From positions 12,977,712-13,041,711 of the forward strand of contig NC_049995.1 in the NCBI RefSeq assembly GCF_000003815.2: 64,000 nt of DNA, read 5' to 3'. Below, piece by piece: positions 1-64,000 of this stretch. Source of the DNA: Branchiostoma floridae (taxonomy: Eukaryota > Chordata > Leptocardii > Amphioxiformes > Branchiostomatidae). Under the pieces are notes generated by a model. The model was not told the origin of the DNA. It ran no database searches and saw only the letters and a program-made list of their open reading frames with translations. The position numbers and the translations under genes were made by a program. Within the stretch, counting starts at the first letter, position 1. The number at the start of each line of letters is the position of its first letter.

Positions 1-358
1 AAAACACAGTGGAAATCAAATTAAATCATGTCATAATGTAGGACTCTAGCACAATAAGAAAAATAATTTTTATAAGTCTTTGATATTAAGAGTATGAATA
101 TCATGTTGATGACCTAGTCTTGTGTTCTCTCGCGTGATTGAGACTAGGTCCATGACCAAGATGTGCTGTCAGACATTGAAAATTTGGAGGTAACGTTATG
201 TACCTTACCATTAAAAACAGTCATTGCTTGAAGAAAATTGGAATAACTGTATTCATACATGACTGATGAACCTCTTCAACCATGTTGAGTGAAATTTTAA
301 TATTTTGTCACACGTCAAAATAAAGTTCCAAGGGATTCCAAACTTTGAAGATGCTTAC

Positions 359-3300
359 CTCGTAGTTGGGCTTGATGTGAGGGGTCAGGAAAGCAACCTT
401 TGGGGCACTGTTCTTGTTGTAAACATATCTGAAAAGAAGAAAATGGCTTGTTTGGACCTTTTAATCACTCTAATAGACCCCTTTAATGGAGGTAATAAGG
501 GAGGAGGTAAGGGTCATAGATTGACAGATACAGATTACAAGCTTGGGCTACCAAAAAATCTACAAACTATACACTGTGCAGTAACAGTTACTGTTAACAC
601 AGTTGGAGAATCTTACAGCACAAAATAATTGACGCAATCTACCCTGAATTTCATCATTACTGTTACATACCTGACTATGGCCACCATGTTGGTCTCATAC
701 AGAGCATGGATGAATGCTGACAAGGCTACAGCTGCAGGCTAAAAGAACAGAAAATCAGTTAACAGTCATACAATATGATGTTACACTTTACACAACAAAG
801 TACTGAAAAATTTCACTAGGCCTCCCCTTGTCTTTCAGAATCTATTGAGTTATAGACTACCGATTGGGTGCATTTACCGGTTATGCTAAAGAAGAAAAAG
901 TCATTCCTCCAGTACAGGGAGTTCCTCTCAACCTTATTTCTTGTTTTCTTCTTGTCAGCCAGCATTAATTAAACCCCTTCTGGAACTTACCTTATGTTGG
1001 CAGACAGAAAGAAAACCTGACAAAATAGAAATCCCAATAAAAACATGTAACATACAACTAAAAAGATGTCAAAAACATTTGATTGGAGAGTGATCCTTAC
1101 CTCATCACCCTCCTCTGCTACAAAACAGCGGACAGAGTCTCCCATGTAGTACTGTCTCTTCACCTGAAAAACAGTTTGTGAGACAAAAACTTCAGTTTAC
1201 CAGCCAGCTTCTAAACAAATATAACGTTAGACACACACTCTGACATGCACAAAATCAATGCATGTATGCACACACTCATCACAATGTCAAACACATGCAG
1301 AAACAGTCTAACATTCACACAAATACAGTCACATAGACAGACACAAACATGGACAGACACACACATGCACTCACAAACACATACACATGAGTACACACAC
1401 ACACACATACACAATGCACACATACACAATGCACATACACACCCACAAACACACACATCCACACACATGAGTCAGTACAAACACAAACACACATTCAAGC
1501 ATACAGACGCATACACAAAATGTCCTGCAAACAGACACACACACACACAGAATGATGAATGTGCATACTCTATGTCAAACAACACATGCATACCATAGAC
1601 AAATACACTTCTGAGTCAGACAAGGAAACAGTCTCCCAAACTTACATTGTCCGCCCTGGTGAATCCCAGGACATCAAAACACTTGGCATCAGTCTTGAAC
1701 TTCATCTGGCTCTCATCGTCTGTGCTGAAGGGCACGATGGTGTTTCCATATCTGTATCCTGGGAAAAAAAGGAAAATAATTATCGTACAATCATGTATCA
1801 CCAGTTCACCTTTATCTGTGGGGTAACCTGTTCATTGTTTTTAGAAACGTGGTATTTGTTATGTCAAGTTGACAGACGGTGGCTTCAACTGATTTGAAAT
1901 ATTGCCACTTGAAACCACCAACCGTTGACTTTAACATCCCAAAGTAATTTCATTTTCACCTTGTTTTTTAAACGGATATAGGTTACTCCGTAGATAAAGG
2001 TGAACTATCGTAATGTCTGATTTCTTGTTCCTTGGGAATAACTCCATTGGGAAAAGTTCAACTTGAAAGCTGAACATTTGTAAATCACTTACATTCAATT
2101 ACACACAAACGCTTCTGAAAAGACAAGCCTTTGTTTACATGGATCTGTCTATAATTTTTATTCAAAGCCTTCTCGTAGAGTTCTACATGTGATTATATTA
2201 TTTTTACATATTTTTTCCATTTAACCAAAATTAAGGAAACTCCATTCAAAGATTCGGACTGTGCACCTTAACTCTTGCCTTTGAGTAAGTGCTGAATCAT
2301 TGCAACAGTTGTTTACTAAATTTGTTGCAATGCACCAGTGCTTATGGGGATCTGCCAGCCATCCGGCATGCAAATTGAATTGATGGTGTTCAAATGTAGT
2401 TCCGGGTCTATAACTTGAAGATTTTTTTGCTTGGAAAATAGGTAGAAATTCTGGCAGTTTTGAGGTCAATGTGACTGGGGAGGGTTTCTACTTTCTGATT
2501 ATGGCCAAAAAGCTGAGTTTTTGTGGTTATCAGGGGATATAAAGTTGGGACTATTTCCTGGTTGTGCAAGGGCCTCTTCCCTTCAAGTTGGTGGTTATGC
2601 GTTTGAGGGGGTGGGAAGGTTTTGGGGTATTTTTCTGCAAATCATGCCGTAAGATTTCTAATGACAATGGGATTTATCACAGCTGAGATGATGGGCTTTC
2701 ATGTGAGGGTAAGTTTGTTTGCCAGTAACGTCAGAAAGGTGAGTCATTGGCACTCATGTCTGTCTTTCTGTGCCTTTTTGAGTCAATGGACCGTGGATTG
2801 CCTGGGGGCTGTTCTTATGATGTCACATCATTAGTCAGGGGAATCCCCTTACTCACAGTTTGGCCACACCTACACAAGAGGTAAGAAAGTGCGATTGTTC
2901 ACCCAATCCATGTTTTTCCCTTTTCCCCCACCTTGTTATCAAGCGCCATTGAATAGAATACTGAAAAAATTGGCTTGAGGGCTTGTGCTATATGTATGCT
3001 GTATCTTAGATAATGCATAAGTTTATAAATAGCACAATAACCTTGGTCATAGTTTGCCCATGACTCATGCATATCCCCCCTCCCCAAAGACACACACAAA
3101 GAAAAGAGTTCTGCTCTCATGATCAGCATCTGGTTGCCATGCAGATTTTACTTGGCGCTACCGCGGATTTAACACTACAGCGAACACTCCATTTTCCGGC
3201 TACCGCGAAAGTAAAGCCCGCAAACTTAAATGCATGTACAGTAATTAGTTTTAGCCATGTATTGACTAACCAAAAGACTTAAAACCACAGTTTTTTTCTG

Positions 3301-6300
3301 ATTGTTATACTTTCTGAGTGCACAGAGATGGAATTTCAGTCTTTTTTTAGTAAGTTAAATAACAGTGTTGTGTGTGTGTGATATGTGTGCGTATGTGTGT
3401 GTCACAAATGTGCTCACATTGAAAGAACATTTTAAAAGCACTTAAGCCACTATACTACTGGAAAGTTGTTGAAAGGCTTCAAGGTAATCTAATGTTGAAA
3501 GTTTTGCTGAATATGGTGAATTTTGTTGTAACACTTAGTTTAAAGTCTTGTAATTGTCATTTTGGGAGGAGAGGGTGTCATTCCAAGAAACAATTGATTG
3601 AAATGGTAACTGTTTAAATGTTTTAATCAATTAGGATTTTACAAAGAAGGCCATAACAACAAAACAACTGTTACATTGTCTAAATGTTTTAACATGTAGG
3701 ATTCCCTTCCATCATGAGGAAAGTTGTTTGGCTACTCCTGCTGCTTCCATGGCGGGTCCAGGGCCAGCTAGAGCCCTCTACATCAACAACTGCCACTGCT
3801 ACAGGGAGTCCCTCTGCAGCTTCTACAGAGAAATGCCCAGAGTTGTATGCATATGATGAATGGGTGCATGACTGTTTACCATGCAGCATATGCATCTCAT
3901 ACCCCAATTCACCATTCTGCCATGCATGTCCAGAGTTTAATAAGGAAACTCCTCAGGCACCTGCACCAGCAGGTCCTGACTCAGAAGTGGACTTAGAGAC
4001 ATCTGATGTAGTTGGACAATCCTCAGGTGAGTACTACATGATTTACAATGTATGTTGTCTTTTTACTTGGTCTACAGTAAACCGTATGAAATTGTACTAT
4101 AATTGTAGACTCTTACAACATTGTATAAGACCTGTAAAAATTCAAACTTGGAATCATCATATGCATTACTTAATTTATGAGGCCAAGATCTAACAACAGG
4201 TGGTCTAGCACTAATGTAAATATATTTTGAAAGGAATTGTAGAATCCAGTCAATTATGTATTTCAGGCCAGAATTATCGAATCATGTTTCCCAGGAAGGA
4301 AACATTCTGATTTTGTCGACGTTCATTTTCATCTTTTTCATCCGGGAGGGATCTAATCAAAACTCAGAAAAAACTGGGAGCTATAATATGCTTTCCGCCT
4401 TACCAGCTTTTTGATTGGCCGAAAATCTGTCTTTCTCGGGGATACGTCACTGGTGGACCTATCAATGGGCAGGACTCAAATAGCTCGCTATCGCCTTCTT
4501 TACCAGGATGCAATGAAAAACCGGGAGGGACGTATGCGAATCGGCCATATGTTCGACCAAAAAGGCGTTCCAGGAGGAAGTTGCCCGCCATGGAACGAAT
4601 GAGATCACAAACTTTTCACACAAAAACATTGTGTTCAGAAGATTAGACATTGGAATCTTGGAATGAACGGACCTATTTAAGCTATGCCCTACATTTCTAT
4701 ACCTGTTAGAACAAGTCAAATATGTTTGTGTTGGAAGCAACGTAGTGGTTAATGCATCATCATTCTTAACCATTTTAGCAGCTTCAACCCGAGTTCGAGT
4801 CCGCGGAGGGTGATTTTTTTTCAATTGTCCTTTTTTTCCTTTTTAAACATGCATTTAATATAAGAATACTTTCATCTTGCGACCAGAACCATCAAAACCC
4901 ACCTTTGGGACTTTCTGTTCTGCATTTGCGTGCATGTTTTGGTAAAGAAACAGGGCTTGATTGTCAACGTATACAAAACACACCAGTATCAGTGCCAAGG
5001 CAAGAGGTAGGGGGGTAGATTTGCGTAATCAATAAGTTGCTCCAATGAAAATTTAGCGATCGATCAGTGTCACCGTTTTATCTGTTCTAGTTAATGGCGG
5101 TGCATGCAGGACACTCCAAGAAATGAAGAAAAAAAACTCAGGCATTCTGTAGTTACTGTAACAAAAATATTCAAGACCTGTAAATCAAGATTGAACATGA
5201 ATCTGAGAACCATTTATTTCATTCGGATCTTTATACAATGTACACTGTAATATTAGTTGGAAGACTTTCTACACAACACTTCCTATTTTCTGTCCTGGTG
5301 CTGATGATAATGTTGAGAACCATGTTTTGCAAAGTACATCATTCTATGTATGTATACTAAAGGCAAGTTTCATACAACTATGAAAATATACACTTTTCTC
5401 CTTTGTCATCTTTATTTGCCACAAAATCAATTTTCAATATCAATTGAACTTCTTTCCACAGACTTCCTACCTATGCTGACTGGAGCTATTGTTGGAATCA
5501 GCATTATGTTTCTGGTTATTTTGGCCCTAATTTTGAGCTTCAAGGTATCATTCATTAGGGCGAAATGGGTCAAATTGGGTTTAATGAACAAGCAGCCACA
5601 GCGAAAAAAGAGGTAAGATAACTTTGATATTGATTAGAGAACTAATGTAAATCAAAATGGTACCCAAAGTGTTCCCACATGAGTCTGTAGTTCACCTAAT
5701 CACTACATTTGTATGTCATTTAAGGTTGTAAAACAGAAGTTATAATTAATTGACCCAAGAAATACTTGACATGTGTGATTGTATCTTGGAAACTGGAATG
5801 CCTTTTGATACAATAAGCATTTAAGTGTTTTTTACGTAATGATTATGCCATCATTGAATAATCAATTAAATCAATGATAATCATTAAAGAAATGATAATC
5901 ATTGAAGAAATGATAATCATTGTTTCTTGCATTGCTTTCAGCAAAAATGGAAGAACTATCGATGCACCAGATCTGCAACTAAGTGAAAGAATGCATGGAG
6001 CCAATTGCAATTTGAATGTACTGATAGCCCAGGCACCAAAGACTTTACCTCCAAAAACACAAAATGCAATTGCACAGATGCAAAAGAAAAGTGTCCAGTT
6101 TGTGCCAGATGGAAACATATTTGACTCTGACTCTGACATAAGTCTTTGTGAGACTAGAACATGTAGTTCTGCAGCAGACAGTGGATATTGTGCTCCCATT
6201 GTATTGACACCATCTAACAGACTCAGTGTGATACAAATGTCTCAATGTGAAGACGAAAGTTGCAATGAGAGCACAGACTCTGTGTGTAGTAAGATCAACA

Positions 6301-9300
6301 TTGCTACATTTGATTGTAACTCAGTTGTTTTCTTTTCGGAGGCTCTTATTGGCAAAGACGGCGGTATCTTAATGCTTCCTAATGCTGCGACTTCTCTACT
6401 ATTCAGTCCACATTCTATCTCAAACCAGATTGACATTACCCTGGAAATACTGCATAACCCAGTTATACTGCCTGACTTAGGGGAAGATGAGACTTTGGTC
6501 AGTCCTTTTGTGTGCTGTGGTCCTCACGGCTGGACCTTCAACAAACCTGTGCTGTTAACATTTCCTCACTGTGGCATGTCTGACACAAATGACTTTACCT
6601 TACTTGTCAGTGAAACAAGTAGTCAGCAGGTTCCAGATTGGGTAGAAGTTAGCAATGCTACCCCAGGTATTGAGTACTTTGTCAGGGACAGCGAATGCCT
6701 TGTGTACACCAAACATTTCACAGGGTTTTCTCTGAAGTCTAGGGGCCCCAAGCAAGTACGTTTACTCGCTTTTTCAAGCGTATCTGATAACTTGTACAGG
6801 CTTAGGGTCTACTGCATCAATGATACAAAAGATGCCATTGATCGCATTAGGAGGGAAGAACAGGAATTTGGGTTCAAGCCAACCGACAGGGGGATTTCGA
6901 TGACCTTCTTGAATAACAAGGAGGACATTCGTCTGAAAGCAAACTTAGAGACACCAGGCTGGAAGTTTCTAAACAGTTCACAAGAGCTTGTGATCAGCTA
7001 CAATTCAGTTCGGGGAAAGAGGGATGGTAATGTGATGTTCAACCTTCAAGCAGAACCAGACCTTAAGGGAGACGCAAGGGTTCTGTCCCTGAGCATACAT
7101 GCTTTTCAGGAAGGCAACTCAGACTCTCCAACATACAGTGTTGCTGAGGAGTTGCCAATTGGAGAGTTTGAAATGACCCCATCTCTGCCTTCCTACCACA
7201 GATGTGATCATAGAGGGGCATGTAACTGTGTGACACAAACGCAGGTCTACACAGTACACACTAACATTACAAACCAGGCAAGGGTGTCTTTTCTGAACAC
7301 TCTAGGAAGCCACAGAAATCTTACCATCCCACATAAGCTTCGCACACATCTTTGCATTAAACTAGACCCCCTAAAAGAGCGTGGTGATGACTGGAGAAGT
7401 CTTGCGAGTGATTTGGGCCTTGACGAGTTGATTGAATACTTTGGTTCAAAGGGAAACCCAACTGAACTGGTGCTCCAAGAGTTTGAGAAGTCTGAGAAGA
7501 CCTTGAAAGATCTTTGGGGTATTCTGATAGGCATGGGGAGGCCAGATGCAGCTTCTTTGGTACAAATGTACATTCAGACAACAAGTTGTAAGCTGCCTTC
7601 TCCTGTTAGTGACAGTGGGGTGGGAAGTCCTGATACAGATCTAGAGGCACCAGGAAGGGATAGCACTCCTTCTCCTGGTTCTGATGTAAGGTTCTTTCCA
7701 AATGGCCCTTCAAGAGTAGGGGAGAGCTTTGAAGCCATATCCGAAACAGACCCACCACAACATGTGCACTGCGGAGGGTCTGTTCCTTCTGAGGATTTGT
7801 ACAATTCTAGTCAAGCTGCTGGTTCTCAGACAAACTCTCCACAGTTCTTGCATTGTGGTGGCTCTGCCCCTTCCCAGGATTTGTACACATCTTCTCAAGA
7901 TGCTACTTCTCAGACAAGCTCTCCACAATATGTGCATTGCGGAGGGGCTGACCCTTCAAAGGATTTGTTCAGTTCTTTATTTGAACATGCTATTTCCCAG
8001 ACAAACACTCCACAGTTCTTGCATTCTGGAGGGCCTGTTCCTTCCCAGGATTTGTACAATTCTTCTCAACATGCACATGTTTCTCAGACAAGCTCTCCAC
8101 AATATGTGCACTGTGGAGTGTCTGTACCCTCACATGAATTGTACAACTCCTGTGAAGAACAAACTGAACCAAAACTGATCCAAGCTATTGAAAATATGCA
8201 GGACTTACCACTTAACGTTAACAGCACAGCCAGGGAGAATGATGAGCCAGGAAATGATGAGGCTCAGGAAATAAACGAGACAGGTACAGATGACTCTGTC
8301 AGCTCCCAAGATATCGAGGTTATGGTTGTTACTAGTCCAGAAGTTAGGCATCTTCCAAATGGGCTCCGTGAGACAGAAGTGTAAACTGATGACACAGTGA
8401 AATTTGTCATTGAAACATACTGAGTTCTTATATCATGACTTCATATATAGTCCAGTTGTTAGCGGCCATGCCTCTGGAACTAGAAGTCGTGAATCCAAGT
8501 GTACACTCCTGTAAGGTGTTCCAGTCCTTAAGACAGGACATCAAGCAGTGGTTCCCTGTCAATTATGCTTGTCAAAAAGACCTATACAAAATTCTTTGCC
8601 CTCCCAAAATGTGACTTAAAAATGAGATGGAATGTGGACTTCAAAAACTGAGAAGATTGCAACAAGGGACAGCATTTGCTTTTGAATAAGGGTAAACCTG
8701 CCTGTCCATCAAATAGTTCATTTCATTGCATGGCCTTTTGCATTGTATATACATGTATTGTTAACTTTTAATTATCTGTTTGGAGTAATTGATTCCCTTT
8801 AATAAGTTAGTGCCTTTTGCGTGATATGTATTAACTTGTTGAAGTGTGTGTGTAATGACTTAATCAGGTTTGTTTTTTTATCGCATCAGTACTTTGGTGT
8901 TAAAGAATTGTACATGTATATCAAGTGGTGATACTTAATTCATACTAGTTTGTTTCTGTATTTTGAAAGACATTTAATTAGTTTTATTAATTTGTATATA
9001 CAAGGGTTGCAGGTAATAAATGGTCATAAATCATAATACTTAGCTTGTACAATAAAGCTTAAATTTGTAGTTATTGATATCAGATACTTGAAAACAAAAC
9101 TGCTACTAACTGTACATTGTAATAGGACAAAGTTTATAAATATGCACGTAAATACTGTGAATCTTTGTGTGAATTGACAAATTGATTAAGAGGGCATAGT
9201 AGAGAAGATGAAGATGGCTTTGTATGGCAGAAAAAGAAGCTTTTATACTATAGCATGATAACCATTAAATTTCCCTGCTTTTTTTACATAATTATGACTT

Positions 9301-12300
9301 ACATTGTGTTACTGAGTTAAACATACATTGTATATTTCTACAGTAACTGCTGTATACATATATACACAATGTACCTCTAGTCTGTAGATTAAAAAAAGGG
9401 CTGTACATGATGCAATTATGATGCTTATCTTGTCTTTGTGCATTTGTGTGAATGTTTATGCATGACAAGTGCATGTGCTTGCGCATATGTGTGTGTTGGT
9501 GTGCGTGTGACGACTAAAAATACAGAGCAGCCATCTATCCCAAACCTGACAGGCTCCCTCAAATCCCCTCCTCCTTCCCAAAGAATGGACAGAAAAAGAT
9601 AGAAAAGGACAGGAAAATTAAGTTTGTCGGTACCATCAATTGTGGACTCCACTGGAGTTTCCTCATCATCGTTAAGTCTGTGTTCATGAGTCGTGTGGAT
9701 GTCGTCTTTGCTCAGCGTGCGGGCATGGACTTTCTTAAAGGAGTTGGGCTTGCACTCCTTAACCTGGTAGGAAGACACAAGAAATACTATTCAAGCAAAG
9801 AAGTTATAATTACTACAAATAGGTATCATCTTAGGAGCCTTTTGATCAAACTTTATTTATCCATGTAAAACTCAAATCTTCCTACTGACTGCTATATTCA
9901 TTGAGGTAATGAGGCGAGAGGTAAGGGTCAGACAAAATACAATTTGAGTTTTAGTCAATTGATAGAGGATGCTCTCCTCTTCAGCATCATCACATCTTTC
10001 TTTCCATCTCAAAAATATGATTTTGATCAGCAAATCTGTTGTAATATATGTATCATTGGATGTAATGAAAAATTAGGGAAAAAAGATCTATAAGTTTGTA
10101 CAGGTATGAACACAAAACCCAGGGCAGGCTAAAAGCAGTATAATGTTTCGTGTGAGAAATTTTTGCCTTACTCTGATGAACCCTCGGACTGGAATCTTGA
10201 GGTTTGTCCCGACCTCTAGCATGACCTTCCAAGGAGCGGCCCGCACGTTTCGCTTCTGGAAGAAACTTAGCATCTGCAGGGCCTCACTGGAACAGTAGAG
10301 GAAACAAAGGTTATAAACTTAATAACCAATGTTACACTGCAGGCCACATTGGTTGTAGCATCAGACTATATATTTGCCTTTATAAACCAATTATTGGCTG
10401 CTTGTTCATCTTGAATTAAAGCCACCTTAGTGCAGACTGACTGGCATGCAAGTTTGTTTCTGTATGCGTTTAAAATTGACAGTTTCCTTCGCATACTGCC
10501 AGACATTTGAGATCCTCCAAACTTACATGATATGCACATCATATACGAGCTAGATGTCCTAATTTTCAATGCTAGTTTCTCAGTTCTGTCTTCTCACTCA
10601 CATATAGAAGCCATTTAATTGTCTATTTGCCAGGATATTTTGTGCAATTATATATAGGTGCAATAATGTGAAGTTATCCAGGTGGAACGCATCGGTTTGG
10701 GATTTTGACATTTCGTGCAGTGTGTGTTAATCCATTGTGCAATTAACTGGCTATTTTATACATGTTCTGTTGTTAAGGAAAGGGATAAACACGAGATGCT
10801 TTCTTCCTGATTATATTTGTAAAAATGGAAATAGGAAAATTTTTGAAGCTTCTGATAGCACCATCTACATCATACTGAAGTAGGTTTGCCCTTAAACTGA
10901 CCTCTCGGAGTACGCAACCCCGTCGACCTCCTCGATAACGTGGCGGATCAGCGCTGTGCCTGCCCGCTGCTGGGGCGTCCGCTCCTTCCTGGGGGGTCCG
11001 GCCCCGTTCTGGTCAGGCATGTCGCCATCTTCATCATCATCATCAAGGGACAGCCCACTGAAGGTCAACAATGGATACAACTTATAACAATGAATGGTTT
11101 TCTGTTTTTGCGATAACCTTATATTTTTTGTTTTTAACTCTCTATTTGACATTTAGGCACTTGATATAATATAAGAAAGCTCTGTTTTACATGTATCTTA
11201 TTTTTCTAGCCTGTTCATACTCATGGAGAGTGAGTGAGTAACTAAGTGAGAGAGAGTGAGAGTGAATGAGTGAGTGTGTGATTGAATGAATGAGTGAATG
11301 AAAACAAGTGAGTAAGCATGAATGAATGAGTGAATGAATGTATGTGTGAGAATGATGAAAGAGTTGGAGTGAATGGTTAAATCAATGAAAGAATAAATAC
11401 ATGTAGAAGAATGAATGAATGATGGGTAAGTTGATGAGTGAGAGAATGGATAAGTGAATGAGAAAATGAGAGTTGATGAGTGATGAATGAGGGAATAAGA
11501 GAGTGAACAAGGGAATGAATGAGTCAGTTCTGACTCACATGAGGTTGAATTCACACTCCAGTGCCTTCATCCCGTTGATGACTCCCTCCAGCTGATCGTC
11601 TGTAAACTCTCCCGCCAGGTTCGAGAACAGGACGATTCGCTTTGTCTCAAACTTCTTTCCCCTGGAACAAACAAACAAACAAACAAACAAACAAGTCCAA
11701 ACAGGAATTGTTATAACAGCCTGGTTTTCCATGAGAAATATTTAACTAAATCAAATAGTGTATGTATCAAATCAGAATTTTTCATACTCACATGGTTTGG
11801 TTCCGCACCAGGTCTAATGCCACCACAATGGCGTCCACAACTGGGAACTGTCAAGGATCATAACAACAATAAACAAAATGATCTGACTATAATAAAAACA
11901 GTTTGCTGTTTCTGTTGCAGGCACGAAATTATTCTGACATTGAATTCTCTACAAATTCCTGGAAAGATACAGTCGGCAGACACAGGAGGTGGAAGAATGT
12001 AGCATTGCAAACATCCTAATGCTTTCATTTCAATGGTAAAATTTGCCAAACAGAAAGGATACAGTCAGCGGACACAGGCCCTGGAACAATGTCGTTCTTT
12101 ACAAACTCAAGCAGGTCGAAGTCTGGCTGTCCTAGCGGCCGCGCAACTGTGATGTTCAGGTAACTCTCGTCGTCTGTTCCTGCCAGCTCATTGGCTGTTT
12201 CCTGGGTACCAAGCAGGATGAGCGCGACCTCATCCTTAGACTGGGAGAACATCTGTGGGAGAAAGGTCAAGGTTAGGTCAAGGTGATAACAGTGAAGATC

Positions 12301-13306
12301 AAAGCAAAGCTGTAGTATAGACTATATAGACATAAGTTCTAGGAGTAGGAGTCCATGGAACTATGCAGAAGACTTTATCCTTGAAGAATTTAAGTAGTCA
12401 AGTACTAGTACTAACATTGGGAAAAATTTCATCATTTGATCACTATGCTGAGACCAGTTAATAAGTAGAACCTTGTACTAAAAAGTCACACGGTCTGGAA
12501 CACCTGTATCAGCCGTTATCGCGGCCCAGGTATGACCAGTGACCACAATCTCAAGTGGTCTTATAATTTCTATTCTAGGATAGCAACCTGTTTCTGATAC
12601 AACAAAAGACCATTGTCTCCTTTAGAAGACAGACCTCTCACCTTTCTCTGCAGCAGCATGGAGATGGCATCCTTGGCGTTTTCCAGGGGGGTGACATGTC
12701 CAGGGGGGGCCTGCGCCATGAGGGGGCCAACGTCAACCACCAGCACCATGGCTTCCTGTAGGGGGGTGGGATGAGGGAGAGCGGTGGTGAAGATCAATGA
12801 GGGTTTAGAAATAAGTACTTACCTGGTCCAAAGAATATTATAAAAGCATAATGATTATCAGGTGGAGGACAGGAGGACCAAGGTGTCATATTTTTGCAAT
12901 TTAAGTTTATTTCTTCTTATTCCCCTTGAGCCCCTTTCATTCAACATGTTTGAATGTGAATGCACAGAAATCATTATCAGTTAGTATCACATATCATAAT
13001 TTATTACAACTTCATAATTTCTCGGTTTGTGTGTGTGTATGGGGGGGGGGGGGGGGTGCGGCGGTGAAGGAATGCACATAATTGTTCCGAAAATGAGTTT
13101 ATATCATTACCTTTCCTTTGTCGCTTGCTACTTGTACAAAGGTGATCATACTGTGCAAAGAACGCTTTAACGTGCTTGATCATGCCATGACACCAAGGCG
13201 TACACATATATATTTGATTGGACTGCATTTTTGTGGTGAAATATACTGCATTTATAGGATCTGACTCAATTCATGGATGCAACATTACCTTCGGACTACC
13301 GGCCAT
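359..13306 (-). CDS. xrcc5: Ku80, DNA end-binding subunit (5' part of gene, 12 coding exons)
   Basis: Ku80 pairs with Ku70 to form the ring that binds broken DNA ends and recruits DNA-PKcs and ligase IV in non-homologous end joining in the nucleus. Coding exons read on the minus strand are 13306-13289, 12755-12642, 12252-12063, 11840-11792, 11661-11539, 11057-10902, 10286-10172, 9763-9634, 1758-1646, 1163-1101, 738-671 and 428-359. All junctions are GT-AG and keep phase, giving 403 residues; the C-terminal half lies beyond the left edge. The vWA domain opens with VLVVDVGPLM and continues through GKKFETKRIVLFSN. An acidic loop follows (DDDDEDGDM, about residue 170), then the Ku core with GYRYGNTIVPFS, KCFDVLGF, ALSAFIHALYETNMVAIVRY and TPHIKPNYE, all close to vertebrate Ku80. 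Exon 1 encodes only MAGSPK. The exon 3 donor (gtatcc) is weak but is required by the TTT codon joined to exon 4. Intron 8 hosts a nested gene on the other strand. Confidence 0.95.
1215..1555. repeat. Degenerate (CA)n-rich microsatellite in xrcc5 intron
   Basis: Long impure ACAC/ACACAT tract between xrcc5 exons 9 and 10. It creates Cys/Val- or His/Thr-rich open frames on both strands that are not genes. Confidence 0.9.
1760..3713. other. Intronic spacer, no gene seen
   Basis: Left part of xrcc5 intron 8 upstream of the nested receptor. Apart from a MITE fragment at 3152-3243 and a GT-rich patch near 3366-3405 I see no gene. The short open frames here lack homology or splice support. The receptor promoter probably lies in this interval. 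Confidence 0.5.
3152..3243 (+). mobile_element. Fragment (right half) of mariner-like MITE
   Basis: Sequence from gcgctaccgcgg to aaatgcatgtacagta matches the right half of the complete element at 23828-24020: same order of CCGC-rich motifs, a shared tccattttcc core and the TGCAT-ACAGTA end. The left half is missing. Confidence 0.65.
3714..8384 (+). CDS. Fn14-like TNF-receptor with ZU5-UPA-death-domain tail
   Basis: A type I membrane receptor predicted to bind an extracellular (TNF-family?) ligand and signal through a cytoplasmic death domain. Exons 3714-4026, 5462-5612 and 5942-8384 join in phase (g|ac = Asp, ag|c = Ser) and encode 968 residues. Residues 1-18 are a signal peptide, followed by a Ser/Thr-rich linker. 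One cysteine-rich domain has Cys 41, 54, 57, 60, 69 and 72, spacing C-x12-C-x2-C-x2-C-x8-C-x2-C, the spacing I recall for Fn14/TNFRSF12A. The membrane helix is about 109-131, followed by a basic stop-transfer KKR. A ZU5 domain spans about 285-420 (GKDGGILMLP), UPA 425-550 and death domain 621-700 (LCIKLDP, GDDWRSLASDLGL), in the order found in UNC5. Residues about 755-895 hold five 28-residue repeats. An acceptor just before the ATG suggests a 5' UTR exon. Poly(A) signals lie at 9015 and 9051. Domain calls are by eye; ligand and partners are unknown. Confidence 0.85.
4732..4820 (+). mobile_element. tRNA-derived SINE head / tRNA-like Pol III element
   Basis: Sits in intron 1 of the receptor gene. 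It has an A-box-like TAGTGGTTAATG (4743-4754) and a B box GTTCGAGTCC (4793-4802) at tRNA spacing, followed by a T run (4813-4820) that could stop RNA polymerase III. I could not fold a clean acceptor stem, so a SINE head or tRNA pseudogene is more likely than a working tRNA. Confidence 0.55.
5866..5922 (+). repeat. Short tandem repeat before receptor exon 3
   Basis: About three copies of a 17-bp unit (aatgataatcattgaag and variants) immediately precede the polypyrimidine tract and acceptor of receptor exon 3. They keep the reading frame open upstream, so the exon looks longer than it is. Confidence 0.75.
7746..8160 (+). repeat. Five tandem 28-29-residue repeats in receptor C-terminal tail
   Basis: Each 84-87 bp unit encodes a variant of QTxSPQ(F/Y)(L/V)HCGG, a Pro-Ser-(Q/E/K)-D segment, then LYNSSQ. 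All but the third unit have a Tyr after Asp/Glu-Leu (Phe in the third), and two units have a second Tyr in QYVHC. The PSQD and PSED cores resemble, but do not match, the (P/S/A/T)x(Q/E)E TRAF2-class motif, having Asp in place of the final Glu. The repeats follow the death domain and could be docking sites; this is inference. Confidence 0.85.
9015..9056 (+). promoter_or_regulatory. Polyadenylation signals of the nested receptor gene
   Basis: Two AATAAA hexamers at 9015-9020 and 9051-9056 lie about 0.65 kb past the receptor stop codon, giving a plausible 3' UTR. The interval 8385-9014 has no gene; near 8450-8500 it has a stretch with a weak tRNA-like B box (gtcgtgaatcc) that may be an old SINE. 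Confidence 0.55.
11215..11530. repeat. Degenerate GAAT/GAGT tetranucleotide repeat
   Basis: Impure (GAATGAGT)-type tract in the xrcc5 intron between exons 5 and 6. It yields a Ser/His/Phe-rich spurious open frame on the minus strand. A separate pure CAAA run lies at about 11668-11692. Confidence 0.9.
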
Positions 13307-13998
13307 TCTGGTACCACCTTCAGACGATCCTGACGATGTCTTAAGGCGTAAGAAATCTCAGAAGTAAGCTGGAGCTCAAACTGCAGATCACCGTCTTCGC
13401 GCCAAGCCCAACCCGGAAGTAAACATGCCTAGGCATGCCCCCTGCTCTCGTATTCAGAGTACCATACGCATGATATCCTGGGAACGACAGGTCACCTCGG
13501 GTTAGATGTTGACCTGTGAACCCGGAAGTAAAACATTAGCTCCGCCCCACACATGTGTTATTCAACACGTATGTGAACTTTGTAGTTGGAAGGAAAACTG
13601 TTGGATTTAATCGGTGATTCATTTGATGAAATATTAGTTTAGCAATTTGGCAACATGTCTAATGTATAGGAAAACGTGGGTCGTTTTTGCTTGTAATTTT
13701 AGACTTTTCTAAGCCGATTTCTGGTTTGTTTCCCACGAAGATTTCATAACTCGGATCCGATACGTTGCGAGTCTGTTTTCCATATGTTACGTCAAGGAGG
13801 TTAAACGGTCCTTGGTTTAAGGCGGTACGTGCTGTCGGACTCGTGAACTTCACAGCGTCTGAAACTTCCTGAGTTTTAAGGTTAGACTTTCTTGTTCGTT
13901 TCCTCTGTGTGTGAAAGTTATTGATGTGATTCGTCTAAAGTTACTTTAGCAACAGTGTTTTGAGACTTGTGTAAAGTTCTTAAGTATCAATGTCATCA
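13307..13998. promoter_or_regulatory. Divergent upstream region of xrcc5
   Basis: Region directly upstream of the xrcc5 start codon. xrcc5 runs left and ppox runs right, so the 3-kb interval 13307-16380 must hold both promoters. The first ppox coding exon begins exactly at a splice acceptor (ttgcccttag, then ATG), so ppox needs a non-coding 5' exon somewhere in this interval. I cannot place its start. The right part of the interval is filled with transposons. Confidence 0.4.
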
Positions 13999-14896
13999 GG
14001 GTTTTCGGAAAACCCTGTCCAGTCCAGACAGGGAAATGGGGCGGAAAACCCTGTCCAGTCTGAAAAGAGGGTCTACATAGGGGTTCCTGGCAATGCTTAA
14101 GACTATTATTTCATTTTCAGACAGCACTTACACTAAACTGATACACATAACTATAGAATCGGCAGCATAATGAGTGACCCAAAGGTGCAATATGCATGCA
14201 CACAAAGTCAGTTCTGTCAAATGCAAAGTACCCAATTAACACTTATCTGGTAGGACATGAGGGGGAGAGAATTACACCCATTGTCCATCAAACAATGGAT
14301 AGTGAGTGTCCGTCAATTTCGGGTTGTTAAATAATAGCAATACATTACAAAGACAGGCTTTGAAAGGTTTTCTTTAAATGATAAGTGTGCAGCACTCATT
14401 TTGAGAGCTGGTCTGTTTAAATCCTGGTTTAATAGAATGACTGCGAAAGGTTTCAATATCAACACGACTTAAGTACACAATGTTATAAGATTACATATAT
14501 TTTACAATAAAGCCGAGATGGCATTTTTCAAACCCTAGTACAAGTTGTGAGCTATATAGAACTATGTATCCTTTTAAAGATAATGTGTTTTATTTGCAAA
14601 ATTATGCCGTAAGGCTAATAGCATGTTCAGCCTCAAAGACTTAAAGAGTAGAAGTTTTTTATATGATGCACAGAAGTAACAATGATGGATGATTTTTGTT
14701 AAGTTATAATTTTTGTATGACATTGTGTCACACTTCAAGTTGATGTTATTTCTGTGCTTAGCCATATCAAAGATTAAAAAAATGTTGTTGTATACTAGTA
14801 CCTAGTAGCTTACAACGTATACCCCCATGCAGACCCTCTTTTCAGACTGGACAGGGTTTTCCGCATTCTGGACTGGACAGGTTTTTCCGAAAACCC
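13999..14896. mobile_element. 898-bp non-autonomous TIR element with 9-bp TSD (MULE-like MITE)
   Basis: Imperfect terminal inverted repeats of about 80 bp begin GGGTTTTCGGAAAA on both sides and share a ctgtccagtctgaaaagag block. They are flanked by identical 9-bp duplications ATGTCATCA at 13990-13998 and 14897-14905. There is no transposase. A 9-bp duplication with long TIRs is the usual mark of Mutator-like elements; the family call is inference. Confidence 0.85.
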
Positions 14897-15275
14897 ATGT
14901 CATCAAGGCCTTCACATGACCGTTTCAAAACCATATCCAGTTGCTTGAGTAACTATTTTTGGCGTATCTTATTACCTGGATGTCTAACCTACATCGACGT
15001 TTCTTAAGTATTGCAAATCATGACTAAATACATGTATAACTAAATGCATATGCGTTATTTAATTTTGTCCCACACTAGGATGTGACCGGGCACCATGTTT
15101 CTGAGTGCCCCCCACCCCCTTCCCTCAACTGTCTGTACATAATTGTTTTCGTGAGCATGTGTGAGTTCTGATATGCAGAGATCTAAAAATCTTAGAATGG
15201 GTTCATGGAAAACATGGGGCTGGCTAGGAGGTCAGGTTACGAGGCTATAGTAATGTCCACTCTCATGATTCCCCC

Positions 15276-15542
15276 TACCCTGGGAAACCAGCTTGAAGAA
15301 GCTTCGCAAAGAAGAGTTACCGATTCCCTGTATAACGCGCGGCCTCCCGCGACTATACACCTGCCCCAATACCAGCTGGCCCCACTTACGCCGGCCCCCG
15401 AATAACGCTTGCTTCTCCGAGAGGAGAGGCAAGTGATAGTTGGGGCCAGCTGGTTCGTGGGCCGGCGGGTGTTCCGTGCGCGCGTGTTGTAGGGATCGGT
15501 AAACTTTGCGCGCCTCGTAAGAGTCTGTGTTTTCCCAGGGTA
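15276..15542. mobile_element. Fold-back MITE, near-complete palindrome, 9-bp TSD
   Basis: Two arms of about 130 bp are near reverse complements over the whole length. The outer ends are TACCCTGGGAAA, with internal matches such as accagctggcccca and tggggccagctggt. Identical 9-bp duplications GATTCCCCC lie at 15267-15275 and 15543-15551. The transcript would fold into a long hairpin. No coding capacity. Confidence 0.88.
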
Positions 15543-15685
15543 GATTCCCCCAGGTACCTATAAGCCTGGCATTTAAAGAAAACAATGTCACCAAGGCCTT
15601 TACAATAAGATTGTTGATACTCAAAACTCATCACCATTATCGGTTAGCTGAGGAGCAGTCGGTCACAAGTCTTGTTCGAGACTTA

Positions 15686-16219
15686 GGCCCCGTTCATGAT
15701 GCAAAAATTCATGCAGATGCATCCGCATTTTTGGCTGATGCGGATAAATTTCTCATCATGAACGCTCCGAAATGGATTTGATGCGGATTTTTCGGTGCCA
15801 CCTCGGGAGGTGGATTTGAAACGGATTTTTTTAATCCGCATTTGCGAATTGTCATCATGAACGCAAATGCGGCGTGAATCCACATTACATCCGGGTACCG
15901 CGGGGTCATATCGCGGGGAATTGGAATCTTTTAGCCGTTACTGTCATCGTAAAACCTTGTTATGACCGATGGCGCTCCCTTCCGCGGGCAAACAGTATTT
16001 TCTAGAAAAACAACACCCAGAAGAGCCGGGGAAGGGAAATTCCCGACATCTTGAGCACTGTTCCCTGACCTATAAATGAGAAATGCAAAATCATCCGAAT
16101 CAAACGGTTTGGTCGTGGGCATCGTGGACGCAAAATGTAAACCGTTTGCACTTGGATCGTGGTCGGATGTAAGCACATGCAGATGCATCCGTATTGATTT
16201 TTGCATCATGAACGGGGCC
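15686..16219. mobile_element. PIF/Harbinger-like MITE with TTA target duplication
   Basis: Terminal inverted repeats GGCCCCGTTCATGATGCAAA are flanked by TTA at 15683-15685 and 16220-16222. The 3-bp TTA duplication and G-rich TIR fit PIF/Harbinger. The TIR-like block atcatgaacg recurs internally near 15755 and 15850, giving subterminal repeats. The open frames inside are by-products of these repeats. Confidence 0.8.
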
Positions 16220-16380
16220 TTAGTTTTCTTAAGACAGACACTCAGACAAAGATCTCAGATAAGTCGCCATTTACAAAACTTATCCTGTTGCTTGAGTGAG
16301 ATTTTGTATTGAGCACCATATTATCTTGATGCTCCTATGTCAAAATAGTATCATTGATATTTTCCTATCCTTGCCCTTAG

Positions 16381-19300
16381 ATGACGTCTGTGGCCGTGAT
16401 TGGAGGTGGGATCTCAGGACTGTCGGCTGCCTACTACCTCAGTAAGGCTCCACACCTGGTCAACAAGGTCAGATAAACTTCTGAATGTTTTTTTTTTTTT
16501 TTTTAAATCATTCTTTTTATTGTTTTCTTCAAACAAAAATGAAAACAAATGGAGCATGGCATATAAAACAAGTTAACTGAAAGCACATGCGTAACAACAA
16601 AAACTAAATAAAACCAGTGAACAATGTAGATAATATAACAAAGTATTGTCAAGAAAGCAATGCAACCCCAATTGCACACAATTTCTTCATGCAGATAACG
16701 AAAGTAAACCCACAAGTTTTCCCCATTTTCCCATGTGTTTTTTTGTTTTGCCCGTACGGTTAGAGATGATTGATTCTCAGTGTCTGATGGACAGTATAAA
16801 GAACATTTTCCTGAAATAAAACCATCAAACCTCTGCTGTTACTAGAACCGTGATTAAATAAAATCGGGCCCCCCCATTCTGACCTCCATCTTTCTTCATT
16901 CACAGGGGTAGAGTGAGTCTCCTGTATGCAATATATTTTGTAACTTTTATCTTTTAACCATGTAAATATTTGATTTCGCTTTCTATGATCGCCCATTCCA
17001 TTGCAGTTGTAACTGCAAATACTAAGCTTTGGTAACACCATGGGGACCGAGCAAAGAACGAGAAGTAAGAAAATACTCTGGGCGATCACAGAAGGCGAAG
17101 CACAAGTAATAAGGTAAGATTAAAGCAAAAAGAAAAATATGTCTATGAAGGCGGCAATTGGGGTTGCATAAACGAAAATGAATCGTACTAAACGAATCAA
17201 CATATGATCTAAAACATGTACAGACATACAGCACTATGCCATGCAAACATAATAGAAATAATATACAACACAACATCAAGTAAGGTAAAGCATACGGCAA
17301 CTTAACGTCAACAAAACACAAAGTAAGTTGATAAAGGTTGGTGGCTCATTCGCTCAATCCATCATTATTGTCATTCTCGTTTACCCCACAAAAATACTTA
17401 GCCAAAGTAACAAACGAAATGGTACAGTTCATCACTCCTATTAAACAAAAACAGAACTCTAAACTATAAATAGATGAAACAGAAATATAACAATTGGTCC
17501 AACTCAAAAAACTAAGAGTAAGTCATTAGCAAACCAGATTAAAGATTGGTCCAGTTCAGAACATAAAGAATAACCATACATAAAATGGTCAGAAATCAAA
17601 CAAATTGTTGCTCGCAGCTGTCAAGAAATTCTCTTCGGACACGTGTTCAAAGAACAACCGCATTTTAATGTAAATTCCACAAGCACCTACCAGCTGCCCA
17701 CATGAAACAGCAAGTATCATAACAAAATGCATGTATGTGGCTTTACCCCACTGTATCAGAAGAGATAACCTGTTACAATGTCTCCTTTTAACACATCTCA
17801 ATAATATTTAAAACAAGAGGGTTCACAACATATTTCTGATTTCCAGCTCATACCAACACCTCAGGCAAATTATTCGCACATGTCGGGAATTCTTCGGAAC
17901 ATTCCAAAACAACAACAACAGATGTGCACTTGTACCATCTGCACAGACTGAACGACAAATATCATGAGAGCAAAAAATGTAGCAGTGTAACCGTTGTATG
18001 AGAGTAGACTACAGCGTCCTTTTAAATGACACCAATACTAGTTGCACATTGGAATCGAGATATTTCACAACAGAAAGTACAATGTATCCTGTGAACATAA
18101 TCATATCACAAGTTCGTACTACTTCAAGACACAGTCCACAGCATCTACTCGCTTTCTCTCCTTCCTGTCTACCATCAAAACAGCAAAAGTACTTTTGGGT
18201 GGGACCCAGATCGATACGCTCACCTTTGTGTTGCTGTTCTTGGCCTTGTCGATTTCTGTGTTTCTCTCGGGAATGAGTTTAGATCGTGCGGCTTGTAGGG
18301 CGGGAGGCAGGTGCTCGTGTACCACAAACTTGCTACCACGAATCTTCCTTCCGGCCTGTAGTACCCTATCCTTGTCGTGAAAACTGACAAAGCGAACCAG
18401 TAATGGTGGATTTGGCCTGGTAAAAGACGGTTTAGCCAGGCGATGAATGGCAACAGTTGGCATATCCAAAGTAACATCGAAGCCAAGTTCGTTAGTCAAA
18501 AAGTCTGCAAAAACTTGGCCGCAGTCTTCCTCCTTCCTATAAGGAATGCCCCTTATTATCACATCTGCCTTCATTGAATACCTCTCGGTCAGAAGAATCG
18601 CTTTAACTCTCTCTCGACGTTCCTCCTGTAAAGCCTCGTTAAGTCGTTGCACCTCACTCTCCTGGAGCTCTGCGGCAGACTCTAACTCGCGCACCCGACC
18701 ACGTAGCGTGCTCACATCGGTCGTGAGACCTTCCACTTTCGTGTCCAGAGTACGTATTTGCGCTGAAAGCTTCTCTCCCACGGCGTTGAATTCCGCTAAG
18801 ACAGTCTCCTGTTGTTTCTGAACTTGTGCTAAGATCAGTTGAGCCAGTGTCTGCAGCTCTGGTGAGAGGGATGTCATGGTCACCTTTTCTGAACCGGCGT
18901 CGGACCGAGAGGTGGCCATTTTCGGCGTCTTGGGAGGGGGGTTCTTTTGCGACGGACTTTTCCCCTCCGTGCTGGAGCCAGTAGACGTTCGGTTGCGTTT
19001 TTTCATCAGCCAGGCGAAGTCTATAGGTAGTAGAGCAGCAGTTATACTAGTATGGAGACAGTCTGAGCTGTTTTGGGGCACGGACAAGTCAAAAGCTCTA
19101 GAGCCACCAAACTCCCTGTTACTCTATCGCCGCCATGTTGGAAGGAATGAATGATAACTTCTGAATGTTCTCAGTTCTCGGATTCTCCAAAGTATCCATC
19201 TCTGACTGGGCATGAGACTTTTTCTTAGGATATATCCCTTGGTCATATTTGAGACAGTCACTGCATTCTGCAAACTGCAGCAGCGAGCACTTACATGTGT

Positions 19301-22300
19301 TACTTACATTTTACAAGCAGCCCTAGGGCATGTATTTGCAATTATAAAACTTAACATTTATTTTGCAGCACTGTAAAGCAAATAGGTTTTTCCCTGTGGA
19401 ATATGACAGACGGTCACAGAGACTTCAGCAAGGGATAGTGTGCTGTTTATGTGCGAAAAACTTTGTCATCCCGTGATTTAACCGGACTTATTTAAAAATC
19501 AGTGGAAAACTGAAGGACTTATGTTAAAGATTCAAGAATGAGTAGAGGGAAGATATAAAGCACACAATATTCTCAGGTATGTGCCACTTTTTTGTTTGTT
19601 TGGTTTCCACAGGTTGTTCTCCTTGAGGGAAGTTCCCGCCTGGGTGGCTGGCTCCAGTCCACCAGGACAGAAGAAGGAGCGATATTCGAACACGGCCCTC
19701 GCAGTCTCCGGGTGGCGGGAGAACCGGGGGCAAACATCCTTGGGATGGTGAGGACTTTCACTTTTTGTTATCTTAAGAAGATTATCATTTTTGTGGCAGT
19801 TGTAATGTATGTTAATAATATGTATGTTTGTATGTCAGTATGTGGGCAACATAACTTAACTTCAAAGAAGCTATTTATGATAATTGATATAACGTTACAG
19901 TATGTGGGGATGGTAAGGACTTTCACTTTTTATTATTTTTTTGCATTCTATTAAACCATGAATAATTTGTGATGCTTGCATTGTTCTATTTCTAGTTATA
20001 TTACCAGAAGAAAGTTTAGAATGTAGCCTTGGGTAATCATTTTATTCTATTTCCTTAGCATATGACATTCCAAGTTTAGAGTGTGACATTGGGTGCGTGT
20101 TCTATTTCCAGGCGGATGACCTTGGGTTGACAGACCAGATCCTGCCCGTCCTTCCGAGCCACGAGGGAGCGAAGAACCGTTTCATCTACGCTGGCGGGAA
20201 ACTTCACAAACTGCCCAGCAACTTCAGGTGGGTGTCTGTACTATATTGCATTATCAAATGATAGCCTTGTCCTATTGGGCTGAAACAGGAATACAAATCT
20301 ATGAAGTCCAAATAAAGTACACATTGTAACAGGTCTTCTGTTACTCATATAAAACATCCGTTCTAAAACTTAGCTCTAACACATAGGTTTGGATTCTTCT
20401 TGTCTCTTTGTAATGTCAAGAATTTAGGTTGAGATGGTTTATTTGAGCTAGGTTGAGATTCGTGACTGGCATATCATTAATAATTGCACCAGCTGCCTAG
20501 CTAGCAATATGTTTCTCCTGGTGAAATAAATAAATGTATTGTCTATGTGTTTGTCAGCAGGGCTAGCCCTTTGTAATAGCCGTAGGCTAGTTGGGCAGCC
20601 CTGGCTGTGTGTTCGGTACAGCCAAACCAATAAATAGAAAAAAAATAAATAAATATAGAAAACAAAAAACTTCAGGTGGGAGTACAGTGGACAGTATTTA
20701 CACAACAATCACATATACTTTATTTTAGGGCTTGGACTATATAGGTGTAACAATAGGAAGCAAACAAGTTTGTACCACTTGTCAGTGTAAAGAGCATTAA
20801 AATCATAATCAATATTTGCTGCAGCAATATCATTGAACATCTTTTCCAAACATCATGAGTTGATATGTCATGGCAGTAATGGTATACAAAATGATGTACA
20901 TGGTGGCAAATTGATATATAACGGGGGCCGCCCTAAGACGGTTCCCGTCCTAAGACGGTACGGATTTTTTGCTGATCTTATTATCCATAAGTACACCGTG
21001 TTTGTTACCGCTGACTATGCTGATTACAAAGGTAAATAAACTAAGTCCATGCACACAGCTTTAATTTGCATTCCAAGTATACTTTAACATATTTACTTCA
21101 TGTTTTTAAAAAACAGAATTCTAACAGTAATGTTGACAGTGCTGAATCACTGAGGTCACCGGCTCCTGCGTATTGCCGGCTCGTGTCGCTAACTATACGA
21201 ACTCGTCCAAGCAGTCACACAACTGCCATGATACACATAAATAAAGCTCCATAAAACACTATGGATATGGGTCTTCAAATGTTTGTTGAGTAGAAAAGCA
21301 ACCAAAAGGAAGCGACATAAACATTGCCACCATTGTACTCCCAAGGGAGTGTGGCCGTGAAGGTGGCAGACAAGAGAACGCTCCAAAGATTTATTTGACT
21401 GTAACAAATGATTCGTGCTGTCTATGAAAATAAGACTTGATAGAGAGATGTATATGATATTTTCATATAATCACACAGAGTTTTGTTGATGTTGGCGTTG
21501 TCGTTTTTTCGTAATGGTTTTTTTAGTCGGGCATTCACAATCAGTGCATTCGGCCCATTGCCCGTAAAAACATCAGCTGGATTGTTCTAGGTACAGCCTT
21601 CCTCATATGAGACAGAAAGTACATACAGTCACGATTTTACTGTTAAAAGTAATCTAAAATATCATACTATTAATTTTTTTCTGTGTACTTAAATTTACCA
21701 CTTACTTCTGAAGAGAGCAAAATGTAAAAAAGCGTACCGAGTTAGGCACACTGTCCAGCGTAGCACAAAATTGGAAGGTTACATACACGAAATTGTCTCA
21801 CAGTGTTTACCGCTTGTAACACGCAGCGCGAAAGGTTCATGAACCACATGAATGCATTTCTTATCAAGTATGTTGTTCATATCCATGTGTAAAAAATTCA
21901 GTCATCAAACTTTGACCACTCTCAGGCAACTAGCGATGGAGCGCCATGAGTTTGAGCGCAAGAAAAAGCGTACCGTGTTGGGGCACCTCCCGTTACCATT
22001 CAAAATCATCTTATTTTTTATTCTGTATAACTCAAGGAGGAACCTTAGTAACTATGAAAACTACGTGTTTAATGATGTGCAAAATGCAAGTATTAATCGC
22101 AACATGTACTCAGCTCAGCATCCATTTTAGTCTGTTTTAAATTACTTAACGTCATGGAGTAGGTTTGATAAATACAAGGAGGTTGAAGAAACCGCCTTCA
22201 GTTGGTAAACAAGACTCTAAAATAAATTACCATAGGCAAATATTGACCTAGCTGTTGCAATCTGGACTTTGACTTGAGGCGGGGCTGGAAACACTGTAAG

Positions 22301-25300
22301 GCAGCTTCACTGTCTAGATTTGGCACACAAGTCGGTTAAAAGTTGTGCTGTTCACCAGGCTCAAGGTGCAAGCCTTTGAGCACACCTTCCCTTTAAGCTA
22401 TCCTGTCTGTAGAAACTTAGTGCCAGAAGGACTTTAAGGTAGTACCTTGCTGCTATCAAGACATCAGGACCCGAGTTTGCCAGGAATGTAACCAACAGCA
22501 TGTCTGAGAAACGCCAAAAGCAAGAAACACTGCTTTCAAGTCCTGTACAAACCCAGCCTGCTGTATTTCAGCCCACCAACATCCCAGTGCCAGTATGTGG
22601 ACATGTGACAGACCAGTCTCTTCCATCTGCACCAATCCTAGCAGCAAGGGGCACAGACCATCACCATGGTAACCAATGGCAAGTGGAAAATCAGTCTCAG
22701 AGGATGACATTTGGGGGAAAAGGATCAGCAACAGGACAGTTCAGGTATCCACGTGGTGTTGCAATATCAGATGAAGGGGAGATTTTTGTAGCAGACTATT
22801 GGAACTACAGAATCCAAATCTTCACCCTGCAGGGAAAATTTGACCGACAGTTCCCAACAGTCGTTTCAGGTGAAGAGAAAATGAAACCATCTGATGTGGC
22901 CCTGGACAGGGAGGGGAACCTGTGGGTGGTGGGCAAGACAGGGTCTGCTGAATTTGCTGTGCAGTACAATAAACAGGATATACTTAGGAAGTTTGACCTA
23001 CAGAAGACAATTTGGGGAAGAGGGGTTCTTGTGGACACCAGGAGGAACCACATCCTCATCACACAAACCAAAGGAAAGCCCCCCAACCAGTATGGCGAAT
23101 TACAAGTGTTCAGGCCAGATGGGACACTTGTGACAACTGTGGGTGAACAGCAGGGGATGAAAAATCCATGGTACATCACTGTGGACAGGGAAGGGAACAT
23201 TCTTGTATCGGACTGTGTAAATCACTGTGTCTATGTGTACAATGATGATGGAAGTGAGTTTTTGTTTCTGTTTAGAGGTGAGGAAAGTGGTGAAGGTCAG
23301 CTGATATCGCCCCATGGCATCTGCACAGACAGGGCAGGTAACATCATCGTGGCAGACTATGGAAACAGCCGTGTTGAAATGTTTGACAAGAAAGGCAAAT
23401 TCCTTAAACACATCACTACAGACATGGGAAAGCCACAGGCTGTTGCCATGGGGACAGAGGCACAGCTAGTGGTGACTGATTGGGTGGATGACACAGTCTC
23501 CATATTTCACAGCTACTGAATGTTTTAAAGAACTAAACAGTATGTTAAATGTCAAACAATCAGATTCCCCTTACACGTGTACCTGTATGTATTGTAAGCT
23601 GTAAGCTTTATAACTCTTTGTGGACATTCTGATGAGAAAGAGGCCTTGTTACAGATCCACTTCTGCATAATGCAGGGTGCAAAGAAGTTGTATCCTCTGT
23701 TTTTCTCAGCATAGAAAAGGATCCTTAATTTGGTCTGTATGATCATAATGATTATAGTACTTAGAGCCATTGCCATGGCAACACAGGACATGCTAGTAAC
23801 TAAGTATAGGAGATACTAGTAAGGAGATACTGTAAATGCAGAAACTTTTGCGGTGGATTAATGTTTGCGGTTTTCAAATTTAAAACCGCCGCGAACATTT
23901 TTCCATAACAGTAAGAGACTACAGTGTATGGTGCTACCGTGAAATTAAAACCGCCCCGAAAAGTCCATTTTCCCGCTACTGCGAAATTAAATCTCCGCGA
24001 ACTTAAATGCATTTACAGTAATCTTTTATTCAATGAATTACAAAAAATTGAAATGATTATCATTATTGCAGACTGTTGGGTGTATAATTCCAACTTTTTC
24101 ACAAGTATTTCTGAAATCAATCTTTATGTTAGGTTATGATAATGGTCAACAATATTGATGTCGCTAGAAAGTAAATAGAGACATTCGAGAAGTAATGTAG
24201 TAGTCTATGCAGATGTGGAGATATTTTACAAGGTAGTTGAATTGTTTTCCACAAGTTTGGTAATTTGTTGTTTTTTACTGTCAAATAAAGTAACTAACTG
24301 TAACATGCATTGCACTTGTCATTTTATTTTCCAACAACTTGGAATTTTACAAAGTCAGTACATCTGATTCAACACTCTAATAGTGATATATACCATATAT
24401 AGTACACATTTCTTGAGGCTGAAGATTTATTTTTACAGTAAATTGTTATATTTTGTAAGGCCCTGAAGAATTATAGCTTGAAAAAGACAAATTCAAGGTA
24501 AAACCGTCAGGTTTGACTGTAAACAATGCTCCCCCCCCAACCTAGATAATTCTAAGATATGAGCCGATTGATAACCAGCCTTTGATTCATCAGACTCTGT
24601 AAAAAGGTAAGCCAGGGCTTCATAATTATTCAAAAGCCAGCCCTTCGCATGGTAACTGAACAATATGCTATATACATTTACAAATAATCAAAAGGCATGT
24701 ATAAAGGTGTTCACTGCGCAAAGTACAAGACTTGAAGGTATTTTTTACGATCAACCACGTGGAGATGATTGTTCAAAAGGTACAAGCTATTTGATGAGCA
24801 CTGTAGACCCGACTGTTACTAAGACAGAATAAGGCAAAATGAGGTATAAACCAAAGAGTGTAGGTTTGACAGACATTTCGTTCTACTTAGAGGTCTGTTC
24901 CGGAGGTACGAGCTGTTTGCTAACCAGTCTCCTGCCCTGATGGGACTGAGGGAGCCATTTGTGAAGGGGAGGCAGGAGGAGGGGGATGAGAGTGTGCACA
25001 GCTTCTTCTGTAGGAGGCTGGGGAAACAGGTAAGGTTCTCCATCTGTGACTTATCTGTTTCTAACTATGAGAGAAAACAGGTAAGACTGAAGATTCTAAC
25101 TGTTTCTGAGGGAGCCATTTGTGAAGGGGAGGGAAGAGAAGGGGGACAAGGCTGTGCACAGTTTCTTCTGTAGGAGACTGGGGAAACAGGTGAGGTTCTC
25201 CATCTGTGACTTCCAAAGTTTCTAACTGTGTCTGAGGGAAATATGGAAGGTACTGTCTCTGTGACTCCCAAAGTTTCTAACTGTGTCTGAGCGACATGTT

Positions 25301-28300
25301 TGTGAAGGGAGGGAGGAGGAGGGGGATGAGAGTGTGCACAGCTTCTTCTGTAGGAGGCTGGGGAAACAGGTGAAGCATTACAACATTAGTTTATCTATAT
25401 ATTGGTGAATCTATGCAATCAAAAGTCACCTAGAAGCTTAGATCTTACAACAATCTCTATTGAAGTCCACGGCTTAAGTACAAGTAAGTACATTGTATTT
25501 TAAGTCTTTTACAGAATTCCAAGGACCAACAATTTCTATTGCCATCAACATCAGGGCACAACAGCCATAAGTCAACAGAGATATATGATACATGGGTCAG
25601 AGTTATATGACCTTCAACCCGTTGCTGAGTGTATGTGATCTATGACTAGTTGCTTGTATGTTATATGTTTATGTAGTAAGGTTGTGTTCCTACATGATTG
25701 GTCATTTGAATTCTGAAGAAGGCTGCAGTGAGACAGTTGAATGCACAGTCTTGTGTAAAACTAATTCGTAGTTAAAACTGACTCTGCCCCCTTCCCCAGT
25801 TTACAGACAATGCCATTGACCCGATGGTCCGTGGGATCTACGGCGGCGACTGTCGGCAGCTGAGCGTCCAGGCGCTGTTTCCCAGCATACAACAGGCAGA
25901 GAGGCGGAAGGGGTCCATCACAAGAGGGCTGCTGTTTGGGCCGAAGAAAAAAGGTTTGTGAAGAAAATAATCTCTGACCAATTATGGGTCAGCAAATAAT
26001 CTGGTAACACAGCCCATATTCTTGAGAAATAATCAAGCCAAGAAAAATAAATATCCTGTCAGTCACAATCTAGGTATACATATCTGTTATGAAAATAAGG
26101 TAAGGGCTCTGTCTACTGTACGTTATATGTTACATATTACATGTTCTTGAATTGGTACTGATTCTACATTCTACAAAAAAAATAGCCAGGGAATTCCTGC
26201 ATGTCTGTGGTCTTCAGAAACAAATGTCCACAATTTTTACAAAAAAAATAGGCTTATATGAAATATACAATAGTTTCACATGAATTGGATTTGGATATGT
26301 CCATGGTGCTGATTCAAAAATCTACTAAAGAAACAATGGAAATTTAGGAAAGGTAGCCACACAGATTGTGTTCTGTAGAATAACCATAATTTATTGATAC
26401 AAAAATAATAATAATTCATTGATGGGAGTATCAAATGCATGAACGTTTCTCTGTGACTGAACCTGTCCTTGGTGCTGATTCCATTATCTACCAAGGAAAC
26501 AGATAGGATAAAGGAAAGGAGATGCCACAGGCTTAGTCATTTGTAAACCCAATCTGTAGATGGACTATAGACAATATACATGTACAACAATTTCTCGCTA
26601 ATAATCTTATTAATTGGACTTGTCCTTGGTGCTGATTTTCTGTCTAGTTCAAACTAAAATCAATGGAATATTGTCATTAAGATACAGTCCCATGATTGAT
26701 AATCTGATCTTCTCTCTGACTATATCTGTCTACAGAAACACTTTTCAATCTGTCCAAAAGATAGATACATGTAGGTCTATATGAAATATACAATGGTTTC
26801 ACAGGGATTGGACATGTCCTTAGTGCTGATTCCACAATCTACTAGAAATTAATCAGAAAATGTAGGCAGGCTGTATTCTGTAGAACCCAGAAGCTGTACA
26901 CAGGACTAAATAACAAATGTGCAACCGTTCCAGAGTGATTGGACCTGTCCTTGGTGCTGAATTTCTTCTTCCTAAACATCTATAGACATTTCTGTCTTTG
27001 GAACATTCCCTTCATAGGTAACAAGATCTCTTCTTGCACCTACGTACAGAATCACCCCTTAAGGTAGACAGTGAGCTCCTTAAGAAGGCAAGGCAGGAGA
27101 GATGGGCCCTGTGGTCGCTGAAGGACGGTCTTGAGGCACTGTCTAACTCCTTACAGGAATACCTGATGAAAAGTGGGGTGGAACTTCTTACAGACAGGAG
27201 GGTGGAGACGCTGGAGTTTGACACAACCAACCAGGTGGTACAGGTGAGGAAGAGGTAGTAAAGAATGTTTGTTGTTTGGCATTTTCTGGCACTCCTCAAG
27301 TCATCAATCCAGATTTACACCTTTGGTACACTGAAAAACGAACTAACTTCCAGAAAAAGCAAGGGACTTTTGCAACAGCTGGAAAGTTTTGAATTTTGTT
27401 GAGGTGCAGTACGCGCTTAAACAATAATGCATTGGTCAATAAAGGTTAGAATTAGAAGATTTTCAAAAAAGCAGTTTATTCAACCAACTGGATATGATTC
27501 CAGAATCATATCCAGTTGCTTAAGTTGCTGCTTTTAAGAATATAATAATGTATTAGAACTGGTGGTAGCTATAGTGTGCTTTGCTGTATCAACACACACA
27601 CCCTTCCTGCCCAGGTGAACACCCTTGATGAACAGCTGCAGGTGAACCATGTCATATCTGCAGTGCCAAGTCAATGTGAGTACTGTTGTTGTTTATTGTC
27701 TATTTCTTAATTATAGTCAATGCTCAGAAATGCTATATACATGAAAGACAATGCCAGTTTATTTTGTTGGCTCTTGCACATTTTAAGGTAAGAATAAAGC
27801 ATGTCAGTTCAAGATGAAAAGAAATTATGTTCGATTGGACACTTCACAGTGCCCAGTGACACATCGGTCAGTAAGGTTTCTTGCTGTTTCTATGTTGCTA
27901 GGCTGTGGGAATGCGAGAAATTGATTGAATTCTATTATTAAACTGAACTTCAAGCTTTTTTTTTCTAGATATATCCTCATGTCTCACCAAACATTTTGAT
28001 TGGCTAAGTTCAAGACTGCATTTTAACCATAAACTCAACATTTTCCCCAGGTTTGTCTCAGATGTTTGCTGGTAATCATCCCATTCTATCTGAAAACCTG
28101 AGCGTGAATCCGTCCGCCACGATCGGCTTGGTCAACCTGGAGTTCTCAGGATCTGTGCTGCCCTCTGAGGTACGTGTGTTTGGGGGCTGGGGGTGTAGCT
28201 AGTGACGAAACATCATTAATGATGCGTCAGCTCTGTGAATGATTCAGTTTTAATGTTTAGGACCCTTAGCTTTCCACTGGATGGAGGCTGGATGGGGGTA

Positions 28301-30235
28301 TAAGTATGGAAGTCACAATGGTTTTAGGTCAGTTTCAGTTTTATTTTTGTTTCATCGAGTGCTGTTTTCTTAGCTTGTAAAGCTTGAAAAGTTATTTTCC
28401 TTTTAAAGTAAGTCTTACAGGATCCTTATCTGTCCTTAAAACTTTGGTGTCATTAAGAGATTTGGAGAAGACGTCTTAAGTCTTAAGAAACTCTTACAGA
28501 TTCCTTGTCTGTCTTTAAGGGATTTGGTTACCTGGTGCCATCAGGACAGCCAGAGAGGATTCTGGGAGCTGTGTTTGACTCCTCCATCTTCCCACAGCAC
28601 AACCGTCCCAACAGCGCCACCACGAGGCTTACGGTAGGTACTGCAGGGGAGGGGCATTTGCATGATGTACAGTACTACTAAATCAACAGTATACAAAAAG
28701 GCAGATATGCCTAAAAAACAGTACAAAATCCAGAATGATGTGTTACAATGATGTAGGTGAGGCATACGGGGTAAGGTAAAAGTTACTCATCGACGTGGAT
28801 GAAAATATTGTCAGTATTTCAGATAGCATGAAAGGTAGTGGATGCTATCTGATAGATTTTTAATTTAGAGCAGAATTTTTTTACATTTGTCCATTTTCAA
28901 ATTTCATGTAGTTGCTGGAGTTATGTAGTTTTCTGACAAAGCTGGCAGAAATATGATCGAGATGTGCTACGATGGAAAAGTTCAGTAAGCCCTGATTAGT
29001 CCATTCCCTTCACATCATTCTTATCATGAACCTCAGGCCATGTGCGATAACTATGATCTCCTGTTTGCTGAACATTCAAGTCCAAGTGTATTACCAAGTT
29101 CAAGTTTATATTTGTTGTCAAGCTCATGTTTATAGCCAAGTTTAAGCACATGTTTATTGATAAGCTTTCTTATCCCCTAGGTGATGATGGGAGGTACCTG
29201 GTTTTGTGAGCAGTTCGGCGACCCTAACGAGGTCGACACATCCCTTCTCCTGGACGTTGCCTTGGAAACCATGAGCCGACACCTAAACATCACGTCCAGC
29301 CCGCTGCGGTCTTTCACTACTATTCAGAAGGTTGGGATTTATTGTTGAACTCTTTGAACAATACAGTATTAGTACCATAATTATAGGCACAGCTGTAGGG
29401 ATGTTTCATTTATTCACTCATTCATGCCCCTATTGTTTCATTCATTTATTCATACATCCATTCATTCATTTATTGATGCATTCTTTTTACTCATTCATCC
29501 ATTCACTTATTGACATAATTATTGGTTCACTCATTCCTGCATTCATTCATACAGTCTGTCATTCTTTTTTTATCTGTTCTATGCAGTTTATATACTGAGT
29601 ATTACTAAGTGTTAGTGCAAAATTCAGTTTCAAGAAAACAAAACCATACTCATATGATTAAAGAGAGAAACTTTAATGCCTGACAATACCAGGGAAAAGC
29701 AATGACTAATCACGATTAGAATCAACCAAAGAAATAGAAGATTTTGAAAGTTGTATATTAAATACACTATAACTTAAATTACGCTTACCCTTATATCACA
29801 CTACTTATGTTTCCATTACAGGATTGTATACCACAGTACACACTTGGACACACGGACAGATTAGGTAAGGTGGCCAGGAATATTTTTGAGATTCTCAGAA
29901 TGAAATCTGAGAGGTGTGGGCAACAGGATTAGTATGTCCACAAGGCCAACACCTCCTGAGTACAGTTAAAAACAAAATTATATTTGAAAATCATAAATAT
30001 TTCTTATTGAATCACAATTTTTCAGACTTTTAGCCATTCTGATACATGCATAAGTTTTATACAGGTTTGCATTTGCTTGTGTTTATCCACAGAACAAATG
30101 GAGTCATACATAGCAGAGAAGAGACTACCGCTGAGCCTGGTCGGTTGCTCGTACCGAGGGGTTGGGGTGAACGACTGCGTACTTGATGCCAGAAAAGCTG
30201 TTACAAACTTGTTGAAGACTCATGAAAGAGACTGA
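16381..30235 (+). CDS. ppox: Protoporphyrinogen oxidase (12 coding exons, complete)
   Basis: FAD enzyme of the mitochondrial inner membrane that oxidises protoporphyrinogen IX to protoporphyrin IX, the penultimate step of haem synthesis. Coding exons are 16381-16467, 19613-19747, 20112-20227, 24891-25029, 25800-25953, 27050-27243, 27615-27675, 28051-28169, 28520-28633, 29181-29330, 29822-29864 and 30093-30235. All are GT-AG, every phase matches, and they give 484 residues against 477 in man. The N-terminus AVIGGGISGLSAAYYLS is the dinucleotide-binding fold. GGWLQSTR, FEHGPRSLR, WSLKDGLEAL, HVISAVPS, GFGYLVPSG, CIPQYTLGH and the C-terminal GVGVNDCVLDARKAV are family motifs. The ATG sits right at an acceptor, so a non-coding first exon is expected upstream. 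Exon 4 is followed by two degenerate partial copies of itself. Introns carry a LINE, an NHL ORF and a MITE. Confidence 0.96.
16760..17041 (-). pseudogene. Truncated LINE ORF2, N-terminal endonuclease fragment
   Basis: About 93 residues starting MVLPKLSICSYNCNGM match the start of an L1/Tx1 apurinic endonuclease. The catalytic Glu is in YCIQETHS. The frame then ends, and the catalytic Asp/His half and the whole reverse transcriptase are absent. Not functional. Confidence 0.8.
18119..19087 (-). CDS. LINE ORF1 protein (coiled coil, RRM-like, C-terminal domain)
   Basis: RNA-binding chaperone-like protein of an L1-type retrotransposon, which coats element RNA in the cytoplasm. Up to 322 residues; the start may instead be the internal Met of MKKRNRTSTGS near 19005. 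In order: a basic low-complexity N-terminus, a heptad-rich coiled coil from about residue 75 to 170 (TLDTKVEGLTTDVSTLRGRV and following), an RRM-like part with ADVIIRGIPY, and a C-terminal part with PPLLVRFVSFHDKDRVL and GSKFVVHEHLP, typical of L1 ORF1p. The frame is uninterrupted, which suggests a recent insertion. It lies within the LINE at 16490-19155, antisense to ppox. Confidence 0.85.
   Translation of the reverse strand: MSVPQNSSDCLHTSITAALLPIDFAWLMKKRNRTSTGSSTEGKSPSQKNPPPKTPKMATSRSDAGSEKVTMTSLSPELQTLAQLILAQVQKQQETVLAEFNAVGEKLSAQIRTLDTKVEGLTTDVSTLRGRVRELESAAELQESEVQRLNEALQEERRERVKAILLTERYSMKADVIIRGIPYRKEEDCGQVFADFLTNELGFDVTLDMPTVAIHRLAKPSFTRPNPPLLVRFVSFHDKDRVLQAGRKIRGSKFVVHEHLPPALQAARSKLIPERNTEIDKAKNSNTKVSVSIWVPPKSTFAVLMVDRKERKRVDAVDCVLK
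20228..22499. other. ppox intron 3, left part, no gene seen
   Basis: AT-rich intron with scattered short repeats, for example the doubled taagacggt block near 20936-20970 and aaaaagcgtaccg blocks near 21729 and 21963, which look like eroded mobile elements I could not delimit. No supported coding exon. Confidence 0.4.
22500..23519 (+). CDS. NHL-repeat beta-propeller protein (TRIM2/3-like propeller), single exon
   Basis: 339 residues in one exon, nested on the same strand inside ppox intron 3. After a 60-residue disordered N-terminus (MSEKRQKQETLLSS and following), NHL blades repeat the pattern GQFRYPRGVAISDEGEIFVAD, MKPSDVALDREGNLWVV, MKNPWYITVDREGNILVSD, GQLISPHGICTDRAGNIIVAD and MGKPQAVAMGTEAQLVVTD. 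This gives about six blades, as in TRIM-NHL proteins, where the propeller binds RNA or protein. There is no RING, B-box or coiled coil, so it is a stand-alone propeller or the last exon of a longer gene. An in-frame TAG about 60 bp upstream supports the given start if unspliced. AATAAA at 24284 is a candidate poly(A) signal. The lack of introns suggests a retrocopy origin. Confidence 0.8.
   Translation: MSEKRQKQETLLSSPVQTQPAVFQPTNIPVPVCGHVTDQSLPSAPILAARGTDHHHGNQWQVENQSQRMTFGGKGSATGQFRYPRGVAISDEGEIFVADYWNYRIQIFTLQGKFDRQFPTVVSGEEKMKPSDVALDREGNLWVVGKTGSAEFAVQYNKQDILRKFDLQKTIWGRGVLVDTRRNHILITQTKGKPPNQYGELQVFRPDGTLVTTVGEQQGMKNPWYITVDREGNILVSDCVNHCVYVYNDDGSEFLFLFRGEESGEGQLISPHGICTDRAGNIIVADYGNSRVEMFDKKGKFLKHITTDMGKPQAVAMGTEAQLVVTDWVDDTVSIFHSY
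23828..24020. mobile_element. Mariner-like MITE with TA target duplication
   Basis: Perfect 13-bp inverted ends TACTGTAAATGCA / TGCATTTACAGTA, where the outer TA is the likely target duplication, enclose 170 bp rich in CCGC blocks. It lies in the 3' flank of the NHL ORF. A half copy is at 3152-3243. Confidence 0.75.
24284..24289 (+). promoter_or_regulatory. Candidate poly(A) signal of the nested NHL gene
   Basis: AATAAA about 765 bp past the NHL stop codon. It is followed by T/GT-rich sequence, as expected for a cleavage region. It lies inside ppox intron 3. Confidence 0.45.
25030..25379 (+). pseudogene. Two degenerate tandem copies of ppox exon 4 (3' half)
   Basis: The 3' half of ppox exon 4 plus its donor recurs at about 25106-25189 and 25288-25369. 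Copy 2 still reads in frame through LREPFVKGR and VHSFFCRRLGKQ-like codons and ends in gtgagg. Copy 3 has lost one base in its G/A-rich run and is frameshifted, but keeps a gtgaag donor. Both are preceded by ttctgag or tctgag, which could act as weak acceptors. Probably intronic relics of a local triplication. Confidence 0.8.
26270..26970. repeat. Degenerate 130-195-bp tandem repeat in ppox intron 5
   Basis: The core ttggacntgtccttggtgctgatt recurs at about 26283, 26455, 26614, 26808 and 26937, with further shared flanking text (ctgtagaa, atctacta). Eroded minisatellite. Confidence 0.75.
29398..29575. repeat. Degenerate ATTC tetranucleotide repeat
   Basis: Impure ATTCATTC tract in ppox intron 10, producing a spurious His/Phe/Ile-rich open frame. 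Confidence 0.85.
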
Positions 30236-31280
30236 GTAAAGATTACAGAAATCTCAATTGACAAAACAAAAGTATAGCAATTTTTGTAAGATCTTTAACT
30301 GTGCACACGCACACATGGATGTAGGTTTGGATGGAACTATCCAATATCTGGGACCGTGTTCCGGACCCTAGTGTAAAATGTTATTTTTTTTCCAAAAGAT
30401 AGTTTTACAGAATAATGATAGTCAAGAGTTATTGAAACTCTATGTCAAAACTATATAGTTATAGATCTGATGTACAAATATTTCTTTACTTCCTTAAGTT
30501 GAATTTATCACAATCACAATGTAAAAGAAGGGCAAAACAAGCGTCAAAATTTTTTTGCCAAAAGAAAATTTACAGAGTTATTGAGACTTGATGTCAAGGA
30601 CAAGTGACAACTTTGATATAAAGACTACAACATTCAAATACTTCTCACTTTGAATGAACTAAACTCATGTCGAAAAGAACTTAGCAAACATGCAAGTCAG
30701 ATGCATTTTTATATAGCTTTAAGTTTGTCTTAGCATTTTAACTTAAAGACATTGGTGTCTATTATTCTTGCAGTAGATTTAAAGTAACTTGCCACAAAAT
30801 GTACAACATAAAGTTTGGCTTAGAGTCTTCTCAACTACAAAGTTATAGTGCATTATTTCTTTACTTTCTTAAGTTGAATTTATCACAATCACAACGTAAA
30901 ATGAGAACAAAACAGGTGCATAATACTAAGTTCCTCCCCGCAGACACACTTAAGACAACGTTAACAATTCCATAAAATCTTAGCACGTTTAACTTAGCAC
31001 TGATGTCTATTATTTTTTTCAGTCTGACCTGAAGTTTTCACAACTACATAGTTAAAGAGTTACATTATTGCTTTACTTTTATCACAATTACAATGTAAAA
31101 GGAGGGCAAAACAGGTGCATATTTTCCTTTACAAGTTGCCTCCTCCTCTCTACCACAGGCACACTTAAGAAAACATCAACAATTCTGTAAAAATCAACCA
31201 TGTTTACAAATAAACAATGCTAGAAATATTACATTAAAAGGATAATCCATATAGAATACAACACAGTATATTCCTTATGA
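30236..31280. other. ppox 3' flank with direct repeats, no gene
   Basis: AT-rich region. A block containing ttgaatttatcacaatcac and aatgtaaaa, followed by ggcaaaaca-like text, recurs near 30495, 30872 and 31078, giving an imperfect 200-380-bp direct repeat. The ppox poly(A) site must lie here but no signal stands out close to the stop codon. Confidence 0.5.
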
Positions 31281-31284
31281 CCAG

Positions 31285-31570
31285 AGGTACTGACCGGACC
31301 ACAGGTCGTATCACCCTGAAGAGTGTGGTGGGCTCTTTAACGTGCTTGAGGTGTGGCTCTCTTCAAACACAGGACCTCCATTTAACGTCCTATCCGAGGG
31401 ACGGACCTAACCGAAGCTAGGTACTCATTTTCACCCGAGTGAAGTGAGGAAAGTCGTGTTAAGTGCCTTTCCCAAGGGCACAACATCGGGACAAATCAGC
31501 AGTTTCGAACCCATTACCTCTGGGGTCTGGGTTACACACCGATTACGTCACACGACGCCACACAAGGTCC
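31285..31570 (-). mobile_element. Dispersed SINE-like repeat with tRNA-type B box
   Basis: Contains the tract agtgcctttcccaagggcac and, on the minus strand, a ggttcgaaact B-box-like sequence next to aacccagaccccagaggt. I recall this combination from dispersed repeats of many marine invertebrates. Boundaries are not resolved. Confidence 0.4.
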
Positions 31571-32024
31571 GGGTAATGGGAGATTTGGATTGTATTATGA
31601 TTCATTCTATCCATCTTGATTTTTTGGCAGACATTTTACAAATTGCAGGCAGGTGGGTATTACAAGCCCTGTATGTTTTTGGTGGGTTATTTAGAAAACG
31701 GTATTGCTTATCTGAAACATTTGCACCCTGGTCTGAACCCAGAGACTGAATACAGTCATTTCCTCCTCGGTCACACTTCTTGGTTAACCTGTTGCCGAAT
31801 TTCTATTTTTTTGAAGAAGTCATAACACAGAATCATGGACTAAATATCACAATTGTGTATGGAATTTTTTCTACCAGCCCTCAGTTTTCACCTTTACCTC
31901 TTCCTGATTTTTTTTTTTCATTTTCAAAATTTACAGTTAAAAAAAATAATAATCGGTGTGACCAGAAGCAGCGCCGTTTTGGAGAGAAAAAAAAGAAAAG
32001 GCACATATTTATAACGATTGTCTC

Positions 32025-32310
32025 TGTTTTGTTGTCAAAGTCAAAGACCTTCCTGCACCAGATGGTGCATATGGCGGCGCCCATCTTCGTTTCTGTAGCC
32101 CTGGGTCACACAACTTTTTTAATCACTACAGCAAGGGGCTTATCGACTGGTAGTGGTGTGTGATCAACTTCCATACTCTTTCTCGAATACTGAGTGCTAA
32201 GCATAGAAAGTTGTATGTACCATTTTAAAGCCTTTTGGTATGACTCGGCCGGGGATCAAACTCACGACCTACTGAATGCACGGCGAACATTCTACCCACT
32301 TGGCAATTTT
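32025..32310 (-). mobile_element. tRNA-derived SINE
   Basis: Read on the minus strand it starts with a tRNA-like head (tgccaagtgggtagaatg as A-box region, gtgagtttgatcccc as B-box region; 32305-32239). It continues through a unique body and ends with a short CTTTGA-type repeat tail (tttgactttgac) near 32035. This is the usual layout of a Pol III SINE. Confidence 0.6.
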
Positions 32311-32625
32311 ACTCTGTTTAGTAGCTGAACGGCGCTTGCAATGCTATATAGTGGGGATTCCACAGAAGCAAGGTTGTCCAAACATTTAATAAATTTTAAA
32401 AGTAAATGTTTTTTCATACGAATGGTCTGTGATCTCTATGTTTTTCCATTCATCACCAAGACCATGTTGATTTGATTATATGGATGACATGCGCATACAT
32501 TAATTTTCAGCGGTTTCCAAAAAAGTTTTCAAGCAAACTGTAAATCGTGCAAAGTGATGGAGGGCAACTTTTTTTGGGCCAAACTCTTTTTTTTCACGAT
32601 GTTTCCACATTTGGATACAAGGAAT

Positions 32626-35076
32626 TCAGCTCTGAGGCAATCGTTCCCGTGCCGTAAGATAGATTTCTAGCATTGGAGGGTTCATGGGATTGACCCCGCC
32701 CTGTCTGGTCGCTACCAGTGGTAAGTTACCACTGGTAACTACATCAGTCGTGGTGTTGGTGTTGGATTGGGCCTCAGGCCGCCCCACAGGTTTGTATAGA
32801 GAACTCTGCTTTGAGACAGTTGGCCCTGTGCCGTAAGACAAATTTCTAGAATATAAGGACTCATCGACGGTCTGAGACAGGCCCTGCCCTGCTTGGTCAG
32901 TACCAGTGGTCACTACAGCAGCCGCGGTGTTTTGGTTGGATTCAGTATCGGCTTGGGACTGCCCCTGAATGACCTGATCCACAAGAGATTGAGCGCCAGC
33001 CTGAAACTGACTCGGCCCTGTCTTACTGCCCGATGTAGTTGCTGTACATGTGGTGTGTATGTTTGATTCAGTGGTAGTGCGAGGTGCAACCTGCCCTGTC
33101 TCATAACGACCGTGACCACTGGCAATTGTTGTAGATGTTGGGTCTTTTGGTACTGTTTCCACACCTGCATATATTTGATTTGGCTTTAGTGCAACTAGCA
33201 CTCTAGTATTTGAAAGTGGTGCCACTTCGGGCTGACCCTGCCCTGTCTGATCGTGTTGGTTGTCAATATTTTCATACTGATGATCAGGATCACTGGCATT
33301 TACAGAACCTGTGTTTGTGTTGCCACCAACAGCATTAGGTTTTGGTGCTAAAGGAGGATGCATAGTCCTCCTCTTGCACCAGATTGTGAGAATGATTATG
33401 CCAAACAGGGCAATACCAGCTACCGGGCCGCAGATAGCGCTAATGAGAACAGGCAGGGTGGGACTGTGAGCAGATCCATTAGGACCGCTTCTTTTTGGGT
33501 TATCCGGAGTGATTGCAAGGGGTGAAATTTGCGTTGCTTTGATTGTTCCTACAGGACCTGCTGTTAAGGCCACCCTGCCTTTGAAGTACCAGTGATAGCG
33601 AGATATGACAGTGCCATTGTAAACGTTGTGAGAGTTTCCTTGGATATCAACAGGCAGTGTTGATATGGTTGGCTCTTCACATGTCATTTCTTCAGGATTC
33701 ACATGTATAAGCTTCTGTCCCTTAAATCTGAGGGGTTGGTCACATATTATCTGGTTTTGAATTGAAGGACATTCCGTCATATTCAGCCGGAAGGGGGCCA
33801 TCTTACAGTCACACTGCCAGGGGTTCATGGAAAGTTTTAGATCACGAATAGTTGGCAGCAAAGCACAAGCAAAAGGGGTAATAACAGACATCCTGTTGAA
33901 TCGAAGGTCCAAAATTTGGAGGGGTAACGGTAGGTTTTTAAATACAGAATCCAGATTAGTTATGTGGTTGAAGGAAAGGTGTAAATTTTGTAGCCGGGTC
34001 AGATTTGAAAAAACACCAGAATGAATCTTTGATATCTGGTTGTTTGTCAACGACAAGGTTTTGAGTTGGGGCAAATTAACAAATGCACCTGTCTGGATCA
34101 TTGTTATTTGGTTGGAGGACAAGGAAAGGTCATTTAGGCGAGATAGATACAGAAATATATCAGGCTGAATCGTAGTTATTTGGTTGTTGGAAAGGTCCAA
34201 CTCTTGTAGCTGGCTTAGATTTACAAATACAAGAGGGTTAATCACTGTTATCTGGTTGTTGCTCAGGTACAACTTTTCTAGCGCTGGTAGATTGGTAAAT
34301 GATCCAGGCCGAAATGTTGTTATTTGGCCATTGGTCAGGTACAATTTTGGGAGGTTGGGTACATTTGCAAATGTACCTGTTTCGATCTTTGTAATTTTGT
34401 TAACAGAGATACCCAGGTGTTTGAGCTTGGGTAGATTTTGAAATGCACCAGGGCGAATCATTGTTATCTGACAATTGGACAGGTCCAGCATATGCAGCTT
34501 GGTTAGATTGGTAAATGTACCAGACTGAATCATTGTCATTTGGTTCCACCCTAGGAATACAATTTGTAATTGAGGTAGATTTGCAAATGAGCCAGGTTGA
34601 ATCATACTTATCAGGTTGTGAGACAGGTCCAACTTTCTCAGCCGTGGTAGATTTACAAATGTACCAGACTGAATCATTGTAACCTGGTTCGAGTCCAGGT
34701 ATAACTCTTGTAACTTGGGTAGATTTCTAAATGTACCTGGGTGGATTTCAGCTATTTCCTTTTTCATTAAGAACAACGTTTCTATGTGTGTTAGATTAAA
34801 AATATTAAAGCAAAAACTAGGAGTGGTATTGCAATCCGTTACCATATCCAACGAAATCAACTTCCAATACTGTATCAGCTCAGCCCGATTTACAGTTGTG
34901 ATGAGGTTGCCCCCCAAATACAGACCAGAGATGGATGCAGGGAAGTTCTGAGAAATGCTGGTGCTACCAAAGGTGTGGCATTCGCAGTTCCCACAGCTGC
35001 AGTCGGCTTCTGGCATGTTGAGCTCCTTCAGGATGATGAGAAGAAAAATCAGCAGATGCCGCAGTTTTCTTCCCAT
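32626..35076 (-). CDS. Leucine-rich-repeat type I transmembrane receptor, single coding exon
   Basis: 816 residues from ATG at 35076. A signal peptide (MGRKLRHLLIFLLIILKEL) is followed by a Cys-rich LRR N-cap (CSCGNCECH). About twelve 24-residue LRRs follow (pattern LPxLQELYLSNNQITMIQPGTFxN), then an LRR C-cap (NPWQCDCKMAPF to EEMTCEEP). A stalk, one membrane helix (LPVLISAICGPVAGIALFGI) and a basic KRR come next, then a 250-residue Thr/Gln-rich tail with five or more tyrosines, including YENI, a Grb2-SH2-type YxN motif. A GTG codon upstream is ignored. A splice acceptor (atttag) lies 12 bases before the ATG, so a non-coding 5' exon exists. The layout resembles the many single-exon LRR receptors of amphioxus, whose roles are thought to be immune or adhesive. 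The ligand cannot be read from sequence. Confidence 0.88.
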   Translation of the reverse strand: MGRKLRHLLIFLLIILKELNMPEADCSCGNCECHTFGSTSISQNFPASISGLYLGGNLITTVNRAELIQYWKLISLDMVTDCNTTPSFCFNIFNLTHIETLFLMKKEIAEIHPGTFRNLPKLQELYLDSNQVTMIQSGTFVNLPRLRKLDLSHNLISMIQPGSFANLPQLQIVFLGWNQMTMIQSGTFTNLTKLHMLDLSNCQITMIRPGAFQNLPKLKHLGISVNKITKIETGTFANVPNLPKLYLTNGQITTFRPGSFTNLPALEKLYLSNNQITVINPLVFVNLSQLQELDLSNNQITTIQPDIFLYLSRLNDLSLSSNQITMIQTGAFVNLPQLKTLSLTNNQISKIHSGVFSNLTRLQNLHLSFNHITNLDSVFKNLPLPLQILDLRFNRMSVITPFACALLPTIRDLKLSMNPWQCDCKMAPFRLNMTECPSIQNQIICDQPLRFKGQKLIHVNPEEMTCEEPTISTLPVDIQGNSHNVYNGTVISRYHWYFKGRVALTAGPVGTIKATQISPLAITPDNPKRSGPNGSAHSPTLPVLISAICGPVAGIALFGIIILTIWCKRRTMHPPLAPKPNAVGGNTNTGSVNASDPDHQYENIDNQHDQTGQGQPEVAPLSNTRVLVALKPNQIYAGVETVPKDPTSTTIASGHGRYETGQVAPRTTTESNIHTTCTATTSGSKTGPSQFQAGAQSLVDQVIQGQSQADTESNQNTAAAVVTTGTDQAGQGLSQTVDESLYSRNLSYGTGPTVSKQSSLYKPVGRPEAQSNTNTTTDVVTSGNLPLVATRQGGVNPMNPPMLEIYLTARERLPQS

Positions 35077-35099
35077 GGTGCCTGCCACCTAAATAGAAC

Positions 35100-37039
35100 A
35101 GGAAACTCCTCTGTAAAGTCTGTCCAACTATAGCCTAGTTGGTCTCAACTTTATGTTTGGAATATTGAAAAAAAAGTTATTACCAACATTAGAACATAAT
35201 CAAGTGCAAGACAATGGCTTAAGTATAAAATATGCAAGATCTGGAAGGCATCATGAAAAGCATCATATCACCGATGCTGACTTTGCTGAAGATCTCGTTT
35301 TCTTCAGTGAAAGCCAAAGCAGAAGCTTTTCTCCGTTGCCTAGAAAAAAACGGAAGTCATAGGCCTCCATGTACACCCAGACAAACAGAGTTCATGCCTT
35401 TTAACCAACAGGGTGATATAATCATAGTATTTCTGGACTAAAAGTCCATAAAGCAGGTGGAAAATTTTACATAAATTGGTACAAAAACATAGGCAATCAA
35501 GCTAGGCAGACCTTGTAAAACATTAGCTTTACGAAGACGTTTGCTGCTCAGAGAAAGACCTGCCCTAGGGTTTGTAGGATAGAGATGGGCGGAGACAGAG
35601 AGTCATGTGCATCCGTGCAGCCAATACGGCTAAAATTTGATGACAAGAACCTAAAGTGAGATGAAGTCGTTACCATGCAACACCCAATTGCAGCGGACAG
35701 ATTGATATAAATGACAAGGTTAAAAGACGGGGGGGGGGGGGGGGGCTTTTTTAACAATGTGTCCAAAACATTGAACTGATGTTGTCCTTTTTCATGTTGA
35801 CCTCTTTAAAATCTAAGTCACTGCTTGATGAAAATTCTATTTTCTGTGTACATACGTGACTAATGAATCTCTTCGACGATATAGAACCAAGAATCTAAGT
35901 TGAATACAAAACCCTAAGTCTCAACAGAAAGCCTTGGTTTTCGCAGGAGGAAAATGCCGCAGAATCAAGCTATTTTGTTGATTTTTCTTGCTAAATCTAT
36001 AACTTGAAAACGACATAGAACCAACATTCTAAATTGTTGTAGATATTAAATATTAAAGATTTTGCAACAAATCATTATGTCCAGGGTGTACGATTTAAAG
36101 GCACAAAGTGACCGCCCCCACATCTGTTTTCTAATGTCTGCAAAACTTCAGTACTTAGTCTTTCCTTTATATGGCGCATTACTACTAACAGGCAGTTTTT
36201 AAATTACATTTCGTCTCGATAATATGATTGTCTTAATTGTCTGAAGCTGGCTGTTTGAATATTAATATTAAGGTTGTTTACTATATCTCTAACGTTCTCA
36301 TGACAAGAAAATCGAAAGGATAGAATATTCAATACTCGTTAAAACAAGGTTATTGTGACTTTTTCTGGAATATCATCTTGACAGTCTTTATACGACTGTT
36401 CATCATAATAGGATCATAGTTACTTGGTATCTCACTCTGAATAGTGCAAATTTACAAACCACATAGTTAGCTGTAAACAAATAGACCATTTTCAAGGTAA
36501 ATATCATCAAATAATCTACGACACAGGACGTCGCAAAATGTCGCATGACGTCACAAGACGCAACACTTCTTTTCTTATTCAAACAGGACTAATTTCCGAA
36601 CAGATGTCAGTTTGGAATATTTCTAAACATTTCATGATGGCCTGGCTTCCCTGACAACTACTTGCCCTTAACAACAGTCAGAAAACGTCGCAATTTTCCC
36701 AACATCTGCTTGAAGAATAAAACTCTAGTTAAGGTATCAGAAACTATCCACACAACACATTTACATTTAATCAGTACTCGCTGACAGAAATATATCTTTA
36801 TATTCATAGTTGATAGCTTTTTCCCAGTTTCAACCATTCTTTGGAGCCCATGTTGATTTCCTTGTTAAATCTGACATTTTAAGCTTAGGAAAATACATTT
36901 TCAACAATTCAATTTCATGTCACGAGGTTCAATTTCTTGGATTTGACCGGGTAAAATTCCTTCATTCCAATAACTTTTATGCCCTTGGACGGCGGGATGC
37001 GCCATACAGATAGCCCTGATTCACAAACAGAAACATACC
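35100..37039. other. Intergenic, no gene seen
   Basis: Upstream of the LRR receptor. It holds a poly(G) run (about 35730-35746) and scattered short open frames without support. The receptor promoter and its 5' UTR exon should be here or further right. Confidence 0.45.
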
Positions 37040-37203
37040 TTTCAAGCCAGTAAGAACAACTTTAGTTGACACATTCTGGGGAGACGGAGGAGCTCGTGAC
37101 GAATGCCTCAGTCGATGTTTCTGTTCAGGGTGTGTCCTACATGTAGCTGATCCGAAGTGCCGAGTGACAAACAACCCAAGCTTAGTCTTGCGTAGGCAGT
37201 GGC

Positions 37204-37406
37204 TAGCCTCCATAGCAGGCTCTCTGGGGCCTTCTCTTCGGCTCATAATACACTTTTGCTGGCCATTTCTTGTTCTACTGGGTCGCTGATTGCCGGCCGT
37301 CGCTGATTACTGGCCAATTATCAGCAACCTAGTACAAGAAATGGCCAGCAAAAGTGTATAATGAGCAAAAAAAAAAAGGACCCCAAAGAGCCTGCTATGG
37401 AGGCTA
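37204..37406. mobile_element. 203-bp MITE with ~70-bp TIRs
   Basis: Ends TAGCCTCCATAGCAGGCTC and its complement at 37388-37406; the arms match for about 70 bp with an A-run insertion in the right arm. Flanks GGCAGTGGC (37195-37203) and CGCAGTGGC (37407-37415) are a 9-bp duplication with one mismatch. No coding capacity. Confidence 0.8.
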
Positions 37407-38293
37407 CGCAGTGGCGTTGATTGTCTGAAACTGGCTATTTGAATGATATTAACATTTATGAAAATGAAAAATATATAATCATCATGCAGGTGCAACGTAT
37501 AGCAGAAGGCAAACTAAAACTACATATTCCTAGACACCAAACGATCGGATTAGGCATGAGAATCGGAAAACAAAATACAAACTGCAGACTTGAAATATTT
37601 ATTTGGAACAAATAAATATCTAGGGAAAAGCTGTGACGGGGAGATAGGGTTATAACTTGATGTCCTTCAATATTTTAACGAACTAATCTTAAAATCAAAA
37701 CTAAAATACATAGACTGATAGAGTGGAAGAAAAATACGTTAGTTTGAATTAGTCTGTTTTTATAAATGCTCATATATTATTTATATCATAGGATAGCACG
37801 TCAAATAGGCACAGGACATTAAAATGAACTAGTATATCATTTGACCCTGCACTTCATAGGTTTTCCTGGAGAAAAAAAACTGTTGTAAAATGCCCATACA
37901 TTGGAAATGTGGTACAAAATGTATTACGTATACATAGTAGATACAATTGTTGAGCAATGGAGTTTCATCCATATTAATATTATTTCGATATGAATATATT
38001 AATGGTTCTGGTTACTTTGAAGAAAAAAACTTCTAAACTAATCGCTACCTTTTACAGACCTCTATTAGATACAAATTGCTGTACAATGCCAATAGCGACG
38101 CTGAAATGCCCTAGTGACGCTGAAGAAGAGTGGTGGATGTCACTCGAAACGTCCGGAAGCAAATATCCGTTTTTTATCCAGTTGTAGATATTGAATTGTA
38201 TTTGAATATTGTTTACCTGGATGTCTAACCTCTAACCTTCATAAACGTACAGACCTCTTTGTTTTTTCCGGTGATTGATTGAGTCGTTTTTTA

Positions 38294-39931
38294 CTAAACC
38301 GACTCATCTATTTGCTTACATGCTTTGTCATCAGCAGTTTTCTTATATGTGGTAGAACGTTGGTTTAGACGATGTTTTCTCCAATCGAAGGTCACATTGG
38401 CAGGCTTCTCACCGGCATGTTTTCTCTTATGAAGTGTCAGGTTCCAACTTTTATTAGTTGTGTAGCCACACTCCTCGCACAAGTAGGGTTTCTCACCGGT
38501 GTGTATTCTCTTATGTTGGGATAAGACAGACATATGAGCCGTTCTATACCCACACTCCCCACACATGTAGGGCTTCTCGCCTGTGTGTCTTGTCATGACG
38601 TGTATGTCTAACTGGCCTTTCTGTACAGCAGAATAGTCGCACCGGTCACACTTGTATGGTTTTTCACCTGTGTGTGTTTTCATGTGCCGGGACAGGTGGG
38701 ACCTGACAGCCGTCCTGTATCCACACTCCCCACACATGTAGGGTTTTTCACCGGTGTGTTTCAGCATCACGTGTTGGTCTCGATCGCGCCTTCCCGCAGC
38801 AGAGTAGTCACAATGATCACATTTGAAAGGACCCTTCTCATTATTACGTGTTGTCTTATGTTTGGTTACAATTTGCATATCTGCCTTTCTGTATTCACAA
38901 TCTGTAGGTTTCTTATGGGGTTCCACACCAGTGTGAGTTTTGTTATGTCGTGTTAAGGCAGCACTTAGAGCCGTCCTGTAACCACACTCTCCGCACATGT
39001 ACGGTTTCTCATTAGTGTGTTTTGTGACGACGTGTTCATCCAAACGGCCTTTCTGTGCAGCAGAATAGTCACACTGGTCACACTTGAAGGGTTTTGCACC
39101 TGTATGTGTTTTAAGATGCCGAGTTAGACCAGACTTAAACGCCGTCCTGTATTCACACTCCCCACACTTGTAGGGTTTTTCACCAGTATGGTTAGTCTTG
39201 TGACTCTTAAGGTTACTTTTAACTGCTGTAGAATAGTCGCACTGGTCACAGTTATAAGGTTTTTCACCGGTATGTTTTCTCATATGTATTGGTAGACTTG
39301 CCTTTATAGCCGTTCTGAACCCACACTTCCCACACTTATAAGGTTTCTCCCCAGAGTGTTTTAGCATGGCGTGTTGGTCAACTTGAGATTTCTGTGCAGC
39401 AGAATAGTCGCACTGGTCACACTTGAAGGCTTTCCCCTCGGTATGTTGTTCTCTCATATGTTTGAATATAAGATCTCTTTGTTCTGCCCGGTAACCACAC
39501 TTCCAACAAATGTATGTATGTTTTGCCACATGGCTAACCTCCTGTGTGGTATGGCTCTGTACAGCTGTTTGTGGCAAAATTTCCTCCTCAGACCCCGTAC
39601 AGTTCACACCGAAGGTTTCGGCATTTGAAACGTCCTTTTCCTGTACATGCAGATGTGGTGAGACTCCCTCCTCGGGAGTAGTACAGTTTACTCCGCAAAT
39701 TTCCTTGATTAGAACGCCCTGTTGCCGTCTTGTGTCTGCTTTCTGTTCCCCAGTGTTGCCAGTATTGTTCCCTGGGTAACCGTGTGGTAGGTTTACATCG
39801 TATGTTTCCTGGAGTAGCTCGTCTTCTTGTCCATCCTGCTGCCATTTTGTGTCTTCTGTCTTCTCCTCTTTGATGTGCGTTTCGTTCGCAGTTTGTTCCG
39901 CATGAAGAGGCTCACATGTTAACCCTTCCAT
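38294..39931 (-). CDS. C2H2 zinc-finger protein, 12 fingers plus one degenerate
   Basis: 545 residues; probable nuclear DNA-binding regulator. The first 130 residues hold the cluster's N-terminal module (HIKEEKTED then WQQDGQEDELLQETY), with a SUMO-type site. A divergent lead finger (YICWKCGYRAEQRD) follows. Fingers then alternate between type A (CDQCDYSAAQKGxLDxH with H-x4-H) and type B (CGECGYRTAxxxxLxRH with H-x3-H), joined by TGEKP linkers. The eighth has lost its first cysteines (HKKPTDCEYRKAD) and is dead. The coding exon starts at an acceptor next to its ATG; the matching 5' exon is probably near 41880. It belongs to a head-to-tail cluster of related genes. Confidence 0.88.
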   Translation of the reverse strand: MEGLTCEPLHAEQTANETHIKEEKTEDTKWQQDGQEDELLQETYDVNLPHGYPGNNTGNTGEQKADTRRQQGVLIKEICGVNCTTPEEGVSPHLHVQEKDVSNAETFGVNCTGSEEEILPQTAVQSHTTQEVSHVAKHTYICWKCGYRAEQRDLIFKHMREQHTEGKAFKCDQCDYSAAQKSQVDQHAMLKHSGEKPYKCGKCGFRTAIKASLPIHMRKHTGEKPYNCDQCDYSTAVKSNLKSHKTNHTGEKPYKCGECEYRTAFKSGLTRHLKTHTGAKPFKCDQCDYSAAQKGRLDEHVVTKHTNEKPYMCGECGYRTALSAALTRHNKTHTGVEPHKKPTDCEYRKADMQIVTKHKTTRNNEKGPFKCDHCDYSAAGRRDRDQHVMLKHTGEKPYMCGECGYRTAVRSHLSRHMKTHTGEKPYKCDRCDYSAVQKGQLDIHVMTRHTGEKPYMCGECGYRTAHMSVLSQHKRIHTGEKPYLCEECGYTTNKSWNLTLHKRKHAGEKPANVTFDWRKHRLNQRSTTYKKTADDKACKQIDESV

Positions 39932-40237
39932 CTATATAATAGAGACAAAGAAATTATTGAAAATACATCACCACTAACTTGCGCCAAGATAAACGAAGCA
40001 AATACGATCTGCATTATGTGAATGACTTCTTTCATCATTTCCTATGTAACATTGACTAACTTACGCAAAAACAAAACATGGGTCCTATTCCACATCTAGC
40101 AGGATTACAATACTGAAGAGACCGCAATGTTTCAATGTTCGTTCCTTTATGGGATTCTCCTAGCCCCGACTGCCCCAAAATAATTTCAAGGCCTTTCTCA
40201 CAACCGGACCTTCTTCCCCTTAATATACAGCATTAAA

Positions 40238-40800
40238 TCTGCTATTTTTGACCCTGCTTCCTGTCAGTTTCTCTGCACGTCGTGATTGAAATATGGACGG
40301 TGCTGCCGGTGCATCCCCTTTTCTATAGAAACACTCAACAAGGGCAAAAAGGAAAACAGACAAGTGCTGTTGAAAACAAACTCGCACCAATAAAGAAAAA
40401 CGAATGGGAAAATTGGTGCTTTTGAGTGATTCGCCCTGAGCCAACTTTTGAGTTTGACATTTGAATATATGCATGAACATGAGTTTGACATTTGAATATA
40501 TGCATGAACAACATGAGTTTGACATTTGAATATATGCATGAACAACATGAGTTTGACATTTGAATATATGCATGAACATCATCACAGGATCACAATGTAT
40601 TCTCCACGCCTTAGCCATTTCCCCAGTCCTTCCCTCCAGGGCTCCCCTCCTGACGACGACCCTCCCCCACTATTAAGTGTACAGTCCCTAAGCTAAATCA
40701 CCAAGTCTGCGATCTTTGACCCCGCTTCCTGCCAGCTTTCCTGAACGACGTGGCAGGAATTAGATGTGGACGGTTCAGCTCTTCTCTAAACGGACTTAAA
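40238..40800. repeat. Local duplication plus 4-copy minisatellite
   Basis: A block with ttgaccc(t/c)gcttcctg(t/c)cag occurs near 40247 and again near 40716, a local duplication of about 470 bp offset. Between them, about four copies of a 30-35-bp unit (gagtttgacatttgaatat then atgcatgaacaac) run from 40451 to 40577. They cause His/Ile/Cys-rich spurious frames on the minus strand. Confidence 0.8.
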
Positions 40801-41177
40801 ACAAATTCCGTTTTCCGAATCCTTCTCCTAGAAGACATAACACTGCTCTCGGTTTCTATATCATTTAAAGAAAATCTTATATAGATTCTAAGGTACAAAT
40901 CGACCTTTTCCACTAGTCTCTACCAGACCCCCGCGGGCCCCGCCTGGCTGAATAGGAGACTATATGGCCTAGTATATATAATAGGAATAAAAGCCTGGGA
41001 GTGTTGGCCGGCAAACTAAAACTCCTCGGCCATCTATATCCTCTGGCGTGTTTGCTGTCTTATTTGGCCGATTTCTACTATATTTTCAGTGGCATGTGGA
41101 GCCTGGTAGAGGCTACTTTTTCACGTATGACTTGCAGGCGCGCACAACGACCCCCCTCCCATATCCAGCCCCGAACC

Positions 41178-41793
41178 TAATCTCCAAGCAGATCTTGCTG
41201 TGGCAAATNNNNNNNNNNNNNNNNNNNNNNNNNNNNNNNNNNNNNNNNNNNNNNNNNNNNNNNNNNNNNNNNNNNNNNNNNNNNNNNNNNNNNNNNNNNN
41301 NNNNNNNNNNNNNNNNNNNNNNNNNNNNNNNNNNNNNNNNNNNNNNNNNNNNNNNNNNNNNNNNNNNNNNNNNNNNNNNNNNNNNNNNNNNNNNNNNNNN
41401 NNNNNNNNNNNNNNNNNNNNNNNNNNNNNNNNNNNNNNNNNNNNNNNNNNNNNNNNNNNNNNNNNNNNNNNNNNNNNNNNNNNNNNNNNNNNNNNNNNNN
41501 NNNNNNNNNNNNNNNNNNNNNNNNNNNNNNNNNNNNNNNNNNNNNNNNNNNNNNNNNNNNNNNNNNNNNNNNNNNNNNNNNNNNNNNNNNNNNNNNNNNN
41601 NNNNNNNNNNNNNNNNNNNNNNNNNNNNNNNNNNNNNNNNNNNNNNNNNNNNNNNNNNNNNNNNNNNNNNNNNNNNNNNNNNNNNNNNNNNNNNNNNNNN
41701 NNNNNNNNNNNNNNNNNNNNNNNNNNNNNNNNNNNNNNNNNNNNNNNNNNNNNNNNNNNNNCATTTGCCACAGCAAGATCTGCTTGGAGATTA
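41178..41793. mobile_element. TIR transposon enclosing the assembly gap, 9-bp TSD
   Basis: A perfect 31-bp inverted repeat (taatctccaagcagatc and following) borders a run of N (41209-41761). Outside it are identical 9-bp duplications CCCCGAACC at 41169-41177 and 41794-41802. The gap is therefore the interior of one inserted DNA element. Frames that read through the N run are artefacts. Confidence 0.88.
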
Positions 41794-41879
41794 CCCCGAA
41801 CCCACCACACCTCTAATTTCTAATCTACCACGGAAAAAATCAGCAAACGAAAAGAGTTAACGACAATAAATGGTCTTAC

Positions 41880-42095
41880 CTGTAACTGTATAGTGGTTAG
41901 TGATATTCTCGGTTTCTGGAATCAAGGACGTTACATCAACGTTACATATAACGTCCTTGCTGGAATTCAGTAAAATTCGCGTCGGTCTTCGAGATGATAG
42001 AAGAATGACGTAAACAACAGGAGGATGCGCCAGCTCGCAGAAAGCAGGGGCAAAGGTGAAAGGTCAAGTACCTGATACAAACTTCAGACTGGGTC
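41880..42095 (-). promoter_or_regulatory. Probable 5' UTR exon and promoter of the 38.3-kb zinc-finger gene
   Basis: A minus-strand donor (cttacctgt on plus, exon end 41880) and an upstream block gaaaggtcaagtacctgatac resemble the corresponding region of the next gene at 45741-45935 (gagaggtcaaacacctgatac, then atcgccg). Conservation between paralogues suggests a shared first exon and promoter. Transcript data are lacking. Confidence 0.45.
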
Positions 42096-42779
42096 AAACT
42101 ACATATCGCCGATAAACGCTTTACTCCTTGCTGTTTTGAGCCTATTAGTAAATGTGTCCTTCAATGTCGAGGGAGTTAAAGACGCTGAGACTCACACTTC
42201 TAATATTGTGATAACGTTTCTAATGCGCCTAAGGCCAACCCTTAGGACAGGAAGATTAAAATCGTTGATCTAGAGGATGGTGGTGTTTAAGTCTAGATTA
42301 AAAAAGCCAGGTCGTCATATGAAACCAATCCTAGAATTCAAATCAAATCTGATGGAGACGTTTAAAGAAGAAATAAAAAACACACACTAAAATGTTTTGT
42401 AAATGTTCATTTATTGTGTTCACATATAAATGGATTCGTTGATCCATAAAGGAATATGCATATTGTCGTATTATTGATATTTGTTCACTGTTCCATTTTG
42501 ATTACTAGAATTATCATTTAATTAAGTATAGTGTATTTCCAGGGGTAACCAGCAGGGGTAAGTATGTCTACCCTCTATGTTATCATAGATAATCTAAGTA
42601 AATAAACAAATAAATTTTGATTTTGAAGCAATCATTTTGACATTTTTTTTTTCAATTTTTCAATTTGACTGTACATGTATATAGAGAAATGCAGCTGTTT
42701 TCTTAGTCTCACTGACATTTTAACGGGTTTTGAGTGGGTAGTTTTACTGGTAAACCCATGGATCACTTTCTTTTTTTTT
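42096..42779. other. Spacer downstream of the 23-finger gene, no gene seen
   Basis: AT-rich spacer; only short unsupported frames. Its right edge merges with the decayed finger sequence at 42780-42985. Confidence 0.4.
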
Positions 42780-42985
42780 TCACTTGCAAGTTTTACTGTT
42801 TATTGTTTTGTCATTTGTGGGGACTGTGGGGTTTTTCACTTTTGTGTTTAGCCATATGTTGTTTTAAAAGATTTTTTCTCAAAGCAGAAAAGTTGCACTG
42901 GTCACACTTTTAAGGTTTCTCACCGGTGTGTTTTGTCCTATGTTTGAATAGGACACGACTGTTAACAGCTCTGTATCAACAGTCC
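42780..42985 (-). pseudogene. Decayed C-terminal fingers beyond the stop of the 23-finger gene
   Basis: Downstream of the stop codon the minus strand still encodes recognisable finger text (PYMCEDC, YRAVNSR, LFKH, then CDQCNFSALRK), but with at least three in-frame stops. A 2-base deletion at about 43010 in the TGE linker codons shifted the frame and ended the protein as KTKHWLETLHV. Confidence 0.75.
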
Positions 42986-45439
42986 TCACACATGTAGGGT
43001 CTCTAACCAGTGTTTTGTTTTGATGTGTTGGTCTAAAGTTCCTTTCCGTGCAGCAGAATAGTCACACTGGTCACACTTGAAGGGTTTCTCACCGGTATGT
43101 GTTCTCATATGTCGGGACAAGTTAGCATTATGACCTGTCCTATAACCGCACTCAGTACACATGTAAGCTTTTTCACCGGTGTGTTTTGTTTTTACGTGTA
43201 TGTTTAAATTACCTTTTTGTGCAGTAGAATAGTCACAACGGTCACATTTGAAGGGTTTTACGCCTGTGTGTGTTCTCATGTGTTGAGATAAGTTATACCT
43301 AATAGCCGTCCTGAACCCACACTCATCACACATGTAGGGTTTCTCACCGGTGTGTTTTACCATGATGTGTGTGTCTAAAGTTCCTTTTTTTGTGGCAGAA
43401 TAGTCACACTGGTCACACTTGTAGGGTCTCTCACCGGTGTGGTTTACCATGATGTGTTGGTCTAAAGTTCCTTTTTGTGCGGCAGAATAGTCACACTGGT
43501 CACACTTATAGGGTCTCTCGCCAGTGTGTTTCACCATGATGTGTTGGTCCAAAGGGTATTTTTGTGCGGCAGAATAGTCACACAGGTCACATTTGTAGGG
43601 TTTCTCACCGGTATGTGTTCTCATATGTCGGGAGAATGAAGAACTATGAGATGTCCTATAACCGCACTCATCACACATGTAAGCTCTTTCACCGGTGTGT
43701 TTTGTCTTAATGTGTTCACTTAAATGGCATTTTTGTGCAGTAGAATAGTCACAATGGTCACATTTGAAGGGTTTTACGCCTGTGTGTGTTCTCATGTGTT
43801 GAGATAAGTTATACCTAATAGCCGTCCTGAACCCGCACTCTTCACACATGTAGGGTTTCTCACCGGTGTGTTTTGCCATGATGTGTGTGTCTACAGTGCC
43901 TTTTTTTGTGGCAGAATAGTCACACTGGTCACACTTGTAGGGTCTCTCACCGGTGTGGTTTACCATGATGTGTTGGTCTAAAGTTCCTTTTTGTGCGGCA
44001 GAATAGTCACACTGGTCACACTTATAGGGTCTCTCGCCAGTGTGTTTAACCATAATGTGTTGGTCCAAAGGGCATTTTTGTGCGGCAGAATAGTTACACA
44101 GGTCACATTTGTAGGGTTTCTCACCGGTATGTGTTCTCATATGTCGGGAGAATGAAGAACTATGAGATGTCCTATAACCGCACTCAGTACACATGTAAGC
44201 TTTTTCACCGGTGTGTTTTGTCTTCATGTGTTCACTTAAATGGCATTTTTGTGCAGTAGAATAGTCACAACGGTCACATTTGAAGGGTTTTACGCCTGTG
44301 TGTGTTCTCATGTGTTGAGATAAGCTATACCTATTAGATGTCCTGTACCCGCACTCATCACACATGTAGGGTTTCTCACCGGTGTGTTTTCTCCTATGTT
44401 TGAAGAGGGTACGACTGTTAACAGCTCTGTATCCACAGTCCTCACACATGTAGGGTCTCTCACCGGTGTGTTTTACCATGATGTGTTCATCTAAATGGCA
44501 TTTCCGTGTTGCAGAATAGTCACACTGGTCACACTTGTAGGGTCTCTCGCCGGTATGCGTTCTCATATGTCGGGCTAATGCACTACTATAAGCGGCCCTG
44601 TAACCACACTCATCACACATGTAAGCTTTTTCACCAGTGTGTTTTGTTTTCACGTGTTCCTTTAAATGTCTTTTCTGTGCAGCAGAATAGTCACAGCGGT
44701 CACATTTGAAGGGCTTTACGCCTGTATCCGTATGGTTCTTCATGTGTCGAGATAAGTGAGACCTGACAGCAGTCCTGTATCCGCACTCCCCACACATGAA
44801 GGGCTTCTCCCCGGTGTGTTTTAGCATGACATGTTTTTCTAAATGACCTTTCTGAGTTGCAAAATAGTCACACTGGTCGCATTTGTGATTTTTGTCTCCA
44901 ACATGCTTTTTCATATGTTCAAACATGACATCCCTTTGCTCTGCTCTGTAACCACACTTCCAGCAGATGTAGGTGTGTTTTGCCACATGAATTTCCACCT
45001 GTACTGTATGGCTCTGTACAGGTTCCTGTGGCAAGACTTCGTCAGACCCTGAACAGTTTACACCGCTTGTTTCGTCGATTGGAACATCCTTTTCTTCGTC
45101 CTGCTGCCATGGCGTGTCTGTTGTCTGCTCCCCCATGTTATCTGTTTCCATCTGTCCAGTACGGACCTGTTCATGTAGATGTGATGAGACTACCTCCGGA
45201 TCGTCAGGCTGGGTACAGTTTACCCCGGAAGTTTCCTCGCTTAGAACGTCCTGCTGCCGTCCTGTTTCTGTTCTCTGCTCCCCCATGTTGTCCATCCCCA
45301 CCTGTCCTGTACAGACCTGTACATGTAGATTTGAAGAGACTCCCTCCTCGGGTTGGGTACAGTTTACCCCGCACGTTTCCTCACTTAAAACATCCTGCTG
45401 CCATCTCGTGTCTGTTGTATCCTCCTCTTTGACCTCCAT
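42986..45439 (-). CDS. C2H2 zinc-finger protein with 23 fingers
   Basis: 817 residues from ATG 45439, just inside an acceptor (ctttcag). The N-terminus has EVKEED and repeated DT-WQQDVLSEET-GVNC modules. The lead finger YICWKCGYRAEQRD is shared with its neighbours. Twenty-two further fingers follow, mostly alternating type A (CDQCDYSAAQK, H-x4-H) and type B (CGYRT, H-x3-H), with TGEKP, TGERP or TGVKP linkers. A six-finger block is tandemly duplicated at about 97 percent nucleotide identity (43255-43770 and 43771-44286). The C-terminus is cut by a frameshift. Likely nuclear DNA binding; target unknown. The 5' UTR exon is probably near 45741. Confidence 0.88.
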   Translation of the reverse strand: MEVKEEDTTDTRWQQDVLSEETCGVNCTQPEEGVSSNLHVQVCTGQVGMDNMGEQRTETGRQQDVLSEETSGVNCTQPDDPEVVSSHLHEQVRTGQMETDNMGEQTTDTPWQQDEEKDVPIDETSGVNCSGSDEVLPQEPVQSHTVQVEIHVAKHTYICWKCGYRAEQRDVMFEHMKKHVGDKNHKCDQCDYFATQKGHLEKHVMLKHTGEKPFMCGECGYRTAVRSHLSRHMKNHTDTGVKPFKCDRCDYSAAQKRHLKEHVKTKHTGEKAYMCDECGYRAAYSSALARHMRTHTGERPYKCDQCDYSATRKCHLDEHIMVKHTGERPYMCEDCGYRAVNSRTLFKHRRKHTGEKPYMCDECGYRTSNRYSLSQHMRTHTGVKPFKCDRCDYSTAQKCHLSEHMKTKHTGEKAYMCTECGYRTSHSSSFSRHMRTHTGEKPYKCDLCNYSAAQKCPLDQHIMVKHTGERPYKCDQCDYSAAQKGTLDQHIMVNHTGERPYKCDQCDYSATKKGTVDTHIMAKHTGEKPYMCEECGFRTAIRYNLSQHMRTHTGVKPFKCDHCDYSTAQKCHLSEHIKTKHTGERAYMCDECGYRTSHSSSFSRHMRTHTGEKPYKCDLCDYSAAQKYPLDQHIMVKHTGERPYKCDQCDYSAAQKGTLDQHIMVNHTGERPYKCDQCDYSATKKGTLDTHIMVKHTGEKPYMCDECGFRTAIRYNLSQHMRTHTGVKPFKCDRCDYSTAQKGNLNIHVKTKHTGEKAYMCTECGYRTGHNANLSRHMRTHTGEKPFKCDQCDYSAARKGTLDQHIKTKHWLETLHV
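43255..44286 (-). repeat. 516-bp tandem duplication encoding six zinc fingers
   Basis: Two adjacent 516-bp units (172 codons, exactly six fingers) differ at only a handful of positions by eye. The start of a third, more diverged unit begins at 44287. The unit length being a whole number of fingers shows in-register unequal exchange. Confidence 0.9.
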
Positions 45440-45740
45440 CACTGAAAGGGAGGTAAGAAAAATATCTTCATTTAGTGTTGAGGCTTATCTATGTCGTTTA
45501 GGAAAAACGGAGGATATTACGCACAATTTAAATCCTCTACTAGGCCCCAAAGGTTTCTGGAAGAAGTAGAATTGTCCAACTAGACAGCACACCAGAGGAG
45601 CCAGCCAAAAGCTACAGCTGGCAATGAAGGACGCCAGAGAATTTCGCCAAATAATTTATGCACATATCGACAACGGAAGCTTTTTATTTGTACATTTTAC
45701 TTCAAGGCTACAGATCCCAACCAACAAGTAAATGCCTTAC

Positions 45741-45935
45741 CTGTGAGTTTTAAGTAGTTAACGATCTCCAAGACTCATGGATTTACGTAAAATAGCCTTA
45801 GTTCTTCGGAGACGACACCAAAGACTAAACGTCGATGTAAACCAAAAATATGGTGGGACCAAGCGAGCTCACCAACAGGGCAACGGTGAGAGGTCAAACA
45901 CCTGATACTTACCTTCGGACAAACTAGAGATCGCC
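45741..45935 (-). promoter_or_regulatory. Probable 5' UTR exon and promoter of the 23-finger gene
   Basis: Donor site (ccttacctgt on plus; exon end 45741) about 300 bp upstream of the coding exon acceptor, with promoter-side similarity to the region at 41880-42095. A B-box-like gggttcgagtcc at 45956-45967 just upstream is probably a SINE remnant. Confidence 0.45.
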
Positions 45936-46191
45936 GCCTAACGTTTGACAATCGTGGGTTCGAGTCCAGCAAAGGTAGTATAAGTAATAGATGGCAGACT
46001 TCACATTTTAATCACCCTTTCTCTCCCTTCTATCACAGTCTAACCCAGGAGAACAGCGACTTACATAAGGATTTTAACGTACAAGCAAGCGAATACAAAT
46101 GAATTATACCATTATGCATAAGAGTAATACATTAACGTGTTGAGTTCAACATATCATTTACCGTACTCTAAGTTCTCTATGGCTGTGATAT

Positions 46192-47957
<1,766 letters not shown>

Positions 47958-48159
47958 TGATTTGATAGCGATTTTAAAGCAGTGAACTGAAACCTTAGAT
48001 CGCCAGACAGGGGTTTGGGTTGAAGAATTGAGCAACGTTTTGTTATTTTAACATAGAATTATCATTAGCATTAGTACCAAACTTGACGTTCTGTATCATT
48101 AGCATTAGCACTAAACTAACGTCAGATAATAAACAAAACACTCTTGTGGATTTCAATAA

Positions 48160-49565
48160 TTATATTTCAGCCATACCATAGGTATGGTGAAATATATTGT
48201 ATTCGTAATGTTTCTTTCTTTCTTTCTTTCTCCTGTCAAATTTTCAAAGCGATTCATCTCCGCCGTTTCTGGACCAAATGACTTGAAACTTAGCACAAGG
48301 GTAGAGTGGGCCAATACCCAAATGTGTTTTTTAAATTTTTTTCATATCTGCTCCTTAAATGATTTTATTGAGGTTTTATTGCAACTTTTGGACCAAAACT
48401 GTATATTTTGGCCCCCTGTACCATGGTATTACATCCAAATGACCTGAAATTTGGCACAGAGGTGCTCTAGATACTTATTCAAAGGATCCATGTATAATAT
48501 GTGGTATAAATCACTTCAAAATGGCTCCTTAAGGAGGTTTTTGTGGGAGAGTTTAGGATAGGTAAGGTTGGAGTGCCGAGGTCAACGACCTCTAGGTCAT
48601 TCTGGTGTGTCAGGGCCACAGGTGTGCCAGGTAGATCCAATTATCTACCTACCTACCTAGTCCATAGACATCCAGGTGGTTGGTGGACAAGGTAAATCCA
48701 ATTAATCGCCAGCCAATGAGCGAGCTTATTTTGCTGGAAGAGTCCATTGTTGGACAGGGGGTGTATTTTAAAATTTACTTTTAGACTTTGGTAATAATGC
48801 CAATGTTTTTTTTAGCGAAAGTGTTTTCGCACTGATCCACTTGACATAAGACTACTACTGGGACAGTCCATTTTTGCACATAGGGGGGATTTAAAAAAAT
48901 CAGTTTTGGACATGGGTGATGATTCCGAATTCCATTTGTTAAATGGAAGTTTACCCCCACCTGAAGACATGCGGAGGATTTGGCAGCCAATCAGCAAGCC
49001 TTGTGTTATCTGGAAGAGCCCATTCATGCACGGGGGACTTTTTTAAAATTCAGTTTTGGACTGGGTTGCTTCTTATACAAAAGGCCATGTACTGTGAGTA
49101 TTTCTGGACTTGTCTATTGTGCAATTTCAAACATGGTGAGCTGGGAGATTCCATTCTTCGACGAAGGGGGTATTTTTTTTAAATTCATTTTGTGGACTTT
49201 GCTGACTATTTTAGCTGATATATTTTTGGATCGCTCCACTTTACATAGGGGTATAACAGGAAGAGTCGATTCTTGCACAGAGGGGGGATTTTTTTCAAAT
49301 ATGGTTTTGGACGGCTGATGATTCCAAATTCCATTTCTTAGCGGAAGTGTTTTTGGAGTCGTCTATTTTTTTGAGTCCATTCTTGAAGGGGTTTTTGTAA
49401 GATTCATTTTTGCTCATAAGTGTGATTAGTAGTTAGAAGTCATTTTAAGCAGAAGTGTTCCATTTTTGCACATGAGTGATTTTGGAACAGTCTATTGTTA
49501 CATGAGGAGGGAGATGGCTGAAATATGCTGTATTTGCTCTCAAGCAAATGTCGGCCTTTCTAGTT
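48160..49565. mobile_element. Helitron/HINE-like element, copy 2
   Basis: Same ends, same palindrome ccataccataggtatgg, same subterminal inverted repeat, TTTC tract and 3' hairpin (49532-49549) with CTAG (49560-49563) as copy 1. It is shorter and diverged internally. Direct orientation, about 200 bp after copy 1. Confidence 0.75.
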
Positions 49566-50059
49566 TACAAGCAGCAGTAGACAGAGAGAAAAAAATGCAA
49601 CAAAGCCATCGGGTCATTTTCAGGTAACTTTATTCCCTGATAGCTATACAAAATTATATTGCATATAAAATGTTTTAAAACCAGTTGCAGTTGGAAGAAA
49701 TTTAAAGCCTTAAATCCTTTACCTTGAAAATCGATGCAAAAGTTAAAACAGACGTACGCACGTTAAAATGCCAACATTCTGTTCTGTAAATGTACATGTA
49801 CCATACATACATTGTTATACCATAAATGTAATGCCATAAATAAGTGCTTCAACATTAGAAAGTTTGTCAAAGACGACTCAAATTGTTTTACCTTTTATAT
49901 TGACAATTTTAAGATGTAAATGTTTTATTCAATGTATCACATGTAACTTGATAAATAAAATGACATTTGCAATACATATTGATAGTATTGGTTATCATGA
50001 AGAAAACATCGCTATAAAAAAATGAAATGAATAAAAATATAATGAAATGAATAAAATGA
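49566..50059. other. Spacer, no gene seen
   Basis: AT-rich spacer between the second Helitron-like element and a decayed zinc-finger copy; nothing recognisable. Confidence 0.4.
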
Positions 50060-50606
50060 ATTTGTTACCAAAACCATTAATTCCTGTGCAGCAGAATATC
50101 TATCAGTCACATTTATAAGGTTTTGGACCTTTTGTCATATGTTACGATAGGTGAGACCTAACTTCTGTCTTGTATACACATTTTCCACACATTTGTCGTA
50201 GTGTTTCTCATATGTTAGTTCAACTGCAAATTCCCTCATGTTGGTCATCCCCATCTGTCCTGTACGGACCTAGTTATGTAGTTGTTATGGTCTCATTAGT
50301 TAGGTTAACTATATTCATCTCTGTACGTTTCCTCGCTTAGAACGTCCTGAGGTCGTCTTGTGACTCTTGTGTCCTCCTTCTCCTCTTTGATTTTTGTCTT
50401 GTTCCATTGGGTGCTGCTATACGTTTCCTGGTTCTCGCTGTACGTAGCCTGGTCCTTACCCAAATTTTCCTGGGATAGCTCGTCCTCTAGTCCGCCCTGC
50501 TGACATCCTGTGTATTTTGTCTCCTCGTCTTTGATGTGCGTCTTGTTCATAGTCTGTTCCGTTTCAAGGTCTGCAATAGGAGGTCCACATGTAAACTCGT
50601 CCATCC
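50060..50606 (-). pseudogene. Decayed zinc-finger gene copy of the cluster
   Basis: From ATG 50604 (two bases inside an acceptor, gatctag) 99 codons remain open with the cluster's N-terminal modules (HIKDEETKYT, KIKEEKEDTR, DELSQE). The frame then stops at 50305. Further left only scraps of one or two fingers survive (for example cagcagaata and tcacatttataagg near 50090-50130) with stops. Lost its DNA-binding region. Confidence 0.78.
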
Positions 50607-50609
50607 CTA

Positions 50610-50638
50610 GATCAATCAATCAATCAATCAATCAATCA
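50610..50638. repeat. (ATCA)n microsatellite
   Basis: Seven units at the acceptor side of the decayed zinc-finger copy. Confidence 0.9.
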
Positions 50639-50938
50639 TACTTATTGCACAACAATTGTACGGGTACAATGTAAGGCGAGTTTAGGTGTAATACATGTAC
50701 AGAACATCAAGACTAATATCTACATAGTTGCATATAGCATATACGTAACAATCATGGTAAAGGGTTCTATGCAACAAATGACTAATCGCTTTGCCACTTA
50801 GAGGCCAGAATTAAAAATCGGCAATAGTTACTCAATGAACACAAGCTAGTGTACAACATAAACACCCAGCTTCAGATGTTATTGAAAATCAAATCTTACA
50901 GTTCTTGTTAAACTTAAACACGTTAAACTATTTCTGTG

Positions 50939-52488
50939 CTACAGAATTATGAATTGTTCCAATTTATAAGGCTTCTCACCTGCATGTTTTCTCATATGTC
51001 GAGATAGGTTAGCCTTATCTGCAGTCCTGTACCCGCACTCCGCACACATGTAAGGTTTCTCACCGGTGTGTTTAGCCATATGTTGGCTTAGATGATGCTT
51101 TCGCGCAGCGGAATAGTCACAGTGGTCACACTTGTAGGGTTTATCACCCGTATGTGTTCTTCTATGTTGGGACAAGTTCCAACGGTTAGCAGTTTTGTAT
51201 CCGCAGTCCTCACACATGTAGGGTTTCTCGTCGTTGTGCTTTACCATGATGTGTTCGTCTAAGTGGCCCTTCTGTGCAGCAGAATAGTCACACTGGTCAC
51301 ATTTGTAAGGTTTCTCACCAGTGTGTTTTCTCTTATGTTGCGACAGGTGGTGCTTGGTAGCAGTCTTGAACCCGCAGTCCTCACACACGTAAGGTTTCTC
51401 ATTTGTGTGTTTCGCTATCACATGTTCATCTAAACGGCCTTTCTGTGCAGCAGAATAGTCGCACTGGTCACACTTGTAGGGTTTCTCACCTGTGTGTGTT
51501 TTTATGTGCCGGGATAGGTGAGACTTAATAGCTGTTCTATATCCACACTCCCTACACTCAAAGGGCTTTTCAACGTCATGTTTTAACACGACGTGTTGGT
51601 CTAGATCACCTTTCTGTTCAGCAGAGAAGTCGCACTGGTCACATTTGTAGGGTTTCTGACCGGTGTGTTCTTTCACATGTTCCAATAGGACATCCTTTTC
51701 TGTTGCTCGGTAGTCGCACTTCCAACAAATGTAGGTGTGTTCTGCCACATGGTTGCCCTCCTGAAATGTTTGGCTCTGTGCAGCTGTCTGTGGCAAGACG
51801 TCTTTATCAGACAAGGTACAGTTTGCACCGAACGTTTCCTTGCCTAGAGCGTCCTGCTGTCGTCCTATGTCTGTTGCCTGCTCTCCGCTGTTGTAAGTCT
51901 TGTTATCAGGACAACTGCATGGTAGGTTTGCGCCATACGTATTTTGAAATGGCTCATCATTTTGTTCATTCTGATTCCATTCTGTGTCTCCTGTCTTCTC
52001 CTGTTTGATCTTCGTCTTGTTTACGGAATGGCCAATTGTTAGAGCTGCGTCGTACGTGTCCATGTCGTCATTGTACGTTTCCTGGCACAGCATGACATTG
52101 TGCTCTTGTCCGTCTTGTTGCCATCGTCTGTCCCCTTTCTCCTCTTCTTTGACTTTTGTCTTGCTCGTTGGATAACCAGTTCCTAGAGTTGCGCTGTGCG
52201 TTCCCTGGTTCTTACAGTACGTTTCCTGACACAGCATCTCCCCTTGTCCGTCCTGTTGCCATCCTGTGTGTCTTGCATCCTCCTCTTTCACGTTTATCTC
52301 GTTCGCAGGATGCCCAGTTGGTAGGTTTGCGCTGTACGTTCCCTGGCTCTCATTGCATGTTTCTTGAAAAAGCTCGTCTTCTTGACCACCTTGCTGCCAT
52401 CTTGTGTCTTCTGTCTCCTCCATTTGGACGTGCGTCTCATTCTTTGATTGCTCCGCATTAAGAGGTTCAAATGTCAACTCGTCCGTCT
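50939..52488 (-). CDS. C2H2 zinc-finger terminal exon, 9 fingers
   Basis: About 516 codons opening at an acceptor (tttttag then AGACGG). The ATG found at this place in sister copies is ACG here, so the start must come from an upstream exon or from an internal Met at about residue 22. Four N-terminal modules follow: HVQMEETED (Lys lost), NVKEEDARH, KVKEEEKGD and KIKQEKTGD, each with a W/Y-containing QQ-Q-(E/D) tail and QETY. Then the lead finger YICWKCDYRATEKD and eight alternating type A/B fingers ending at YMCAECGYRTADKANLSRH. Only 122 bp separate it from the next zinc-finger ORF, too little for its own promoter and first exon. Confidence 0.82.
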
Positions 52489-52593
52489 CTAAAAATAGAG
52501 GCAAGAAAACATATTAGAAATCTCTCGGTAAAGAGGCGTATGTGTTGATATTTTACTGTTTTAAGTATCAGAAAGGGACGCAGATTTTACATT

Positions 52594-52599
52594 TTTATT
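52594..52599 (-). promoter_or_regulatory. Poly(A) signal of the 52.6-kb zinc-finger exon
   Basis: AATAAA on the minus strand 12-17 bases beyond the stop codon of the ORF at 52611, within the 122-bp gap before the next zinc-finger exon. It shows that this exon can end a transcript. Confidence 0.5.
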
Positions 52600-52610
52600 T
52601 TTCCAGAAGG

Positions 52611-54082
52611 CTAACTCCTATCAAACTTTCCATTCTGCGAATTGGTAAACTTTATACGATAAAGAATAAAGAAAAACCAAGGATTCTCACCTGTATGTTT
52701 TGCCATATGCCGTGAGAGGTTACACCTATTGGCCGTCCTGTATCCACACTTCCCGCACAAGTAGGGTTTCTCACCAGTGTGTCTCGCCATATGTTGCTTC
52801 AAATGATGTTTTCTCAAAGCCGAATAGTTGCACTGGTCACATTTGTACGGTTTCTCGCCGGTATGTTTTTTCCTGTGTTGGGACAGGTTCCAACTATTAG
52901 CCGTCCTGTATCCGCAAACATCGCACATGAAGGGTTTCTGACAGTTGTGCTTAACCATAACGTGTTCGTCTAAATGCCCTTTCTGTGCAGCTGAATAGTC
53001 ACATTGGTCACATTTGAAGGGTTTCTCTCCGGTATGTTTTCTCTTATGTTGCGATAGGTGGTGCTTGTAAGCCGTCCTGTACTCACAGTCTTCACACATG
53101 TAGGGTTTCTCACCGGTGTGTTTTGTGATAACATGTTCATCTAAATGGCCTTTTTGTGCAGCGGAATAGTCACACTGATCACATTTGTAAGGTTTCTCAC
53201 CTGTATGTTTTCTCTTATGTTGGGATAATCGGTACATAGTAACGGTCCTATATCCGCAGTCCTCACACATGTAAGGTTTCTCCCCAGTGTGTTTTATAAT
53301 TATGTGTTCGTCTAAGTGGCCTTTCTGTGCGGCAGAATAGTCGCACTGGTTGCATTTAAAAGGTTTTTCTCCTGTATGTGTTCGCACATGTAGTGTCAGC
53401 TTGGCTTCGCATGGTGCCCTATATCCACAGTCCTTGCATATGTGAGATGGGGTAGATTTTGCCCCCTGCCTACGTTGTGCTGCGCGAGCAAGGGATTGCA
53501 GAAATGAAGAGGCTTTCCCAGGCTGATCAAACTCTACATCCATTCTCTCCTCATTGTCCTGCTGCCTTGTCGTATCTGTTGTCTGCTCCCCCAAGTTGTT
53601 CATACCCATTTGTTCTGTATGGACCTTTACATGTAGATGTAATGGGACTACCTCTTTAGATTGGGTACAGTTTACACCAAGCGTTGCCCTGCTTCGAACG
53701 TCCTGCTGCCCTCCCGTGTCTGCTGTCTGCTCTCCACTGTTGTAAGTATCGTTATCGGGATAGCGATTTGGTTGGTTGAAGTCGTACATTTCTTGGTCCT
53801 CATTGTACGTTTTCTGGATAATCTTGTCCTCTTGTTTTTCCCGATGCCATCCCGTGTCTCCTGTCTCCTCCTCTCCTGTCTTGTTTGCTGGGAAACCAGT
53901 TGGTTGGGTTGCTACGTACATGTTCTGGTCCGTACTGTACGTTTCCTGGAGTAGCTCGTCCTCTTGGCCGTACTGCTGCAATACCGTGTCTTCTGTCTCA
54001 TCCTCTTTGTTGTACGCTTCGTTCGTAATTTGTTCCGTATGAGGGGTTTGAGCAGGAGGCTCAGATATAAAGCCGTCAACCA
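52611..54082 (-). CDS. C2H2 zinc-finger terminal exon, 9 fingers
   Basis: About 490 codons opening at an acceptor (tctctttcag then TGGTTGACGG). No ATG near the start; the position of the ancestral ATG reads GTT. N-terminal modules (AYNKEDETED, EEETGDTGWHREKQED) have lost the SUMO lysine context. The lead finger is replaced by HICKDCGYRAPCEAKLTLH. Eight fingers alternate type A (CDQCDYSAAQKGHLDEH) and type B (CEDCGYRTAxxxxLSQH). The frame continues past the last finger into unrelated residues (WFFFILYRIKF), so the C-terminus is probably truncated. A minus-strand AATAAA lies just past the stop. Confidence 0.82.
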
Positions 54083-54141
54083 CTGAAAGAGAGAGGCAAC
54101 AAATTATGTAAAATAGGAACCCCAACTAGGAGCTTCGGAAG

Positions 54142-54147
54142 TTTATT
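54142..54147 (-). promoter_or_regulatory. Poly(A) signal of the 54.4-kb zinc-finger exon
   Basis: Minus-strand AATAAA about 210 bp past the stop of the 54358-56274 ORF and just before the next exon's acceptor. Confidence 0.45.
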
Positions 54148-54357
54148 TACATGTTCTAGAAAGCAGAGATTTGTTCGAGATCTACAAATAAAGAAAATGG
54201 AAGCAAAATTGATCGCCATATAAAGAATTGGCATTACAACGGAATAAGAGCGAGTTACGTATCAGTAACAATACTAACATAATGACTATCTTTTTATAGA
54301 TACCACTTGCTTGTTGTATGTATTGATGTATCGAAATAAAGATTTGAAAAAAAAACA

Positions 54358-56274
54358 CTAACATTTATACGGTTGCTCACCTTTGTGTTTTCTCTTATGT
54401 CTTGATATGTTGCCGCTATCACCCGACCTGTACCCGCACTCCCCACACATGTAGGGTTTCTCACCCGTGTGTTTGGCCCTATGTTGGTCTAAATGATGTC
54501 TTCTCGCAGCGGAATAGTCACACAGGTCACATTTGTAAGGTTTCTCACCAGTATGTATTCTTCTGTGATTGGAAAGATTCCCAATTTTTGCAGTTCTGTA
54601 GCCACAATCTTCGCAAACGTATGGTTTCTCGCCTGTGTGTTTAGCCATATGTTGGTCCAAGTGATTTTTCCGTGTAGTGGAGTAGTCACACTGATCACAT
54701 GCGAAGGGTTTATCACCAGTATGTTTTCTTTTATGCATGGATAGATTCCAACTTTTAGCGGTCCTGTACCCGCATTCATCGCAAACGAAGGGTTTCTCAC
54801 CGGTGTGAGTTTTCTTATGGTGGGAAAAGGCAGAGCTAGAAGCCGTCTTGTAATCGCACTGGCCACACTTGTAGGGCTTCTCATCTGTGTGATTTGTCGA
54901 CCCGTTATGGTCTTTATCTGAACTGTGTTTAGTTCTCACGTGTTCGTCTAAGTGGCTTTTCTGTACGGCAGAATAGTCGCACTGGTCGCACTTGTACGGT
55001 TTCTCACCTGTGTGGGTTTTCATGTGACGGGCTAGTGAAGACTTGACGGCCGTTCTGTACCCACACTCCCCACACATGTAGGGCTTCTCTCCGGTATGGT
55101 GTATCATCACATGCCGATCTCGGTTGTGTCTACCCGTAGAAGTGTAGTCACAGTACCCACACTTAAAAGGCCCTCGCTCCCCTTTACACGTTGTCTTATG
55201 TTTGGATAAATGTCTCCTGCTTGCTGTCTTGTATCCGCAGTCTTCGCATAGGTACGGTTTATCCTCGGCGTGTTTCAACATAACGTGTTGATCTAGATTG
55301 CATTTCCATATAGAAGAATAGTCACACTGGTCACATTTGTAGAGTTTCTCGCCAGTGTGTTTTCTCTTATGAATGGTTAGTTGAGCCATGATAGCCGTCC
55401 TATATCCGCACTCCTCACATATGTAGGGTTTTTCACCATTGTGTGTCGTCTTATGTCGGGATAACGCGGCAATATGAGCAGTTCTAAACCCGCACTCCCC
55501 ACACGCAAAGGGTTTGTCACCGGTGTGTTTAGCCATATGCTGTTCTAAGTGGTGTTTTCGCACAGCGGAATAGTCACACTGGTCACACTTGTACGGTTTT
55601 TCACCGGTATGTTCTTTCATATGTTCCAACAGGATGTCCCTTTGTGTTGCACGGTATCCGCACTGCCAGCAAATGAAAGTATGTTGTGTCATATGCCTGC
55701 CCTCCTGTTCTATATGGCTCTGTATAGTTGTCTGTGGCAAGACTTCGTCGTCATACCCGATACAGTTTACATCGCTCATTTCTTCACTTAGAACGTCCTG
55801 CTGCAGTGACGTGTATGTTGTCTGCTCTATGCTACTGTTGCCAAGATAATGAGTGGGTACGTTTGCGCCATATGTTTCATGGAATGGACTGTCTTCTTGT
55901 CGGTCTTGCTGACATTCCATGTCTTCTGTCGCCTCCTCTTTGATGCTTGTCTCATTTGCAGGATAACCAGTTGGTAGGGTGGTGCCATACGTATCCTGGC
56001 CTTCACTGTATTCCTGTAATACCTCATGCTCTTGTCCGTACTGTTGCCATGCCATATCTTCTGTCTCCTCCTTTTTAATTTTCACAGGATACATACTTGG
56101 TACGGTTGTGTGGAACGTTTCCTGCCGGCCATGCCCCTCACTGTATGTTTCCTGGAATAACTCGTCTGTTTGCTCCTCCTGTTGCCACATTGTGTCTCCT
56201 GTCTCCTCCTTTTTGATGTGCGTCTCGTTCGTTGTTTGTTCCTCATGAGGAGGTTTACATAATAATTCGTCCAT
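54358..56274 (-). CDS. C2H2 zinc-finger protein, 15 fingers
   Basis: 638 residues from ATG 56274, two bases inside an acceptor (cctttctag). Three N-terminal modules each carry a SUMO-type site: HIKKEETGD, KIKKEETED and SIKEEATED, each followed by W/C-QQ, Q-(T/E)-(D/H) and E(T)YSEG. The lead finger is FICWQCGYRATQRD. Fourteen further fingers follow; the sixth has Cys for the last His (HKTTC). The seventh (CGYCDYTSTGRHNRDRH) has a counterpart in the 38.3-kb gene. It ends abruptly after KGEQPYKC at the start of a would-be sixteenth finger. A donor-like ttctgaaaag/gtaagg near 56412 is a possible 5' UTR exon. Confidence 0.87.
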   Translation of the reverse strand: MDELLCKPPHEEQTTNETHIKKEETGDTMWQQEEQTDELFQETYSEGHGRQETFHTTVPSMYPVKIKKEETEDMAWQQYGQEHEVLQEYSEGQDTYGTTLPTGYPANETSIKEEATEDMECQQDRQEDSPFHETYGANVPTHYLGNSSIEQTTYTSLQQDVLSEEMSDVNCIGYDDEVLPQTTIQSHIEQEGRHMTQHTFICWQCGYRATQRDILLEHMKEHTGEKPYKCDQCDYSAVRKHHLEQHMAKHTGDKPFACGECGFRTAHIAALSRHKTTHNGEKPYICEECGYRTAIMAQLTIHKRKHTGEKLYKCDQCDYSSIWKCNLDQHVMLKHAEDKPYLCEDCGYKTASRRHLSKHKTTCKGERGPFKCGYCDYTSTGRHNRDRHVMIHHTGEKPYMCGECGYRTAVKSSLARHMKTHTGEKPYKCDQCDYSAVQKSHLDEHVRTKHSSDKDHNGSTNHTDEKPYKCGQCDYKTASSSAFSHHKKTHTGEKPFVCDECGYRTAKSWNLSMHKRKHTGDKPFACDQCDYSTTRKNHLDQHMAKHTGEKPYVCEDCGYRTAKIGNLSNHRRIHTGEKPYKCDLCDYSAARRHHLDQHRAKHTGEKPYMCGECGYRSGDSGNISRHKRKHKGEQPYKC

Positions 56275-56584
56275 CTCTAGAAAGGGGCAAGAAAATATTG
56301 GCAATTAGAAAGTGTAGATGCAGATGATTTACGCCTTTACAAAATGCGCAAAATTTACATAAATCTAAAGGCTTAAATAGAGTGGGCCCACCCTTTGAGA
56401 TCACCTTACCTTTTCAGAAACGAGAGTTTAGATAACTGCATTTCGTCTTGAAAGATCCATAGCTTCTAGAATTTGCTGATTAATTTATAGGGACACACAC
56501 AGAAGTACACAGAGACATTGGAATCGATTCAATTAAAGGACTGACTTCAAAGTTCCGTTGTGCAATGAGGGGGTCTCACTAAAT

Positions 56585-56770
56585 ACCGAAAACAACCGAA
56601 AACAACCGAAAACAACCGAAAACAACCGAAAACAACCGAAAACAACCGAAAACAACCGAAAACAACCGAAAACAACTTTCACTAAATACCGAAAACAACC
56701 GAAAACAACCGAAAACAACTTTCACTAATTATCGAAAACAACTTGAACTACCACTACCGAAAACAATTCG
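56585..56770. repeat. Decamer minisatellite (ccgaaaacaa)n
   Basis: About ten head-to-tail copies, then two shorter runs separated by a tttcacta spacer. On the minus strand it makes a spurious VVFGCFRLFS frame. Confidence 0.95.
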
Positions 56771-57003
56771 ACACAACTATAGAAATATTCTCATATTATT
56801 TCTACTTTATTTTCGTCTACTTATTTAATGGGCTATATCATTTGTTGACCAGTATTGATTTGACAACTCTGTTATGAATACAATAGTAGGAATAGGATCA
56901 ATCCCTGACGGGGACTGCTTTGTCAACTCGCAAACCCATAAAGTGATTACTTTTTAATTACCACTTGGCATCTATTAAACGAATAACCCTTTTCTTGGCT
57001 CAC

Positions 57004-57103
57004 TCTCCAAGCAGAGGTTACAATGGGGGGTACGTGGTAGTGGCCGCCATAAGAAATCGCAGTCACTACTTTCCCCCGACGAAACCTCTGCTTGGAGAAA
57101 AGG
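57004..57103. mobile_element. Short fold-back MITE, CTCCAAGCAGAGG ends
   Basis: Inverted ends ctctccaagcagaggtt and aacctctgcttggaga enclose about 65 bp. The ends resemble those at 41178-41793 and 63828-64000. No clear duplication seen. Confidence 0.6.
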
Positions 57104-57936
57104 TTTGCTAACAGCTGGTAGGCAATGTGTGATGTTTTTCTAGCAACCAAAAAAGTGTAGTCTATGTATATTTCTTGCTAAAATATATCGCATTTGCACT
57201 GCCGCAACAAATCGGTCAAGAGATGGATCGTGTAGTATTATCACAGAGGCCACATATTCTTGATTACGCTAAATAATCAAAATAAAAATCTTCCTAGATC
57301 CTCTACAACATGAAGCAGCGTATGATAGGAAGCTGCTGAAAAATCCTTCATTCAGCCGAGGAGAGGTCGGTGACCGAAAAAAGGCTACATCAAACTAGAA
57401 CTGACGGTCTTTAAAAACGCCCTACACCCAACATTGCTAACTTCTAGATAAACAAATATATTTTCAAGTGCAACGTAACGGTTAAACAACCCCAAAGAAA
57501 ACATTAAAACAGTGTCACGATAATGCAGAAAAAACGAAAACAGCATTTAGAACACACAATAATGATCTCAACATCTTTATTTGAAGATCTTCACATCTTG
57601 ATTTGGAAGACTATTGAACGAAAACAATGTCCCCTCATGACGTAATGACACAGTGTGAAGCTACCTGTAAAGGCCACTTACTGTCGTTCATTGCTTTTAA
57701 GTAAACCAGTGCAATATTCGTTTTTAGGTAAGTGTTTTAACAGTTTTATTACAAATGACGTTAACGATAAGTAGACACAGCAATATATATATAACTCTTA
57801 ATTGTGCATATACTAGTTTTTAACAATCGTTTCCTGTTTTTAACAACTGATGTAACACGGCAGCACAATTCAGGGTGTCATAGTGACCCTGCTACCTGTC
57901 CCGTGAAGTGTGTGTCAGAACAAATAAACCAATATG
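57104..57936. other. Spacer, no gene seen
   Basis: AT-rich spacer between the zinc-finger cluster and the OTU/MULE gene. No supported exon. Confidence 0.4.
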
Positions 57937-58012
57937 AAATGAAGAGTGGGAGGGAATGTCATCCGATAGTCGAACCCGACACATGAACAGGTTCCTCAAG
58001 GAGGTCAAGCCA
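57937..58012 (+). pseudogene. Inverted partial copy of the OTU-MULE gene 3' end
   Basis: Plus-strand text agagtgggagggaatgtcat and following matches the minus-strand coding sequence at 58255-58330 with few differences. It is a 76-bp inverted fragment about 240 bp from the gene end, evidence of an older copy or rearrangement. Confidence 0.75.
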
Positions 58013-58108
58013 ATGATCACTTTCTAAAAAGTATCAGATATATTTGACATAACCTTTAGTCATCGTAAAAGAACACAGTACGTAGGAATCGAACAGGTGT
58101 ATCTATCC

Positions 58109-58262
58109 TCACTTTTTTTTCTTTTTTTTTGGGAGAGTTTTAGTTTTTGCCATTCTTTTTCGTTTCATTTGTCCTGGTTTTTTGCCACCTGCTGTTGACT
58201 TCCATGCACATGACGTGCCGTCAGTTGAATAAACAATGTGTTGGTCGCGTGGCTTGACCTCC
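58109..58262 (-). pseudogene. Out-of-frame basic C-terminal tail of the OTU-MULE protein
   Basis: Continuous in another frame with the transposase C-terminus: HMNRFLKEV, STDGTSCAW, KKPGQMKRKR and a poly-Lys end. The tail is homologous-looking to the usual end of such transposases and is separated from the main frame by the homopolymer at 58338. Confidence 0.6.
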
Positions 58263-61200
58263 TTAAGGAACCGGTTCATGTGTCGGGTTCGACTCTCGGA
58301 TGACATGCCCTCCCACTCGTTCCAATGATTTGCGGAATTTTTTTTTGTACTCAGGTGCCAATTCGTAGTCTCCTATGTCGACAAATGCTCTCTTGACTTC
58401 CTCATATTGCAATTGAACTTCTTTGAAAAGAATTTCCATTATGTCGATAAGCGGACGTGGCTTCCATTCGGTGGCTAGCTTTAGTTGGTGGTTGATAGAT
58501 TCGCAGTTATTATTTGTCCATGGTATCTCACTAACTGGAAAAGTAGGATGATTTTGCACCTCAAAATTGTTCTTCATCACGGGGAGAATGTTGTTTTCGA
58601 AGTGGTCGCTAAAGCTTGCCGCTTTAGTGCTAATCAGCGCTCTAGCGTCTTGCACTCGTCTTTCAAATTCTACAATATCAGTAGCGCTCGCTATACCCTT
58701 GACCTTGTCAACGGGTGCACCAAACATGGCTTTAACAATTTTCTGTCGGTCTTGTTTGTCCAGGCCAATTTTGTTCTGCAGACGATCCTTAACATTATTA
58801 CGAAGATGTCGGGAGCAAGTAATATTCTTTCCACGTGGGAATGCAACTCTTATTGCCTTTCGCATGGCATTTTCGTCATCTGAACCGATAATAGGGCTGC
58901 ATGGGGCCTTTGCAAATTCTAGCTGTGAGGCTAAATGACTGAAAAACGCTGAGTATGTGAGAAAGTCACTATTTCCATGTAGAAACATTGGTCCTATGAA
59001 CAAAGGGTGTTCATCTGTTTTCCTACTGATGATACTTAAGTTCTTAAATACTGTCGCCGTTACATGAACATCTGATAAGTTAAAAGTTTTGTCGACACAT
59101 AATACTGCTGCATGTGCCAGATTTCCCGAGCAACAGAATCGTTTGATGTCGTTTATCTGATTTTTTATATATAATATTATTACAGGCTCATGTTGTTTTG
59201 CATATATTACACTTTGTACAAATGGGTGGTCGTTTATGGTGTTGACTATATGTTGTAGATGATCGGCAAAGTTTCCTCGAGGACCAGCGATCTGCTGGTC
59301 CTTTTTCTTTTCAAGGTATTTTATATTTTGGACCTGTTGACTGTTTCTTGGCGAATCGTGAATTGGGTTTTCCAGCACAAGGTTTTTGTACACTGACTTT
59401 GGAGGTGCTGTTTTGACCCCCTCTCGGATTTTTTCCATCACACTACCCTTGGTACGAATGTACCCCCGAGAGTTACTTTTGCTGTTTCCATGCGATGCTA
59501 CCCCAGGATATTTACCTTTGTACTCAACACATGCAATTTGTCTGTCTGAATTTCCTATCCACGTGATCTTTCGTTCATAGGAATCGGATTTCCTGAGCTT
59601 CGCATAATTTCTAAAGATTTCCAGAACAGACTCTGGTTGAGGTTGTGGAACAAGGGGTACAAACGTAGCTTTCTTGTTCTCGTGGCGCTTTGTGCAGATT
59701 TGCCCATTCTTCCTATAGACAGTACGCAACCTTCCCGAATCCTCTCGAATGTACAGTGTTTTGGGTGTACTATTTGCTTTACTACTCCACGATCCACAAT
59801 CATCATGGAATTCTGATCTATTGTTACCAGATCTTTTTGCAATGTTTTGGGAGTTGTCCACAATATAACTCACATTCTGTTTGATGCCCCTTGGTACCGA
59901 TTCGCGAGGCTCGATGTCCCTGTCCAAAAGCTTCCGGACGACCTCCTCTAATGGCAAAAAATCTACTTCTCTCCTGGCATTGCCATTCTCAGTAGCGTCG
60001 ATACAGGCACTGGCCACATCAGTTGGTGACACTGCAGGTGGGTCAACAGTATCCAAAGCGTCAGTTGTTAAATGATGCATAGACGGCGATGGCTCGCGTG
60101 ATCTCGAAGGCGATGATACTGGAGATGCTTCAGACGATGACGAAGCGGATGGCCCAGGAGACCGCGAATAACGCTCGCGTGAATCGTGTCTCGGTTTGCT
60201 ACAAGATGCAACAGTTCCACGTCCAGAGGTAAGCTTTGGCCACTCAATGTCACTGAGGCGGCTGCCCTCGCTGTCGGTCTGGACAGGTGACCAGCCGGGC
60301 GATTTACGCGCACCTGTGTGATGTGTTTTGCGGGAAGACCTCACAGTTCCACGTCCAGAGGTAAGTTTTTGCCACTCGCTGTCACTGAGGCGGCTGTCCT
60401 CGCTGTCGGTATGGACAGATGAACGGCTGACTTTGGCAAAGGTTGAGTGGTCCGCATCAGTCAGATCTATGAAGTTGGCGAGAGACGGCTCCGTCATGTG
60501 CAGCACACAGAAGTGGTTTGGCTTAAAGCCGTCGCGGTAGTCGGGTGGTTCGTAGGTCATGGTCCACATGAGGGTGAACGCTGCGTCCTGCGTGGTGTCC
60601 ACATCGCGTCCACATACCTTCCTGCAGAGGGGTGCAGATACCATGTGGGGACGATTTATGTGGGGACAGAACGTTTCAATAGGTAGGTGAAGTGCGGAAG
60701 AGATGGCATATACGTGGATTGTCTCCCCCCATTCCTGCGGTGTCAGGGCATCTGCAAGGAGTCGGAAATAAATGGGTTTCCCGAAAACATCGCTGCCGAT
60801 TAGGTTCTTGTAGTTTGGACTATTGGCATCGTAGAATTCAGGAAACTTAATCATTTCAAGGCAGGTTAACAGGCGAATGTGTAGGTGCTTCTTCTCGTCA
60901 CCATACAGTGCACGTGACACCGCCCTGTACAGACAGTTCCCGTCTCCTCGGACGAACACTGGACAGTGGTCCATGAGGACGATAGGTTCCATCGCGTCCA
61001 GAATGTGGATGGATACTTCATCCGGAGTGCCAGGCAACGACTCATGGTCGAACTCGATGCGGTCTGGTAGGGCGACCTTGTAGTTCTCAAGGAGAAGCCT
61101 CTCTCTCCTAGCCGTTTCCGCGACATCCTCTCTGGAGATCTCATGGGCCTCCTGCATCCTAATAAGACAAAAAAGTCAGATAGATAGATGAGTAACATTA

Positions 61201-62632
61201 AAACATGTATTCACCTCGGTATTAGTGCATCTCTGACCCTTATCTTCCAGCTCCATAACGCACGGTTCAGTTCCATATCGCACTAATTCCAGCTCCGGAC
61301 CGAACGGCTCAAAATAGGCTAAAAAAGTTTTTAAAAAGTTACCCCATTATAAAGAAAATTTGGAGACGATATTCAAAATCTTATAGCGCAGTATTCGGCT
61401 AAATGTTCGCCCGTGCTCTAAGCGTTAAAACGATCATCTTGTGTGTGGAGCAACCCTATCCCACGTCCCGGGTTCTAACTACATGTAATACGCAACTTGC
61501 AAATGCTGCTAGTATAAAGTTCCCATCATTTAGCGTCAATGAAATTCTACTATTTATCATTGCTAATGTAAATTTTGTCTTCATTTGCATAATCCTTATC
61601 TGCTGTTCCTCCCTATTGGTTCAAATGTTCAATCAATAAACGCATTTGATTTATGAATTTTTCATTCATCATGCAAAACAGATTCCGATTGTCAATCATC
61701 ACTTAGATACCAAAATCACGACGATCCATCAACTCCTTATCCATCGTCTTCCAAACATATTGACAAATACGCCCTTGAGGTTCCAGAAGAAGCTGCTAGG
61801 GGGCCCAAATATACATAGACGCGTAACGTCAAAATCTGCCACCATATCAGAAAGCACAGGTGGCTCAGAACATGACATGTTAAAACCGGACGTTCCACTG
61901 TTGTATTGTTGTAACAATTTCCAGTTTTTGTCCACCTTTTGACACGCAGACAAACGCTATCTAAAATACAACCTTGATGAAGGCGAAAGTTACCTACCTA
62001 TAGAGGGCAGCCTCGAAGTCGTAAGCGCCTTTGCCGTTCCTCGTGTGTGTGCATCGCCGACACAAGAAGGACAGGTCTTCCCAGCTCTGCATCAGAGTCG
62101 GCTCCACGTCGGCCCCACAGTGCCTGAAACAAGACTCATTTAATGAGCAAGATGATTTGTGCTTTGCCAAACCGTACAAAATCAGATTTCCAGGGTAATT
62201 TGTACTGGTGTGCTGGCTGATTTTAACATTAAAAAATAGGTTACTGAAACGGAAGGCATGTTTTTCCGCTGATCGGTGATTTTTGGACCATTCACAGCTA
62301 AGTATACAGCTCTTCAGAAATATGCTACTCTAGAAGGTCACAAGCTCTTCCGTATCGTATGACATCAACAAATATAGCAGGACTTATAAGTTATATGGAA
62401 TAACAGTAACAACTAAATTCCGTACTAGTGGTATCCTTACAGGATATGGTGATTGTTACAAAAATCTATTTGGGCCATACAAGCTGTAAACATGTCATTC
62501 GTGTTAAAATAAAACATCACCACGCAATGCACATAACATATTAAGAAATGTGGAGAGTGCAAACCTGTCGCAGGACGAACACTGTGTTTGGCCATTTCCA
62601 CTGCTAGAGCCACTATGGCACTGGTTAGTTAC
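58263..62632 (-). CDS. PHD-like / OTU cysteine protease / MULE transposase fusion protein
   Basis: Three exons joined in phase: 62632-62565, 62123-61998 and 61158-58263; the 5' end is probably incomplete. The first two encode a Cys/His cluster (QCSSCDRHCGAD to FLCRRC) like a PHD or zinc ribbon. Exon 3 (964 residues from its first Met) has an OTU fold with catalytic Asp72/Cys75 in RGDGNCLYRAV and His215 in NHFCVLH. A Ser/Arg-rich middle follows, with a doubled TDSE-SRLSD-EW-KLTSGRGTV unit. Then comes a Mutator-type DDE transposase: Asp about 686 (CVDKTFN), Asp about 757 (GSDDENA) and Glu about 886 (NNCESIN). It may be a transposon gene or a domesticated one; no TIRs were found around it. A nine-base homopolymer (58338-58346) may be a frameshift: with one base less the frame runs on about 60 residues to a basic KPGQMKRKR tail. 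Confidence 0.82.
61159..61997. other. Intron of the OTU-MULE gene
   Basis: AT-rich, no coding exon recognised. It is bounded by a donor (gtaggt) on the right and an acceptor (ttattag) on the left, minus strand. Confidence 0.6.
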
Positions 62633-62984
62633 CTAAAATGAGGACAATGTTGAAATCTTATTTAACACTCGCACAGATATCATATTCCACATTTCAAGAT
62701 ATAACCAATAGGTGAGAAAAGTCAGATCGAGACGGAAGGCCCTACTCGATTCTTCATAGCAGTCGTAATCAACTGCTTTCCAAAGCCTTATTACACTTAT
62801 CACGCAGGTGTGAATTACATGTAGGTCCCTCCCGACCAGGGAAGCTTGTGGCTCATTCTCAGTGCTATGCGATCGCCCAAAAGCGACAGCTTATTTTATT
62901 TGTAAAACCATCTTGACCAATTTTGAAGTGCGGGTTTTTAGGCGTTTTAATCGGGCTTCCCATTATATGCTGTTTTCTTTGTTT

Positions 62985-63520
62985 TTCTGTCAAACGTTCA
63001 GCAGGCTCACTGTCTTACTAGCTAGTGACGGAACCGTTATGGAACAAGTTAGCGACTTCAAGTAGCTAGGCAGCTACTCCAACAAAGCCTATGATCTCAA
63101 GCACCGAATTGGGCTAGCATGGGAGCATCTCATGCCCTTAGAAAGGTGTGGAAGGCCCCAATTCAAAATGCCACCAAGATCAAAGTCTTCAGATCAAGCG
63201 TTGAGTCAATTCTGCTTTATGGGTCTGATTCTTGCTCCCTAACCAAAACGTTGAAACCCCTTTGTAGAAAACTTGACGGGAATTACATCCGGCTCCTTCA
63301 TGCCACCTTGAATGTTGACTGGAAGAGTCATACCACCAACACACAACTTTACAACGGACTGCCAAGGATTACCAGAGTCATCCGCGACCGACGTCTATCT
63401 CTTACCGGTCACGTGATGCGTAACGACGAGATGGCCGAAAGGGCAGCCTGATGACAAGCGAAGACGTGCTTGCCAGCTTGGAGAGTAGGTCGCGCAGCCA
63501 GGGGGGAATCCATGGCATGG
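62985..63520 (+). pseudogene. Dead non-LTR retrotransposon fragment (C-terminal reverse transcriptase region)
   Basis: Frames 63119-63451 encode LRKVWKAPIQ, KIKVFRSSVESILLYGSDSC, RLLHATLNVDWKSHTTNTQL and RLSLTGHVMRNDEMAERAA. This is the C-terminal region of a LINE reverse transcriptase. Upstream (VSDFK, stop, LGSYSNKAYDLKHRIGLAW) and downstream text continue the homology but with stops and frameshifts. No 5' part, so a truncated inactive copy. Confidence 0.8.
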
Positions 63521-63827
63521 ACTGACTCTCCTGGCCAATCTTTCGCCTTTTTTTTTACCTAATTCTACCATCTCCGCCCCGTCAAAAGGCCTGTCAGACA
63601 GTCTGATGTGAAGTCACGTCCGGTTGCTGTGTTTTCAAGGAGGCTATATATACAGGCTTTATCTCTATTTATGTCGTACCTGGGTAGCGATTAGTCTCCA
63701 GGCAGACGTATCAGCTGGACAAAAAAAGGAACTAATAGGCCGGCCCTAATAGGTTGCTATGGGTTTTCAGTCAGGATTTTGCAGTCTTTCCAGGTAGCAC
63801 GTCTGTAATTTCCTGGTGCCAAATGCT

Positions 63828-64000
63828 ACTCTCCGAGCAGAGGTAAGGCTCCGTTTGTTTTCTTTACAATACAATACTTCTTTACAATACAATACTTTAG
63901 GCTCCGTCTGTTTTCTTTGCAATCGTTTGACAATACCCAGATGCATACAACATAGAAAGCCCGAAAAACGTTAAGAAAACAGACGGAGCCTAACCTCTGC
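63828..64000. mobile_element. TIR element running to the right edge
   Basis: Left end tactctccgagcagaggtaa and ggctccgt; reverse-complement text (acggagcctaacctctgc) reaches the last base. The right end is not complete in the window. Internal doubled tctttacaatacaatac. The TIR resembles those at 41178 and 57004. Confidence 0.65.

Follow-up and report, generated by a model that had tools for sequence, protein, structure and literature searches.

The window analysed here, a 64,000-nucleotide stretch of Branchiostoma floridae contig NC_049995.1, carries on its + strand a predicted three-exon receptor gene, whose exons join in phase at 4026/5462 and 5612/5942 to form a 2907-nt frame of 968 residues whose sole stop codon is the last (Table 1). 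This bears out the first-pass annotation's claim of a phase-consistent reading frame of that length, and we regard the predicted gene model as confirmed. The protein runs from a signal peptide through one six-cysteine domain, a membrane helix, and ZU5, UPA and death domains to a repeat tail, and thereby has the layout of the TNFR superfamily: signal peptide (by eye), cysteine-rich domain, single membrane helix and cytoplasmic death domain. Within the window no further copy of the gene was found below E 0.3 except the gene itself, and Rfam returned 0 families over the whole window at gathering scores; a mobile-element identity for intron 1 was rejected, as the intron is not repeated in the window and lacks inverted repeats of ≥14 nt.

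Table 1. Features of the predicted receptor gene, in window coordinates
Feature	Position	Strand	Remarks
Exon 1	3714..4026	+	signal peptide (residues 1-17, by eye) and entire ectodomain; donor CAG/GTGAGT, phase 1
Fn14-type six-cysteine domain	3834..3929	+	residues 41-72; spacing C-x12-C-x2-C-x2-C-x8-C-x2-C
Intron 1	4027..5461	+	phase 1; putative junction of Fn14-type head and receptor body
Exon 2	5462..5612	+	membrane helix and basic juxtamembrane stretch; phase 1 start, phase 2 end (AG/C)
Membrane helix	5467-5541	+	about residues 107-131, within exon 2
Intron 2	5613..5941	+	phase 2; 18-nt tandem repeat at 5858-5921
Exon 3	5942..8384	+	cytoplasmic tail from residue 155 as single exon, stop codon included
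ZU5 domain	6342..6611	+	Pfam match, residues 289-378, E 9.2e-18, over cut-off
H413-F414-T415	6714..6722	+	about position of PIDD HF/S self-cleavage motif; candidate site
UPA domain	6750..6965	+	Pfam match, residues 425-496, E 3.1e-5
Death domain	7347..7568	+	Pfam match, residues 624-697, E 2.7e-11, over cut-off
DSGVGS	7611..7628	+	residues 712-717; similar to a beta-TrCP phosphodegron
Direct repeats	7733..8161	+	five, in-frame, spacing 84-87 nt, units such as SPQFLHCGGSAPSQDLYTSSQ
PSEDLY	7785..7802	+	residues 770-775; fits the TRAF6 motif, PxExx-aromatic/acidic; occurs once, short
C-terminal ETEV	8370..8381	+	ending of class I PDZ-ligand type

The ZU5, UPA and death domains named by the first-pass annotation are recovered, with ZU5 and death domain over their Pfam cut-offs and UPA so only when a shorter stretch is searched (27.7 bits, vs. 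24.1 bits on the whole protein against a cut-off of 27). The tail is best likened to UNC5B (E 1.2e-22), and by these matches it is classed as a ZU5-UPA-death module of UNC5 type. The solved structure nearest to its death domain is again UNC5B (2.4e-10), with p75NTR far behind (0.33) and Fas and TNFR1 in neither match set (16 matches at E <= 1 for the tail, 15 at E <= 10 for the death domain), which disfavours a death tail taken from TNFR1, Fas or p75NTR; with UNC5B so far ahead of p75NTR, the output could equally be inflammatory signalling like that of UNC5CL. Pattern searches of viral contigs and of genome contigs gave 2 and 28 matches, with no ZU5-UPA-death relative among them. As for short motifs, a phosphodegron-like motif such as DSGVGS arose in 113 of 20000 tail shuffles, and the TRAF2-type pattern [PSAT]x[QE]E matches at residues 500 and 542, both between UPA match and death domain, and again in the tail at 891.

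The head (residues 1-104) contains six cysteines, at 41, 54, 57, 60, 69 and 72. Six Fn14-type domains from other places in this genome were built into a model, which scores exon 1 at E 1.9e-9 and its next best match at 0.022. With phmmer the head aligns with Xenopus Fn14 (2kn0) at E 3.6e-5; for human Fn14 the values (0.19, 0.87) bracket those of unrelated zinc fingers (0.32, 0.41). When the head was shuffled with its cysteines fixed, the Xenopus score was reached by 0/5000 and the human score by 85/5000 sequences. A second model, made of vertebrate Fn14 fragments (Xenopus, human), places exon 1 first among 2097 frames (E 9.2e-6, next 0.087), part of this score being cysteine spacing, since the exon 1 frame still ranked first for 4 of the 20 sets shuffled with cysteines fixed (best E 0.00098). 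The claim of an Fn14-type domain is thus upheld by the same-genome model and by Xenopus Fn14 but not by the Pfam TNFR models, which stay below cut-off on the head: stn_TNFRSF12A reaches no more than 13.3 bits (cut-off 24.9) and TNFR_c6 no more than 15.3 bits (cut-off 29.4), and on longer stretches both are outranked by the mucin-like family MUCL1 (E 0.029, 0.018), itself sub-cut-off. Pfam detected no Ig or TSP match in the ectodomain of about 104 residues. Taken together, we class the predicted head as Fn14-type.

A relative of the receptor lies on another contig, C7 (locus L030), with E 2.3e-59, 35% identity over 12-426 of 428 and about 34% over ZU5-UPA-death, its death domain falling under the Pfam cut-off at E 0.0023. 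Cysteine-rich frames and a membrane-helix frame stand upstream of its tail on the same strand, and the phase-consistent gene model predicted for it has a membrane exon running from phase 1 to phase 2 and a single-exon tail starting in phase 2 on AG/A, just as the tail exon here starts in phase 2 on AG/C. The two tails end in the identical four residues, ETEV, and share DSG[VL]G after the death domain (DSGVGS here, DSGLG at the same place on C7). Its head spans at least three exons, the first coding exon of which was not found, and is TNFR-like mainly by cysteine pattern (TNFR_c6 gives E 0.023 with its main exon frame and 1.2 once the head is joined); none of its four solved-structure matches is a TNFR. 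A TNFR_c6 scan of the genome, in which 150 of 209 candidates were scored, yielded at least 125 matches at E <= 10, and by-eye comparison with the ZU5 places puts the nearest of the matches listed about 43 kb from the C7 tail (weak, E 3.8), with strong ones at 76-80 kb and the C7 gene's own head absent from those listed.

A second set of relatives comprises two Fn14-type genes on contig C5, each with a signal peptide (by eye) and three domains in one frame and exon, candidate phase-1 donors (CAG/GT) five or six residues past the last domain, and candidate phase-1 acceptors ahead of the membrane helix; their exon ends, like those of the C7 gene, are candidates chosen from sequence alone. Since the C5 membrane exons seem to close in phase 1 rather than phase 2, these genes resemble the present one only up to intron 1. 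When 20 Fn14-type places, weak ones included, were compared with 41 ZU5 places, pairs within 200 kb occurred on C17, the contig of this gene, only: the gene itself, 2.6 kb apart, and a weak match containing a stop, 72 kb away. Beside 20 other ZU5 loci the two-sequence vertebrate model found no Fn14-type domain (best E 0.4), the Fn14 cysteine spacing was absent from the ZU5-match strand, and the six-domain model reached E 0.044 at best, in a 54-residue frame of locus L034.

Because the C7 gene has the same membrane-exon phases and tail under a different head, an exon swap is suggested. We propose that an Fn14-type first exon, bringing signal peptide, one cysteine-rich domain and phase-1 donor, was joined, through a phase-1 intron, to the membrane exon and one-exon ZU5-UPA-death tail belonging to a TNFR-like receptor, a relative of which would survive on C7; the direction of the swap is the one we infer. 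One genome would thus show likely counterparts of both parents, the donor-type exon on C5 and the recipient type on C7, along with the phase-1 intron of the swap. We hold this architecture and an origin by exon shuffling to be highly probable. The first-pass annotation, which had proposed a lineage-specific shuffled receptor for a TWEAK-like ligand, is partly borne out: its architecture and shuffling idea hold, by way of the phase-1 Fn14-type exon and the differently headed C7 relative, and the amphioxus TNF ligands listed in the literature surveyed belong to other groups than TWEAK-like. At least 24 TNF-family ligands have been reported for amphioxus.

In UNC5B the ZU5-UPA-death module is held closed. 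By analogy, a trimeric TNF-family ligand may cluster the head and so open the module here, although structure prediction over residues 275-702 (mean pLDDT 35.9) lends a closed module no support; we judge such clustered release evenly balanced. The freed death domain and PSEDLY would then recruit IRAK/TRAF6-type partners toward NF-kB/JNK signalling, as for UNC5CL, which recruits IRAK1, IRAK4 and TRAF6 (PMC7570868) and is reported to be inflammatory, while ETEV may anchor the receptor to a PDZ scaffold. An inflammatory rather than killing output is put forward tentatively, at a little under even odds. To the explanation as a whole, a single-pass chimeric receptor of exon-shuffling origin with clustered release and inflammatory output, we assign a probability of roughly 0.5.

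Alternatively, the protein may be a true death or dependence receptor, in which clustering or ligand loss exposes the death domain for recruitment of an initiator caspase together with an adaptor of the FADD or RAIDD type. The UNC5-type death domain is in keeping with this, as are an amphioxus caspase-8 acting in a FADD pathway within a caspase family of 45 members (PMC3196919) and amphioxus TNFR-caspase hybrids with cDNA support (PMC2575513). We nevertheless find it on the unlikely side: p75NTR death domains match at 0.33 or worse, and those of Fas and TNFR1 are missing from both match sets. UNC5CL, moreover, is the closest known membrane-anchored ZU5-UPA-death protein, and its reported role is inflammatory.

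Self-cleavage would fit either output. Here the ZU5 domain would cut at HF/T as PIDD does at HF/S, giving a head-membrane-ZU5 and a UPA-death fragment that stay together until clustering or N-terminal destruction frees the latter. HFT at 413-415 is the sole [HS]F[ST] in the 968-residue protein, and HF[ST] also follows ZU5 in 11 of 13 same-genome loci (10 HFT, 1 HFS; 12 of 14 counting this gene), the 13 being those of 20 fetched ZU5 loci with a frame of at least 74 residues past ZU5; two of the 13 lack it, 7 of the 20 were not judgeable, and, because several loci nearly duplicate each other, the count does not represent independent cases. F414 sits 7 residues past C407, as UNC5B Leu677 does past its own cysteine if the printed letters are anchored on the Cys663-Cys670 pair; in D'Osualdo et al., Leu677 is aligned with the CARD8 cleavage Phe, and Ser, Thr or Cys can start such cleavage. 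Against this, phmmer pairs HFT with UNC5B VFT instead, offset by five residues, HF[ST] arises somewhere in 3259 of 20000 whole-protein shuffles, the putative nucleophile is Thr here and in 10 of the 11 loci whereas PIDD, CARD8 and NLRP1 use Ser, and so widespread an HFT may be structural. Cleavage is accordingly a doubtful proposition, if one that HF-T makes directly testable as a threonine-type ZU5 reaction. Its extension, a ligand-gated TNF receptor whose Fn14-type head keeps hold of the UPA-death fragment solely via a ZU5 domain self-cut at HF/T, and whose clustering frees a soluble death-domain fragment, comparable to the C-terminal fragments freed by NLRP1/CARD8, within a C7/C17 class with interchangeable first exons, strikes us as quite improbable.

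It is also worth considering that exon 1 might be a short Fn14-type gene in its own right, with exons 2-3 belonging to another, as the exon 1 frame stays open into intron 1 until a stop at 4193 (159 residues) and codon usage is uninformative: exon 3, plainly coding, scores just 0.003, exon 1 0.010 (reached by 10 of 31 control windows) and exon 2 -0.243 (304 of 369). Such an artefact is rejected as very improbable on splice strength, missing polyadenylation hexamers and the parallel C7 gene. By approximate donor weights, and counting the scored site itself, donor 1 is equalled or exceeded by 2 of the 4231 + strand GT sites and donor 2 (GAG/GTAAGA) by 21; the join is in phase, the C7 relative has the same exon logic, and intron 1 has neither hexamer on the + strand, where AATAAA is absent from 1036 to 8270 and ATTAAA from 968 to 5865. 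A gene that arose by shuffling but has no function, being unexpressed or in decay, might be hinted at by the repeat-rich tail and the single Fn14-type place found adjoining a ZU5 place, but is very improbable: the 968 codons are open, the cysteines intact, the helix hydrophobic and the splice sites strong, and the C terminus is common to a relative of only about 34% identity.

The shuffled receptor resembles several known systems in part. Fn14/TNFRSF12A likewise has a single six-cysteine domain with identical cysteine spacing but a short TRAF-binding tail (TRAF2-type motif) with no known death domain, whereas the present protein has a large ZU5-UPA-death tail, and Pfam stn_TNFRSF12A stays under its cut-off. 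UNC5CL shares the membrane anchor, the ZU5-UPA-death set and the lack of a netrin-receptor ectodomain, yet it has no known folded ectodomain where this gene encodes six cysteines. PIDD1 has no known membrane helix. It combines ZU5, UPA and death domain with an HF motif at the ZU5 end, but carries LRRs and two ZU5 domains (PMC9573974) and HF/S in place of HF-T. UNC5 receptors such as UNC5B are membrane proteins with cytoplasmic ZU5-UPA-death in the same order; they bear Ig and TSP ectodomains (PMC10464613) rather than an Fn14-type domain over a single-exon tail. In the literature surveyed, partly as excerpts, we found no description of TNFR or Fn14 joined to ZU5-UPA-death, and an earlier mention is possible. 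The receptor links TNF-receptor heads with the ZU5-UPA-death switch and suggests how receptors with an ectodomain could be connected with UNC5CL and other membrane-bound ZU5-UPA-death proteins. The C7 relative, about 34% identical in ZU5-UPA-death, with matching predicted exon phases and ETEV end, differs in its head, which has TNFR-like cysteines and spans three exons or more, vs. one Fn14-type exon here, so that the pair offers a concrete case of new cell-death or inflammation receptors being assembled, apparently by first-exon swap. A published precedent for this kind of fusion is found in the amphioxus TNFR-caspase hybrids, which also fuse a TNFR-type ectodomain to a cell-death module, with a caspase domain in place of ZU5-UPA-death (PMC2575513).

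The first-pass annotation had read the head of this receptor as an Fn14/TNFR-type domain, a claim that four sequence tests support; against it, the Pfam families stn_TNFRSF12A and TNFR_c6 both remain below cut-off, slightly outscored by a mucin-like family over the threonine-rich stretch. By itself, the Pfam result would go part of the way towards the finding that the annotation had named as refuting it, namely profile searches without a TNFR-type domain. Residues 1-104 contain exactly six cysteines, spaced 12-2-2-8-2. In phmmer searches the head matches Xenopus Fn14 at 3.6e-5 and human Fn14 at 0.19 and 0.87, the latter among chance-level zinc fingers; among 5000 shuffled heads with the cysteines held fixed, 0 attain the score against Xenopus and 85 that against human Fn14. 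A model of two vertebrate Fn14 fragments ranks exon 1 first among 2097 frames (9.2e-6; runner-up 0.087), although in cysteine-fixed shuffle sets the exon 1 frame also comes first in 4 of 20 (best 0.00098). Finally, a model of six domains that belong to two genes elsewhere in this genome, on contig C5, recovers exon 1 at 1.9e-9 (runner-up 0.022) and, in a search of two sequences, the Xenopus and human Fn14 fragments at 2.4e-11 and 1.8e-9.

Joined as proposed earlier, the three exons stay in phase (intron 1 of phase 1, intron 2 of phase 2) and give an open frame of 968 residues that contains a single stop. The donors of both introns are strong: under an approximate weighting, donor 1 is equalled or exceeded by 2 and donor 2 by 21 of the 4231 GT sites on the + strand, each donor itself counted. 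A hexamer scan shows that AATAAA is absent from 1036-8270 of the + strand and ATTAAA from 968-5865, so that intron 1, which separates the head and membrane exons, holds no obvious transcript end; AATAAA does occur at 9015 and 9051, downstream of the stop codon. A candidate AG acceptor (exon start 3700) lies 14 nt upstream of the start codon, making a 5' non-coding exon possible. Codon usage is uninformative here: exon 3 scores 0.003 although clearly coding, exon 1 scores 0.010 (matched or exceeded by 10 of 31 control windows) and exon 2 scores -0.243 (304 of 369). In the predicted cytoplasmic tail, the ZU5 and Death profiles exceed their Pfam cut-offs, whereas UPA passes its cut-off of 27 bits only over a shorter stretch (27.7 bits, against 24.1 for the whole protein). 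UNC5B is the best solved-structure relative over ZU5-UPA and likewise over the death domain, which alone matches UNC5B at 2.4e-10, NF-kB p105 at 0.0077 and p75NTR at 0.33.

TNF receptors are clustered by trimeric ligand, and UNC5B has a closed module in which ZU5 is packed against both UPA and the death domain (solved entry 3g5b). By analogy with the former, a trimeric ligand would cluster the Fn14-type head, and such clustering could open a ZU5-UPA-death module of this kind. We give an inflammatory output a probability of roughly 0.4 and favor it over output via caspase, in our estimate somewhat less likely, because UNC5CL is reported to signal towards NF-kB and JNK by recruiting IRAK1, IRAK4 and TRAF6 (PMC7570868), and because the tail carries one TRAF6-type motif.

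Across the genome (513,431,437 bases, 431 contigs; window at C17:12977712-13041711) there are at least 41 ZU5 matches, and 30 when the ZU5-UPA-death stretch serves as query, the closest after the window gene being a locus on contig C7 with 35% identity over 12-426 of 428 (34% in the alignment). Its tail is one 622-residue frame, preceded on the same strand by two cysteine-rich frames and one membrane-helix frame, and a five-exon join at GT-AG ends chosen by eye gives a predicted open frame. In that frame the membrane exon starts in phase 1 and ends in phase 2, and the tail, again a single exon, begins in phase 2, as in the window gene; DSG[VL]G past the death domain and ETEV as the last four residues are common to both proteins. 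The C7 head has TNFR-like cysteines but scores weakly against TNFR_c6 (0.023 with the main exon frame and 1.2 with the joined head), its four solved-structure matches include no TNFR, and the C7 death domain is weak in Pfam (0.0023, under cut-off). No first coding exon was found for the C7 gene.

At the end of ZU5 the window protein carries H413-F414-T415; this is where PIDD self-cleaves, its site being HF/S, while the site in CARD8 and NLRP1 is SF/S (PMC3210808). Twenty other ZU5 loci were fetched; 13 were judged, with frames extending at least 74 residues beyond the ZU5 match, while the other 7 stop 2-53 residues past it. HF[ST] occurs in 11 of the 13 (10 HFT, 1 HFS; several loci are near copies of each other) and is absent from L019 and L027, and H and F are invariant in an alignment of the window tail, the C7 relative and the C2 locus L018. 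HF-T is thus common to ZU5 domains of this genome and not specific to the window receptor. It may be catalytic or just structural; it can be aligned with UNC5B in two ways, five residues apart, and a tail structure prediction intended to settle this was unusable, with a mean pLDDT of 35.9.

Vertebrate Fn14 has one Fn14-type domain. Each of the two C5 genes encodes, in a single frame, a signal peptide (judged by eye) and three such domains. Candidate donors of phase 1 (CAG|GT) lie five or six residues past the last domain, and candidate phase-1 acceptors ahead of the membrane helix; the C5 membrane exons apparently end in phase 1, whereas that of the window gene does not. The window gene therefore resembles the C5 genes as far as intron 1 and the C7 relative beyond it, the pattern expected if exons were swapped at an intron of phase 1. 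When 20 Fn14-type places (weak ones included, overlaps merged) are compared with the 41 ZU5 places, pairs within 200 kb fall on C17 only, comprising the window gene and a weak stop-bearing match 72 kb away, so that, within the limits of both scans, the combination apparently occurs once in the assembly.

Features observed in the window and at the fetched loci
Sequence	Coordinates	Strand	Feature
Window	7733-8161		five in-frame repeats of 84-87 nt, cytoplasmic tail
Window	7675; 8332		31-nt stretch in two copies (71% alike), either side of the tail repeats
Window	12028-12321	-	Ku70/Ku80-type exon
Window	16763-17119	-	LINE-like endonuclease fragment
Window	19559-19951	+	flavin amine oxidoreductase exon, similar to protoporphyrinogen oxidase
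Window	22443-23516	+	NHL-repeat frame
Window	32629-35088	-	820-residue single-frame LRR protein, membrane helix (by eye), glutamine/threonine-rich tail
Window	38294-56304	-	five long C2H2 zinc-finger frames, clustered (by eye)
Window	58266-61175	-	970-residue frame, OTU protease and MULE transposase domains (MULE below cut-off)
L016 (C4)	5293-8514	+	single open frame, 1074 residues: LRRs, hydrophobic helix, TIR, ZU5 (Toll-like receptor with ZU5 tail); HFT at ZU5 end
L017 (C4)	5234-8374	+	single open frame, 1047 residues; order and HFT as L016
L018 (C2)	7284-8957	+	one frame with hydrophobic helix, ZU5, UPA, death domain start; HFS instead of HFT at PIDD-type site; no ectodomain exon identified at the locus
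L035 (C5)	2086-2703; 5274-6122	-	neighboring frames, three tandem Fn14-type domains each; membrane-helix frame downstream of each

No description of an Fn14-type head paired with a ZU5-UPA-death tail was found in the literature passages covered. For B. floridae, 10 TNFRs are tabulated, 4 with a death domain (PMC4979521); 36 TNFRSF genes are cited (PMC12843592), and cDNA-supported amphioxus TNFR-caspase hybrids are published (PMC2575513), so that a hybrid receptor as such is already known in this lineage. Lancelets are described as having very frequent exon shuffling biased to phase 1-1 exons (PMC4284660); in the window gene only the 3' end of a first exon is involved.
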